Assembly (NCBI GenBank): GCA_026419785.1 | Contig: JAODTK010005613.1 | Span: forward strand, 103,012-167,011 | DNA length: 64,000 nucleotides | Origin: Sclerodactyla briareus | Taxonomy: Eukaryota; Echinodermata; Holothuroidea; Dendrochirotida; Sclerodactylidae | Direction: 5' to 3' | Part shown: in pieces, positions 1-64,000 of the stretch | How positions within the stretch are numbered: position 1 is the first letter of the stretch | Layout of the letters: every line of letters begins with the position of its first letter | Made by a program: the position numbers and the translations under genes | Notes under the pieces: model-generated | What the model was told of the DNA's origin: nothing | Databases searched by the model: none | What the model saw: the letters and a program-made list of their open reading frames with translations, nothing else

Positions 1-124
1 CGACTACACGAAAAGGAGGAGTATACCATAATTGCCCGAGAATAAAATTCCATATCTCCAATCTGAGCTTCTGTGGTCGGACTCCAGCACGAAGATCGTT
101 ATGTCTTCCTAGGTATCGTCGACA

Positions 125-310
125 TCAATCCGCGTCAGTATTCCCCCCACGCGGATCCCCGGGGCTGCATTGGGGCATGTGAGGGGTCATGTTGAAGAAG
201 GCCTGAAACGACCTTGGTGTCTTCCTCTTCGCCGGGCCCGGCCGATATTTGGCGATATCGCTGCGAGTGACAGCATAGTAGTATTCCTTGGAGCAGAGTG
301 GCTCGCTCAT
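125..310 (-). CDS. candidate first coding exon, unknown protein
   Basis: A 61-codon frame begins MSEPLCSKEYYYAV and continues through a basic, Pro-rich stretch (KYRPGPAKRKTPRSF) and a C-terminal MTPHMPQCSPG. The start ATG lies in a strong Kozak context (CTCACCATGAGC on the minus strand) and has in-frame stops just upstream, so it is the first usable start. About 40 bp further upstream, a pyrimidine-rich run ending in CCAG (exon base 351) looks like a splice acceptor, which would place the 5' UTR and start codon on one exon. Codons favour C/G at third positions, unlike the surrounding AT-rich DNA. The frame could stop at 125 or be cut earlier by a donor such as GTGGGG near 137. I do not recognise the family; the composition recalls short ciliary or testis proteins, but that is only an impression. 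An accidental frame is possible. Confidence 0.38.
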   Translation of the reverse strand: MSEPLCSKEYYYAVTRSDIAKYRPGPAKRKTPRSFQAFFNMTPHMPQCSPGDPRGGNTDAD

Positions 311-351
311 GGTGAGCTTGCCTGCTGGAGTCGCCGGAGTTTAAAGCTACC

Positions 352-1920
352 CTGGATATAGAGGGAAACAAGAACGCAACTCTGCTAGTGATTCCTTCCT
401 TTTTTTCCTAACACGTTCCCCTTACTCAGCTATATCAAACCTGCAAGATGTGTGGCCAACTCAACCTCACAACTTACACAAAACGATCACCTGCACTAAT
501 TTACTCAGAGCGCATGAGATGAGATACTTGTTGCTTTTGATGACGCAGGTCAAAAACCAGTCACTTAGGGCATTGAAATGAATACTGAAAATAAAAATCT
601 GTAAGTAGTATCTCTTGAAGAGTGAAGGTAAAGTCCCGAGTCATACCAGGAGGGCCAATGTTTTCCATTCAGTGGTGGGAAGTTCCCAGCGAACCGTACC
701 ACTAATCAGCATAACTGCAGGCAAGGCTAATTGATGAGGATCACGTTAGCGACATTCATCACTCATAATTGACTGGTGTGGTCAAAGCAGATCGAGTGAA
801 TGAAGTGACTTCTTTGAATCGACGACCAACCACATGTAACAAATGTGAAAAATATCTTTTTTAGGGGTACATGTGTGGGGGCAAGAGAAAGTGCATACAG
901 GCCTCTATATTATCAATTGCATCTCTCCACTACCCTGGACAAAGGCGAGTCCTTGTAGGTACAATCAGTGTCCCATGATGGTGTCTCCATGTTTGTCATT
1001 GTACCATATGTCCGTTAATCAATAAGTGTGTGAGGGTAGTTAATTGGCCATCAATCGTTTTTCAATTTGTACATCAGAGAAGTCTGTGGTCTTTCAAAGT
1101 GGACTGTGGGTGTCTCATTTTATCATTTTTTCAGGCACAATGACTGAGGGGTGGTCATTTTGTTGACCCAAGTGCAATGACTCGCCTTGTCTAGGGTACA
1201 AGGGGTGGGTCATCATTGACTAGGCATAACTGTTTCAGATCTTGAGCAATATCCATTTTACCAGTCCATAAAGTCTTATTGCTTGCTATTTTTAGGGTCA
1301 TACTTTTCACAAGGCTTTCAAATCACATATTCTCTCCTACATGGTGGGTTGAGGAATGTCGCTCTATATGCTATGACCACCCAATGCAGCACCTCCCATA
1401 ACAAGTTATATCTGGCATGCACGATAATAATACAATTATAGATAATAGAAAAGGCAAGATCTTGTAATTTTCTAGTATATTAGCCCATGTTGAGACATTT
1501 GAATTCATGTGGCCTCAGTTCATGGTTGATCAGTATGACTTCGGCCAATTGTTTAAATGTTATTATCTGGCAATCACTTTTCCCAAATAGTCACATCAGG
1601 TGACAGTAAACACCAGTAGAGAGGCACTGGGGAAGAAGAGAGATACTTTATAGACTTGAACCATGCCATTTCTGCCGGGGTAAAGGGTAATGCCCTCACT
1701 TTTTTTGACATGGGTTCAAGGTAATGCCCTCACTTTTTGCTCATAGCAAAAAATGCCACAAATGTTGTGCCCTTCCTTACTTTCAGAAGTTCCTTGACTC
1801 TTGCTTTCTTCGTTACTCCCAACTCTGCCTTCTACAACACAACAAGTTAATCCCCCATTAGGGCTTTGTATATGAATCACGGTAATGAATACCCAATGGT
1901 CAGTCTGCCGGTCAAGTCGT
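352..1920. other. no feature recognised
   Basis: AT-rich unique-looking DNA. I saw no conserved coding segment, RNA-like fold or clear repeat. Confidence 0.5.
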
Positions 1921-1923
1921 TCA

Positions 1924-1960
1924 CCCCCCCCCCCCCCCCCCCCCCCCCCACCCCCCCCCC
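1924..1960. repeat. poly-C tract
   Basis: A C homopolymer of about 37 bases is interrupted by one A. The minus-strand frame across it encodes only poly-Gly and is spurious. Confidence 0.95.
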
Positions 1961-2544
1961 TCAACTGAAGGTGCTCTTCGCATTCCCAGTAGGGAAGTGT
2001 AAACAATCAGATAATCAGTAGACTGATCGCACACAGAGAATAATTGGAGTACCCCCTCTCAATCCTCTGAGCATGCCAGTGCCAGGTACCATTTCCACAC
2101 TGAATGTCTGCCAGGCAGTCTAAAGTGTATATGTGTTGTTACTCTCACTTCTTGCAGTCTCAACACACACGCTTGAGAGATTAAATCCTTTTGAGGATTG
2201 GAATGTTGACCAGTCAAAAAATGAAGGAGTTATTATAGTTAACCCACAATGCAGACAGTGGTTGCAGAGGAGAATAGTGGGCTACATAGGTGTGCAAAAA
2301 TAATTCAGTACATTTTCTGGTGTGCATTTATGATGTAATAAATAGTTAAATGGAAATTTGAGCATCATATCCAGTGTTCAATTATCGCCCCCTAAAAGCA
2401 ACAAACTGGCATTCTCCCCTCGAGTAAATATAATAGACGCCTATGGAAGAAATTGCCAGTTTGTCTAACCCTCCAATCATATCCATATATAGTATAGAAG
2501 TTACGCAAGAAGAAACTTATCTGATACCTTGCAATTAGGAATTC

Positions 2545-3275
2545 GTCAATGAATGCGTGATGCACGACGCTTCAAAAGGGCTACATTTTAATTTTTAATA
2601 TGCTGCTATGAAACCCGGGGAGGGGGGGGGGGGTGTGCATGTAAGAAAGAGGCGTATCTGACTTGCAATTCCACGCCACCCATAGCAACGCTTGACCACT
2701 ACTGATCAGGAGGTACATACACACAAAATAGTGGTAACTGGGGCTTAGTCAATATTAAGACAATCAGAATAATAATAAAATGAATTGTAAAATTTGACTG
2801 TCTTCACGGGGAATTAATTGTATTGGGGAAGGGGAGAGGGGAGGGGGGAATGGAAGCAACCCAGATTTTATGATGATGGCAACACAACACTTTGGTGTCG
2901 CGAAATGTAACACTTAATGAGAGGAGGTATACGCAAGAAGAGGCGGTTCGAATCGCAATAGGAATTGTCAATAAATGCAGTGATGCAGGCTTCTACTAGG
3001 GATACCATATTTAAATTTTCATAAGATGCCTATGAAACCTGGGGGGGGGGGGTGCGTGCCCGACCAAAATTGCCACCCCCACCCGTAGCAACACCATCTG
3101 GGCAGGAGAGATACATATAGGCTGGTCACTGGGGACTAATAATAAAATGACAATTCAGAATTTGTACTGTCTGTCTAGGGGGAAAGATTTGGGTGCTAGT
3201 CCAATACTCAAAAATATAGGAATAACAATAAAATTTGACAATTCAAGAATTTGTACTGTCTTCACTGGGGGAAAT
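2545..3275. repeat. diverged two-copy duplication, about 410 bp apart, with G-run
   Basis: The block at about 2,549-2,830 recurs at about 2,966-3,190. Both copies share a segment of the type ATGAAACC followed by a G-run, then a CCACCC-GTAGCAAC segment, a GGTACATA/GATACATA segment, and an ACAATTCAGAATTTG / CTGTCTTCAC end. A third partial copy of that end lies at about 3,225-3,275. The copies differ by substitutions and many short indels. No coding content was seen. Confidence 0.7.
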
Positions 3276-3530
3276 ATGTGTTTGGTTGGCTATATCTTTG
3301 TTCTCACTCTGTACAATGAATCGTTGAAGAGATACAAGGATTGTCGTATGGTGACTGAATGACCTTTGAGGTGACCAAAAAACAATAGGGTTATTCTTAA
3401 TCTGTGTAACCAATCCACAACATTTAATTTGAACTTGAAGATACTGCTCATAGATATATGATGAGGAGCAGATGTCAAATGCCAAAATTATCCCATTCCA
3501 GTGTTTAGCGTCTTGAACATTCCAATTCAT

Positions 3531-4060
3531 GGAGATGAGCTGTGATCAAGAGGTATCGTAGTATGGTAGTGTCCTTGACTTTTTCGTTTGTCTCAAACAA
3601 GACGCTTCCGGCCAGCACAAAAAAGCATGACAATAACCAGGTTAAAAGGTCAAAGAGGTAAAAAGGTCAATAGGTCAAATGAGGTCAAAGTTGGTCACCA
3701 GATGTATGTCACCCAGACGAACGAAACTCTCCATTAGTGACAGTCTCCAAAATGTTTCGTTGCCGAGAATATGACGATTTTAGCTGTCGGACTTCCCACA
3801 TTCATTGAGATAGCTTGTGATAAGAGAATCGTAGTAGGGTAGTGTCATTGATGTGTTGTTTGTATTAACAAGACGCTTCCCGCCAATACAAAAAAAAGCA
3901 GGCAAAAATCCACTAGGGCAGAGGTCAAGTGAGGTCAGAAGGTCAAAAGGTCAAAGGAGTCAAAAGTCGGTCACCAGATGTATTTCAACCAGACGAACAA
4001 AACTTTCCATTACGGCATCACTCTTAAAATGTTCGTTGCCCAAGATATATAAGATTGCAT
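3531..4060. repeat. two-copy tandem repeat (about 270 bp) with clustered AGGTCA hexamers
   Basis: Copy 1 starts at about 3,532 and copy 2 at about 3,806. Both contain ACAAGACGCTTCC, then an AGGTCA cluster, then GGTCACCAGATGTAT and CAGACGAAC. AGGTCA occurs at 3,647, 3,664, 3,672 and 3,682 in copy 1, and at 3,922, 3,932, 3,940 and 3,948 in copy 2. The spacings give direct repeats of 2 and 4 bases in both copies. Confidence 0.8.
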
Positions 4061-4074
4061 ATGATGGACCCTTA

Positions 4075-4325
4075 AATGACTTGACCTCACACCAAAAACA
4101 ATAGGGGTCATCCCAGGCCATGGGTTACACCTACCTACCAAAATATGAATTTCATACCTGCTTGCGATTCATTGTATGTGCGGACAACACTTTTCAAAGT
4201 TTGACATCTCATGACCTGAACGAACATCGATTGGTACAAAAACATGGGGTCATCCCTTCCATGGGTGCGACACTACCTACCTGATATGAAAGCTAAACAT
4301 GCTTGCGTTTGTTAGAGATATCGCG
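4075..4325. repeat. dispersed repeat with AAAACAATAGGG core, two head-to-tail units
   Basis: Units carry TTTGACCTC-like, CAAAAACAATAGGGGTCAT and CCATGGGT...CTACCTACC segments. A single relative starts at 3,365. The family recurs at about 14,930-15,335 in the same orientation and at 47.7-49.2 kb in the opposite orientation. Confidence 0.7.
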
Positions 4326-4339
4326 TGGAAACGAAGTGT

Positions 4340-4371
4340 CCACACACACACACACACATACACGCACACGC
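4340..4371. repeat. CA dinucleotide microsatellite
   Basis: An imperfect (CA)n run with interruptions by T and G. Confidence 0.95.
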
Positions 4372-5244
4372 GTGGAATGCATAGATTCCGTTGGGCCTCC
4401 GCAAGGAATCAAAAACATGGTTAGTAGCAAAATTTATATCTAGATATGCACCTGCTGCTCTGTAAAAAAGTGCAAGTGGAACGTTTGGTAGCTGCGGACG
4501 GCAAGATGCCAGTGGCGGAATACAATGAATGTTTTCGACATTCCACATTTATTGTTTGTCACAGTAAGACCTTCACGCATCTGTCATAAAAACCATGGAA
4601 GGACTTGGAACATTGTTACACATTGGCCTAATATTTGCTATCATGCCCAGCACAAATTACGCAGCACAACTCATCCTAAGCCTGTATTTAGCTAAAAATG
4701 GCACCCAACAAAACTTTGTGTACCAGACTACTCATGCCTAGGCAATGTGGCAGGTGAACAGTGGAAAACACATTCCCACAGAAATGAATATTGGCAATGT
4801 GTCCTCATAGTTATAGTCGGACCACTCCAGAGGCAATATAAAAGGCACAAATTACCATTAAACAGAATTCAGGTGAGGGCCACAGGGCGAGGGATTGGCT
4901 AAAGAAAACTATGTTGCCCCCAATGCCCTATTTCATAGCAAAGAAACTATAGCGTGATGGGATGACAGACAAAGCACCTCAATTCTGGAATAAAACCCAC
5001 CATTGTAGACACACATTTCTAGGTCACCAATGGCGGGAAATTGGACCGAGATGGATAACCGATTAATGACTTCTGAAAGACTAGTTCTGTTGTTGTGCTA
5101 CTCGAGATAAGGAGTAATGTAAACAAACCTGCAGAGACAGGGACTACTGTAAACAATCCTCTCTCTTAGCTGGAGCTCAACTATGACACAAAGGGCTGTG
5201 GTGGAAACTGTGTTGGTAATTAATGGGATTTAGTTAAATTTAAT

Positions 5245-5605
5245 CACGATATGCAAACCAACAATGTAACTCAGCCTGATAGCCAGTGGCATGCTCATCT
5301 ACCCACCGAGTTTCAACCTGCTTGGCAAGTACGGTTCCGAAGTTACGAAATGAAGACTTATAGGGTAAGTATTTGGATTAATTAAAATGTCATCCACACT
5401 ATGCAAACAAAAATGTAACTAAGGGCGATAGTCTAGTGGCAGGCTTATCCAACCACCACGTTTCAACCTGATCGCAGGTACGGTTCAGAAGTTATGACCA
5501 CGAATGAACGTGACAAAAGAACGAACTGAACGAACGAACGAACTAACCGCGACGGACGAACGAACGAACTAACCGCGACGGACGAACGAACGGACGGAGA
5601 ACCTC
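5245..5605. repeat. tandem ~135-bp units ending in a GAAC-rich microsatellite
   Basis: Two units (about 5,247-5,345 and 5,392-5,490) share ATGCAAAC, AATGTAACT, a GTGGCA...CTCATC-like stretch, GAGTTTCAACCTG and GGTACGGTT..GAAGTTA. The second runs into GAACGAAC/ACGGACG repeats to about 5,600. The same unit plus (GAAC)n tail recurs at 62.29-62.40 kb, so the microsatellite travels with the unit. Confidence 0.75.
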
Positions 5606-5609
5606 CAAA

Positions 5610-6550
5610 TTTGGGGGTGTGGTTTTGATATGCCTTCTTAATTTTCACCTATGCTAGTTTGAAACAAATTTGTTACATGATCATTGATCGTTAAGGCATT
5701 GCAGTAGCTGCCGCACTTCATTCAATACAAAATATTGGGAGAGGGACATTCTTAGTATGACCCCCACCAAAAATGTTTGGGAGGGACATGTCTCCGCGCT
5801 CCTTCTAAGGATCGCCACCCATGTGGGGGCCAGCGTACATTTCAAACATTTCACCCATGGTCTGCCAAAAGTGTGATTGCTTATCTCTATGTATACTACC
5901 GTATCAGACTACTTAAGATATGATATGATAGAGTGTTGGTTTCGACATTGTCAGTTTGATGCTGAAATGTTGATCTCGACATATAGAGACACGCAGTCCC
6001 TCGATGCCAGAATATAACTGCCCGCGAATCGTACAGGTATCTGAGGAACTAAGTTAACACGGGTCCGTTGGCCTTGATAGCCTAGTTGGAGCGTACGTCC
6101 AGGATACGACAGGTCAATTTTGACTATTGAAAGTTCGAATCGAGTTGACGTCATATATTAGTTTTTATTCGGACTGGTGACGGAGCAGTACCTCATTGAA
6201 GGAATTGAGGGAAGAAGGTATTTGTATTCTTTCCTTTACCGAAGGTCAGGAAAGCTTTTTGCTCGTTTGTTCTCAGTGGACAAAGAAAATAAGGGTCAAA
6301 TCCTACTGAGTATCCTCTCAGGATATGATAGCTACATTGCCCAGGTCATACAACGAACCATTTAATTTCAGACTTGTTCGCCAAATGGCTGAACCGATCC
6401 AAGGTCAGGCTAGTGGGCAAACCTGAATTCTGCCCACTATCGGCTATGTGAAAGATTGGTATTAACACGATAGGGGGCATGCGACGTTATGAAATCTTAC
6501 AGGTTTATACTCACTCGTATCCACATATATATAAGAAACACACAAAATTA
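5610..6550. other. no feature recognised
   Basis: Mostly unique sequence. Open frames on both strands around 5,951-6,365 (67 and 62 codons) have no recognisable motif and no supporting splice or start context. Confidence 0.4.
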
Positions 6551-6556
6551 TAACAG

Positions 6557-6675
6557 CTTTACTATACTATGAGTCCCAGCCCATCAAACAACCGACTCAC
6601 ATTGCGATGAAAGATCAGGTTCCTCCTTGGCCTTTCAACTTGTTTTCCAATGACAAGAAGGACCGCTCATCAGAG
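6557..6675 (+). CDS. candidate internal exon, unknown protein
   Basis: A 119-bp segment open in one frame lies between an acceptor (TATAACAG, AG at 6,555-6,556) and a near-perfect donor (GAG|GTAAGG, GT at 6,676). The predicted peptide includes YYESQPIKQPTHIAMK and VPPWPFNLFSNDKKDRSSE, with a mixed, coding-like composition. It could also be a first exon starting at the internal ATG at about 6,606. No partner exon was found nearby on this strand and I do not recognise the family. The evidence is the splice-site pair and the composition only. Confidence 0.33.
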
Positions 6676-6679
6676 GTAA

Positions 6680-7600
6680 GGTACAATGACACATTCAAGT
6701 TACTTTGTTAGACCAAAACAACATGAGTTTGACGTTTGTAGTTTTCTCTGTTAGAAACAGAGAGGAATTTGTGGGAGAGGAATTTTATGGGACATACAAC
6801 ACCAATAACACGTCCATGTGATTTATGCTCCATATGTTCCTGGTTCAATCGGCCTTTCATGCCAATGTTTTATTATGGAACAAGATCAGGCATTATTCAC
6901 ATTCCTTTGCTAGATGCAGACTCTTCCTGATTGAACAGTGAGTAGAGAGTAGACCGTAGTTTGAACTGGCAGGCTGAGTTGCATGGACACAATCAAAATG
7001 GGTTTGCTTTTCACCTTCGTTCAGTCGTTCTGTTTTGTTAGGTTAACAGTCCTAGGCTGTAGACCTGTCCCCCCCCCCCTCCCCCTCCCCCCCCCCCGGC
7101 CTATTTGTTACTCTAACCTTCGCTATATTGTTGACCGGTCCTTAATGAACAATTTTCTACTAGTCGAATGAACCTAATGAAGGGCCAATTTTCAATGTTG
7201 CTCTGAAAATCAGATACTGTCCAATCCTATGTACCATACTGCAATAGATGACAAGTGGTCTTTTCCGTCGTAATAGTTATACGCGTCGAGTATTTCCGAG
7301 AAAAATATTTGCCTAACGACGTAACAAGCCTCCGTGTTTTTATACTACGTATGATGCCTTCCGATAACATTCAGCATATACTGCAACCTGCACGCTTATC
7401 TGAGTACCAAGTGTTCCCATTTTTATGCAAGGATTAGGTCACCTTTCGAAATATGTTCGTGTCCAACATCACGTATGCCAGATCGCTTCATTTGACATAC
7501 AGTGATATACCACCAAGGCCCCCGGTGGTCACGCATGAGAACATGGTTTTAGAGAGAACCTAACTACATCCACCCCTGCATCGCTTCGACCCTTACTGAA
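6680..7600. other. no gene recognised; C-rich tract at about 7,069-7,099
   Basis: AT-rich unique DNA with an interrupted C-run. The frames at 6,983 and 7,255 are low in information and unsupported. Confidence 0.45.
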
Positions 7601-8672
7601 ATGCCATATATGGCATTAAATCTGGATATATCTGGTTAAATAAAGAATTGATATGGCCATATATAGCCTTATATAACTGATATAGAGCCTACCCAGATAT
7701 AGGTATACAATTTTATATGGCCATATAAAGCCCTATATAACTTGATATACAGGCTGCCAGATATAGGTATACAGTTCTATATGGCCATATAAAGCCCTAT
7801 ATAACTTGATATAGAGGCTGCTCTTCAGATATAGGTATACAGTTTTATATGGCCATATAAAGCCCTTCTTAACTTGATACGGAGCCTACCCAGATATAGG
7901 TATACAATTTTATATGGCCATATAAAGCCCTATATAACTTGATATAGAGGCTGCCAGATATAGGTATAAAGTTCTATATGGCCATATAAAGCCTTTTATA
8001 AGTTGATATAGAGGCTGCCAGATATAGGTATACAGTTTTATATGGCCATATAAAGCCCTATTCAACTTGATATGGAGCCTACCCAAAGAACAATTCTATA
8101 TGGCCATTAAAGCCCTATATAACTTGATATAGAGGCTGCCAGATATAGGTATACATTTTATATGGCCATATAAAGATAAGTTGATATAGAGGCTGCCAGA
8201 TATAGGTATACAGTTTTATATGGCCATATAAAGCCCTATATAACTTGATATAGAGCCTGCCAGATATAGGTATACAATTTTATATGGCCATATAAAGATA
8301 AGTTGATATAGAGGCTGCCAGATATAGGTATACATTTTATATGGCCATATAAAGATAAGTTGATATAGAGGCTGCCAGATATAGGTATAAAGTTCTATAT
8401 GGCCATATAAAGCCCTATATAACTTGATATAGAGCCTGCCAGATATAGGTATACATTTTATATGGCCATATAAAGCCCTATATAACTTGATATAGAGGCT
8501 GCCAGATATAGGTATACAGTTTTATATGGCCATATAAAGCCCTATATAACTTGATATAGAGCCTGCCAGATATAGGTATACAATTTTATATGGCCATATA
8601 AAGATAAGTTGATATAGAGGCTGCCAGATATAGGTATACAGTTTTATATGGCCATATAAAGCCAAATATAAC
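7601..8672. repeat. satellite A: tandem ~57-64-bp AT-rich units
   Basis: About sixteen to seventeen head-to-tail units follow the pattern GATATAGGTATACAG / TTTTATATGGCCATATAAAG / CCCTATATAACTTGATATAG / AGGCTGCCA. A short variant replaces the CCCTATATAAC part with ATAAG, giving about 57 bp instead of 64 bp. Long and short units are interleaved. Every unit holds the 14-bp palindrome TATATGGCCATATA or a close variant. The left edge carries the 16-bp palindrome ATGCCATATATGGCAT at 7,601-7,616. It shares core motifs with satellite B. Confidence 0.95.
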
Positions 8673-9370
8673 TTGCATATGTAGTTGCAACCTTTGGGTT
8701 GGTTGCCAGATTCTTTTTTCAGTCTCCCGGCTCTGAAGTTCTGGACTTCCTAGGAATAGGCATATTCAGAAATTTGAAATTAGTGTAATGAAAACTCTGA
8801 TGAACATTCACAAAATGGTCATGGGATGATCTAAGTAATAGTGCACATTTATTAATATCATTTCTAGTGTTAATTAATACCTAGGTAATTTGACCGGAAA
8901 ATGGGAACTGGCAATCATGATTTTCAAATTCAAAACTGCAGATACAAACAGTCAACAGCTACAGTGTCGGTGTTGGTCTATTTTTTCGTTTCGCACTGTC
9001 AACAGTATTTCGTGGTGAGTTACTATAATTGGCTATGTTAACAGAGCTGTCATTTTTGTTATTACAACAAAAAGTTTGTGACTTGTCTGAGTATCAGGCC
9101 ACTAGTCTAAGCCTGGGGACCTAGGCTATCTGTTTCTCCCTGTCAGCCCTGACATTGACTTGTGACTGTAACTTAGGCTAAGGCTACTGCACTTGTGCAG
9201 GACAGGCATATAGGCTTACCATATAGGGCGAATTTGACCTATGTAGGTATATCAACATAATTAGGACACCAAAGATTCCAACTTTGTAAGGAGTTGTACT
9301 TGTTTGCAGCATGCAGTCCACCGAGTGCAGTTGCCGTGGGTTTGTTGGAGGAATGATGTTCCAGACTGTA
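8673..9370. other. no feature recognised
   Basis: Unique AT-rich spacer between satellite A and the SINE. Confidence 0.5.
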
Positions 9371-9374
9371 GTTG

Positions 9375-9762
9375 AGAGTGGGGCCCCCCAATTGGTTGAG
9401 GCGGTCGAGCTCGTGACTAGTTGTTGTGGGTTCGAGTCCGCGTTTACCCTTGAGCAAGGTGTTATACTCGATATTGCTTCACTCCACCATGTGTAAGTGG
9501 GTACCCTGTTAGGTAATTCATATAGCGGTGCGCTGTATGTGGCTGACATATGGAAGTCCCACCAGGGGACACGATGATGTGGCATTACTGTTCAGTGTGC
9601 CAGGTGCACCGACCAGCAAGGGTCGTGCACTTTAAGAGTGTGGGTGTGGGTGAAAACAGTTACCAATGAGCAGGGGTGTACGATTGTGTGAAGCGCTTAG
9701 ATTGTGGTGAATTGTGGTTGCCACATGTAAGGCGCCATAAAAAAATCATTATCATTAGTTAC
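9375..9762 (+). mobile_element. tRNA-derived SINE
   Basis: The head has a degenerate pol III A box (TTGGTTGAGGCG, about 9,392) and, about 37 bp on, a perfect B box (GGTTCGAGTCC, about 9,429-9,439). The tRNA-unrelated body follows. The 3' end has GTGTGAAGCGCTTAGA, then CACATGTAAGGCGCCATAAA, then an ATTATCATTA tail, which is the usual tail form of invertebrate tRNA SINEs mobilised by LINEs. The 133-codon minus-strand frame across it is accidental. Confidence 0.85.
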
Positions 9763-10550
9763 TGTCACCCACTGGTTTTCATCACGAACATCAAGATTTT
9801 GCAAGCAATGATGAGAGGATCTGTTCCGGGGGGGGGCTGAGAGACTAAAATGAACAGAATATAACCAGAGAATGAGCGGGAAATGGAATAGTTGAAAAAT
9901 GGGAATTTAATACTCGACATCGACATGGTTGTTGCGCGCTTCGCTTTTTCTTCATCGTTTCACAACAACTGCGCGCAAAGACCCAGGACCATGGTTCGGG
10001 GTATGGGATGGTCCCATATACCTTATAAAATATTACTTCTTTCCACCAAATGTCATATTCTACAGTTCTATCCTCCATATTTATTTAGTTAGTAAAAGCA
10101 CTGTTATTCCGTCAATCTGGATTTTTATAATGTGCTAAGTCATTGATTGGATAGTGATAATACTTCGTGAAACAATTCTTGACACATCTATAGTTTGTGT
10201 ATATCAAGATTTGCCTTCGACTTTGTATCAGGGGATTCTGCGATTCCCACCGCGAGATGTCACAAGCAGAATTTTTGATGATTGACCCGACCCCTTATCG
10301 GGACACTCAATCGGTTGAAAAGTTCACTCGTCACCATCGGCGTTTGAAACCCTAACTACTCATCATTAATATTATACCATGCCATTTCCCATGTATCTCA
10401 TATGGAATATCCCTTCCTTCCCTTCACATTATGCATCATCTTTCACAACAAATAGCCTGCTTACTTATTTCAATCTCATTTTTTAGATTTGAATATATCT
10501 TCTATATTTTAGTCAGCATAGGAAATTAATAAGGCATCCCAGGTCTGGAT
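9763..10550. other. no gene recognised
   Basis: Unique sequence between the SINE and satellite B. Frames at 9,845-10,138 lie on both strands without support. A short frame beginning MSQAEFLMIDPTPY near 10,258 has no splice or start evidence. Confidence 0.4.
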
Positions 10551-12296
10551 TGTGCTACGATTATGAGTGGATATGGGCCATGGGCCAGATAAAGCCCAAA
10601 TTTATGCTTTTATTGTTAAAATTATGAATATGAACCATATTACTGGGCTGCCTGATAGATCAGATAAAAACTTGCATATCTGGGCTATATAAAATCATTT
10701 CTGGCCAATATTGGGGAAATTTTTATCTGCTTGTTCTTGATGTACTTAATATGGGCCATATGAAAATCATTTCCCATTCATGGGCCCTATGAATTGCCTA
10801 TGATGTTCTTTGATGTACTTAATATGGGACATATGAAGTTTCATGTGGGCCAAATAAAAGGAGTTTGCCAAATATCAATGTACTTTCATTTAAGGGTATA
10901 TTTGCCCAAATCTTAATAGGACCATATATGGTGGAATATGGCAGATATGGCTTGGCATATCTTGGACATATCTGGATTTTATATTGGGACCAGATCGGCC
11001 CATATAAATGTTACCTGTTGTGGTAACGATTGTACTTGATTGGGCCTATAAGTTTTTATATGGGCCAGATAAAACGGGGTTGCAGATATAACTTTGATAC
11101 TTCTATCGAGTTATATTTGCCCAAATCTGAAATATAACCCATATATGGCTGTATATGTTGCCATTTTCGATATGGGCTGCCACAATCTCATATCTGGGTA
11201 TATCGGATTTTATATCGGACCAGATATGGCATATCAATGTAGACTGCTTTGTGTCATGATGCACTATATATGGGCTATATAAAGTTTAATTGGGCCAGAT
11301 AAAGGGGTTGCCAGATAAACCTGAGACTTTTATCAAGTTATATATGCCCAAATAGGAATAATTCACATATATGGCTGTATATGGCCAGATATGGCTTGCT
11401 GAAATATCTGGTTTATATTGGATTTTAATATCTGGGACATATCTGGCCCATTACTCAATTGATCCCCTGCTTGTGTCACGATTTTGTGTTAATTGTATGG
11501 CCAATAAGTTTTAAATGGGCAGATACTGGGTTTGCCAGATTCAACTTGATAACTTTATCACGGATATCGGCCCAAATATGAATATAACATTATGGCTGTA
11601 TATGGCTGTATAGGGCTCACCCTATCCCATAAACTGGCTCTTCGATTTCATATCTGGACCAAATCTGGCCCATATCAATTTGACCGGCTTGTGTCATGAT
11701 GTACTTTATATGGGCCTATAAAGTTTTAGATGTGCCAGATAGGAGGGTTGCCAGATATAACTGATACTTTGATCAAGTTATATCTGCCCAAATCTGAATA
11801 GACCCTAGAATGGTGATATGGCCAGATATGTGCTCGCCATATTAGTAATCGGGGCTATAATCGGGATTTGATATCTGGACCTGCTTGTGTCATGATTGTA
11901 CTATTATGGGACATATAAAGTTTTAAATGGGCCAGATAAAGGGGTTTGCCAGATATAACCTGAGACTTTTATCAAGTTAGATCCTGCCCAAATCTGATCT
12001 ACCCATATATGGGTATAGCCAGATATGGCTTGCCATCATATCTGGGTGGTATATCTGGATTTCATTCTCTGGACATATCTGGCCCTATCAATTTACCTGC
12101 TTGTTAAATCTGAATATACCCCTAGAGGTTGTATATGGCCGATGATGGCTCGCCATATATCATATCGGGGCTATATCTGGATTTGATATCTGACCTGATT
12201 GTGTCATGATTTATATATAGGCATATAAAGTTTTATATGGGCCAGTAAAGGGTTGCAAGATATAACCTGATACTTTTCAAGTTATTATCTGCCCAA

Positions 12297-12563
12297 ATCT
12301 GAATATACCCATATATGGCTTGTTGTATAGGTGTATATGGCTCACCCATACCCATAACTTGGGCTATATCTGGATTTTAAATCTGGACCATATCTGGCCC
12401 ATATCCATTGACCACCCTGCTCGGGTCATGATGTTACTTTATATGGCCATATAAAGTTTTAGATGTGCCAGATAGGAGGCTTTTGCCATATATAACCTGA
12501 TACTGTTATCACGTTATATATCTGCCAAATCTGAAGTCAACCCATAGATGGTTGTATATGGCC
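12297..12563. repeat. recently duplicated block in satellite B, copy 1
   Basis: This block is almost identical to 13,210-13,478. By eye I see one inserted C plus differences only at the edges, while other units in the array diverge strongly. The offset is about 913 bp, close to four units. Confidence 0.85.
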
Positions 12564-13209
12564 AGAAATGGCTCCCATATATCATATCGGGGGCTATATC
12601 TGGATTTTATATTTGGACCATATCTGGCCCAAATAAATTTTACCTGCTTGTTGTAACTAATGTACTTGCATATGGGCTATATAAAGTTTTCTATTGGCCA
12701 GATAACGGGTTGCCAGATATACCTTGATACTTTTTATTCAAGTTTATATTTGCCCAATCTGAATATACCCATATCTGGCTGTCTATGGCCATGATCATGG
12801 CAAAATAGCACATCTCAGTATCTGATCACTACTATATCTGGATTTCATATCTGGACCAAATCTGGCCCATATCAATTTGACTGCTGTGTCATGATGTACT
12901 ATCTATGGGGGCTAATATAAGTTTTTTTTGGGCCAGATAAAGGGGTTCTCAGATATAACCTGATACTTTTAATCAAGTTATATCTGGCCCAAATCTGAAT
13001 ATCCCATAATGGGCTGTATATGGCCAGATATGGCTTGCCATTATCTGGGTTATATTTGGATTTCATATCTGGACCAAATCTGGCCCATATCAATTTAACC
13101 TGCTTGTGTCACGATGCACTTGAAATATGGACGCCTATAAATTTTTAAAATGGCCAATAATGGGGTTTGCCAGATTACCTTTGAGCCTTTACACGTTTAT
13201 CTGCCCACA

Positions 13210-13478
13210 TCTGAATATACCCATATATGGCTTGTTGTATAGGTGTATATGGCTCACCCATACCCATAACTTGGGCTATATCTGGATTTTAAATCTGGAC
13301 CATATCTGGCCCATATCCATTGACCACCCTGCTCGGGTCATGATGTTACTTTATATGGCCATATAAAGTTTTAGATGTGCCCAGATAGGAGGCTTTTGCC
13401 ATATATAACCTGATACTGTTATCACGTTATATATCTGCCAAATCTGAAGTCAACCCATAGATGGTTGTATATGGCCAG
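13210..13478. repeat. recently duplicated block in satellite B, copy 2
   Basis: Partner of 12,297-12,563. It shares private variants such as CTTGTTGTATAGGTG and GACCACCCTGCTCGGG. Confidence 0.85.
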
Positions 13479-14622
13479 ATATGGCTTCGCCATATATCAT
13501 ATCGTGGCTATATCTGGATTTGATATCTGACCTGCTTGTGTCATGATGTACTATATATGGGCTATATAAAGTTTTATTTATGGGCCAGATTGGGGTTTGC
13601 CAGATATAACCTGATACTTTTTATTTTTATAAGTTTATCATATCGCCCAAATCTGAATATAACCCATATATGGCTGTATAATGGCCAATATGGGTGCTGC
13701 CATATCGGGTGTAGTGATAATCTGATTTCATATCTGGACACATATCTGGCCCATATCAATGTTTGACCTGCTTGTTCAAATCTTGAATATACCCATAAAT
13801 GGTTGTATATGGCCAGAAATGGGCCGCCATAATATATCGGCGGTGCTATTCTGGATTTGATATCTGGACCTGCTTGTGTCATGATGTACTATATTGGGTC
13901 TATCATACAGGTTTTTTTTGGGCCAGATAAAGGGGTTGCCAGATATAACCTGACACTTTTATCAGTTATATCTGCCAAATCTGAATATCACCCATATATG
14001 GCTGTATATGGCCAGATATGGCTTGCCAATACTTGGTTATATCTGGATTTCATATCTGGACCATATCTGGCCATATCAATTGACCTGCTTGTTCAATCTG
14101 AATATAACCCATAGATGGTTGTATATGGCAGATATGGCTCGCCATATATCATATCGGGGGGCTAACCTGTATTTGAATATCTGGACCTGCTTGTGTCATA
14201 TGTACTATATATGGTCTATCTAAATTTTATAGGGGCCAATAAAGGGGTTAGCCAGATATAACCTTATACTTTTATCAAGTTATATTGCCCAAATCTGAAT
14301 ATGACTCCTCGAGGGCATTGTATCGGCCAGATATGGCTCGCCCATATATCATATATCGGGGCGATAATCTTGATTTTATATCTGGGCCATCTGCCCATAT
14401 CAATTCTATCACCTTGCTTGTTCACTATGTACTTGATATGGCCATATAAGTATCATATGGGCGCAGATAAGGGTTGCCAGATACTAACTCTGATCCTTTT
14501 ATCAAGTTATAATCTGCCCAAATCTGAATCTAACCCATATACGGGCTGTTTAAGGGCCAGATATGGCTTGTCCATTCTGGGCTATATCTGGAGTTTATCT
14601 CGGGGCCATATATGCATTTCAG

Positions 14623-14925
14623 GTAAGGTAATCACCTCATAACCTCAGGAAAACGACCAGGACTCGACCCGACTCCATTCGCCCTTCTGAGGAATACCCA
14701 CCACGCTGCGCCAACCAAGAGATACGGGGGCCACCCAAGCAGACGACCCTCTCCACCCGGTCACAGCAAGAAGACACTGTGGACAGTATCGTCGGCTATT
14801 GAAATGGCACGCCATATGACTGGAAAGCGCAGCGGGACGTCACGAATTAGGCAATGACCGCAACTGTTTCCCGAATCCAGGAGAACTCTGAGAACCAGAA
14901 CGCCCAAAGGCTTCGGATCATTGAC
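14623..14925. other. no feature recognised
   Basis: Higher-GC unique segment right after the satellite. No recognised motif. Confidence 0.4.
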
Positions 14926-14927
14926 GG

Positions 14928-15335
14928 CCTTCATGACCTTTCACTTAAAGTTTGTAAACCTCAGATTAACCTTTGACCTGACACGGTCCTGGCCCCCACA
15001 CAATAGGGTTCATGTATACATATGGAACCCCATAACCAAGTGTGAGCTTCAATCCATCCAGTGGGGTCGGGTTAAGCTCTTACACTACCGAACAATTGCC
15101 CAATAATCTATTTCACAATTTCCTTTCCATATGTCCCCAAAATGATACCTGCTCATTGGCCAAGCCTTCTGGAATTATCCTCTGCACGAAGATTTTCAGA
15201 CTTTGACATCTCATGATGGACCTCAGATGAACTTTGACCTGACCCAAAAACAATGGGATCATGTATTCAATATGGGGAACCCACATACCAAAGGTAGGGC
15301 GCGGATCGTTCAACCATGCCAAGGGCTCATCCATT
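14928..15335. repeat. two units of the AAAACAATAGGG dispersed family
   Basis: Units at about 14,940-15,060 and 15,190-15,320 share CCTTTGACCTGAC, CAATAGGGTTCATG-like and GGAACCC.CATACCAA segments. These match the units at 4.1 kb and the reverse complement of the 47.7-49.2 kb array. Confidence 0.75.
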
Positions 15336-15536
15336 CCATGGAGTTCGCGTTTGCTCTTCAACAGTTAAAATTGCCCAAATATCAATTTTTCCCTCCCAAA
15401 TCACCCCCAGGTTTGCACCGAAAACCCCCCCATCATTAGGGTAGTTGTACACCCCAGAAGAGAGCGACACACCAAGCGTGCCTGGCCTATCTCTTCACAG
15501 AGTTTCAGACTTGACCTCTACTTACCACGCCACGCA

Positions 15537-15635
15537 CGCACACCCACACACACACACCACACCACACACACACCACACACACACACACCCACCACACCAC
15601 ACACACCACACACACACACACAAACACCACACCCT
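15537..15635. repeat. CA-rich microsatellite/minisatellite
   Basis: (CA)n interrupted regularly by extra C (CACACACCACAC). Confidence 0.95.
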
Positions 15636-15639
15636 GTCC

Positions 15640-18245
15640 TTACTGCATCGATTCCCGACTGCACCAAGGACACCATAACCCTGGGTTTCTGACGCTTCCT
15701 GCCGCGGGAAGGGTTAGAGAAATCAAACTCCGTCCCTCGTCCTCTTGCCTCACTCCACTTTCCCAAAGACCTAATTATGTTCAGTGGCGTACATAAATGT
15801 TTGCTGCTGACTAAATGGTTATGTGGACATCGTGATTAATGTAAGGATATCCTATACCATGTATTCTCAAGAGTGTCCTAATGATATAGTAACTATATCG
15901 GCGGAGAGGGGGGGGGTAACCAATGTGTATACCTGTGAAGCGTTTTCGGCGCGGCGTGAATCGCTATCATGAGAACGAGATATTATCATTATTATATCCA
16001 ACTTCGATCAATCAGGGGTGAACAATGTCACTTTAATTTAAACAGTTGTGGTTTCCCCCACGACAACAAGAACACATTCGGCGTTTGTTTCGTGTTCCGT
16101 AAGTTTTGTTCACGAATGAATTTATTCATTGACGCTCCGCTGACGTCAAGTTGACCTACACATTTCCGAGTCCACATTCCGTCTACATCTACAAAGTTTC
16201 GTTCAAATGGATAAAGTTTGGGAAATCGCAAAAATTTCACATTGGTGACCCTCAAAAATGACAACTCTGTCTGGACCCAGATGTAGTTTATATCTACCAA
16301 GTTTCGTAAGGCAATTCGACGAACTTTGTGAAATAAAAAAAATATGTCAAACTTTGAGCTCGTCAGGTACGAACGCTACTCTGGACCCATCTAGAATTTC
16401 ACCATGGCGGACATGATGCCAATTAATTACGTTTGTGCTCAACGAACAAAGCATGAAGAGTCCGCGAGAACTTCCCCGTCGGATGCGCCAGACGTCAGAA
16501 CTCCTAAATCCCCCGAACTAAAGATCTATTCCCAATGTGAATCACACAGCCTAGCTTGTCACCTGTATGTGTCGCAAATTCGGATATTTAGCAAACCGTG
16601 TGATCACCGAACTCATCAGTTTCAAGTTTGTTCAACTATTGACCTAATTGGCAATAGTAGCACGTCATAACTGGCAACTCTCGTATTTGTATTAGGTGGA
16701 GTCAGGGGAACACTTCCCGACAGACACGCGACGACGGGCAGTGAAATTATCTCAAGTTTTCCTGTGGTGAGCGATAGAGATGAGATCGAAAAGAGGGAAA
16801 GATGACGACTGGCAGCCACCACTTCTGGTAATAAATGCCCTCCTCCAGCCCAATCACGTGATCGCTCGCTCCGGGGAATGCCGAAAAGGAGGAACTGGAA
16901 AGTAGGCACTCTAATGGTCCTGAGAATCCTCTGACATCGGGACCTGAACTTCTTTCCCGCCCTATTCCGACTGATTCACCCAGACTTGATACCTGAGTCC
17001 ACCGTCACTAGGCCTACTACATGATCTCGGTACTAGTAGGCTAATGCGCCATTGGAGAAGTTGTACACATTGAGCACCAGTGGTCTATGTATGTGCATTG
17101 CCTACATTGGATCACTGGGGGCTGGCGGGAAGTGGAGTAGAGGATTCCAAGCCGCGAATAACAGGTCTTTCCGCCAGTATAAGGTTGATTCTCCTGGAAA
17201 GTTTGCTAGGATTCCATAGGTTCGGATGTGTGAGGCGGCAATGACTCCATTATATGTCACATTAATGTGAGTGCAGACTAGGAAAGTGTCTGCAATATTT
17301 AGCTCCAATGATATATTAGCTCCCACTCAGGGCGTAGCGAAGGTTAATGATGGGGGGGGGCGTAGAGATTATGTTTTTGTCCTAAGGATCTGGCCATGGT
17401 GACTGATATGGGGGAGGGGTCTAAGGGTGAGTGGGGTGTCCGCCCCCTCCCCTCTGGAAAAATGTTTAATATTGAAAACTTCCTCAGATGCAATCTCGTG
17501 CACTATTTTCAGTAAAAATTGGGCGTTCATTAATTAACTCGACGCCCGCTCATCCACGTACACGGGACCCTTTCAATTTGGAACGCCGAAATTTTCCTTC
17601 TTGCCTGAATCCTAACAGATGCGCCCCGATTTTTACTATGCAGCTCGTGAGTAAATATGAAGCAGACCATCAATACCACTGCGCGGCGAAGCGCGCAAAA
17701 AGTTGAACACTTCAATGGAGCAATCGATCAAAGTTTCGGCCATTTAGTAATTCTTCTTTCCACTTAAATGCATTAGGATACTGTAACCAATTTTTAATCT
17801 GTCCGTGCCAAACTAGGTTTTTCCTGGCCAATTTTTATCTAAGAAACTGGGGCCCTCTATCTCTCGCTTTGTACTACTCTGGCTTGCCGCTCGCATGATT
17901 CCCCGCCCTAAACCGACTGTGACCTGTTCATTGTTTTCATCTGGGAATTCTTTCTTTAATTGTTTCAACAAAGATGACTTGAATTTTTTTTTATGTAGCT
18001 CTGGAATATAGGACCAAAAACGAAAATTTTTTTCAAAGAATTGTCTGACTCATGAAATTAAAATGTCAAAACCTACGTCTGTATCCCCCTTTGCTGAACT
18101 TGCGCCACTCGGTCACTCGTCCAGTTACACCGAAGGCGACGGGCGGTCACAAAGTGTTTGCCGACGTGCCATTTCTCTTGCCACGCTGAATGGGCGCAAT
18201 TAGATGCAGAGCCCAAAATCGCAATCTATCCGATAATGAAGTCTG
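15640..18245. other. mostly featureless; one weak start at 16,404
   Basis: An ATG at 16,404 in a good Kozak context (TTCACCATGGCG) opens an 88-codon plus-strand frame (MADMMPINYVCAQR...) without recognised domains or a clear donor. About 16,180-16,380 has two similar segments around CTACCAAGTTTCG and CTGGACCCA. A palindromic GCGCGGCGAAGCGCGC lies near 17,683. Nothing else was seen. Confidence 0.35.
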
Positions 18246-18249
18246 GCTT

Positions 18250-18455
18250 CCGTTTTTACTTTCTATTCCTCTTTTCCAATTTTCCCGTCTTCCTCTTCAC
18301 TCCCTTACTTCCTTTCCCTTTCCCTTCGCTGCTTCCCCTCTTTTCTTCTTCGTTTCCTCCTCTCCTCTTTTCCTCTCTCTTCTTTGGCCTCCTCTCCTCT
18401 TTACCTCTTCTTTCTTTGCCCTCTTTCTCCTTTTTTGCCGACAGACCGAAAATTT
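18250..18455. repeat. polypyrimidine tract (C/T), about 180 bp
   Basis: A nearly unbroken C+T run on the plus strand, built of CTTCC, CTCTTT and TTCCTC blocks. Frames through it (130 and 99 codons on plus, 102 on minus) are composition artefacts. Confidence 0.9.
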
Positions 18456-18874
18456 GCCGACGGCTCGAAATTATTGTGGGGGGGGGTGACCAAACCCCCC
18501 CCAGCGCGCTACTGCCCCTGGCTCCAAATGAGGTAAAAATCCCCAAATGAGAGAAAACCAACACAACCCGGAATTCAATATTTCAATATAATCACTGAGC
18601 AAATTGATTCGATGAAATATCCTTCTCAGAAAGTCATATACATGCACGAACTGACGAAGTGCTACATCAATTTCTCAAGTGTTTTAGCAATTGAACACTA
18701 ATCACTCTTTCTCCTCGTGGAAACGCGATTTTCCATTCCAATACTGTAACCCGCAAACGCTCGTATGGGATTCTGTTGCCGATGCCGGCGTAGACTAGAG
18801 GTCGGTAATTCAGTTATGGCCGATTAAACACACCACAAAAATAAAACCACCGAACGACGCATGGAAATAGTTAC

Positions 18875-19091
18875 TTGCATGATCCCCACCGTGGTATAAC
18901 GTGATATTGGTTGCAGGCTGAACGCGGAAATTGCTGGGACTAAGGTAACTATTTGCCAAAAAAGGTAAAGTTTCATCGTGGAGTTCATCTGTATACATTG
19001 GTGAGTCATCTTTTACAGTGAGAGGCAACAAACATTTCTCAGGATAATTTACTTTTTTTTCCACATTTCCATATGAAGGCTGATTTCGCAT
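18875..19091 (-). CDS. candidate exon, unknown protein
   Basis: The minus-strand frame MRNQPSYGNVEKK..., with DDSPMYTDELHDETLPFL and SYLSPSNFRVQPATNITLY, has balanced, coding-like residue use for about 72 codons. It is preceded by an acceptor-like pyrimidine stretch ending in TTTCATTTAG directly before the ATG, and a weak donor (CAA|GTAACT) follows at about 18,874. The open frame continues to 18,810 if unspliced. No family was recognised and no partner exon found. It may be chance. Confidence 0.28.
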
Positions 19092-19099
19092 CTAAATGA

Positions 19100-20810
19100 A
19101 ACTAGTGACGATACCGGAATTCTCTTACGAAAGACATCTACCAAAGTTTATCTCGTGGGTACATAGTGGTAGTAATATTCTCAATGACCAAAACGCAAAT
19201 CCCGAAACACGTTCAATCGCATTTGTATTCTCTTCTTGATTTCAATGACTCAGTCTTCCGTGTAATGGGAACACTCTCGAAACACGGGGGATACAGGTCT
19301 TCGCACTCACGCCCAAGGACTGATTGGGCAAATCGAAAATAGACTCGTTCATGTATGAGAAAAAAAAATATTGAATTTTACGCAGGCTAGAAGAACTGAA
19401 ATATATGATCATAATTCCGCATTATTTCGGCATGACTATCAACGACTGAGAAAAATACAATGAAATTGACACTACCCTCGGGCTGAGAGACCTGGCCCTA
19501 ACTTAATTGTTTACTTTTCGCTGCCGTCTTATTTGCCGCCGGGTTAGCTGCCCCAAAATGAATAGGACAGGCGCCGTGGAGGTCTATAATTAGTAAGACC
19601 ACTTAAATGCATTCATTGAAAGTTCATTTGAACTGTACTATGCAGATCGTACTGTCAACTCGTCTGCGAATGACTGATAATTTTTCTTGGTGTCGAAGTA
19701 TTTGTGAGGGTAGGAAGTCATTTGAGATCATCTATGGATATTTACGGTAGCCCCATACGACTCTAAAACTTGTTGCATAAGCATGAAACACGAGTCTCAC
19801 ATGACTAGCCTCTACCATTAGTCTACAAACTCCCACACACGCATCCCCCCGCCACCCCCGTCCCCTTGGAATAAATAAAAAATGACATGTGAAGAATAAA
19901 ATAAACTACATCGGAAGACATTAGTGATGAAACATTCCTATTAACCACTAAACTACTCAACCAAAAATTCTCGTCCCTCATAGATCCTGGTCATGGGCCG
20001 AATTGAAATGCATCCAGCTCTGGAATCGCGCGAAACACAACAGACAAACGATTTGCAAGCGCTCGCAGGTGCTTATTAATTGAAGGATCCTATTGGGCAA
20101 CGCCGCCTAACTGCAGCAACAAGCTCCAGCTTGCTAATGTTTTCTTTATAAAGTGTCCCGTTAACGAGATTGGACCTCAGGAGTACGTCTACGTTTTTGC
20201 ATAATGCTCGCTCATACTGACAATATGAATAAAATAAAACTTGCGCAATGTGTAAAAAAAAATCTGTTAGAGACCTGTTTATGTTTTAGTAACTTGAATG
20301 TCTCCCGGTCGGTCTCGCCGTAGGATTTTTGTGTGTGGTCCACTGCCGTCCACAGTGGTCGCCCCTGAACTGAAAGCTGGTTCCCTTCCAATTGATAATT
20401 CATAGCACGGATGTGTTAGTCGGTGATTAATGTGTTATCATCTTTTAACCCGAGAATAATACACTGGGTGGGAAAGGAGGTTCTATGTGCTTTCAAACTT
20501 ACGGCAGTACTAGCTAGGAACCATAAGATGATCCGCGATATGGTCATTCGCGCTTCCCCTGCTCCCTCGCACTCCGAACTCATCGCCTCCGCCCTGACCT
20601 TCGGAACGACTTTTACTGGCCTGGAGCGCCTAAGTTTACCTTATATACCATATTGCGCACCCAAATACCGCAGGGTTCACATCGTTTACGAATTACGCGG
20701 AAACTTTTTAGGCTGGCACCCAAAGTACAGTTCGTGCAGACTTTCATGACGTCAGCGTTCCAAACCTGTCTCATGTCTTGAGTCGAGGCCGAAGACCCAC
20801 CATGCAGATA
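19100..20810. other. no gene recognised
   Basis: Unique-looking DNA. The minus frame at 20,212-20,403 (ending near GETDRETFKLLKHKQ) and the plus frame at 20,423-20,749 have no secure assignment. Confidence 0.35.
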
Positions 20811-20813
20811 TTT

Positions 20814-20860
<47 letters not shown>

Positions 20861-20883
20861 AATATATATATATATATAAATAT
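20811..20883. repeat. TA microsatellite, left of the LINE locus
   Basis: Imperfect (TA)n abutting the repeated LINE end sequence at 20,884. Confidence 0.95.
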
Positions 20884-21292
20884 ATCAGCGAAACACCTAA
20901 CTAGCCTCACCCCACCATTGTTCCTAGGGCCTATACCGTCTCAGGCCGTCTTCTCTTCGATTATACTTCTGTCTGTGGTCCCTGCCTGACGAAGGACTAG
21001 TATTTTCCGAAAGCTCTGCCTCCACACATATCGGCTGTTTTACTCACATTTTCCTACTCAATCGCGATTTCGCATCTCATTCGCGATCCAGCCTATCTTT
21101 ACGATTTCATCTATATATGCAAAAACTTGTAAACAACAATGCTACGTAAATGATAGGCTGGATCTCGAATGAGCTCGAAATAGCGATTGAGCTAGGAAAA
21201 ATGTGGATGAAACAGCCGCTAGTTTGATGCGAGCTTGCTGACATACTAGTCCTTCGTCAGTGCAGTGACCACAGAAGGGATAACTCGAAGAC
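20884..21292. repeat. head-to-head inverted repeat made of LINE promoter-like sequence
   Basis: The arm at about 20,955-21,112 (plus) and the arm at about 21,144-21,290 (minus) are inverted copies about 150 bp long with a spacer of about 30 bp. Both contain CACTGCACTGACGAAGG or a variant, ACTAGTAT, CGGCTGTTT, CACATTTTTCCTA and GATCCAGCCTAT. The plus arm extends left to 20,884 (ATCAGCGAAACAC) and matches the reverse complement of 26,166-26,283. Confidence 0.85.
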
Positions 21293-24200
21293 ACTTAAAA
21301 GAAAACAATGCCCAGATCGAGGGCCCACCTGCTGGCTTGGCAGAGTGTAATGTTTCAGTTTCAGAGCAGGGGACGGGGAAGGAAGACCCGGAAGAGGAGG
21401 TGGAAGGAATGGAGGTGGGCAAGGAGACCCGGGATGACAACGATGGAGGCCGGAGGATCAGAGAGGGACCAGTAAAGCAATGGAAATAAGATGGACGAGG
21501 GCAGTTATAATGGCAAAATAAGATGTTTGTAGATATTAATGTAAAAATTAAGTTGATGGGAGATTTAAAATAGTTAATTCATTTAGAATGAGTGAAGAGG
21601 AAAGGAAGGAAGAGTAATAGGAACTGTGCGCCCACCCAATGAAGGGGCTGTGGCGGGCGCTGGCCGTACTGTTTAGCCGAGCGTATTTTTACTGCCCAGC
21701 ATCTGACCACAACCCAGCCCACTCCCCAGCCCCCCAAAAAGGGGATACCTAAGGAATAAAAACGACCCCCTTGATACCCCACAACCCCCCGCATGTAACG
21801 TGTGTGCTCACCGGCCACGGGGGAGGGTACAATATACATAAAAAACTAACTAACCCTGGCTGGCCGAAGTCGGCCCAGGAACCTAGGGCCCAGAAGGGAA
21901 GGCTGGAGGAGGGGGCGAGAGAGAAAAAAAAAAAGGGCGCTAGGAGAGCCTATTCACCCTCACCCCCCTGCACCCGTTCCGTCCAGAGAATCAATATATT
22001 GCTGTTCGTGAAATATTATGTCTAGGGAGGATTTCTTTAAGTTTTGGCTGCGGTAGAGAGGAACTTTATGGCCAGATTCCTCATTCGGCTGTCGAGGGAA
22101 GAATTTTGACTAGGCTTTTTTTGTTTAGAAGGAGGTACCTTTCCCAGGGGGGATGCTGCCGCCGAAGATCGCTGAGAACGTGGGCGTGCTTGGGGCCTTT
22201 TTGCGGCTCTAATTGCCTTCTTTATGCTCCTTTCAGTTGCCTATGAAGGAGGAAATGTTGAGCAGGCATACTGCCATATTCCCGAAATTGGACGGAATTA
22301 TCGGATTATAATATAGAAAACCGTATCAACGGAGGTGTTGGGGTTATTTACAAAGGGTCCTGGGGAGTACACTGCCCAAGTCTAACGCAGAGATCCTGTT
22401 GATATGAACTTTAAAGGATAGGTGGGTATCAGATTAACCCCCAAGAAAGTCAAACGGAGGTCTTAAGCTAATGGTGGAGTTAAAAAGGGAAATAGAAGGA
22501 GTCTTTTAGGATGTGATTCTGTTAACGGTGAATCTAATAAACTTGGATTTTTGAGGGTTGATCTTGCATCCTCCAGGGTTGCACCATTTCTCTAGATCAC
22601 TGAGAGCATCTTTCAGATTCTAATTTAAACATTCTTCACTGGAGGAAGTAGTGCGCAGCATGGCCAATGTCATCATCGAATTGGGAGATACTGATATTAG
22701 CGGGTGTGGTTAGGTAATTCAATTTACATAGATAATTCTACAGCAGGGGGCTGAGGCCCGACCCCGGGGTAGTTCCCGCCACTGAGAGTAAGCGGAGGGC
22801 AGCATGATGGTTGTGTACATGGTAATTTTCCTATTCCAAGGAAGGAGCAAAGCAGATTGGTTACAACTGAAAGGGAGTTAAGATTGGGGAAAGTTGAAGT
22901 TTAAGGCCTTTGCCGGAGGGTCAAAATCTTTCTCAGCATCGAGAAGATAGCATGGTTCTGGAGATTCCTTTCAACCTCATTTGATTTGCTCTCGTGAGAC
23001 TGAAAAGAGGGCCAGTAGTCCCTCTGCCTGTCCCTGAAACATATTGGGATTCCGAACAGACTCCCTCATGTTCCAGGAACTCTCGAAGCCTCCCCCCGCC
23101 CCCATGGTCCTCTCAAGATTTTGCCGAACAAGATCCAGCTAATGGCGGTAATTAGAGGTACAGGGGGGATTATTGGCCCTTGGAAATTAGGATAGTTTTG
23201 GCAGTTTTCCCCGGGGGCCGGGAAATACCCAGCATTGGAGGACCATGGTGAAGAAGCTTACTAGGGTGAGCAGAGCGGAACCTGGAAGCTTCCTTAAGCA
23301 GACACTAAGTAATCCCATCAAGGGCATGAGAAGAACGGTTTATTTTTGCTTAAAAAGAATTCCTAATTTCGTCGATATTAATGGGGTTGGTAAGGTTATG
23401 GGCATTAGGGACAACAGTTATGGGTATCTTGATAGTAAAGATTTTCATTAATGATTTTGTCATTTCCGATTTAAATATCGGAGTCAAATTGGGGTCATTA
23501 GGAGGGCAAAATTCCTTTGAATGTAGAGGCTAAAGTTTTCCACTTGAGCCTGGGGTCAAGAGTGGGAGTTGCCGGTGGCAAATCAATGATGTTCGTAGGG
23601 ATATAGTGTTATCTTGGGGTTAAAGTGGTTTTGACTTGTTTTTCCAGAAGCCTTTGGGATCATCTTTCTTATTAGGTTGTGGCGGAAACTTTCCCGGCAA
23701 ATAGTTTTCTGAATTTTAATTTCCTTTCTTGTTATTAGAAGTGAAGGACATTAAGCGCCCTTTTGGTGGCAGGGTTCGATTTTTTTCATTATGCTTCCGT
23801 AGTTTTCTCCTGGCCCTTATAAGGTTTAGAATGGGCTTGCTGATGTTCCAAGGCTTGTCCCTCCCTGAAGGAGGGGGCGCTTAGCTTCAAGTGAGGAGTG
23901 GCTGGAGGATTTAATCCTTTGGGCAATGTTATCATATTATGAGAGAATTATCAGAGTTTTCATAATCCTGGTTAATTTTTTCAGGGAAGGAGTGGTTGGA
24001 AATGGTTATCCTCAAAAAGGGCCCAGTTGGTTTTCCTAGGGTCCCCTAGAGGAGGGGGGGAGTATGTTAATAGGACGGAGACAGGTTAAAAGGTAGTAAA
24101 AACTAGGTAGTGATCACTAAGATCGGGATCTTCATGAATAAGAGTGTTGATATGTTTTCCCTAGGCAAAGATCCGGGGATTCAATGACAAGGTACAGGAT

Positions 24201-26165
24201 CTCTTCTTTACGGGTCCTCGGGGATCCCGTCTAGTCACATATTATTGCATTGAGAAAAAAGCACGCCCATTCCTGCACTCGAGAATATTAGAGATTTCTA
24301 CCGGAGGTAGTAGTTTTTTCTCCGCAGCCAAGTCTTTGTGAGGGAGGTTGAGGTCACCGATTATGATAGACCTTTGATTAGCCTTTAAAGATAGAATCGT
24401 TTACTTTATTACCGGGGGGGGGGGGGGTGGGGGGGTTATTCAGTACCGGTGACCTCAATGCAGCTTTGTATTTAGGGGAAGGTTAATTTTTATGATTGAG
24501 TCAGTTTAGAAGTGGAAGTGTTTAGGTAGCTGAAAGCCCCTTCTTCACTCCCTGAGACGCCATGTTTAGTGCTGGAGACAGTGTGGTAGAATAGCGAGTA
24601 GTTCGGGATATGAATGGAATTCCCAGGGGCGAGTTTTAGTTTCATTTAGAAGAAGGATGTCAGGATAATCATATAAGATACGAGAGGAGGGGGGTATACT
24701 TTCGCTTTAACAGAGTTTATATTGATGCAGAAGGGAGAGTGTGCAGTGGGGGGGAGAAAACCGCCATCAAGGAAGAAAGGGATGGTTGCTAGGGGAGGGG
24801 AGTTCCGAAGGCGCTGGGTTGTGGACAGGATGGCTGATGGCTTCCCAGAGGGACTTGCCGTCGATGGCGGTATTAAGGTGAGAGGCAAGAGTGCTGCTAT
24901 TTGTTATGTCTCTGGTGGGAACTCTACCATTCTAATTTTGCGTAACAGCGTTTTGACTAGGTCAGCGTTAGGTGATAATTTTTTTGAAATGTCAAGTTAT
25001 CGATTTGTTTGTGATACTGACACCAACCGCTTGAGCATAGGACGGCGGAGGACACGAGGGGGGCCAGATTTGGCGTTATCCTTCTGGCCTTTCTATGGCA
25101 GGGCAGCCTTTATGAGGGCGATTTGGTCCCCCCCCCCCCCCCCACAGTTGCACATTTCTTGTCGCGTTTGAGATTGGGCAGTCTTTGTGCTTGTGTCCCC
25201 TCCCCCCCCACATCTTAGCATTTAGTTTCTTGTTACAACTGTAACGTGTGCCGAAGGCCTTGGCATTTGTAACCTTGATGATCTGGGGTAGCTCTCTATA
25301 GTCCTTCAATCTGTGCCTGGTATATCCCAGTATACGTTATTACTCAAAGTTCTTGTTTCTCGCCTCCTCCCAGCCCTACTTTACTCCTCCAAGTGGGTTC
25401 TCCAAGTCAGCTTGAGATTTGAGGCGGGCAACGTAGATTAAGAGAGTAGCCCATGGTCTTCGAGTTTCGGTTTTTATCTCTCTCGTTTCAGTATCGGATC
25501 GAACGCCCAAATCACACGGAAGGCGGGGCGGTTTCTTGTTTTGAGGATTCTGGGTGGTGTTTTCCGAGGCGGAGTTCTGGGTCATCAGGGTTGTAGCAAG
25601 GATACTATAAGATGGTGTCTCGGGGTAGATGATTAGAGTTTTTTGGTGCTGTCCCGAATGTTCTATATTTGATGTGGGCCTGGGGTTTTTCTTCTTGAGT
25701 TTCCTTACTAGTTTGATGGATTGATGGAGCAGTTCGGGTTTTATCCACTTACGAAGCCAGGGTCGATTCTATTGTTGGGGGTTCTGTTAGGTTGTTTGCT
25801 TAGAGTTACCTCTACGTCGTTTCGGACTTTACTTCGGGTGATTCACGGGGATCTCCGGGGTCATTGTCAGTATCGAAGTCGGAGGTGGCATTCGGGTGGG
25901 AGAGGGGGTATGACCCCAGCAAGGGAGGCCCATGGACGGGGAGAGGAAACTGAAACAAAACACTTACCAGAATACGGGGAGAAACAAAAATGGCGGGTAG
26001 CACCAAAACAATAACAACACAAGCCGAACAGAACAAATAGACACGGCACGAAAAGAAACAGAAAAAGGTACAGAAAGCAAGGCGGCAGTGTACCGGAAAA
26101 CGATCGATAACGAAAACGAATAGGCGTGAGGTGAGTAATCCAATGAATAACTGATGATGATATAG
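21293..26165 (-). mobile_element. CR1/L2-type LINE, minus strand, ORF1 + ORF2
   Basis: Read on the minus strand. ORF1 region (about 26,165-24,900): a gag-like zinc-knuckle segment around 25,076-25,250 (GHKHKDCP, then PHKGCPAIERPEG). ORF2 endonuclease (APE type): VSYMIIL then LNETK and LAPGNSIHIPNYSLFYH near 24,570-24,660; IIIGDLNLPHKDLAAEKK near 24,330-24,370; a DPDLSDHYLVF motif near 24,100-24,130. Reverse transcriptase: HALDGIT near 23,310 and DLEKWCNPGGCKINPQKSKF near 22,545-22,605. Order and strand agree with one element of about 5 kb including its promoter. Residues within motifs are well kept, but the frame changes very often by one-base indels, so no long ORF exists. Part of this may be sequencing error. 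The 3' part (about 22,300-21,300) is not resolved. Confidence 0.88.
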
Positions 26166-26283
26166 CATACTAGTCCTTCGTCAGTGCAGTGACCAGAAGT
26201 GATAACTGACAAAGAGAAGACGGCTGCGACTTTATAGGCCTAGGAACATGGTGGGGTGGAGGAGTAATTAGTGTTTCGCTGAT
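26166..26283 (-). promoter_or_regulatory. LINE 5' promoter-like segment with TATA motif
   Basis: On the minus strand a TATAAAG motif (plus 26,231-26,237) is followed about 30 bp on by TCAGTT, an initiator-like sequence, and then CACTGCACTGACGAAGG. It lies directly upstream of the LINE ORF1 region and is repeated at 20,884-21,290. Confidence 0.55.
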
Positions 26284-26620
26284 GACAGCGGGATTTAATC
26301 CCTTTGGGAATTATCCCGGGAGAGGCAATTGCGGCCTCAAGTGATTGACAGGAGATAATCTCAGAACAGGATTTTTATTACTAATGAGCCAAGTTGCGCC
26401 TTGGTTTGATTGACAATAGGCAATAGGGAGGGGGGCCGAGGTACCAATATCTCTTTGTGAAGGTAGGTCGTTCCGAATGCTCAGGGACCAAATGGTGTAG
26501 GTCGTTTCAGGTTCAATTCCCAGTAATTTTCTTCGCTTCGTGTTAGGGGACCAATTTGGGTCATGGTCGAGGCCAATCACGCTCAGGTTTATCAATGAGT
26601 GACTGACCATCTGAAATGCT
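26284..26620. other. sequence between LINE promoter and TA array
   Basis: Unique within the window. It may be the distal 5' end of the LINE or flanking DNA; no motif decides this. Confidence 0.3.
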
Positions 26621-26622
26621 TA

Positions 26623-26623
26623 G

Positions 26624-26663
<40 letters not shown>

Positions 26664-26787
26664 ATATATATATACTATATAGATATTATATATATATATA
26701 TTATAATATATATATATATATATAATATCTATATATAGAATATATATATATATATATATATTATATAGATATAGATATAATATATAT
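26623..26787. repeat. TA microsatellite, right of the LINE locus
   Basis: Long imperfect (TA)n with TAGATA interruptions. Confidence 0.95.
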
Positions 26788-26789
26788 GT

Positions 26790-28170
26790 ACACGGTCACG
26801 ATATGGGCCGAGTAACAGACCCGGTCATTCATTCTTCCACTAATCATTGTTCTTATTTTCGTGACACGGGAATGTTACTATGATCCCGTGTTTTCCATTA
26901 AATATCAAAATTATCTGCACGACGAGGTTATTACCCTATTATCAGTCATTTGACGATAAGTCGAAACTGAAACCGACGCTCTTTTCCGAAGGCAAATGAC
27001 CCATTAGGGATACTTTTATCTGAAAAAAAAATCCGTCGTGTAGCTAAATTGGTAGGCCTATTCATTCGAGACAAAAATACCCCCAACTGACGTTTAACCT
27101 TTAATTTACGGACAGTCTGCCAAAGGTAGGCTACTTCAGTCTGTTGCACGTCGCGTACGAGAGATTTTGTCTTCGAGGGGGGGGGGTTGGGTCCGGAACC
27201 CAAGGGAAGTGCGCTCTCATCAATGGCGCCACCCTCCCTAATTGGCGAATAAGTCCACGTTATGGTCCCTAGACCATGCGGCTGCATATTGGATAATTAA
27301 CGCTGCAAAACCTCTACGGAACTGAAAAATCAGTTTTTGGTGTTTAAAATGTTTCGTCACATGGGTCATGGGGAAGGGTTCTGACCCCCGCCCCCCCCCG
27401 GCCCGGTGGGTATGCCACTCAGAAGGCGTATATACATAAAATTTCAGGTGGGTGTGAATCATTTTTGAGAACGACTATATTTGTGAGACCGATTCTTATC
27501 CATCGGTATTTTAAATCAGATGCTGCGCCATGCGGTCGTGGAGGGTGTTCTGGGTCCTCGACTGGGTGGCCAATTGTTTTCGTTAGTGATTTTTGTTGAA
27601 TAGACTGATCTGTGGGATGTTGCCCCCTCTCCTTGACTTTTTGGCAAACCTGAAACCCCTCAGACGCAAAATGTGTTCTATCCTGGTACGATATTCTAGC
27701 ATGAATTTACCTATTACAAATATTCTTTTTCTTTCTGCCAACATATTTTTTCCTCAACTACGTAACTGTGGTTTAAGATAATTTTTGTCAAAACGGTCTG
27801 TAAACTACTAACTTCGCACCACAATGATAACCGAGCACTCATATTTGGTTCTCATATTAAGATCTACTAGATTGCGGTCGCTCGATATGAGTTTTTATGA
27901 CACGTGATTCTTTGATTCAAAGTGCTCGAAACCAAATTCACATATGATGACTGATAACATGGGTAGACTGAGGAGAATTGGCCTTCACATCATGGTCTTG
28001 CATAGCCCAGAGCTGATTACCCGATATTTATTAATTGTCAGATGGGGCTGCAAAACTTGGCACGCATGTCCATCATAGTTAATACATTTCCTGCACTCCC
28101 CTCGAACGGGCGCACCGCACCTATTTTATTCTTACTTTTCTCCCCGACGTTTCTCGGCTTTGCTCCCCAA
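26790..28170. other. no gene recognised
   Basis: Unique DNA with short G- and C-runs near 27,178 and 27,390. Frames are unsupported. Confidence 0.4.
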
Positions 28171-28173
28171 CGG

Positions 28174-28225
28174 AGGGGGTGGGGGGGGGGGGGGGGGGTG
28201 GGGGGGGGGGGGGGGGGGGGGGGGG
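28174..28225. repeat. poly-G tract
   Basis: About 52 bases, almost all G with a few T; a potential G-quadruplex. Confidence 0.95.
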
Positions 28226-28782
28226 TTCTTCTCCCGCTGGCGCCGCCCCTGTATTGGACGTCGATTTTTCGAATGTAGTTTACAGGTAGGTCGATTATCG
28301 TAATTATGATTCATTGTGAGTAGAATTCATGCCACCTGCCTGCTATCATAGCTAAGTGAATTTTACCCCGATAAAGAGACTTGCGATGAGCACATCTATC
28401 AGACACCGACTTCGGCTGTATCCTCACCCCACGATCACGAAGGAACTGAATGTAGCCTACCATAATTGTCTAAAACATCCCGGGCCCAAAACTTAAAGAT
28501 GGATTGTCGTCAATTGAATCCTTGTAACCAAAATACTGCACCCAGCAATTTAGATAAATTGAAACCAAATGGTTATTTCACGCATTTTTTCCGCCAAACA
28601 AAGTGATATATGATAGTAGGAAAAGTTATCGCTTCAATTCACATATAACCCCATAAGTGATATTTTGTCGTGACGTAATGCAATTCCGCCGTGCTGATGT
28701 CTGCTTGAAGCTAGCAGACGACAACCATCCTTTATTACGCGTAGCCTAGGCCTATATGGCCTATAATTTTTTTTTTTTTTAC

Positions 28783-28852
28783 TACGAATCTTCTTTAAGT
28801 CTACTGGAATGTGCCTTTGGGGCTGTCGCCCAGATTTTATTTCTTTCGGCAT
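28783..28852 (-). CDS. candidate divergent first exon, unknown protein
   Basis: The minus-strand ATG at 28,850-28,852 opens MPKEIKSGRQPQRHIPVDLK with a basic, coding-like composition. A GTAAAA donor follows after KKIR (GT at plus 28,781-28,782), just before a homopolymer. The frame is also open upstream of the ATG to about 28,870. It points away from the likely UBE2S exon 1, 1.05 kb to the right. No family was recognised; this rests on composition and one donor. Confidence 0.25.
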
Positions 28853-29897
28853 TAGAAATAAAGTAGCCACGCTACTTAAACAGAGCCTTTTGTGAATCCA
28901 AATGTTTCACAGCTGGCTGAATAGATGGAGTGCACCGAACAACGAACTTATGTGAACTTGAGATGGCGCTTTCTATTTCCGTCGGTCTGGACGGTTGTTT
29001 TGTGCAACAGCCCCTATTTTTCGACGGGAACAGAAAATAATAGTTCATGCCTATAAATCAATTAATTTTTCACTTCACTTAGCGTAGACCGACGTTGTCG
29101 CCAGAGACCTACTGCTGATTTTCCACAGGGGGGTGTCCACCGCCCCCACCCCCCGTATTTTCGTCGGCCCCTGATTCCACTGCTCTGTTGTAATTTTGCA
29201 GTCTGTTGCAAGTTTTCTACGTTCTTTTCTCTTAGGCACACGCACCGCCCCGGGCCCTAACACTCACCGGTTTGTACGCGACGATATTCTTTTTTGTGTA
29301 ACACTGGTCAGAAATAGTAATCCCTAGTCTGTAGAATAAATAACATGTTTATAAAATGAGGGATCACTTCCCAATGGTGGCGCCCGCTCAATGGTCACTT
29401 TGAATTGCGTTCACTTCTCATTTCCCCTCCCACCACCCCACCCCCCACACACTTTTCGAAACATATCGACGCTCCCTGCCTTGCAGGAATGCATTTCCCG
29501 TATATTGGTGAAACCTCCAAACCCCCCGCCGCCTCCGCCCCCCTCCACTACTAACCCCTACTTCGACCTACCCGCGCACTCATTCATCAGAGTCAGATAT
29601 CGCGGTACCATTCGAAGTCGATCGCGGGTGCTTCTGTGCTTTATGGGGAGGTGAAGCCATTTGTTTACAAGTCCGATCAGCTGTTTACTATGAACTAGAA
29701 TACACAACTGTCCCAAAGGCGACTGCTGATTGGATCATTCAACAGCATTTTGATCCCAGCTAGCTCCAGACAGAACAACGTACTCCAGTCCTACTCGACT
29801 GACTCTGACTCCGAGCAATATTCATTTGCTTTTCAACTGGTTGTAAAACTCTGGAAGAAGATCAATTTTTGACTGCATCTTCTCGAGAGGATCTATA

Positions 29898-29938
29898 ATG
29901 AACCTCATAAGTCTAGTGGAAAATGTCCAAATCTCGCC
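29898..29938 (+). CDS. UBE2S: UBE2S exon 1 (tentative)
   Basis: An ATG at 29,898 opens MNLISLVENVQISP, which resembles the usual N-terminus MNSNVENLSP of UBE2S if one or two bases are wrong. A GT follows at 29,939 (CC|GTGGGA), a usable but weak donor, and the expected final Gln codon is not visible. The segment upstream has an ATTGG (inverted CCAAT box) at about 29,729. The assignment depends on position and a short similarity. Confidence 0.4.
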
Positions 29939-32900
29939 GTGGGAGCAGAGCCTGATTTAGATCGGCTGACTATGCAACGTTAGGCTATGCCTAAGCTTGG
30001 CTGTGCTAACACAGGCCTACCACCGTAGGCTACACTGACGTTATTTTATACTAGTACAATCGTGAGTCTATGGGCTAAGGGAACAATATTAATAGCAAAA
30101 GCAAAGAAAACAATTTGCGAAATGGACGAAACCCTACCAGAATCTTCCCCTCATCTTCGTCTCCCTTCATGATATTTTGTCTCAAGGAATAAATCTTCCG
30201 AGGCAAAAGAGGTTCAAAAATATATGGCAGAATTCACAAGCATCAGCTTCCGATCGTGGGGTTTGATCACCATAACAGGAAAAAAAACAAAAAAATTTCC
30301 TCCTTATCAACACGCAACTCTGCCAAACATTTCGAACTCTGTTACCTGCAATACCAAACTAAAAAACAGTCTTGTAAACTATCCAGGGAAATAGAACATG
30401 AAAACACATTTTCTTGTTCTTTCTGCGATTTCTGGCAGGGTGATTCAGCCACTTAAAAAAACACCAAAATCCTCCAGTCCAAGGGTTAAATTTTGTTCTC
30501 CACGAAATAGGAACCATGGATGATAAATTGTTTTTTGATGCTCTAAATAGATAATCCTATCGCCCGGATGTTTTTGAATCGGGTGATATTCACACGCAGT
30601 ACATAGCGCACGTTTACTCTCCAAAAAGGACGCGCTGATCGACTCACAATCGGTCACTATACTGTACAACTTTACAACTACCGACAGTACTATCAGGGCC
30701 ATTCCACCCTCCCCAGGTTGGGGGCACATTGGATATTTAGGCACAGTCAAAGCATATGGAAAATCACTTGTCAAATTAGACATGAATGGTAGCTCAAAAC
30801 ACATTTAGGCCCACTATGTGATGATCGAAAGGAATGACCACGATTCAACAATCCTGGATACGCGCAAAATTCCCACCACACTCACACTCTCGGAATATCG
30901 GCCTTGAGTCAAGGCTGACTGGATGTTTTACTAGGTTAAACCAGAGCTGAACCATGTACAAGGTCCGTGGGACAGTTTTTTTGTGACTTCGCTTATCAAA
31001 CTTCAGATAAGTTCACGTACCATTTTCTTCCAGTCGGCACTAGAGCCTAGAGGGAAATATTCCCTCACTATTTGCAAAAAGATGTCAAAAATTGCAATCG
31101 CATGCTGAACAACGTAGTAATTCGACTTTAAAATCTAGGATCAGCCCTTCGCGTGGTAACAAATAGCAATGGGCCACCGTGCGTACACGCACTGACGTAA
31201 CGGCGAATCCGGAATATATCCCGGTAGGCAACGTGCGAAAACCTAGCGGCACATATACATGTACATCCGGTTTGCAATCAATCCCATCCACTACCTGGTA
31301 GGCTGGCACCCATGCAGCGATCCATAACCGGGCAGTACCACCTTCCCAATAATAGTATACCAGAATATCCAACTTTACCCATACTCCATTTTTTCTTTCC
31401 ACGAACAAAAATTGCCATCGCATGCTGAAACCGGAGTAATTCGATCTTAAAAGCTTCGGATAAGCCCTTCAGCTGTAACAAATAAGCAATGGGCCACCGT
31501 GCGTACAACTCACTGACTTACAGCGATCCGTGTAATTGTCCGTAGGCAACGTGCGAAACCTCGGGGCCCATATACATTGTAACAACGGTTGCAATCAATC
31601 CATCCACTTACTCGGTAGGCTGGCAACCCATGCAGCCATCCATCCTGTGCCGTACCAACCCTCCTAATGATAGATACCAGAATATTCCAACTTTACCATA
31701 CTCATTTTCCCACAAACTGTGATCTGTGGCGTAATTCTGAAGGGCATGTTGATCTACATGTATTGTAAATAGTCCAAGTTCCCACTCTACTTGCACAGTG
31801 TAAGCACCTTGTAATTGTCCTTGGCATTGAAGTTGACCGTATTTATGGATCCTCCTGCCCACTGAGCACATACAACCAGCGTCCGAAAAACAGGGGGGCG
31901 GAGGGCGAATTCGCCTCCGAAAGTTAAAAAAGAGCTCTCGAAATCAATAAGGGGCGAAAAATATCAATAATTGGAAAATCGCCCCTGAAAAAATCTTTAT
32001 TTGGCATTGTATGTACAAGCAAAAAGCGATTCTGATTTCGCGCGCCAAATACCAAATGGAAATGTTTCTGATTTCTGTGAATTACCATCCGTTCAGTTAG
32101 ACCACTGTTTCATTAAAAATCACGTACATCGATTGAAATATTCCAGTGAGTCACCCACATGGTTGGACTTCAATTTAAACCTCCCACTGCGCTGCACCCA
32201 CTCATATTATATAAACGTACGTATGTTCAACTCGCAAGCGACGCAGTGCGCGGTGGGCTGCTCATGATCGACAACGATCGACTGCGTCGAGTCACTTCGA
32301 GTCATTAATACCCACTTCACCAAAACAAGTTGTTCAGTAATGTTCTCAAATGTAGTTGGGATTTCTTACATATTTTTAATCGAACACTGCCCGAAACATG
32401 TGAAATTGTTAGAATTCCTTGCAAGAAGGTATGATACCTGATACAAGCTGATTTATGCCAAATCAAACCTAAAAAACAACCCAATTAAATGCAAATTATG
32501 ATCACAAATTTTGGAAGATTGCTTGGGTGGCCTAATGTTCAATTTGCCTATGCTACAGCGTGTAGTTTTTTGGATACACGTTTTTTCGAGCTTGATTTTT
32601 TGTTGATCGGTAGCGATCAATTCCCCCTTGTCAACGCTCCAAGACATGTACAATATGACAGGATTTTACACAAGAACACGTTTCTTTCTGTCCCTCCAGA
32701 AACAAGATATAAATGAATTATTGAGTGGAAATCTCACCAAGCGGACTAAGAAATAATTAGTTAATTTGGGAGTATCTAGTTTGGGGATTGCTAGGCTGAG
32801 TTCCGCAGTAGTTAGGATACACGGTTTCGCAAACTTGATTTTGTGATCGTATCTATCAATTTTCTCACTTGTCACCTCCAAGTCATGTACAATATGACAG

Positions 32901-35900
32901 ATTAGCACATGACATGTTTACTCCTCACTTCAAAACAGAATATAATTGATTTTGAGTGAAAATCTTTACCGAGGCCGAACCTGTAGAATTAAATGGGTTT
33001 ATATTTGGGAGTTCTAGGTTTGGGAGGTCTGGGCTGCAGTAATCCGTGAAATTACACAACAAGCAGCAGTGCCTTACTCCTCTCGGCCCTACTCACTCCA
33101 CATGTGAGGTCACTGGCCTAACAATCATGATAAAAACCTGCAGCAAAACGCCATTTACAGCCTGTAGCTAGCTCACTTCGCACGAGAGGCTCTTGCTCTA
33201 TATGGGGGGGGGGCGGGGGCATTCATGGGCCCCAGTTGCCCCAAAGTTGAGAAATCAAACTGGGAGGGCCTTTTCGTTGTTCTCCATGGATTGCCACCCA
33301 TGCGCTACAACTAACACTGTATGCGGGCACCTGTTTTTTTATCATTACCATAATTATTAGGAAGCAACTCTGAAATACACCCAAATTATTGAGAGGGGCA
33401 ATTTTTTCTGGAAACAAATACACCAAATCGGGAAGTATTTCACGAACCACTGACACGAACCTTTGTTTTTTTCGTCGATTTATAGTGTAACATTGCATGT
33501 TGCATGCCTGACGAGAGGACCACATGATCCTGGAAGCCAGTCCCCCTCCGCAGAACGCTTCTCTCCAAATAACCCAGCCTCTGGGGAAGAGACAAATTTC
33601 CTACGCCTCCTTACTGAAGGCTCATTCTAAGTGACTCACCACAGTGGCATTATGCACTTCCATGCAGTTTCATAGCCCATTTTGAGGGTTTATATTTCGA
33701 GCAAATTATTGTTTATTCAAGTAGGCCCCCGAAAGCTCTCAAGTAGCCCCCGAAAAATTTTTTGGGTGGGCGAATTTTTTTCAAAATAGCCCCCGCAATT
33801 GAAAAACGTATTTTCGTACCCGATATCATCATTCCTTGGCTACGACACGACGTCTCATGTCGTATCGATGTATCAATGTAAACGTAATATCGAGCTGCTC
33901 ATTGATTAGGACGCTAAATTGCTAATTTGTATTAAGACCCTGAGATATTCGGTAGGATCAGTCACTGTAATGCAGCATCATTGCCACTTGTACTGTTGCA
34001 CCGTTAATCTGCTCTCGTAGTGCTCGTGTCTCCATTTTATTTATTTGGATTATTTTTTGCTTGACGCAGTGTTGAGCTCAAAGTCCGGTCTCGTTCTCTG
34101 AGACTGTCTCGTATACTGGTCTCAGACCGATTTTGAAGGACTCTCGCTCGGGAAATCCAATGACTCGGACTTGCTGCTGTGACGTCGGCCTGAGTCGCCT
34201 GTTTAAAACCGCTCAAAGAAATCGCTGTGCAAACATACCTTAAAATGATGGAAGAAGAATATTCCAAATGTCTAACATTGACATTGAAAATCAGAATACC
34301 GGCGACGTAAAAACTAGCTGGGTGGCTGGGGGAATGCGTTATTTATTCTGGTACACACCTCGCGGAACCATTTGAACTATTAATTGTACAAAAGCCAAGT
34401 TCATTGACATAAGACCGTGGAGCGCGTGCTCTGTGTGGAATCGGTCCATGCTAGGCAAAGTTGGTCACTGCAACACAGGAGAACAGCCGCACGGTCCTGC
34501 GAAGACAGTGAATTGTGATGTTCTTGAATGCATGAAAAAAAAACTTCTTGTCTGAAAAACTATTATCGTCTCGAATGAATGATAGTCGGCAGGCGAGAGC
34601 CTACGTAGGGTTATATGGATTGTGTGGGTCATTTGTTTCGTAATTTTGGCATTTCAAGGCTATGAACTTCCTTCATGAGCGTGCACACTTGATAGGAATG
34701 TGGGAAACTTCACTATAAATTTTCATCGGGCTGATTTTCAATATTATCATATACGTTTTCGGGCTAGCAGCATCTAACTTGTAATACCTAGGTATTTTGG
34801 AATCCAATACAGGACCTGTTGTTATTTTGTTCTTTTTGCTAAAATGCCAATTTTTAATAGGGACCGGACAAAGGACTGACTCGGACTTGGATTGTTGAGG
34901 ACTCGTCTTGGACTCGACTCGGATGCTGAGGACTCGGTCCTTGGACGCGGACTCGGGTTGGCTGGACTCGACTCCAACAGCTGCTTTGGAAGTCGAAAAA
35001 GCTTTTGGACACAATAGTGTGCAACGAAATGATTAGAACCTGAGAGTCATACTTGGCACAAGGGGCGGCCCATTTGGAGTAGGCTGTAGCTAGCGTTTGG
35101 AATAGTGCTGGACACTTGTGTAGCCATTTGGAGGCATCGTGGAAAACTGTATGCTGTCCATATTTTGTGTACAACGACTGCTATGACATCCAAAATTTGT
35201 AGGCAATCCTCGCTCATTTGAGGAGCATTTCCGATGGTGTAATCAGCTTTTTCGAACGCTGGCTGTAGCCTGTACATGTTGACGATCCGTCCTGTTTGGA
35301 GTCATTCAAAGTCAACTATGGTCACACGTATGAATCATAATGTAGGCAAAAGAACTGTGAAAGTGGATTGTACTGTAGATAGTCATACTCGGCAGGAAGG
35401 GTTACCATGGAGTAGTTGATCCCTATTCTTTTTCGCTCCGAGGACTGACCATCCAGTCCATCCCTTGACCCCATCCTCCCTTGTCATTACTGGTACGAGT
35501 TCCCAAGTGCTCATTTCTTACGTGTCTCTCGGGTATGATCTAGCTGGGGTTTAATTATTATTGGGACCTAATGTTTGGCTAATCCTCTTCAGAACAATTT
35601 TCATGTGTCGTTACTGTGTTACAAGATTCATTAAGTCGGCCAATGACCAGGAGACGTAAGTTACACTTTGAGCTCTTGGTCCCCTAGTAGGTTGGAACCA
35701 GGAACCGTTTTTTACAGAACCAGGATACACTTTTGTAAAATTATTATTACTTTAGTCTTATGATTCGTTTGATAGTGTATGACAAAACATGACATTAATC
35801 CAGATGAATAAGCGTAGGCCTACCATTCTACCACCATCTATGTCACTCATTGGCTCACTGTGTCACCAGTATTTTCTGCAGGCAGTTCTAGTTGCATCAC

Positions 35901-38900
35901 TTGATGAATAGATAAGTTGTTTTCGGTTTTCTCTTTTATTCACTCACTGTATCTTGTTTAGTGTCTGAATTGGTCAATCCCCCCCCCCACGTAAAAAAAT
36001 TATGGCATGCTTGCTGCGGCAGAGGGTCAACCTAGTCAAGCGCCCGCAAGGGTTCAACCTGGATACTGCAGTAACTGCAGTGTACTGCACTTTATTGACA
36101 GGCCCATTTTATGAGCTTTTCAACCAATGGATCTCCTCCCCACAAGCTTCAACCGATTTTATTCAACGTTACATGTATGGTCCTTGTGTAGTGTCCCATT
36201 GGGTTTGTTCATAAGTTTGGTGTGCCCTAGGGCCCATCATATGAGATACCGCAAAACCTTTGTATCTCCTACAAATCTGGTTGCACCATGCTGATGTTTG
36301 GGCATATTGATATTTGTCTAATCTGTACCTTCAGGTCCCCGGGATTCGGGACGTCACAGCCCAGTGGTGGGCTCGAGGGCCCATCAGTGGATTTATGCAA
36401 AATGCTTCTCCTCTTACAAGTTTTGGTGCACAATACTGACATTATTTCATATGATGGTCTATTAACGACTACCTTCAGGGTGTTTCAGGAATTGTTTTTA
36501 AACAAGGTCCACTTGGTCCTGAGGGCCCATTTTCATGAATTCATAGAAATTCGCACATTGGTACTCCCAATGCATCTCCTTCCACAATTCAATTGATTTT
36601 CTCTAATGTCACATGCAACCTCTTGGTTAGTGCATAGAGTTTTTGATGCACAGGTCGTGCTGTTGTTCAGTCATAATGACAGTCTATAATAGCTGTATCG
36701 TCAGGGTTCTCAGGAATTTGACTTGGGCCCAGCTTGGGCCTGAGGGCAGCCTATCATGTGTCAATCATGCCACATGTTATTCCGCAAAAATGGCTATTGA
36801 ATTGGATCAACAAAATGACAATAGAAAAATGTAATTCATATACGTGTACAGTTTACAAAGTAGTTGTGTGTTATTCAAACCTATTAAAGATTTGTCCACA
36901 AATTCTTGTTTTCTTCTGATTGCACTTGAGCTCCATGTTGAAACCTCTCACCAACAGGTCTGCGGGCCCGTAGCCAAGGAGGTGGGGAACTTGGCGAAAA
37001 AACCACTGGAGTAGTGAAGGTGTTCCCTAATGGAAGAATCACGACAACAGGCTACAGTAGAGGGGCCAGGTACATCTACATGTATTACACAGATAGTTTC
37101 AGTACATGAATCGTGTATTTTTATTCTAGTATTTATTTAGTGCCCTGCCAAGCATAATAATGAAATAAATACTTAAATTTATGAAAAGCGCCTTTCCAAG
37201 AAGATACAAAGGGCCTGGAGGACAAACAATACACAATAAAAAACAGCACGAAAATTAATAATTTATAAGTGTCTTTTTGAGGTCCTCTTGAAAGAAGCAA
37301 CCGCTGTATAGTTGACACTTAAGCTGGGCGCACACTGACAAGAATTACCATGAACTACACAATCACCTGTGGCCTCTATGATGAGAGCAGTCCCTATAGA
37401 CACCAGGGTTAGCGCTACTCGGGGTCTCAGGGTCAATGACTCTTGTTGGGCCTGTTTGGACCCCCAAAATAAGGTTTCTGCCTATTATGGGGGTCCAAAA
37501 TTCCATGAAAAGTAGTACAATCTTCTTCAATTCCTTGCATTTTGGCTCATTCACATGTGACATTTGTGCCTTGGACCCCGAAATGTCGAGCCAGCGCTTA
37601 CCCTTATAGACACGATCTGCTGGTAGAGTATTTTAAGTACTTGTAGATGCTTTGAGAGGTTTAGTTGTCGTTCAGATTCAAGGAAAAGAAGTCTTACAAG
37701 AGCCAGCTACTGTACAGCCATGAAGCTGTCCTGATATCAATCTTCTTGGAGGTACATGGGGCAATTGACCGCAGAAAAAGCTTTACAGAAGAGGTTACAG
37801 CAGACAACGCCTGTCAATCACTGTGAAACTGCAAAATTGTTTCTGCTGACCCACTCTCCCTTGGTCAACAGCTGCATGCATGTGGCCCAATACATTAGTT
37901 TGACCTTTACTTTATTCCCGTCAATGACATGTGTGTAAAGTACTGTACCTTTATTGTCGGTATTCCAGATGATTGGTACACTGTACATGCACAGCACTGT
38001 AACTGTCTGCGTGGAAGGGTCGTTAAATTAATTTGGGGGCGAGGGTTTTCTGGTGCCTAGGCTTACTGGCCGGGTTGTTAATAGTAAGCATCGCAGTGGG
38101 AGGTCTGGCAAGGTCAACAATGGCGATGTATATGTTAGCCAGCTGTCTTTTCCTGTGCTAATGTTCAAAGTATCCAACAAGTTTAATGAGTTTTCAGATT
38201 TTATTCCAGTAACGCAAGCCTGACTTCAATTGGTATTACAGAGTCGATGGTTGCACAGTGTATTTCCACAGCCGAAGTTTCACCTTCCTGGTTTATGTTT
38301 GTTATATCTAGGCAAATCGGACGGCTCTCGGCATGGTGGTGGAGTTTGTTTGTAATGTGAGGTCTGACTTTGAATGTTTTGGAGAAGCCGATATTGTGTG
38401 ATTTTTGTCAACTCCGTTTGGGGTGTGAAATCCGTCTACTCTCTGTATTTCCAGTTCTTTTAGTTGCGTTGTGTACCGTTCTCCAAATAGCTCTGAGACA
38501 GACAACTCTCTTTCTTTTACAGACAAAATGCTTTTCGAAGCTTTCTAGGGGGTGAGGAAGTACAATCATTCTGGGTGATTTCAATTATCGAGATATTTCT
38601 TGGTCTATGGTACGAGTGTCAGTCATGGATCTGGCTTTTTCAAGTCCAAGGATTGCTTCTTTCCAATCTGTACATTTTCCCTACCAGATGCATATTATTT
38701 TGGATTTAGTCTTTGAGGCAGTGATCCAGAATCTGTAGTAATTAGAGAGCTTGGTAGCTCGGTGCAAGTGATCACGAAATTTTAACTTTCAATGTGTCTT
38801 GTTCCTTCATATCCCCCAGAGTGTAGAGCTTGTTCCTTGTTTCGCGAAGGCCAATGTCGATGGCCTTTCTAGATTTTTAGCGAAATAGATTGCGTAAATT

Positions 38901-41900
38901 GTTAGAAAGTACGAATGCTGTTGACCTCTTGGAAGGTTCCCTTGAACAGGTTCCAGGTTTTGAAAGTTTACGTTCCTTGGAAGAAACATCGCAGTAAGGG
39001 AACAATATGCCTCTTGGATGAATAGGGAGTTTTCCTGGCCATCAACGTAAGCCGAACATTTATGGCGACTTATTGTTCTTCTGGGCGTGTCTGATCTAGA
39101 GCATTTCAAAGTTCAGCAAAAAAGCTGTCCAGCTTTTCATTACTGTGCTAACTTGATTTTGAAGCAGATTTCCTCTAAATCAAGGAGATCGGCGGGCAAT
39201 TTTTCTCTTAGGTGAGGGGGAAGCAGAAGTTCAGGAAGCATTGGCCTTTGATAGATTCCGGCTCGGTAGTACATCAGGCGATAGCCAGGATATGGCTAAG
39301 GTTCTCCAAAATTATTTCTCTCTGTTGTAACTCATGAGTAACTTGGATAATTTTGGTGACTTACTTGTCGGGGTTTCTCTCTCCGCATGTATTGGTAATA
39401 AGGTGTGCTCGCCTGGTTTGTAAAGGAGAAACTGCAGAAGCTCAACAGTGGTAAAGCTCCTGTCCTGAACGGAGTTTATCCTTTCTTACTGAAATCCTTT
39501 GCCGACGGTTTTGTCTGTTCCATTAGCTATTATTTTCAATAAGACTCTCCAAGAAGGTATTGTTCCGGATGATTGAGGAGAGCAAATGTTCTCCTTTTTC
39601 AAGAAAGGGTAAATGGTCTCGTCCTTGTATACAAACAGCGTCATCCTTACTAGTTGTTTTGTCTGCAAGGTAATGGCATCAATCATTCGGGATCATAATG
39701 GTTTGATTATTTCAATGAGCATAGTCTGATTAGGATTCTCAGCATGGGTTTCAGGTACAACCGTTCGTGTTTGACTAATCTTCGGAATTTATGGGAAGAT
39801 GTTACATTCGGTTGACACCAGCAATGCGTTGATATATTTTCCTGGACTTTCATAGAAAGCTTGTTGAAAGGTTCCTCATGAGCGTCTCTTGCTCAAGATG
39901 GAAGCTTGGCATTGAGGGGAATTTCCTGAAGTGGGATCGTGAGTGGCGTCATAATAGGGCACAACGCGATTGTCATATTTGCGTTCGTCTTCTTGGCAAA
40001 CGGTCCCTATTGGTGTTCCCCAGGGATCGGTTCTCGGGCCGTTACTCTTGCTGGGGTATATTGACGATTTTGAAGTTTCTGTTCATTCCAGTGTTAAGAA
40101 GTTCGCAGACAATACCACTTTGAATCGGATGTCGGTTCGACAATGATGATTCTGAAATTGTTCAAAGTGATCTGGATTATAAATTTTCCAAATGGTCTTC
40201 CGCTGCAAAATGTTTTTTCATGTCGACAAGTGCAAAGTATGCAGTTGGTTTCACAATCGCCACTCTTCCTCAAGTTAATGTCAAAAATTTCTGAAGTGTG
40301 ATTTCAGAAAAAGATCTTGGGGTTTTGTTTTGATTCTTCTTTTAACCTCCTAGCAGTGTGCCGAAGCTGCCTAGAAGGGTAATTGGATTCCTTGTCTTGA
40401 TTAGTCGTCACTTCAGTTTCCTTGATATGATATTGTTGTCCGGCTGTTTAAGCAACTGGTGAGACCGCACCTGGAATATTCTGTACAGTGTGGAATCCCT
40501 AACTTTGCAAAAGACAAGCATGTAATTGAAAACGTTCAAGCGTAGGTCCCTAGAAGATTGACTGTCTGAAAAATTTATCCTACCAAGGAATATATAAGGC
40601 GTCTCGTCCCTAACTACCATGGGCTAAGGCGATTCGGGTGACGTATCCCAAGCAGTGATCCAATAGTGGGAAATTGTCTTCTGAAAATGTTGTTCTCTCT
40701 AAGCGTGTGAATGCATTCAAGAAAGTCTTGATTTATTTTTCAGAAATCACGGGCGAATTATTCAGTGGTTTGTTCTTTTTCTTTCCTCCTGGGATTTTTG
40801 GCTTCCGTGGTCTTTATTGAGGATTTTTGTCCTTCCGGGACCCTATTCACTAAACTAAACAAACAACTGTATAACTGCAATACCCGTAAACCGCACCCAT
40901 TTTGATGTTTGCCGTACTGATGCTGCTACGTTAGTGCTGTATCATAATAAGTAATTCTCACTGGTCTCGGCTTTCATCTGGGGACGCCCTACGCTGGTGG
41001 CTACTTCAAGATCAGGCTATGCTGGGCAAGGACTTCCCAAGGGTTCCACCTAAGGCTACTCTTCCTCACAAAAGTCTTCCCCCCAAACGTGGCAGCCATG
41101 GAGAGATCTGTGTCAACACCTTGACAGAGACTGGAAAGCTGATATGGGCCTTAAACAGCTCTTACTCGTGAGGCCTATATGAATAATCTGTGTACTTTCA
41201 TCGTACTGTTGCTGCATTTATCACTAATTAACATTACAATCTGATCTGTATCACTGATGAAGTGATGACAAAACGATGGCTATTAAAGGATCCTTGTACA
41301 AACCATTCAATCAAGGGTTTTCCCTGCATTTTGATGCCAATCAACACAATACCATCCAGGGATGTAGCTAGGGTGGGCAGGGCCACCCGGCACTTGGGTG
41401 GTGTGCCCGTCACCCGACATAATCCCGGCAATGCTGCCCGCATTACAAAAAACAATGTTCTTGTTTCGTTAGTAATGGGATACAGTATACTGATAATGCA
41501 CAATCCACACTGGGAAAACCGCATTATATATTAAATGTACAAATAGCCAAATGGCCCTCCATTGGGCCTGTGGTCCAGTCGTGACCCGCTGCTCATTGCA
41601 CGCTACAATATACTATCCGTCACTAATCTCAAGGATTTCGGATGCAAATCCCCAGCACTCAGAATTCTTCTCTAGCTCATCCCTGATACCATAACCACTT
41701 CATCTCTTCTCAACTTCCCTGATTACGGTTGAGTGGAGGGTTCCTAATCATGCAAGGCAATGGATACCCTATTTCTTGATCAATTGCACTCCGTACCTTC
41801 ACACACTAGCCGGTTGAAACAGGCTTTGACTTCGTTCACCTCGCATCAGCCTCCTTCACTCATATATGCGCAGGCCAGGATGACATTCTAACCAATCAGT

Positions 41901-44900
41901 GCTTTGCCTAAAACAACGCCTGTGCACTTCCGTTCCCTCGCTGTCGAACTGATTTAACTGAATTATGGGTGGGGCGAAGTCCCAAACGTTGATTGTGCAA
42001 TCGACCATTTCCTTTTCCCCTTTTTCCCTAAATTAAGGGAAACGCCCATACCCTGCAAAAAATCCACTCCATGATCTGATCGGAATTGTTCTGCCCACCC
42101 CCAACCTCCTTTTGACATACGATGAATCGATATTCTTTTCTTATTTCCAATTCAAATTATTCCACTTTTTTCTGTTCTGAACTCGAGCTGCACCCAACAA
42201 GTCCGTCAATTATCGCCTGCGCGAAAACGTCGGCTTCGATCATTTTAGGCTTTCATATGCAGCATTCTTCAATTTCAATAGATTTCTCATTATCGGTATT
42301 GTAAAAAGGTTATTGTTTCTGCCTGTAAATATTCATGACTAAAATGTGGAAGCGCTTTTCCATGGAATTCCAATCCAGGGTTTTGCTCCCCCATATCAAC
42401 GCCTGTGTGCTACTCTTGATGACTGACATTATATATTAAATGTCCACAAAAAGCCAAATGGCCCTCTTGTGATTGACCGTGGGCTACAGTCGTGACCCAC
42501 TGCGCATCGCACGCTAGACTGCCCGCCACTAATCTTCAAAGGATTCGGATGCAGAATACCCAGCACTCAGAATCTCTAGCTACATCCCTGATACCATACC
42601 AATTCGATTTCATCTCCACTCCCCTGGCTTAACTGTTGAGTGGGAGGGGTCCTAATCATTCAGTCAATGATAACCCTTTTTCTTGATCAATTGCAACTCC
42701 TTACCTTCACACACTAGAAGCCTGTTGAAACAGGCTTTTGACTTGGTTCACTTTGTATCAGCCTCGTTCACTCATATATGCGCAGGCCAGATGACATTCT
42801 AACCAATCAGTGATTTGCCCTACAAAACAGCCTGTGGCAATTTTCGTTCGCTGCTGTCGAACTGATTTTAAAAACTGAAAATTTGGTGGTCGAGGTCCAA
42901 CGTTGATTGTGCAATCGACCTTTCCCTTTTCCCTAAATTAACGGGAAACAAGCCATACCTGCAATAAAAATCACTCCATTGATCTGATTTGGATGTTCTG
43001 ACAACACCCCCAACCTAATTTTTGAGACGTACGATGAAATCGATAGTCTTTTCTATTTCCATTTCAAATGATCCAATTTTTCTGACTGAGCTGCAACACC
43101 AAACAAGTCGCAATTATGCGCCTGCGCAGAAAACGGCGGCTTCGATTCATTTTAGCTATATGACATAATTCTTCAATTTCAATAGATTTAAGTAGCGGTA
43201 TTGTAAAAGGTTATTGATTGTCTTCTGTAAATATTCATGACTAAAATGTGGAGCGATTTATTTTCCACGGAATTCATCCAGGGTGGATCCAACCATATCA
43301 CGCCTGTGTGGCTACGATGACTGAATCTACGTCCCTGAAGGGTAATGAGCAGAATCCCAATTTTGGCGGGGATTTGTCGAACAACAAGTCAATCGCACAG
43401 AGGATAGTTGGTACATTCGGACCATGGTTATGCTGAAGAGTGATAGCCCCCTCTATTTAGGAACGGCTTCCTCATACCGTTTGCTTTGATAGCAGGCTAT
43501 TACGCCACTGCTTATCAATGGAGCGAGATAGTGGCTGTTTGTGTGGTCAATCAGCTATGAAATGGACTTTCTTACTCAATCCACGGTATGGGAGTTATTC
43601 GCGACTTTATATTACACTACGGATAGTGGACTACACTAACACCCATTGTTTCCATTTGGGGACTTCCCTCTTGCTATACACCCCACCACCCCTAACATGA
43701 TCATCTCACACCTGCTGGTCGCCCACAGCCTGATTATAATTTAACACAGAATACAGACAAAAACCACATTCAGGTAAATTCAATTCTGTTAGTCATTGAT
43801 TCGAGCTGGCCAATAGGTTAAAGATATTATGGTTTTTAGCTCAAGTCAGCTATGCTGGTTGAGCTATGGGAATCTGCTTTGTCACTCTATCTTTCTATCT
43901 CTCTATCTTCTATCTATCTATTATCTACTCTGTCTGTCTGTCTGTCCAACTGTGTAAACAAGGCTTTTGGCCCTGAACAGTCATTCTGTGATGATTGTTG
44001 ACCAAACGTGGACACATGTTCCGTGACCATGGGACATGTCTTACCTTGTGAAGGTCAAGTCAAAGGTAACTTAAGGTCAATATATAGCTATTATGTGTAA
44101 AATTTCAAAAGTATCTCCTCCTACAAATTCGTGGTACACAGTGCTGATGTTTGGTCATATGATGGTCTATTCAGATGTACCTTCGGGTGTTCAGGATTGA
44201 CCAAAGGTCCACTTTGGCTTGAGGGGGGGGGGGGGGGGCCCATTTATTGAAATTTCACACAATGGTACTCGAAATGCAACTCCTCCCAAAAGCTTCATGT
44301 AGTTTCTCAAAGTGACTGTACGTTCTTGGGTAGAGGGCCATTGGGGGTGTTCAGGATTTTGGGCCCAGGGCCACTTTGGGCCATAGGGCCCATTATGTGA
44401 AAACCGCCAAATTTGTATCTCCTGCAAATTGTAGTTGCACAGGATGAGTTCGTGGCCAAAATGATGGGCTAATAGCCCTTTACCCTTTTGTGTGTTCAGG
44501 ACTATGGTTCAAGGTCCGACTTGAGCCAAGGGCCCAATTTATATATTCTCACACAATGGTGCTTGAATGAAATGAATATCCTCCCACAAGCTCCAATTGA
44601 TTTCTTCAACGTTACATTGTTAATGGTCATATGGTTCTTGGTAGAGGGCCATTGATTTTAGGACTTTTGGGCTCAAGGCCCAGTTGGGCCTAAGGGCCAA
44701 TTTATGAAATACCGCAAAATCTTGTATCTCCTACAAATTTAGTTTAAAATAATTTATAAGATGGCAAATAGTCGTACCTTCAGGGTGCCCAGAATTAGGA
44801 CCAAGGCCCAGTGCGGGCCCGATGGCCCATCATGTGGATCATGCAAAAATGCTCCTCCTCTTAACCAAGTTGTGGGCACAGTGCTGACATTCTGTCATAA

Positions 44901-47900
44901 TTGATGGTCTAATAGTCGTACCTCTGGGGTGGGTTCAGAATTTTTTTAATTCCAGGTATGCCGATGGGCCCATTTTAAAATTCCATGGAGGAATTCACCA
45001 CATGGGTACTTGAATGGCATCTCTTCCCACAGTTCACTTGATGATTGAGTGCGGGTATTTGAATTCATGTAATACTCTTGTTAAGGTTTTATCAGGGGTG
45101 TGTTTGCGACCTCTGGCTAAAGGGCCCAAGTTGGCCTAGGGCTCCTCATGTTAAATACGCACAAATGTATCTACAAATTTTGGATGCACAAGTCAGTGTT
45201 GATGTTCGGTCACAATGACGGTCTAATAGCTTTACCTTCGGGTTCTCAGGGAATTTTGAACTTGAGACCCAGTGTCAGCCCGAGGGCCCATAATGTGCAA
45301 TCACGTAAAAGGCTTCGCTTCCTCATATGTGGTGAACAGTGCTGATGTGCGATCATATTGATGGAATAGCCATACCTCAACAGGCCTTTCAAGAATTTTT
45401 GGTCCGAGGAATCCCACTAAATGGAGCCATACAGCCTAGCTACGCTATCAACAATGCCCTTTTCGGCCCCGACAGCTCATCTGTGACGGATGTCGACCGA
45501 AACTTGGAACCAATGTTAATTGACCCATGAGGACTGTTTGACTTTGTGAAGGTCAGGGTCCAAGTCATTAAAGGGGCAATATAGGTCATATGTGTATAAT
45601 TTCCAAATGTACATGCTATCTTCTACAAAGTAATATAGATTGTCTTGAAACTTGTGTAGGTGTAATAATGTTCTCTTACAGCTGGTTGCAGATTTTGGAT
45701 TGCAACATCATCTAGTTTCATTGAATTAAAACAGTAGCATTTTGATGAAAAGAAACACACAGTCATTCTTCGATGGATGCTAATCAAACTTGTGGACCCA
45801 ACGTTCATCGATCTTTTGGCCATCTTTGACCATGTGAAGGTCAAGGTCAAATTGGGGTCAAAGGTAATCAAAGGGACACAATAGGCACTTTGTGAAATGC
45901 CTTTGTCTCTCTCAAGTGTCATTCTTGATGGACGTTGACCCCCGGACTGAGTACAATGTTATTAACTGACTATAAATCCGTGCATATGAAGATCAGTCAA
46001 AAGTTGTTACAGCTGCACAATATGCCATTGTTGAAACTGCCTTCTTGGTCTCATGACTTGAACATTTAACACACTTGTGCAGTTTGGCAGTTGAGCTACA
46101 GCCCCATTGGTGCTCTAGTTTTTTTTTATATTTGGTGTCACAATTTGACGCTCTTGGCTGTCATACAAATTAATTAAAAACGGCATACTGTACCAGGTCG
46201 GGTAGGTTGGGGAGAAAAAATGTTCCACCACACGTCACTGGGAGATCGGATGAATCATATACATTAGTGTACTGTGAACCCATGATCCTCTAGTCAATCT
46301 TAACATACTGGATTGTTTTTTTTTTTTCCACATCACTATTATGGGCAGTCGGAACATTTAACGCCCATTTTTCTCATACCCCTCAAATTAGCGAATAATA
46401 AGTTCAGAATGTTGTCCTTCAAGCCTAGATGTACCATACTTTTAACCATTCCCCCCTGTTTGCTCTTCAAAACAATTCAAATTACTTCTAATGCCCTACC
46501 CCCCAAAATCCCTTATTTTCCTCACCTTAACAAAGTTCAGGAGAGACTTACCGTCACTTGGCTGCGTTTTCGTTATCGACTGTTTAGTGTAGAATGTCTT
46601 TAGCCACATTATTGTGATTGGCGGACGAGTCATGTGACACCCTTAAATCATCTAACAGAGCTAACTCCCAAGAGACTGATAGCTAAGGCCACACACCCCG
46701 TCGCCCACTGCTAGCACTGATTTGTATACAAAATACGTCCCCTTGACCACACAGCTATTAACTTGATCACTGCCCTATTGCGTTCAGTCATGCAAAATTA
46801 CATATCTATCACTACAGTTGACTAAAAACACCCCTGTGTGTGTTTGTGATTATACATTTTTTTTATGATATGGTGTCCCCCCACTTTCTCTTCTCGTTAA
46901 GCAGGATTTCTGCTCCGTAACGAAGGCCAATTCGATGAAATTTTGTATTTAGTAATCGGGCTGTGGAACGATCTGATTTTGATTTTGGGGCGCGAAAGTC
47001 CTAATTTCAGTAGGGTAATTAGCCTTTCTATGTATTTATGGTTAGGCTCATTATCAAGATTATGGATGAACCGAGGTTGCATGGGGGATTAGTTCAGGCA
47101 CATAGGTGCAGGATAAAAGTCGATAACGTAGCTATAACCATTGGATTTTTAAAAACAAAAACGAAAAAGATGCTTATTAAGTTGTCTCATTTGCATTATT
47201 TATGCAAAATTCCAAGTTCATCAGAGTTCCCCGACCTTGGTGAATATGGTATACTTTCCGTCTCAAAACTTTTCACAAAGATTTGGGGTCAATATATTTC
47301 ATGAAACTGATGGTATGGTCACCGTCGTTCCAAACTTTTTATCAAGGATTCAGAGTCCACTATAGGTCAATGCCAGTGTGTCTAATTTGCATAATTTAAA
47401 TTAGCCAGAGTTCATCACTGTGTAGTTATGGCTTACCTTCACTCCCCAAAATTTTTACTTAGACTGGAAGTCTTCAATGGTGTCTATTTTGGCTTAATTT
47501 ATTCCAAATTTCCAGTCTGTTCGATTTTTTTTTAACTTGACGAAGTCAGAGAATCTATTTCAGTCACTCGTTTGTGTGTGTGTTTTGTGTGTTGTGGGTG
47601 TTTGATGCCCAGCTTGTAACAGATAACTTTGAAATCAAGTCTGGTGGAAGGTCGCTCATCCTTGGTATGTGGGTGTTCCTCCTCATGATGAGTAAATGAA
47701 CCCTATTGTTTTTTGTGTCAGGTTATAGGTCATCTGAGGTCCCAGGGGTCAAAGTCTTACAAACCTTGTAAAGACATAGTACAGAATTGGTTCGTCTGAT
47801 CAAGTTGCAAATTGGGTGTATAGCTTTCCTTATGGGGATACTGAACCCTGTTGTTGTTTTTTTTGGTTCAGGTCGGGAGTGAATTTTGGTCGAAAATAGG

Positions 47901-50627
47901 AAAATTTGTGAAAATTTCGATATTTCGGCCATTTTGGCTTGTAAACACGATAACTACTCGATCCCCACCCGGATGGATGAAGCTCATAACTTTGGTATTG
48001 TGTTCCCCATGAAATGAGTGTCATGACCCTTTTTGTTTTGGGGGTCCGTCAGAGGTCACCAGAGGTCAAGTCCTGAAACCTTGTAAACACGATAAGTCCA
48101 TATGGTTGGTCTGATCATTGAAATTAGTGTATAGCTTTTTATTGGGAATCAGGAACCCTATTGTTTTTTTTTTGGTTCAGGTCGGGGTGAATTTTGGTCC
48201 GAAATAAAAATTTGTGGAAATTCCATATTTTGGCCATTTTTGCTTGTAAACAAAACGATAACCCTCCGATCCCACCTGGATGGATAGCGCATCTTGGTAA
48301 TGTGTGTTCCCCCATGATTATTACATGAACCCTCTTGTTTTGGGGTCAGGTCATCGGACATCTGAGGTCACCAAGAGTCAAAGTCTGAAAACCTTTAAAC
48401 CACGTAGTCCAGAATAGTTTGTCCGCTCAAGTTGAAATCAGGTGTATAGCTTCTTATGGGGAGTGCAAGTACCCTAATGTTTCTGGTCAGTCTGAGGATG
48501 AATTTGGCCGAAAAGAGAAACTTGTGAAAAGTTTTATATTTTGGCCAATTTTGACTTGTAAACACGATAACTCGACCCCACCCGGATGGATTAAGCTCAT
48601 ACTTGTATTGTGGTATGTGTGTTCCCCATGATGAGTACATGCAACCCTATTGTTTGGGGTCAGGTCAGAGGTCATCTAAGGTCACCAAGGTCAAAGTCCT
48701 GACCACCTGAAACACGATAAGTTCATATTGTTTGGTCTGATCAGTTGAAAATCAGGTAAAGCTTTCTGAATATACAGGACGCTATTTGTTTTTTTTGGTT
48801 CAGGTCAGGAGTGAATTTTGGTCGAAAATGGAAAATTTTGCCATTTTGGCTTGTAAACGCACGATAACTTTGACCCACCTGGATGGTTAGGCTTATACTT
48901 GGTATGTTTGTTCCCCAGGATGATTATTGAACCCAATTGTTTTGGGGTCATGTCACATAAGTTCTAGAACGGTTGTCTGATCAGGTTGAAATTAGGTGTG
49001 TATTGTTCTTATGGGGAGTACTAAACCCTATTGTTCCATTGGAAGGGCGGGTGAATGAGGCTCATACTTAGTTTGTTTATGTTCCCCAAATGAGTGCATG
49101 AACCTAGTGTTTTTGGGGTCAGGTCCGGAGGCATCTAATGGTCGCCATAGGTCCAAGTCTGAAAACTTGAAATTTTAGTGTGTAGCTTTCTCACCAAGGG
49201 TACAGGAACCCTATTAGTTGGTTTGGAAAGATAGGAATTTGTCAGACGTTATGTTTGCCTATAATGAGCTGGTACTATCTCCCATTTGTCCGTGTTTCTG
49301 GTTATGGGTTTACAGAAACAGTCCAGGAATCACTTAAGTTTTGGCTTTCTGGTTAAAAAACTTGATGGGTAGTTCCATCTTTAGTCCCCCCCCCCAAATG
49401 TTACATGACTCAAGTCACTGGGGGTTATTCAGTGAGTATAACTTCTTCATTCATGCAATTTTCAAGTTTGTTTGGATTCTCATGCAATGCATTCATTTTG
49501 TGTCCACCATTGGTCCTGAAGTATTTGAATGAGAATGTGTGTCAATGGAAGTTTACTGTTTGTCTAATTTGCATAATTCCAGGCATTTCAGTCATATTGT
49601 TCCCCAACTTACACTCCTCTGGTAGGCTTGGTCAATAAGCAGGGAGCGATCTTCATGAATTGGTCACTACCTCACTGATTGGGAGTACGGCTTTTTCTGT
49701 TTTCGCTCTTACATTACAAAATCTGAAGAACACTGATCGCGCAACCAGGCGAGACATTGGGTGCTCATAAAAGTGAAGACCCTCCGCTGAATTAGCTGCT
49801 ATTTTTATGTGTTAAAGTAATTCTGTCTTTGCTCTAAAAGATGCTCTCCTCAATTTCCCCATTCTAATTGCCACCTGATGAGGTTTGTAAATCCCTTGAG
49901 AACATAGAATTGTCTTTCCCCTTAATTGTCCTTTCCTTTTCCGTCGGAGTTTTTTTAAGTGACCCAGTAATGTACAGTATATTTGTTTTTATAAAATCGC
50001 TATGGCGGTACTAAAAGACAAAACATTAGCCTCCTATAGCCTAATCTTGATTCCACATACGTTGTTAAATTTGAATTCAATATTCCCTATTAAATTTATG
50101 GAGGCCCCCATATAATTGGGGAGTCACACCCCCATGTCCCCCACCCAATTGCGTCCCCTGCCCATTGTTTCCTCTTGCTGTTTCAATTAACAAATCTCAT
50201 TTCGCTGAATTACTGTATACAGTACTGGACCACCCCTTAATTTTGTGGAGTGAATGAAGCTGGTTAAACTGCCAGGTGTTACTAATTAGTACTATTATTA
50301 ATTAGTATTGTGCAAATCCTTTTGCCTTTCAGACAATAAAAGTTTGCTTCATCTACCCCCAATGGAGAGAGTCCGCCCTAAACGAGGGAGGCAGGTAAAC
50401 TTTCTACTGAACAAGATGAAGCTACTTCTCGAGAGCAAAAGATGAGATGACCAGAATTCATGCGATTGTGGCAAGTCCAGCAAGGAGTAGAGAGTGAGAC
50501 CCTGCAGTTCCCGTCAGGCTCGAACACACTTAGGAGCAGCGTCTAGAAGGCATGCAGGCGAAAAGAAACAGTCTGCCATTGACAAGAGAAAAAAAGGGAC
50601 CAGAAGACGAACCTCAAGAGATTATGA
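29898..50627 (+). CDS. UBE2S: UBE2S gene (ubiquitin-conjugating enzyme E2 S), four exons
   Basis: UBE2S is the E2 that elongates Lys11-linked ubiquitin chains on substrates of the anaphase-promoting complex, so it acts in mitotic exit in nucleus and cytoplasm. The exons read VAKEVGNLAKKPLE / KVFPN / QATVEGP (exon 2), GTPYAGGYFKIRL / LGKDFPRVPPK / GEICVNTL / RDWKADMGLKQLLL (exon 3), and ESALNE, KLLLEQDE, HAGEKKQSAIDKRKK, LKRL-stop (exon 4). The catalytic Cys is kept, and the C-terminal LKRL corresponds to the LRRL tail that docks on the APC/C in vertebrates. Intron positions after EGP and after LLL match my recollection of the human gene. Each exon needs several one-base frame shifts to be read through. 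Since splice sites and residues are intact, I infer base-calling error, but a recent unitary pseudogene cannot be excluded. Introns are about 7.0, 3.9 and 9.2 kb. Confidence 0.9.
30460..31080. other. UBE2S intron 1, no further feature
   Basis: A 119-codon minus-strand frame (30,445-30,804) lies here antisense to the gene. It has no recognised domain and its start and end lack splice context, so I do not call it a gene. Confidence 0.35.
31088..31712. repeat. two-copy tandem duplication (~320 bp) in intron 1
   Basis: Copies at about 31,088-31,404 and 31,407-31,712 share ATCGCATGCTGAA, AGCAATGGGCCACCGTGCG, GGCAACGTGCGAAA, GCAATCAATC and AGTTGG/CCAACTTTACC segments. Minus-strand frames in both (for example YYWEGGTA, YQVVDGIDCKPD) are partly parallel, so a duplicated exon is possible, but no family is recognised. 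Confidence 0.8.
32500..33060. repeat. tandem ~245-bp repeat in intron 1, two and a fraction copies
   Basis: Units start near 32,500, 32,755 and 33,000 (partial). Shared segments include GGATACACG, TGTACAATATGACAG, TGAGTGGAAATCT or TGAGTGAAAATCT, and TTTGGGAG.TCTAG.TTGGG. Confidence 0.75.
33061..36140. other. UBE2S intron 1, no gene; GACTCG-rich minisatellite at 34,860-34,985
   Basis: The 34,860-34,985 segment is an irregular array of GGACTCG and GACTCGACTC words; a related stretch lies at 34,073-34,200. Minus frames at 34,854-35,277 overlap in different frames and look faintly protein-like (MYRLQPAFEKADYTIG), but cannot be assigned. Confidence 0.45.
36150..36945. repeat. tandem units of the GAGGGCCCAT family, UBE2S intron 1
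   Basis: Recurrent segments CCTTCAGGGT or CTTCAGGTC, GAGGGCCCAT, TTGGTACTC..AATGCATCTCCT and GTTGCACCATGCTGATGTT mark two to three units. The same family forms the 44.1-45.5 kb block in intron 3. Confidence 0.75.
36958..37069 (+). CDS. UBE2S: UBE2S exon 2
   Basis: The acceptor CTCTCACCAACAG ends at 36,957 and the donor GGCCAG|GTACAT starts at 37,070. The reading VAKEVGNLAKKPLE, then KVFPN, then QATVEGP covers the first helix and first strands of the E2 fold. Three frames are needed; 112 bp are present where about 117 are expected, so net loss of bases is implied. Confidence 0.88.
37130..37335 (-). mobile_element. SINE-like 3' end
   Basis: On the minus strand CTTGGAAAGGCGCTTTTCAT is followed by AAATTTAAGTATTTATTTC, resembling the GGCGC...AAAT tail of the SINE at 9.7 kb. 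The tRNA-like head was not found, so this is probably truncated. Confidence 0.4.
37336..38025. other. UBE2S intron 2, no further feature
   Basis: Unique-looking sequence between the SINE tail and the LINE. Confidence 0.4.
38030..40860 (+). mobile_element. CR1/jockey-type LINE in UBE2S intron 2, sense orientation
   Basis: The endonuclease begins with NKFNEFSDFIPVTQ (about 38,175) and RHGGGV-like residues (about 38,325), followed by IILGDFNYRDISWS (about 38,565-38,606) and MHIILDLVFEA (about 38,690-38,722). The reverse transcriptase shows EKLQKLNSGKAP (about 39,427), a DW(R)RANV-like stretch (about 39,570), GVPQGSVLGPLLL (about 40,012-40,050), KKFADNTTLNRMS (about 40,098-40,130; FADN where FADD is usual) and LVRPHLEYSVQC (about 40,455-40,490). 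The 3' end has CCTTCCGGGACCCT and an AAACTAAACAAAC tail near 40,850. No ORF1 was seen. The frame changes repeatedly, as in UBE2S. The 5' end is approximate and no target-site duplication was identified. Confidence 0.92.
40981..41167 (+). CDS. UBE2S: UBE2S exon 3 with catalytic cysteine
   Basis: GTPYAGGYFKIRL, LGKDFPRVPPK, FLTKVF, PNVAA, GEICVNTL and RDWKADMGLKQLLL follow in family order over three frames. The active-site Cys codon is TGT at 41,109-41,111. The donor CTC|GTGAGG is at 41,168. A pyrimidine-rich stretch precedes the exon, but the expected AG reads TG (CATCTGGGGACG), probably another base error. The LINE ends about 120 bp upstream. Confidence 0.94.
41523..43322. repeat. 907-bp tandem segmental duplication in UBE2S intron 3
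   Basis: Copy 1 is about 41,523-42,429 and copy 2 about 42,430-43,322. Shared landmarks are ATTATATATTAAATGT, AGCCAAATGGCCCTC, CAGCACTCAGAAT, ATATATGCGCAGGCCAG, ATTCTAACCAATCAGTG, TTGATTGTGCAATCGACC, and TTCATGACTAAAATGTGGA near the end. Differences are mostly one- and two-base indels. Confidence 0.92.
43323..43840. other. UBE2S intron 3, no further feature
   Basis: Unique sequence. The 60-codon frames are unsupported. Confidence 0.4.
43845..46120. repeat. composite repeat block with GAGGGCCCAT tandem units
   Basis: The left edge has GGTTGAGCTATGGG, then a TCTA/CTGT microsatellite (about 43,888-43,948), then a CTTGTGAAGGTCAAG segment. About four to five units of the GAGGGCCCAT family follow (44.1-45.5 kb), then the CTTGTGAAGGTCA segment again (about 45,543 and 45,831). 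The right edge reads GTTGAGCTACAGCCCC...GGTGCTCTAG followed by a T-run. The paired outer segments suggest one mobile unit carrying a tandem array. Confidence 0.6.
46121..47680. other. UBE2S intron 3, no gene recognised
   Basis: A T-run lies at about 46,315. Weakly repeated segments around 47,220-47,520 share CAAAACTTTT and GGTCAAT words. Otherwise featureless. Confidence 0.4.
47690..49215. repeat. ~311-bp dimeric tandem array, reverse orientation of the AAAACAATAGGG family
   Basis: AACCCTATTGTTTTTTTTGG-type starts recur near 47,847, 48,156, 48,469 and 48,780. Each unit has two half-units: one with GGTTCAGGTCGGGAGTG...TTGTAAACACGATAAC, and one with GGGGTCAGGTCAGAGGTCAT...CAAAGTC. Units to the right are truncated. 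The reverse complement matches the copies at 3.4, 4.1 and 15 kb. Confidence 0.88.
49216..49640. repeat. diverged single copy related to the 52.4 kb array
   Basis: It shares ATAATGAGCTG, CTGGCTTTCTGGTTA and the AACCCTATT lead-in with the 425-bp units at 52.4-53.7 kb. Confidence 0.5.
49641..50332. other. end of UBE2S intron 3, no feature besides the acceptor
   Basis: The sequence ends with a good acceptor: TTTTGCCTTTCAG, AG at 50,331-50,332. Confidence 0.6.
50333..50627 (+). CDS. UBE2S: UBE2S exon 4 and stop
   Basis: The exon opens ACAATAAA (TIK), continuing phase 0 from exon 3, then reads an IYPN step, ESALNE, GKLLLEQDE and a MTEIHA-like step (GACCAGAATTCATGCG). A poorly conserved Ser/Pro linker follows, then HAGEKKQSAIDKRKK and finally NLKRL with TGA at 50,625-50,627. 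The Lys-rich tail and terminal L-K/R-R-L are UBE2S hallmarks needed for APC/C use in vertebrates. I count roughly eight one-base indels relative to a clean frame. Confidence 0.93.
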
Positions 50628-50822
50628 TAACTGCTAGAATGTAGGTAATTGAGAATTATGCAGGGTTTTGTGACTTTCAAACAGCAAAAGAATGTGAACT
50701 ACCTCCTATGATCCCATTCTGAAGCAGTCTGTGATCACAGCACTGAAGTAATGTCGGATCGTGGATCACACAGACCAAAATTGGAATAATAATTTCACAC
50801 ATCTGGACAGAACTTTTCTAAT

Positions 50823-50828
50823 AATAAA
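50823..50828 (+). terminator. poly(A) signal AATAAA for UBE2S
   Basis: First canonical AATAAA after the stop, about 196 bp downstream. Confidence 0.55.
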
Positions 50829-50829
50829 A

Positions 50830-52230
50830 GAATAGTAATACAAGGATTGATTTTACACAGTAGAAGTCAGCAATAGTAGCACCCATAAACAATGGGCAAC
50901 AACCACTAAAGAGGAGGGGGGTGGGGGCGGGCGTTGGAGCGGCAGTTGGTTCTGAACTCTCAACTTTATGAAGCTTGGATCCGTACATGATGTTCTTCAC
51001 ACACCAATAGTCTCGCTTCCACTGGTTTGGACCCCTTCAACTCCCATAGTGTGGTTGTACTGTTGGCCCTTTGTCTCATAGTGCCTTGCCCTCTGAGGGG
51101 CGCCATGTTACTATGTGCCTGTTGCAGTGTCAATCACCTATATTTTTCTGCATGACCACTTCCACCAAACAAACTGTGTACACAAACGTGTATAGTTGAA
51201 GGCATTTGATTGCTTTACAGCACAAATTGTCAAAATGACCAATGTGTAACTGAAGAATCAAAACTGTGAATCCCTCAAACAGAATATGGAAAATGTCACA
51301 TTTTTAGCAAATATGAGTAATGATCTTATGCTCACATTACGAAGAAAAGTTATAAGTCTATACCCTAAATGTTTGTACGGGATTTTGGGGCGCAGGATTT
51401 TTTCGCGCCACATATGAATGGAAAGTGACTCAATTTTTTCGAGAGGAATCCACGTAAAGTCAATTGCTGCATGATCCTCCCTACTGATCAGAATAGTGGA
51501 ATCTGAGCTTCGCCTGCGGGGGCTACAGAGAGAATAATGGAAATAGTCAATAGTGCACACAAAGTTTTTGTATATCGCAATCATATGCTCGAAAATAACA
51601 CCTAGGTGTATATAATTGTCTAATTATTAATACCTGTGAATTCAATTTTAAGATGAAACCACATAGCCTGTGTTTCAGATCGCTACTGAAAACCAAAAAT
51701 TATTATAAATATGGGACGAAGCTGCGAATTAGGTAGGCTATAAAAAAATTACTGTTATATGAGAGCGTCAAGCCCCCCCCACGCCAATTTAGCGGTTGGC
51801 CCAGGCAGCAAATTTTCATTGAATGAGGAATGAGTACACAGTGCGAAAAACCTCGCCATATCATAAGTACATATTCTAAATTGTGTACAGATGCTCTGTT
51901 AGCATTTGTTAGCCTCGCATAAAGGGGCTGCAGCCAACCCTCATCCTTCTCCCCCCGTTGAATTGAGATGTGAATAAGTTATTGATGAACAGAATATTCA
52001 TGTAATGAACTGGAACAGGTCTGTGAGTTTGGATATTGCACTACTGTGGTCCTAGAGTTTGTGGAAGCACCCCACCGTGGACCTTCAATGTGAGCATCGG
52101 GAAAAACTGAGCCTTTTGATGATGAAATGTTCGCTGGATTGACATTGTTGATTGATGGGGAGTGGGCAACAGGTGCTCCTCCCTTTATTGGCCGTTCATT
52201 AAAATGAAGTTGTGAGTATTGTTACTAGAT
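50830..52230. other. no gene recognised
   Basis: Unique-looking DNA downstream of UBE2S. A minus-strand 108-codon frame at 51,258-51,584 has no recognised motif. Confidence 0.4.
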
Positions 52231-52257
52231 TGTTTTTTTTTTTTTTTTTTTTTTTTA
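52231..52257. repeat. poly-T tract
   Basis: A T homopolymer of about 26 bases; it could be the tail of an inserted element on the minus strand. Confidence 0.9.
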
Positions 52258-52414
52258 CTGCTGAGAAACTGGATCCCACATAGCTCCCTTTGATCGCGAT
52301 TCTCTTGATAGTTGATGGAGCTTATACTCCGTACCTCATTCCATCCTTGCTGATCAAGTTGAAAGTCAGTGTGTAGCTTGGTTATGGGGAGTACAAGAAA
52401 CCATATTGTTCGGT

Positions 52415-53711
52415 CAAGTTTGTATCATTACCATAATGAGCTGTGTCTTCAATAAACAAAGGATGATAAGAAAGACTCTAGGGATCATCACTTCATCATG
52501 GTCTTCTGGCTTTCTAGTTAGACGCAATATGGTTTGGCAAGAGGAAACACCCCCTTTATTCCTGAGGATGGTGCGTCAATCCAGCCTCTGTATTGTAAAT
52601 TTCTGCGATAGTCTCTCTTACATTGTTCAACTCTCCATTTCACTGTTAAATATCTGCATCCTTTGAGACAATTGACTGGTAATTAACCCAGGGAGAGGAA
52701 ACACTAAGCCTGCAGGTTTTTCATCTGGTGGGTGGCTTGGGGAGACTCCTCCCAGTAGTCGCCCACTCCCACTAATAACTACGTTACTCACACTCAGAGA
52801 GAAGGTACCAATGGATTATGGAAGGCGGTCACCCAGTACGAGAGAGGCACTTTACCACGAGACATTTTACCATAATGAGCTGTGTCTTCAATAACAAAGG
52901 TGATAAGAAAGGACTTATGGATCATCAATTCATCATGTCTTCTGGCTTTCTAGTTAGACGCAAATATTGTTTGGAAGAGGAACACCCCCTTTATTCCTGA
53001 GGATGGTGGTCAATCCATGACCTGTATCTGTAAATTTCTGGATATGTCTTTTACATTTGTCAACTTCCATTTCACTGTTAAATATCTTGCATCCTTTGAA
53101 GACAATTGACTTGTAATTACCCCAGTGAGGTAAACACTAAGCCTGCAGGTTTTTCATCTGTTGGGTGGCTTGGTGGGGAGACTCCTCCCAGTATCGACCA
53201 CTCTAACTTACCCGGTACTCAACAATTCAGAGAGAATGTACAAATGATAGGAAGGCGTCACCAGTACGAGAGAGAGGCACTTTACCACAGATCATTTTAC
53301 CATAATGGAGCGTGGTCTTCAATAACAAAGGTGATAAGAAATGACTCTTAGGGATCATCAATTCATCATGTCTTCTGGCTTTCTAGTTAGACGCAAATAT
53401 TGTTTGGAAAGAGGCTCCCCCCCTTTGTTCCTGGAGGATGTGGTCAATCCATGCCTCCTGTATGTAATTCTGGATATGTCTCTCTTACATTTGTCAACTT
53501 CCATTTCACTGTTAAATATCTTGCATCCTTTGAGAAAATGACTTGTAATTACCAGGTAGAGGAACCACTAAGCTGCAGGTTTTTCATCTTGTTGGGTGGC
53601 TTGGTGGGAGGACTCCTCCCAGTATCGCACACTCTAACTACTGTACTCAAACTGTCAGAGAGAAGTACCAAGATTATGAAGGCGGTCACCCAGTACGAGA
53701 GAGGCACTGAA
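52415..53711. repeat. tandem ~425-bp repeat, three copies
   Basis: Units start near 52,425, 52,867 and 53,293. Shared segments: ACCATAATGAGC, GTCTTCAATAA, GGGATCATCA, TTCTGGCTTTCTAGTTAGAC, AACTTCCATTTCACTG, CACTAAGCCTGCAGG, and CACCCAGTACGAGAGAGGC with variants. A half-unit of the 311-bp family (TTGAAAGTCAGTGTGTAGC) sits just upstream at about 52,360. Frames are accidental and parallel between copies. Confidence 0.92.
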
Positions 53712-54195
53712 GTTTAACTGGCTGTGAAACTGTGGTAAACCTCTGGGTCTGAGCCCGACTACATCTTTTTACCACAAGACTATGAGGCCTCACTGGAAAA
53801 AATATGAAACCGTGACAGAAAAGGGCCACTGGCGAGCACTGTAGAGTTTCAACATTGACGGTATGGTGTTCATTTCGGAATCTATTCCCTGCTAAGTTCA
53901 GTAGGGTTGGGTATACCCGTATGCAAGATTCAATGTTGTACAGTTGTATGGTCTCCTGACACTGCTGTTTTGGAGGTATCAGTTCATGATATGTTGCCAC
54001 TCTCTAACTGTCTTAAAAAAGGCAACACTACTGAGTCTTCTTAACACTTTGTAATGCCTCATAAGGGTCGAGTGTTTCCTGTGGCAAATAGGTGATTAAA
54101 AAAACAAAAAATGTTTTCCAAAAAGAATAACATATATAAGCCTCTATGCGTTCTTCACTCTTGCAGGAGGAGTAGAGTAACTCAGGAGTAACTGA
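53712..54195. other. no feature recognised
   Basis: Unique spacer between the 425-bp array and the minisatellite. Confidence 0.4.
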
Positions 54196-54214
54196 GTTCG
54201 TGACGGGGCAAAGA

Positions 54215-54530
54215 CCTCCGGCCAAACTTACCCGGACGTCTACCCTATGGATGTACCTCCGGATAAAGTCCCAACGGACAATTAGCCTCACCCGGACAAA
54301 TCCAACCGGACAGTAACCACCCGGACCATCACCCCCGAAAGACAAACCCCCCAGGACAACAACTCCTCCCAGACAATTACCCCCCGGTAAAATCCACCCC
54401 ACGAAGGGACATACACCCCAGGACAACAACCTTCCCAGACAATTACCCCCCGGACCAATCACCCCGAAAGACACATACCACCGCAGGACAAATACCCCAA
54501 ACCCGACATTTACCCGGGACCTAATACCCA
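54215..54530. repeat. CCCCGGACAA-type minisatellite
   Basis: Irregular 15-18 bp words such as ACCCGGACAAAT, CCCCCGGACCA and CAGGACAACAAC. A higher-order piece (GGACAACAAC then CCCAGACAATTACCCC) is repeated at about 54,352 and 54,421. The 167-codon minus-strand frame through it is Gly-rich and accidental. Confidence 0.85.
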
Positions 54531-54544
54531 CACTAGCACAATGG

Positions 54545-55760
54545 GGGGAGGGGTCTAGATCCTTGGTAAGCGGTTGGTTGTGCCTGGGAACTACTCATAA
54601 CCGACCAATCGTCGGATCGGTGGGTATAGGAATAAGGTCAAATGTTGACACTATCTAAGTGTGTAGCGCAACTAACGGTTGCGCGGAAGGAAAGAACCTT
54701 TTCGAGGACGACTAGTTCTTTATTGTCGGGAATGACAACACCCATGCGTTATGGTATTGTTTGCATAGAAGTCCTATATATTCTAATTATTTCCAACTTA
54801 TCTGTGGTCGAAAAGCGAGCAGCATCGACCCCGCTATTTTCAGGAACAGTCAATGGTTTTTAGAGTCCCAACCCAGTTACGGGAGGAGAGTATGGACAAT
54901 CTGCCCCAACCGCCACAACTTTCACAAGCAGTGGGCGACTGGTCTATATCATTTTTCTACAACTGGGGGGAGGGGGGAGAGGGGGACAGTCCACCACATT
55001 TCGATGGGTGGGGAACACTAATAAATGTTCCCCCCACGTTTTGGTATGAGGGAATGGTTAGCAGTCGGGAAATTGCTCTGGGTTTGTGATGGCGCCATTT
55101 AGGGTGGGAATCGACGATTTTAGACCCTAGTAAGTGATGGCCCATTATGGTCCTAAAAGCCAAATTTTTCATCGAAATGCCCGAGTTCAGTGCAAAATTT
55201 TCGCGCGTCCCGCATTTTGCTTGGTGTCCAATTAGGTTCGACTATACGATTTTTTTAGACGAAAATGCTCTTCTGATCCAATGGGCTTATTCCCTTCGTA
55301 AAATTCTGAATCAATTCCTCATTAATTTTGGTATTTAGAATCGGCATAGGCCATCGCAGAACTATTTACAATGCCTTGGGGGGGGAATAAAGTTTGCAAC
55401 ATTTACAGTAGCTAAAATTGCATTAGAACTCCCGAATTTACCGGCCCATGACTTACACGCTAAGTTGACTTCCTTCAATGAAATGCTGAGCCCAGGAGAA
55501 GTTCAATTCCAATTCACTGTACCATGACAGCTTAGAATTTCGTATTGGTATAGCCCTGATTTTCGACACGTTCGCGCAGCGGTTGTGTTTTTCTACGATT
55601 CGCACTCCAAGTAGGGCATTTGTTTTGTCATCGTTTCCTGCAAGAATATATGTATCTTCAAAACGTTAAAAAAACTTATTTCAATAATGTTCAAAACAAA
55701 ATAGCTTTAGATTGATGGCACCTTATCCTTCGAACGGTTTTTACCTTTAGGTTAAGCCTA
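54545..55760. other. no gene recognised
   Basis: Overlapping frames at 54,642-55,089 differ in frame and lack motifs. A G-run lies at about 55,379. Confidence 0.4.
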
Positions 55761-55767
55761 AGCCATG

Positions 55768-55890
55768 GATGTAGTCGAGACCGGATAGACGAGACCAGTC
55801 ACATCTTGAGTCTATGAACTGTAGGGAGGCGGTCTGACCGAGACCAGCTACTCGAGATACTTCAAGACCGAGACGGGTCTCGACTACAGC
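55768..55890. repeat. short inverted-repeat element rich in CGAGACC
   Basis: GTAGTCGAGACC at about 55,770 is matched by its reverse complement GGTCTCGACTAC at about 55,878. Inside are several GAGACC and GACCGAGAC words. The size and ends suggest a small nonautonomous element; related GACTCG words occur at 34.1 and 34.9 kb. Confidence 0.55.
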
Positions 55891-56589
55891 ATTGCCACTC
55901 CATCTGAAACGCTTTTTACTCCACTCCAAACTTGGTTAATAATACAAATCAATTAGGCCGTCATTCCAGCCGTCGGGGCAACTGACAGAGACTTACAGAT
56001 GTTGTGTCTACATTCATAGTTATTGCGTGACGATGTAAACTGCTCAAAAGTGTGGCAATCAAAGTCGAATCCTGAAATATAGTTTCCTTTATATTCCAGA
56101 CATTTAGTACCGTCCGTTTCTTTGCGCTGAAACCATTCCTCAGGCGCGGTTCAACCAAGGGAGTAGGGAATCGAGTGATGAGAACACTTCCACAGTGATA
56201 AATGTGGGCGGATGTACTCCAAAATTGGTGGAGACGCAGCTCCGTATCGTTTCTCTATAGTACTCATTTCATCGCGTTGCAATACCTGGTTACCGTCTAT
56301 TCCAGTGTGCAATAGGATGTAGTATATTTTTCACCGTTCTATGTGTTTTATTGATCATTTCATCGTCTGGTTTGTGCAAAATGCGGACTGTTTGGCCATG
56401 CAACCTACCTTCATCGGCCTCTAAGGTATTAGAAGTCTGAGCTACGCCATTAAGCCTAGGCCTGGCCACTGTGCCGAAGAATGATTGAACATGGAATGCC
56501 TGGTGGATGCAGAACAGGACGACGAGGAAGGAGCAGGGGAGTGAGGAAGAGATCAATGCCCGTTAAGTTTTAAAAACATACTACGTCGA

Positions 56590-59385
56590 TCCTTATGGGA
56601 AATGTTACAATCGCTGAACAACAAAATGGAGGAATAGATAGCTGTGTGCGTTATACGCGGGAATTCAAGAATATCAGCTGATGGCCTATTACGCGACTGG
56701 CTTCACGGAATCTGGTCCCAATAGCTGTGTAGACATCGATGGTTTTTACCCTCATTCGGGAGATAGGGCCCCGGGGTATCACAGAACCAGAAAGGAGGTG
56801 GTTTAGCGTTGTCTCTACGTGAATGAACACTGGTGCCACCCCCAAAAATGTTACATGGAAACATTTTAGTTCGACGAATGCCGAAATTTCGTGCCGTAGG
56901 ACTGCGACCGTTATTAATCCACAGGGAATTCTCTCATGTGATGCATCTGAGTGGTGTCCCCAAACCGCAAATGTCGCCACCCCTCTGCTAACGAACTATG
57001 TGCTAATTATCAAGACCCTTGAGATAGGCAATCCCAATGCTTTAGGGTCATTGAGGGGACTCAGTAATCACTGTAGGTGAAGAGGACCCAATACTAACTA
57101 CTACAACACGTTACAAATAGCCAACCACGTTCACGCGGCACCGGACCTCTGTTATTCAAACGTAAGGGGGCTTACGCAAATAAACCGATACCAAACTTGG
57201 AAGCTGACAACGATGACTTCTACTGCAGGCCGCGATCGACCGGTTGTTACAACGACAGAAACACAAAGCACGTACCGTCAACCAATGATTTCCGGGGTCA
57301 CGAAAACTACGAGTTCGGCTGGGCTCAATGATTGGGATGTATTTATCGAGCATAAGGGGACATCAAGGACACTTACCAACAATTTAGACATGTTAATTTC
57401 TGTTTGACTGTACGGGCCGGATAAACAGATTAAGGTTTACGCAACAACCAAGCCTGGATTACAAAGGAGGTTTTAAAGAATCATCAACAAACAGCAGATT
57501 GATTTTCCGACAAAACAACAGAGATGAATGAAGGACGTGCAGACGAACGCGCAAGGCATGAGAAAGGGGTAAGGGACATGTAAAAGTGTTAAATAGTAGT
57601 CACTTTACTGGAAATAATATGAAATAGGTTTGGGCGGGCAGCGAATGATTAGTGGCTACATGAAAAACAAATAAATCGATGATTACAACTACCGAACTCC
57701 CGTGAATATGCAAATGAAAGAAATGTTTTTTTAAAACCGATTTGATCACTTAGATTTTTCACATGAGAATCGTGAGTCGGGGAAATGTTATCTACGCAGA
57801 CGTCCATGAACAGTTTTTGAACTGTATGCGATGAAGTTGGTGATTGAAATTTTTAAAACTCAACGGATCAAAAGGCAGCCGGCCCAGATGAATTGCTACC
57901 TCGTGTCTCAAACTTGTTCGAATCAATGGTGTAAATATTTGCAGTTATTGTAAATGTCATTTTATATCAGAACCGCACCGAACTTGGAAAGAGTATGTAT
58001 ATTCCGATCCCCAAAAAGAAAAAACACCATTACTGGCATGATGACCTTCGATCAGTTGCTCTGACCTGCAGTGAGAATGAAAAAACTTGTGAACGTCTGG
58101 TCCTAGCACTTACACACAATGGTTGATAGGTTTTTAGACCCCAGGACATTTTTTTGCCTATAGGCGAACCGCAGTACGGAAGATGCAATTTTATATAGTT
58201 TAGAGTCATTGTACTCTCACTTGAGCACACCAACTTAGGCAACTAAGCCCCGGTACTTCTTTGACTTTCGTCTGCTTTATACAATCCAGACAATACCGAC
58301 AACCAAAATATTGGAAATGAATGGCATACGATTTATTCATGGGATCTAACTATCTTCCAAAAGGCCCCAGTATGTTCCATGAGGTCAATCGGGGTTGTAA
58401 ATCGACGTAAATTTTCAAATCCGGGATCCCCCAGGGAACTGATTGGCCCCATTTTTCACTCTCCCACAGCAGATGCAGATCATCGCCGAAAGCTGCCTCT
58501 CTGTTAAATTTGCAGACGCCACTGACCTGATTGGGTTGATATCGAAAATGATGGACACGCAGTATATTGAGCAAATTAGAAATTTTGAGCGATTATGGTA
58601 ATACTAATTTCCTGGTTTTTGAAACGTTGAACAAAAAGAAAGAAGGTAATAGATTTCAGTAGTGTGGGGTATCCGCGCCCTGTCAGCAGTCAAGGACTGT
58701 GTGTGATGCGAGTGAAACAATATACATACTGGGTGTAGTATGGATCACTGCTTGTCTGGCATAGCCCTGTTGATGCCCATTGAAGAAACTAACCCTAGAA
58801 TGCAACTGTTTGCATACCATGAAAAAAGTTCCCAAATTGATGATCGTATTATGACTATGTTTTATACGTCTACCATCAGTGGGGTGGAGATACAATTGAT
58901 GTCGGGGCGGGAACTGTGAAGAAGGCGATTCAGAACGCAGGAGGCATAATCCGACCAGGTCAGTCGCATAATGGCCACAGTCCAACCCTCATAGGCTTAG
59001 TTTATACTAGTCTACTCCACAGAAGTTAGACACGTTTTGGATAACGGGACCACCCAATGCACTGAACCATTTCAGGAGGCAGTTTATTCTCGGAGCGGGA
59101 GGATGGGCTACCGACAGCCAAAACAAACCGTCATCCCTCCTCATTAGTCCCCGGCATTAGGAAAATATAAACCATACTTAAAATCGATAGTGTTCTTGCC
59201 TTTCGTGCCACAAGCATTTTGACACATAGCAGCCTTGCCATGTTACGCCTTTATAGTTTCAATCGTTTTACATGGTAGTGTTTTTTTTTTTCTTGTGTTG
59301 TATTTTATTTGTTTATCCTTCGATTCTGTATTAGAGCGTTTAATTACCCTGTGCGGGTGTAATAAAGTGAATATTATCTATATGC
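56590..59385 (+). mobile_element. Rex1/L2-like LINE (third LINE)
   Basis: The endonuclease starts near LNNKMEE (about 56,614), REFKNI-like and LMAYYATG (about 56,660-56,700), VDIDGFYPH (about 56,733), KGGG plus VNEHWCHP (about 56,790-56,840), PDLCYSNVRG (about 57,143-57,172) and DRPVVTT (about 57,236). A linker has NDWDVFIEHKG (about 57,329) and KVYATTKPG (about 57,434). The reverse transcriptase has KAAGPDELLPRV (about 57,871), IPIPKKK (about 58,000), a LALT-CERLVL region (about 58,060-58,115) and VKFADATDLIGLI (about 58,502; FADA where FADD is usual). The C-terminus includes an SGR segment near 59,095. The 3' end is GTAATAAAGTGAATATTATC near 59,360-59,380. Frames change often. No ORF1 was recognised upstream. 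Confidence 0.9.
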
Positions 59386-59854
59386 TCTTACTCCTCCCCT
59401 TCTACTCCTCGGGTGTGAAACCCCTTTTCCATTTTCACGTGCACCAATTTCGACAAAATAAGACGGTTTCGTCAATTAACACACCCATATTTACAACGAA
59501 CCGCCGTGCTTGGCTGGCGCGTAATTGTGGCGCAAAATCAATATTGTGATTGGTATGATAGGATTAGGATAGGAAGTAAATGGCACGTCCACCCAATGCG
59601 GAATAGCTTGTGTAAAAAACTGCAAATGACCCTTAAGCAAGTTTTCACAATAGGTAGTGCTATTTTATAATTCTGCATGGGATTAAAAATATACAAATAG
59701 CGTCCTGGATATCAGCTGATTGATTTTGATTGCATACGGGTTCAGGAAGCCACTTTGACTCATCATGGAACCATAACCGAAAATTTTGATCGTGGATGAG
59801 CACCGGCGACAACTCGCATTCTCTACTCGACTAGTGCTTCAGATGAATCGAGGC

Positions 59855-60236
59855 AGAAGTGACACCACTCCCTGCTCCCGGGACGCAATTTTACGTCCCC
59901 ATCCGACGGACGATCAGTGAACTCCAGGACCGAACCACTTTCTCAGATCCTGGCGGAGCGGGGAAGATGTCGACGCGATTGCTCACCGCCGACCGACGAT
60001 ACCTAATGCAAGTGCCCCGAAACAACCCCACGAAAAACCAAGGCCCACTGTCAAAACAGCAGGACCAGGAACCTACGACCAGGAACACGCCAGTCGAAAT
60101 GCAAGAACAGCCACTTCTGGAAAAAAAAAGCCCGGTGTGTTGGTCGGCTGGAAATTTTGTTTCGAACCCGGACCCTGTTGCATGCGAAGCACAAGATACC
60201 GCTCTACTATTCTCCCGCTCCCAAGTTCCAAAATGA
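59855..60236 (-). mobile_element. probable tRNA-derived SINE, minus strand (tRNA-Ala-like head)
   Basis: On the minus strand a perfect A box (TAGTAGAGCGG, plus 60,199-60,209) is followed by an anticodon-like GTGCTTCGCATGCA and a near B box (GGGTTCGAAAC, plus about 60,160-60,171). The T-arm and acceptor cannot pair well, so it is not a tRNA gene. A plus-strand 125-codon frame lies over the body; its final part is simply the antisense of the tRNA-like head, which argues against a real protein. Confidence 0.5.
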
Positions 60237-60539
60237 GACAGCCGAAATGGTTAAATAAAAATTGAGAGAGAGAATATCTAGACAGGAATTGATAAACATT
60301 TCAAACCGACAAATCGGCGAAGGTTCAGTAAAAGATGCGAACGTATATGTAACAAAATTTTCAAAAGTTTTCGCGCGCTTCGCACGCAATATCCTTAGGT
60401 GTAATTTTACGTACCGGTTCCCGTCATCTGTGAACTCAATGAAATTCGACAACTTTATGATTTTCAGGCAATCTTTTTAAAGGAAGGGAGAAAGGGGAAC
60501 GTGGCAGAAAAATCTATGACCAGGGTCATCTAGTATGGA

Positions 60540-61345
60540 CTGACTGGAGGATCTTGACGGTCCCTGAAAAGTGAGATTTCGACCACCCTACAACGGTGGG
60601 CACTGCCCATTGCTCAGCACATTTTGGCAGAAAAACATCACAAGATTCAGAGCAACAAATTGCATCTAAAGGACTGTGATATTGCCAAGTTATTTTTTAC
60701 GGGAGGGGGGGGGGGAAGGCTGCCTTACACGTTTTCTAAGATGAGAAATTCGGGGCAAAAATGACAAAAATTCGTGAAAAATTTGGGCAGCGAAAAAAGC
60801 AAAGTAACAAGATGAAAGCTGAATTTCCGAATCTTCTGCTGACTGACCAAATTTAGATAAAATTCCCGAAAAACCTGTCAAAATTTCCGCCGCGTTACCA
60901 GTCCCCGCTGGTAGGTATAATTACACCAACTCCCAAAGAAGAGCCTAGAAGAGATCTTGAGTAGCAAGTCGCATCTAAGGATGTCAAAATTCAAAATTAT
61001 TTCTGGAACCAAGTCAGTGTTTAGGAATGTCATAATGTGACATCAGACTGCATCTAAGGCCACCTGAAATGCAAACAGTTTCTGAAGTGGAAGGAGGGGG
61101 GATTAGGCGGTCATCTGAAAAGTGAGATTTAAACTTACTAAATCTTACCGCCCCCGATCCGATTTGGCAGAGAAAGGCACACGATTCAGGCCGCAAGTTG
61201 CATCCTAGGACATGTGGAAATGCGAAATTATTTCTGGAATAAAGTGAGTGTTTTTGGAGTACTATATTGCACCAAATTACATCTAGGCCACCGGAACATG
61301 CACAAATTTTTGCGAGGGGAGGAGGAATCCCCCCCCCCCCTCAGC
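60540..61345. repeat. diverged tandem units (GCATCTAAGG / TTTCTGGAA family)
   Basis: Segments TGAAAAGTGAGATTT (60,566 and 61,116), GGCAGA.AAA...CACA..ATTCAG (about 60,627 and 61,166), TTGCATCTAAGG or TTGCATCCTAGG (about 60,660, 61,048 and 61,198) and ATTATTTCTGGAA (about 60,996 and 61,228) recur over three units. G-runs and a C-run lie at the unit edges. Confidence 0.7.
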
Positions 61346-62010
61346 GCCGCCCACCGAAAAAGAATCATAGTACGCCCTGGATTCAACTTTCGTGTACCGA
61401 AAATACTGTTTCCTACAATCTGAGTGACCCATTTCATTCAAAATTCCCTCAATGATCTGTTCCACGGTATGCAAATTGTAAACCTGCAGTGGGTTCTTGA
61501 TATTTTTTGGTTTGTAGTCACTTGCAGAACATTTTCTTTCACAAACATATAAGGAGGTTGTAGATGCGTGGCTACTCTTCAGCATTTTCCTTTCGCTAAA
61601 ATTGCACATTTAGATGTTTGCATTAGGCACGGCAAGTTGCCATTTCCGGCGATCTGGGGGGTATAACAATCCAAAATTTCCTTGGTACGCTACGCGCCAA
61701 CCAATGTGGCGCTCTGCTTAGATAGTGTATCGCAGTCCCCCCGTCCCCCCCCCCCTCCACGTTTCGAAATGGATTGGACGGTACATGCTTACAATTACTT
61801 TATACCAACTGATACAATAGTACGAATGTCCACGAAATAACAGCGTCAATGCGTCGATCCGTTTCTAGGTTGAAATTTTGGCTTGTTATACCTGCTGGAT
61901 TGCCGGAATAGCACCCTGCAGGCCTGATTGTAAACATCAATTTCGATTTCAGTTGAAAAATGTTGAAAGGTTGTCACTTTTGCAAGATATACCCAGATGA
62001 TTAGCAACGG
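61346..62010. other. no gene recognised
   Basis: Unique-looking, with a C-run at about 61,737-61,756. Confidence 0.4.
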
Positions 62011-62014
62011 TTAC

Positions 62015-62195
62015 AGCCCACGATACCGGAGGTCCACGAGACCGGAGGTTCGCGAGATTGAAAATGAAAGAAAGGTCCACGAGACCGAAAGTCCGTGAGA
62101 CCGAAATGGAAAAAGGGTCCGCGAGACTGAAGGTCCGCGAGACGGAAATTGATAAAGGGTACCCGAGACCGAAGGTGCGCGAGACCGAATATGAA
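62015..62195. repeat. GGTCCGCGAGACCGA minisatellite
   Basis: About ten words of the type GGTCCRCGAGACCGAA are arranged as pairs separated by short AT-rich spacers (about 55 bp per pair). The minus frame repeats FRSRGPFFHF and is a by-product. Confidence 0.9.
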
Positions 62196-62286
62196 CGGAA
62201 ATTCTAAGGACTGAGCGTTTTTACACTCGAGATTGCAACCTGTCGAAGAATAATTGGGGGGAATAATTGGATTCACCTAGAAATCT

Positions 62287-62400
62287 TACCACCCACCGAG
62301 TTTTAACCTGATCACATGTACTGCTCAGGTATGAGTAAATGTGACGAGCAGATTGAACGAACGAACGAACGAACGAACGAACTAACGAACGAACGACACG
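62287..62400. repeat. second locus of the GAAC-tailed unit
   Basis: CACCGAGTTTTAACCTGATC and GGTATGAGTAAATG-like sequence, followed by (GAAC)n, match the unit at 5.25-5.6 kb. Confidence 0.75.
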
Positions 62401-63055
62401 GAAGACATGATGACTGTAGAGCTGCTTACCCGCAGCTGAAAATTACAATAATGTACGCTAATGGGGTTAATGATGAAGTAATAGGGGTATTGATGATCTT
62501 GGTGGATCCGCCACATACCCACTATGAGGCGTGAGTTGAATTCAATTTCCACATAATTGATGTTGAAATCCCATCGTCGAAAGATGGACCATACTCTGCT
62601 CTCATTATTGCCCGCGCCTGCAAAATCAGCTAAAATGACAACGTTACACAACACACCCGTTACCCAACTCGGAACCCATTCACCAGGCGCGGTTGTACGC
62701 CACTAGCCCTCCCCCCCACGGACTAATAAAATTCCTTAGCGCAAGATCTCGGACCATCAGCAAATCGCCACACCCCCCACCCATGAAAGGCTAACGATGA
62801 CTGCGGCTCGCGATTTTGACTTTTTTAAATGTGCTCGAATTAATTTTAAAATTTATTATATGGAAAAACCTCCGCCCCGACTCTGGACACCCACGCCAAC
62901 CCATTGGCTCTACGAACACATGCCAATTTGAAAAATTGCGCAAAGTACGGATGGGGTAAAAACGCACTTTCATTTGTAAAGCTCTTTTTTTTTACACATA
63001 AAATTGCATATCTGGCACTCACCAATTGTCATCTGTAAATATCCTATCCCACTAA
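62401..63055. other. no gene recognised
   Basis: Unique-looking sequence. Frames are unsupported. Confidence 0.4.
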
Positions 63056-63061
63056 TGGAAT

Positions 63062-63620
63062 CGATACGCTGCGCAGAAACTAATTATGCCGCTTCGCAAT
63101 TAAAGGCTCAATTTCGCATGAACATAGAGAGGCCAAGTGGGATCATTCTGATTTGTAAAGTTGATTTCTGATTCATTTATTGAGAATGGCCATCTGATTT
63201 GATACGCTGAGCGGCAACAAAGGTGTGCCGCTCACTCGGATAGATTCATACGCAAGACATCGTGTGACTAAGTTGAAATTCAAGTTTATATTGAGAGATT
63301 ACGAAAATAGCTATCTGAATATCACCATTTGGCATTTGAGAAGACCTAATTCGAAATTTTTGCTACGCTGCGCGGCAACTAATGGTGCCACTTCCATCAG
63401 ATAGTATAAAGCCGTTTGAACATACAGTGGCCTAAGATGAAATTCTTTTAATTTTAATTTTTCAAGTTTATTTTCAATTTATTACATGAAAAATGTCCAG
63501 CTGATGGCTCAACGAGCACTGAAAGACCGGTACGGGACGTATTCACTAAGCTTCGCGGCAACCAGTGGTGCCGCTTTGCTTTCATAAGAGATATTTGTAT
63601 GGACATACTGTTTTTGTTTT
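63062..63620. repeat. four diverged ~140-190-bp units, each with a GCGGCA..TGCCGC hairpin
   Basis: Cores near 63,066, 63,202, 63,365 and 63,545 contain TACGCTGCGCGGCAAC-like sequence and GGTGCCGCTT. The stem GCGGCA/TGCCGC is intact in two to three copies, with different loops (for example ACCAGTGG). A GAACATA..GTGGCC segment recurs at about 63,120 and 63,418. Confidence 0.75.
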
Positions 63621-63828
63621 TTCATTTAAAATTCATGTTCATTTGAATGATTTTTGACAACGGAGAACACTTTACTTTAAAAATTCGAGCGCGGCAATCT
63701 GGCCCATCTGAAAACCCATCATTGGGAACCCATGGTTATTTCTCTGTGATGCATAAACTAGAGAGGTGTGAAAAAGTGATTGTATCCAGAAGCCTGTCAA
63801 CCAGGGTCGTCGTCGGACCGTTTTGAAA

Positions 63829-63850
63829 AGTGGGGGGGGGGGGGGGGGGT
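63829..63850. repeat. poly-G tract
   Basis: A G homopolymer of about 21 bases. Confidence 0.95.
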
Positions 63851-64000
63851 GACACATCGGAAGCAAATGACCATCTGAGCGAAGCGTACAAAGAAAATCT
63901 CAGATTTCATACCCTCCAGATCGACGGAAACGGCACTTGCCAGGCTCAATAGCACCCACCTACATGTGTGATTTGAGCAAAAGACAGACAAAAAAGTTGT

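Follow-up and report, generated by a model that had tools for sequence, protein, structure and literature searches.

UBE2S is the E2 enzyme that depends on the APC/C and lengthens ubiquitin chains linked through Lys11. The role of its LRRL motif has been described (PMC5717348), and small insertions and deletions (indels) in long-read assemblies make intact genes resemble pseudogenes (PMC12007338). The window analyzed here, a 64-kb stretch of DNA (C2856:103012-167011) taken from an assembly of 319,486,128 bases in 3171 contigs, was originally predicted to carry a split, frame-disrupted UBE2S gene. We consider it very probable that the locus is a real, ordinary UBE2S orthologue, with at least three coding exons on the plus strand spread over 13.7 kb, and that the frame breaks are long-read error. 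As in UBE2S, the locus carries pieces of the UBC core with the GEICVN and TIK...ESALNEEAG regions, a lysine-rich tail, and an LKRL-stop resembling LRRL. Unlike UBE2S, it is frame-broken in the assembly, reads PPN for HPN, and lacks a first exon that we could find. The assembly shares small pseudogene-mimicking indels with the case in PMC12007338, but in the regions that we looked at several per cent of bases are affected, against less than 0.05% of the genome in the example given there.

To compare the window with UBE2S, we searched it by tblastn, using a human UBE2S sequence as the query, and aligned it with a purpose-written, frameshift-tolerant, protein-to-DNA aligner. By tblastn, the exon with the catalytic cysteine was matched in two frames at 41001-41123 (E 3e-7) and 40981-41097 (E 5e-6) and in a third frame at 41024-41167 (E 0.077), and the last exon gave a weak UBE2S match at 50333-50619 (E 0.024, two pieces combined). 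Matches in different frames indicate that the frame truly changes inside the Cys exon, in agreement with the earlier claim that identity is kept while the frame is repeatedly lost. With the frameshift-tolerant aligner, UBE2S residues 52-114 fell on 40981-41167 (score 226, 40/63 identical, 5 frameshifts) and residues 115-211 on 50333-50621 (score 93, 36/95 identical, 13 frameshifts). The best place for human UBE2S residues 1-51 in the whole window was 36926-37068 (score 84; next, 46; best of 8 shuffles, 51), which also ranked first with a second, approximate N-terminal query (score 105; next, 47; best of 8 shuffles, 54).

The score of the Cys exon compares with 66-80 in 8 shuffled windows and with 81 (reverse-complemented), 91 (reversed), and 77 (complemented) in altered versions of the window, so that this exon is secure. 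Score alone does not secure the last exon (93 versus 91 for the reversed window), but taken separately its UBC part scores 86 with 9 frameshifts, and its last 26 residues reach 57, where 200 shuffles of that stretch give at most 38. The catalytic cysteine lies in its GEICVN context in the exon at 40980-41167, and a lysine-rich extension ends in an LRRL-type motif, read as LKRL followed by a stop at 50613-50627. The position of the HPN motif in the Cys exon reads PPN, where a read error and a real change are indistinguishable. Both the tblastn search and the frameshift-tolerant alignment, which are of the kind suggested for 29-51 kb, matched UBE2S, and the proposed UBE2S core, catalytic Cys region, and LKRL tail were recovered as three collinear stretches separated by introns. 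In line with the original prediction, no open reading frame (ORF) of at least 100 amino acids covers the UBE2S exons.

A different E2 family member might occupy the locus instead, as UBE2D, UBE2N, UBE2T, and UBE2C score 91-124 on the Cys exon. However, UBE2S reaches 86, 226, and 93 on the three exons in turn, versus at most 47, 124, and 56 for UBE2D, UBE2C, UBE2T, and UBE2N; better similarity to another E2, which the original prediction had named as a result that would speak against it, was thus found on none of them. UBE2D as a tblastn query on the window also performed worse than UBE2S (best E 0.016). In a PDB sequence search with the open frame 41001-41123, the top six matches were all UBE2S (E ~3e-6), and the next E2 followed at 0.066. 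The UBC domain is closer to UBE2S than to other E2s both against these four E2s and against PDB sequences, and the LKRL tail is present as well, making another family member exceedingly unlikely.

The homology and the exon order are accompanied by splice edges at four of the five coding borders, namely, AG at 36929-36930, GT at 37070, GT at 41168, and CAG at 50330-50332 (Table 1). For the first of the three exons, the aligned stretch starts at 36926 and the exon start was set by the AG. No AG lies directly before the Cys exon at ~40980, so that the claim of matching splice sites throughout holds except at the 5′ edge of this exon. A processed UBE2S copy was rejected, as in the original prediction, because introns separate the collinear exons. 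The gene start placed at 29898 did not survive: the region 29850-30100 scores 30 and 18 with the two N-terminal queries, which is chance level, and detectable UBE2S coding sequence runs from ~36931 to 50627. No first exon with an ATG turned up when the window was scanned with a single pattern (ATGAA then GTRNG), which had 1 match, on the minus strand, versus 1.32 expected. Besides this unseen first exon, the gene would then comprise at least three coding exons, spread over 13.7 kb.

Table 1. Coordinates of the UBE2S exons and introns and of noncoding tandem repeats in the window
Feature	Position	Strand	Remarks
UBE2S exon, N-terminal half of UBC domain	36931..37069	+	Score 84; 9 frameshifts called
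UBE2S intron	37070..40979	+	Between two collinear exons; 3′ edge without visible AG
UBE2S exon with catalytic Cys (GEICVN)	~40980..41167	+	Score 226, tblastn E 3e-7; 5 frameshifts called
UBE2S intron	41168..50332	+	Holds tandem array 47663-48955
Last UBE2S exon: UBC C-terminal half (TIK...ESALNE), lysine-rich tail, LKRL-stop	50333..50627	+	Score 93; 13 frameshifts called
Noncoding tandem duplicate	31086..31708	.	24 substitutions, 28 gap events (26 of 1 nt, 2 of 2 nt)
Three-copy 433-nt tandem array	52428..53708	.	17-21 substitutions, 32-34 gap events per pair

Over the UBE2S exons, 27 frameshifts were called in 625 aligned nucleotides (nt), i.e., 0.043 per nt, which is an upper estimate. The aligner was calibrated on simulated genes at 65% identity, with 24 simulations per indel rate, and called 0.0086 frameshifts per nt at zero indels and 0.032, 0.038, and 0.043 at 4, 6, and 8% indels. 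When two clean UBE2Z exons of the same assembly were aligned with the divergent UBE2S query, the aligner made 5 calls over 174 nt and 2 over 165 nt, and a looser run allowed to extend made 10 in 290 nt. Since the aligner over-calls somewhat on divergent queries, the UBE2S density is best read as several per cent, and the 5 calls in 187 nt of the Cys exon taken alone are within the range of over-calling. The frame of UBE2S would be lost through small indels, mostly of one or two bases, that persist in the consensus at a rate of several per cent. These would be uncorrected long-read errors, at least in the region of the window, and the organism's own UBE2S gene would be intact.

The same breaks could be those of an unprocessed pseudogene, in which UBE2S decayed in the lineage either as the sole copy or as a duplicate; all three exons are frame-broken, and HPN reads PPN. 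Similar damage is nevertheless present in the histone genes of the assembly. A histone-profile search of the assembly yielded at least 7 matches, five of them on C1362 and C2362, two short contigs (15.9 and 11.3 kb) with tandem histone clusters containing H2A, H2B, H3, and H4. All 19 core histone genes detected on these contigs (11 on C1362 and 8 on C2362; score of at least 110, 4 overlapping H3 sub-alignments left out) are frame-broken, with 9-33 frameshifts each and 326 called in 7105 aligned nt, i.e., 0.046 per nt. Other matches of the histone profile, H3-like and of lower identity, had 9 calls in 297 nt (C2876) and 5 in 204 nt (C491). Comparing pairs of copies of the same histone without the protein aligner gave 0.089-0.099 gap events per column (0.045-0.049 per copy) and fewer substitutions (0.065-0.078 per column), and the length of the gaps was divisible by three in 82 of 1426 cases. 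A living eukaryote would not be expected to carry entire arrays of dead core histone genes, and the histone breaks are therefore read as assembly errors. The histone contigs may be worse than the contig of the window. With 0.043 per nt as an upper estimate for UBE2S versus 0.046 per nt for the histone genes, we found no disabling changes above the sequencing-error background.

Tandem repeats in the window served as another error gauge. Gap events outnumber substitutions in 8 of 11 repeat comparisons; the 11 stem from 7 repeats, of which 4 show this excess. Of the 285 gaps, 269 are 1-2 nt long. Indel damage is similar in the UBE2S exons, the histone genes, and noncoding repeats. Because the breaks in UBE2S are similar in kind and roughly equal in density to those in the histone genes and in most repeat comparisons, they are most likely an artefact, and the oddity implied by the original prediction, a split and frame-disrupted gene, most likely has no biological basis. 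Programmed frameshifting or RNA editing that restores the UBE2S frame would fit the high residue identity despite the lost frame, but it would have to act on many shifts in one small gene, and histone genes and noncoding repeats are similarly damaged; we give it next to no probability.

Parts of the assembly are accurate. Substitutions outnumber gap events in 3 of the 11 repeat comparisons (12, 32, and 3.6 kb), and two repeat pairs are near-identical (99%), at 12285-12469/13197-13381 (185 nt) and 8176-8338/8482-8644 (163 nt). Such identity is impossible for independently noisy copies and suggests local correction or an assembly duplicate. Outside the window, the E2 family profile (E up to 0.001) matched at least two places in the assembly, both on the minus strand of C2845, where two similar open UBE2Z-like exons lie 45 kb apart at ~167.4 kb and ~212.4 kb. 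Their reading frames stay open for 60 and 57 codons, and UBE2Z is their best PDB match (E 1.7e-22 and 1.1e-20), so the assembly is accurate there. Sequence quality is therefore uneven across the assembly, given the 99% repeat pairs, the substitution-rich comparisons, and the open UBE2Z exons. A UBE2S search of the assembly (E up to 10) returned 4 matches, which were the two UBE2Z exons and two overlapping frames of the window, the UBE2Z exons outscoring the window; no second UBE2S-like place was among them. The tallies of 2 E2-profile and 7 histone matches, both lower bounds, look small for 319 Mb, and we rest nothing on them.

Accurate places in the assembly and the missing second UBE2S-like place among these 4 matches both speak for a pseudogene. 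They are set against the similar damage in 19/19 detected histone genes on two contigs and in the majority of the window's repeat comparisons, and against the preservation of 4/5 splice edges, GEICVN, and the LKRL-stop tail. An unprocessed pseudogene is thus improbable. That the lineage truly lost UBE2S, the window holding a recently decayed only copy masked by extra sequencing noise, is very improbable. We retain an ordinary UBE2S gene in a noisy consensus as the preferred reading, and the orthologue would presumably be working, as UBE2S is elsewhere.

Other scans of the window returned little. The whole window gave no match in an Rfam scan (gathering thresholds) or a tRNA scan, and the DNA of the Cys exon had none in a plasmid collection. 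Among 9 window pieces searched with Pfam, one Cys-exon frame gave a sub-threshold UQ_con match (E 0.024, 14.7 bits, cut-off 27), and the second Cys-exon frame and six other pieces gave none. A Mediator match in a 125-aa ORF at 59859-60233 (E 0.008, 16.4 bits, cut-off 25.3) was also sub-threshold and was taken as chance. Stop-to-stop frames of at least 100 aa are in slight excess (52, where 20 Markov shuffles average 41.2 and reach at most 50); those of at least 150 aa number 3 versus 3.15 in the shuffles, and the longest is 188 versus a mean of 189. Long tandem arrays with units of 64 and ~200-230 nt, rich in GGCCATAT and CCAGATAT, occupy 7651-8680 and 10811-14640, and near-pure C and G runs are found at 1924-1960 (37 bases) and 28175-28225 (51 bases).

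Both UBE2S and frame-breaking long-read indels are already known, and what was found is most likely a normal gene seen through noise. Claims of pseudogenes, gene loss, or broken frames made from this unpolished assembly are unsafe, given that the histone genes themselves look broken in it. For the biology of the family, the gain is only one more UBE2S orthologue.
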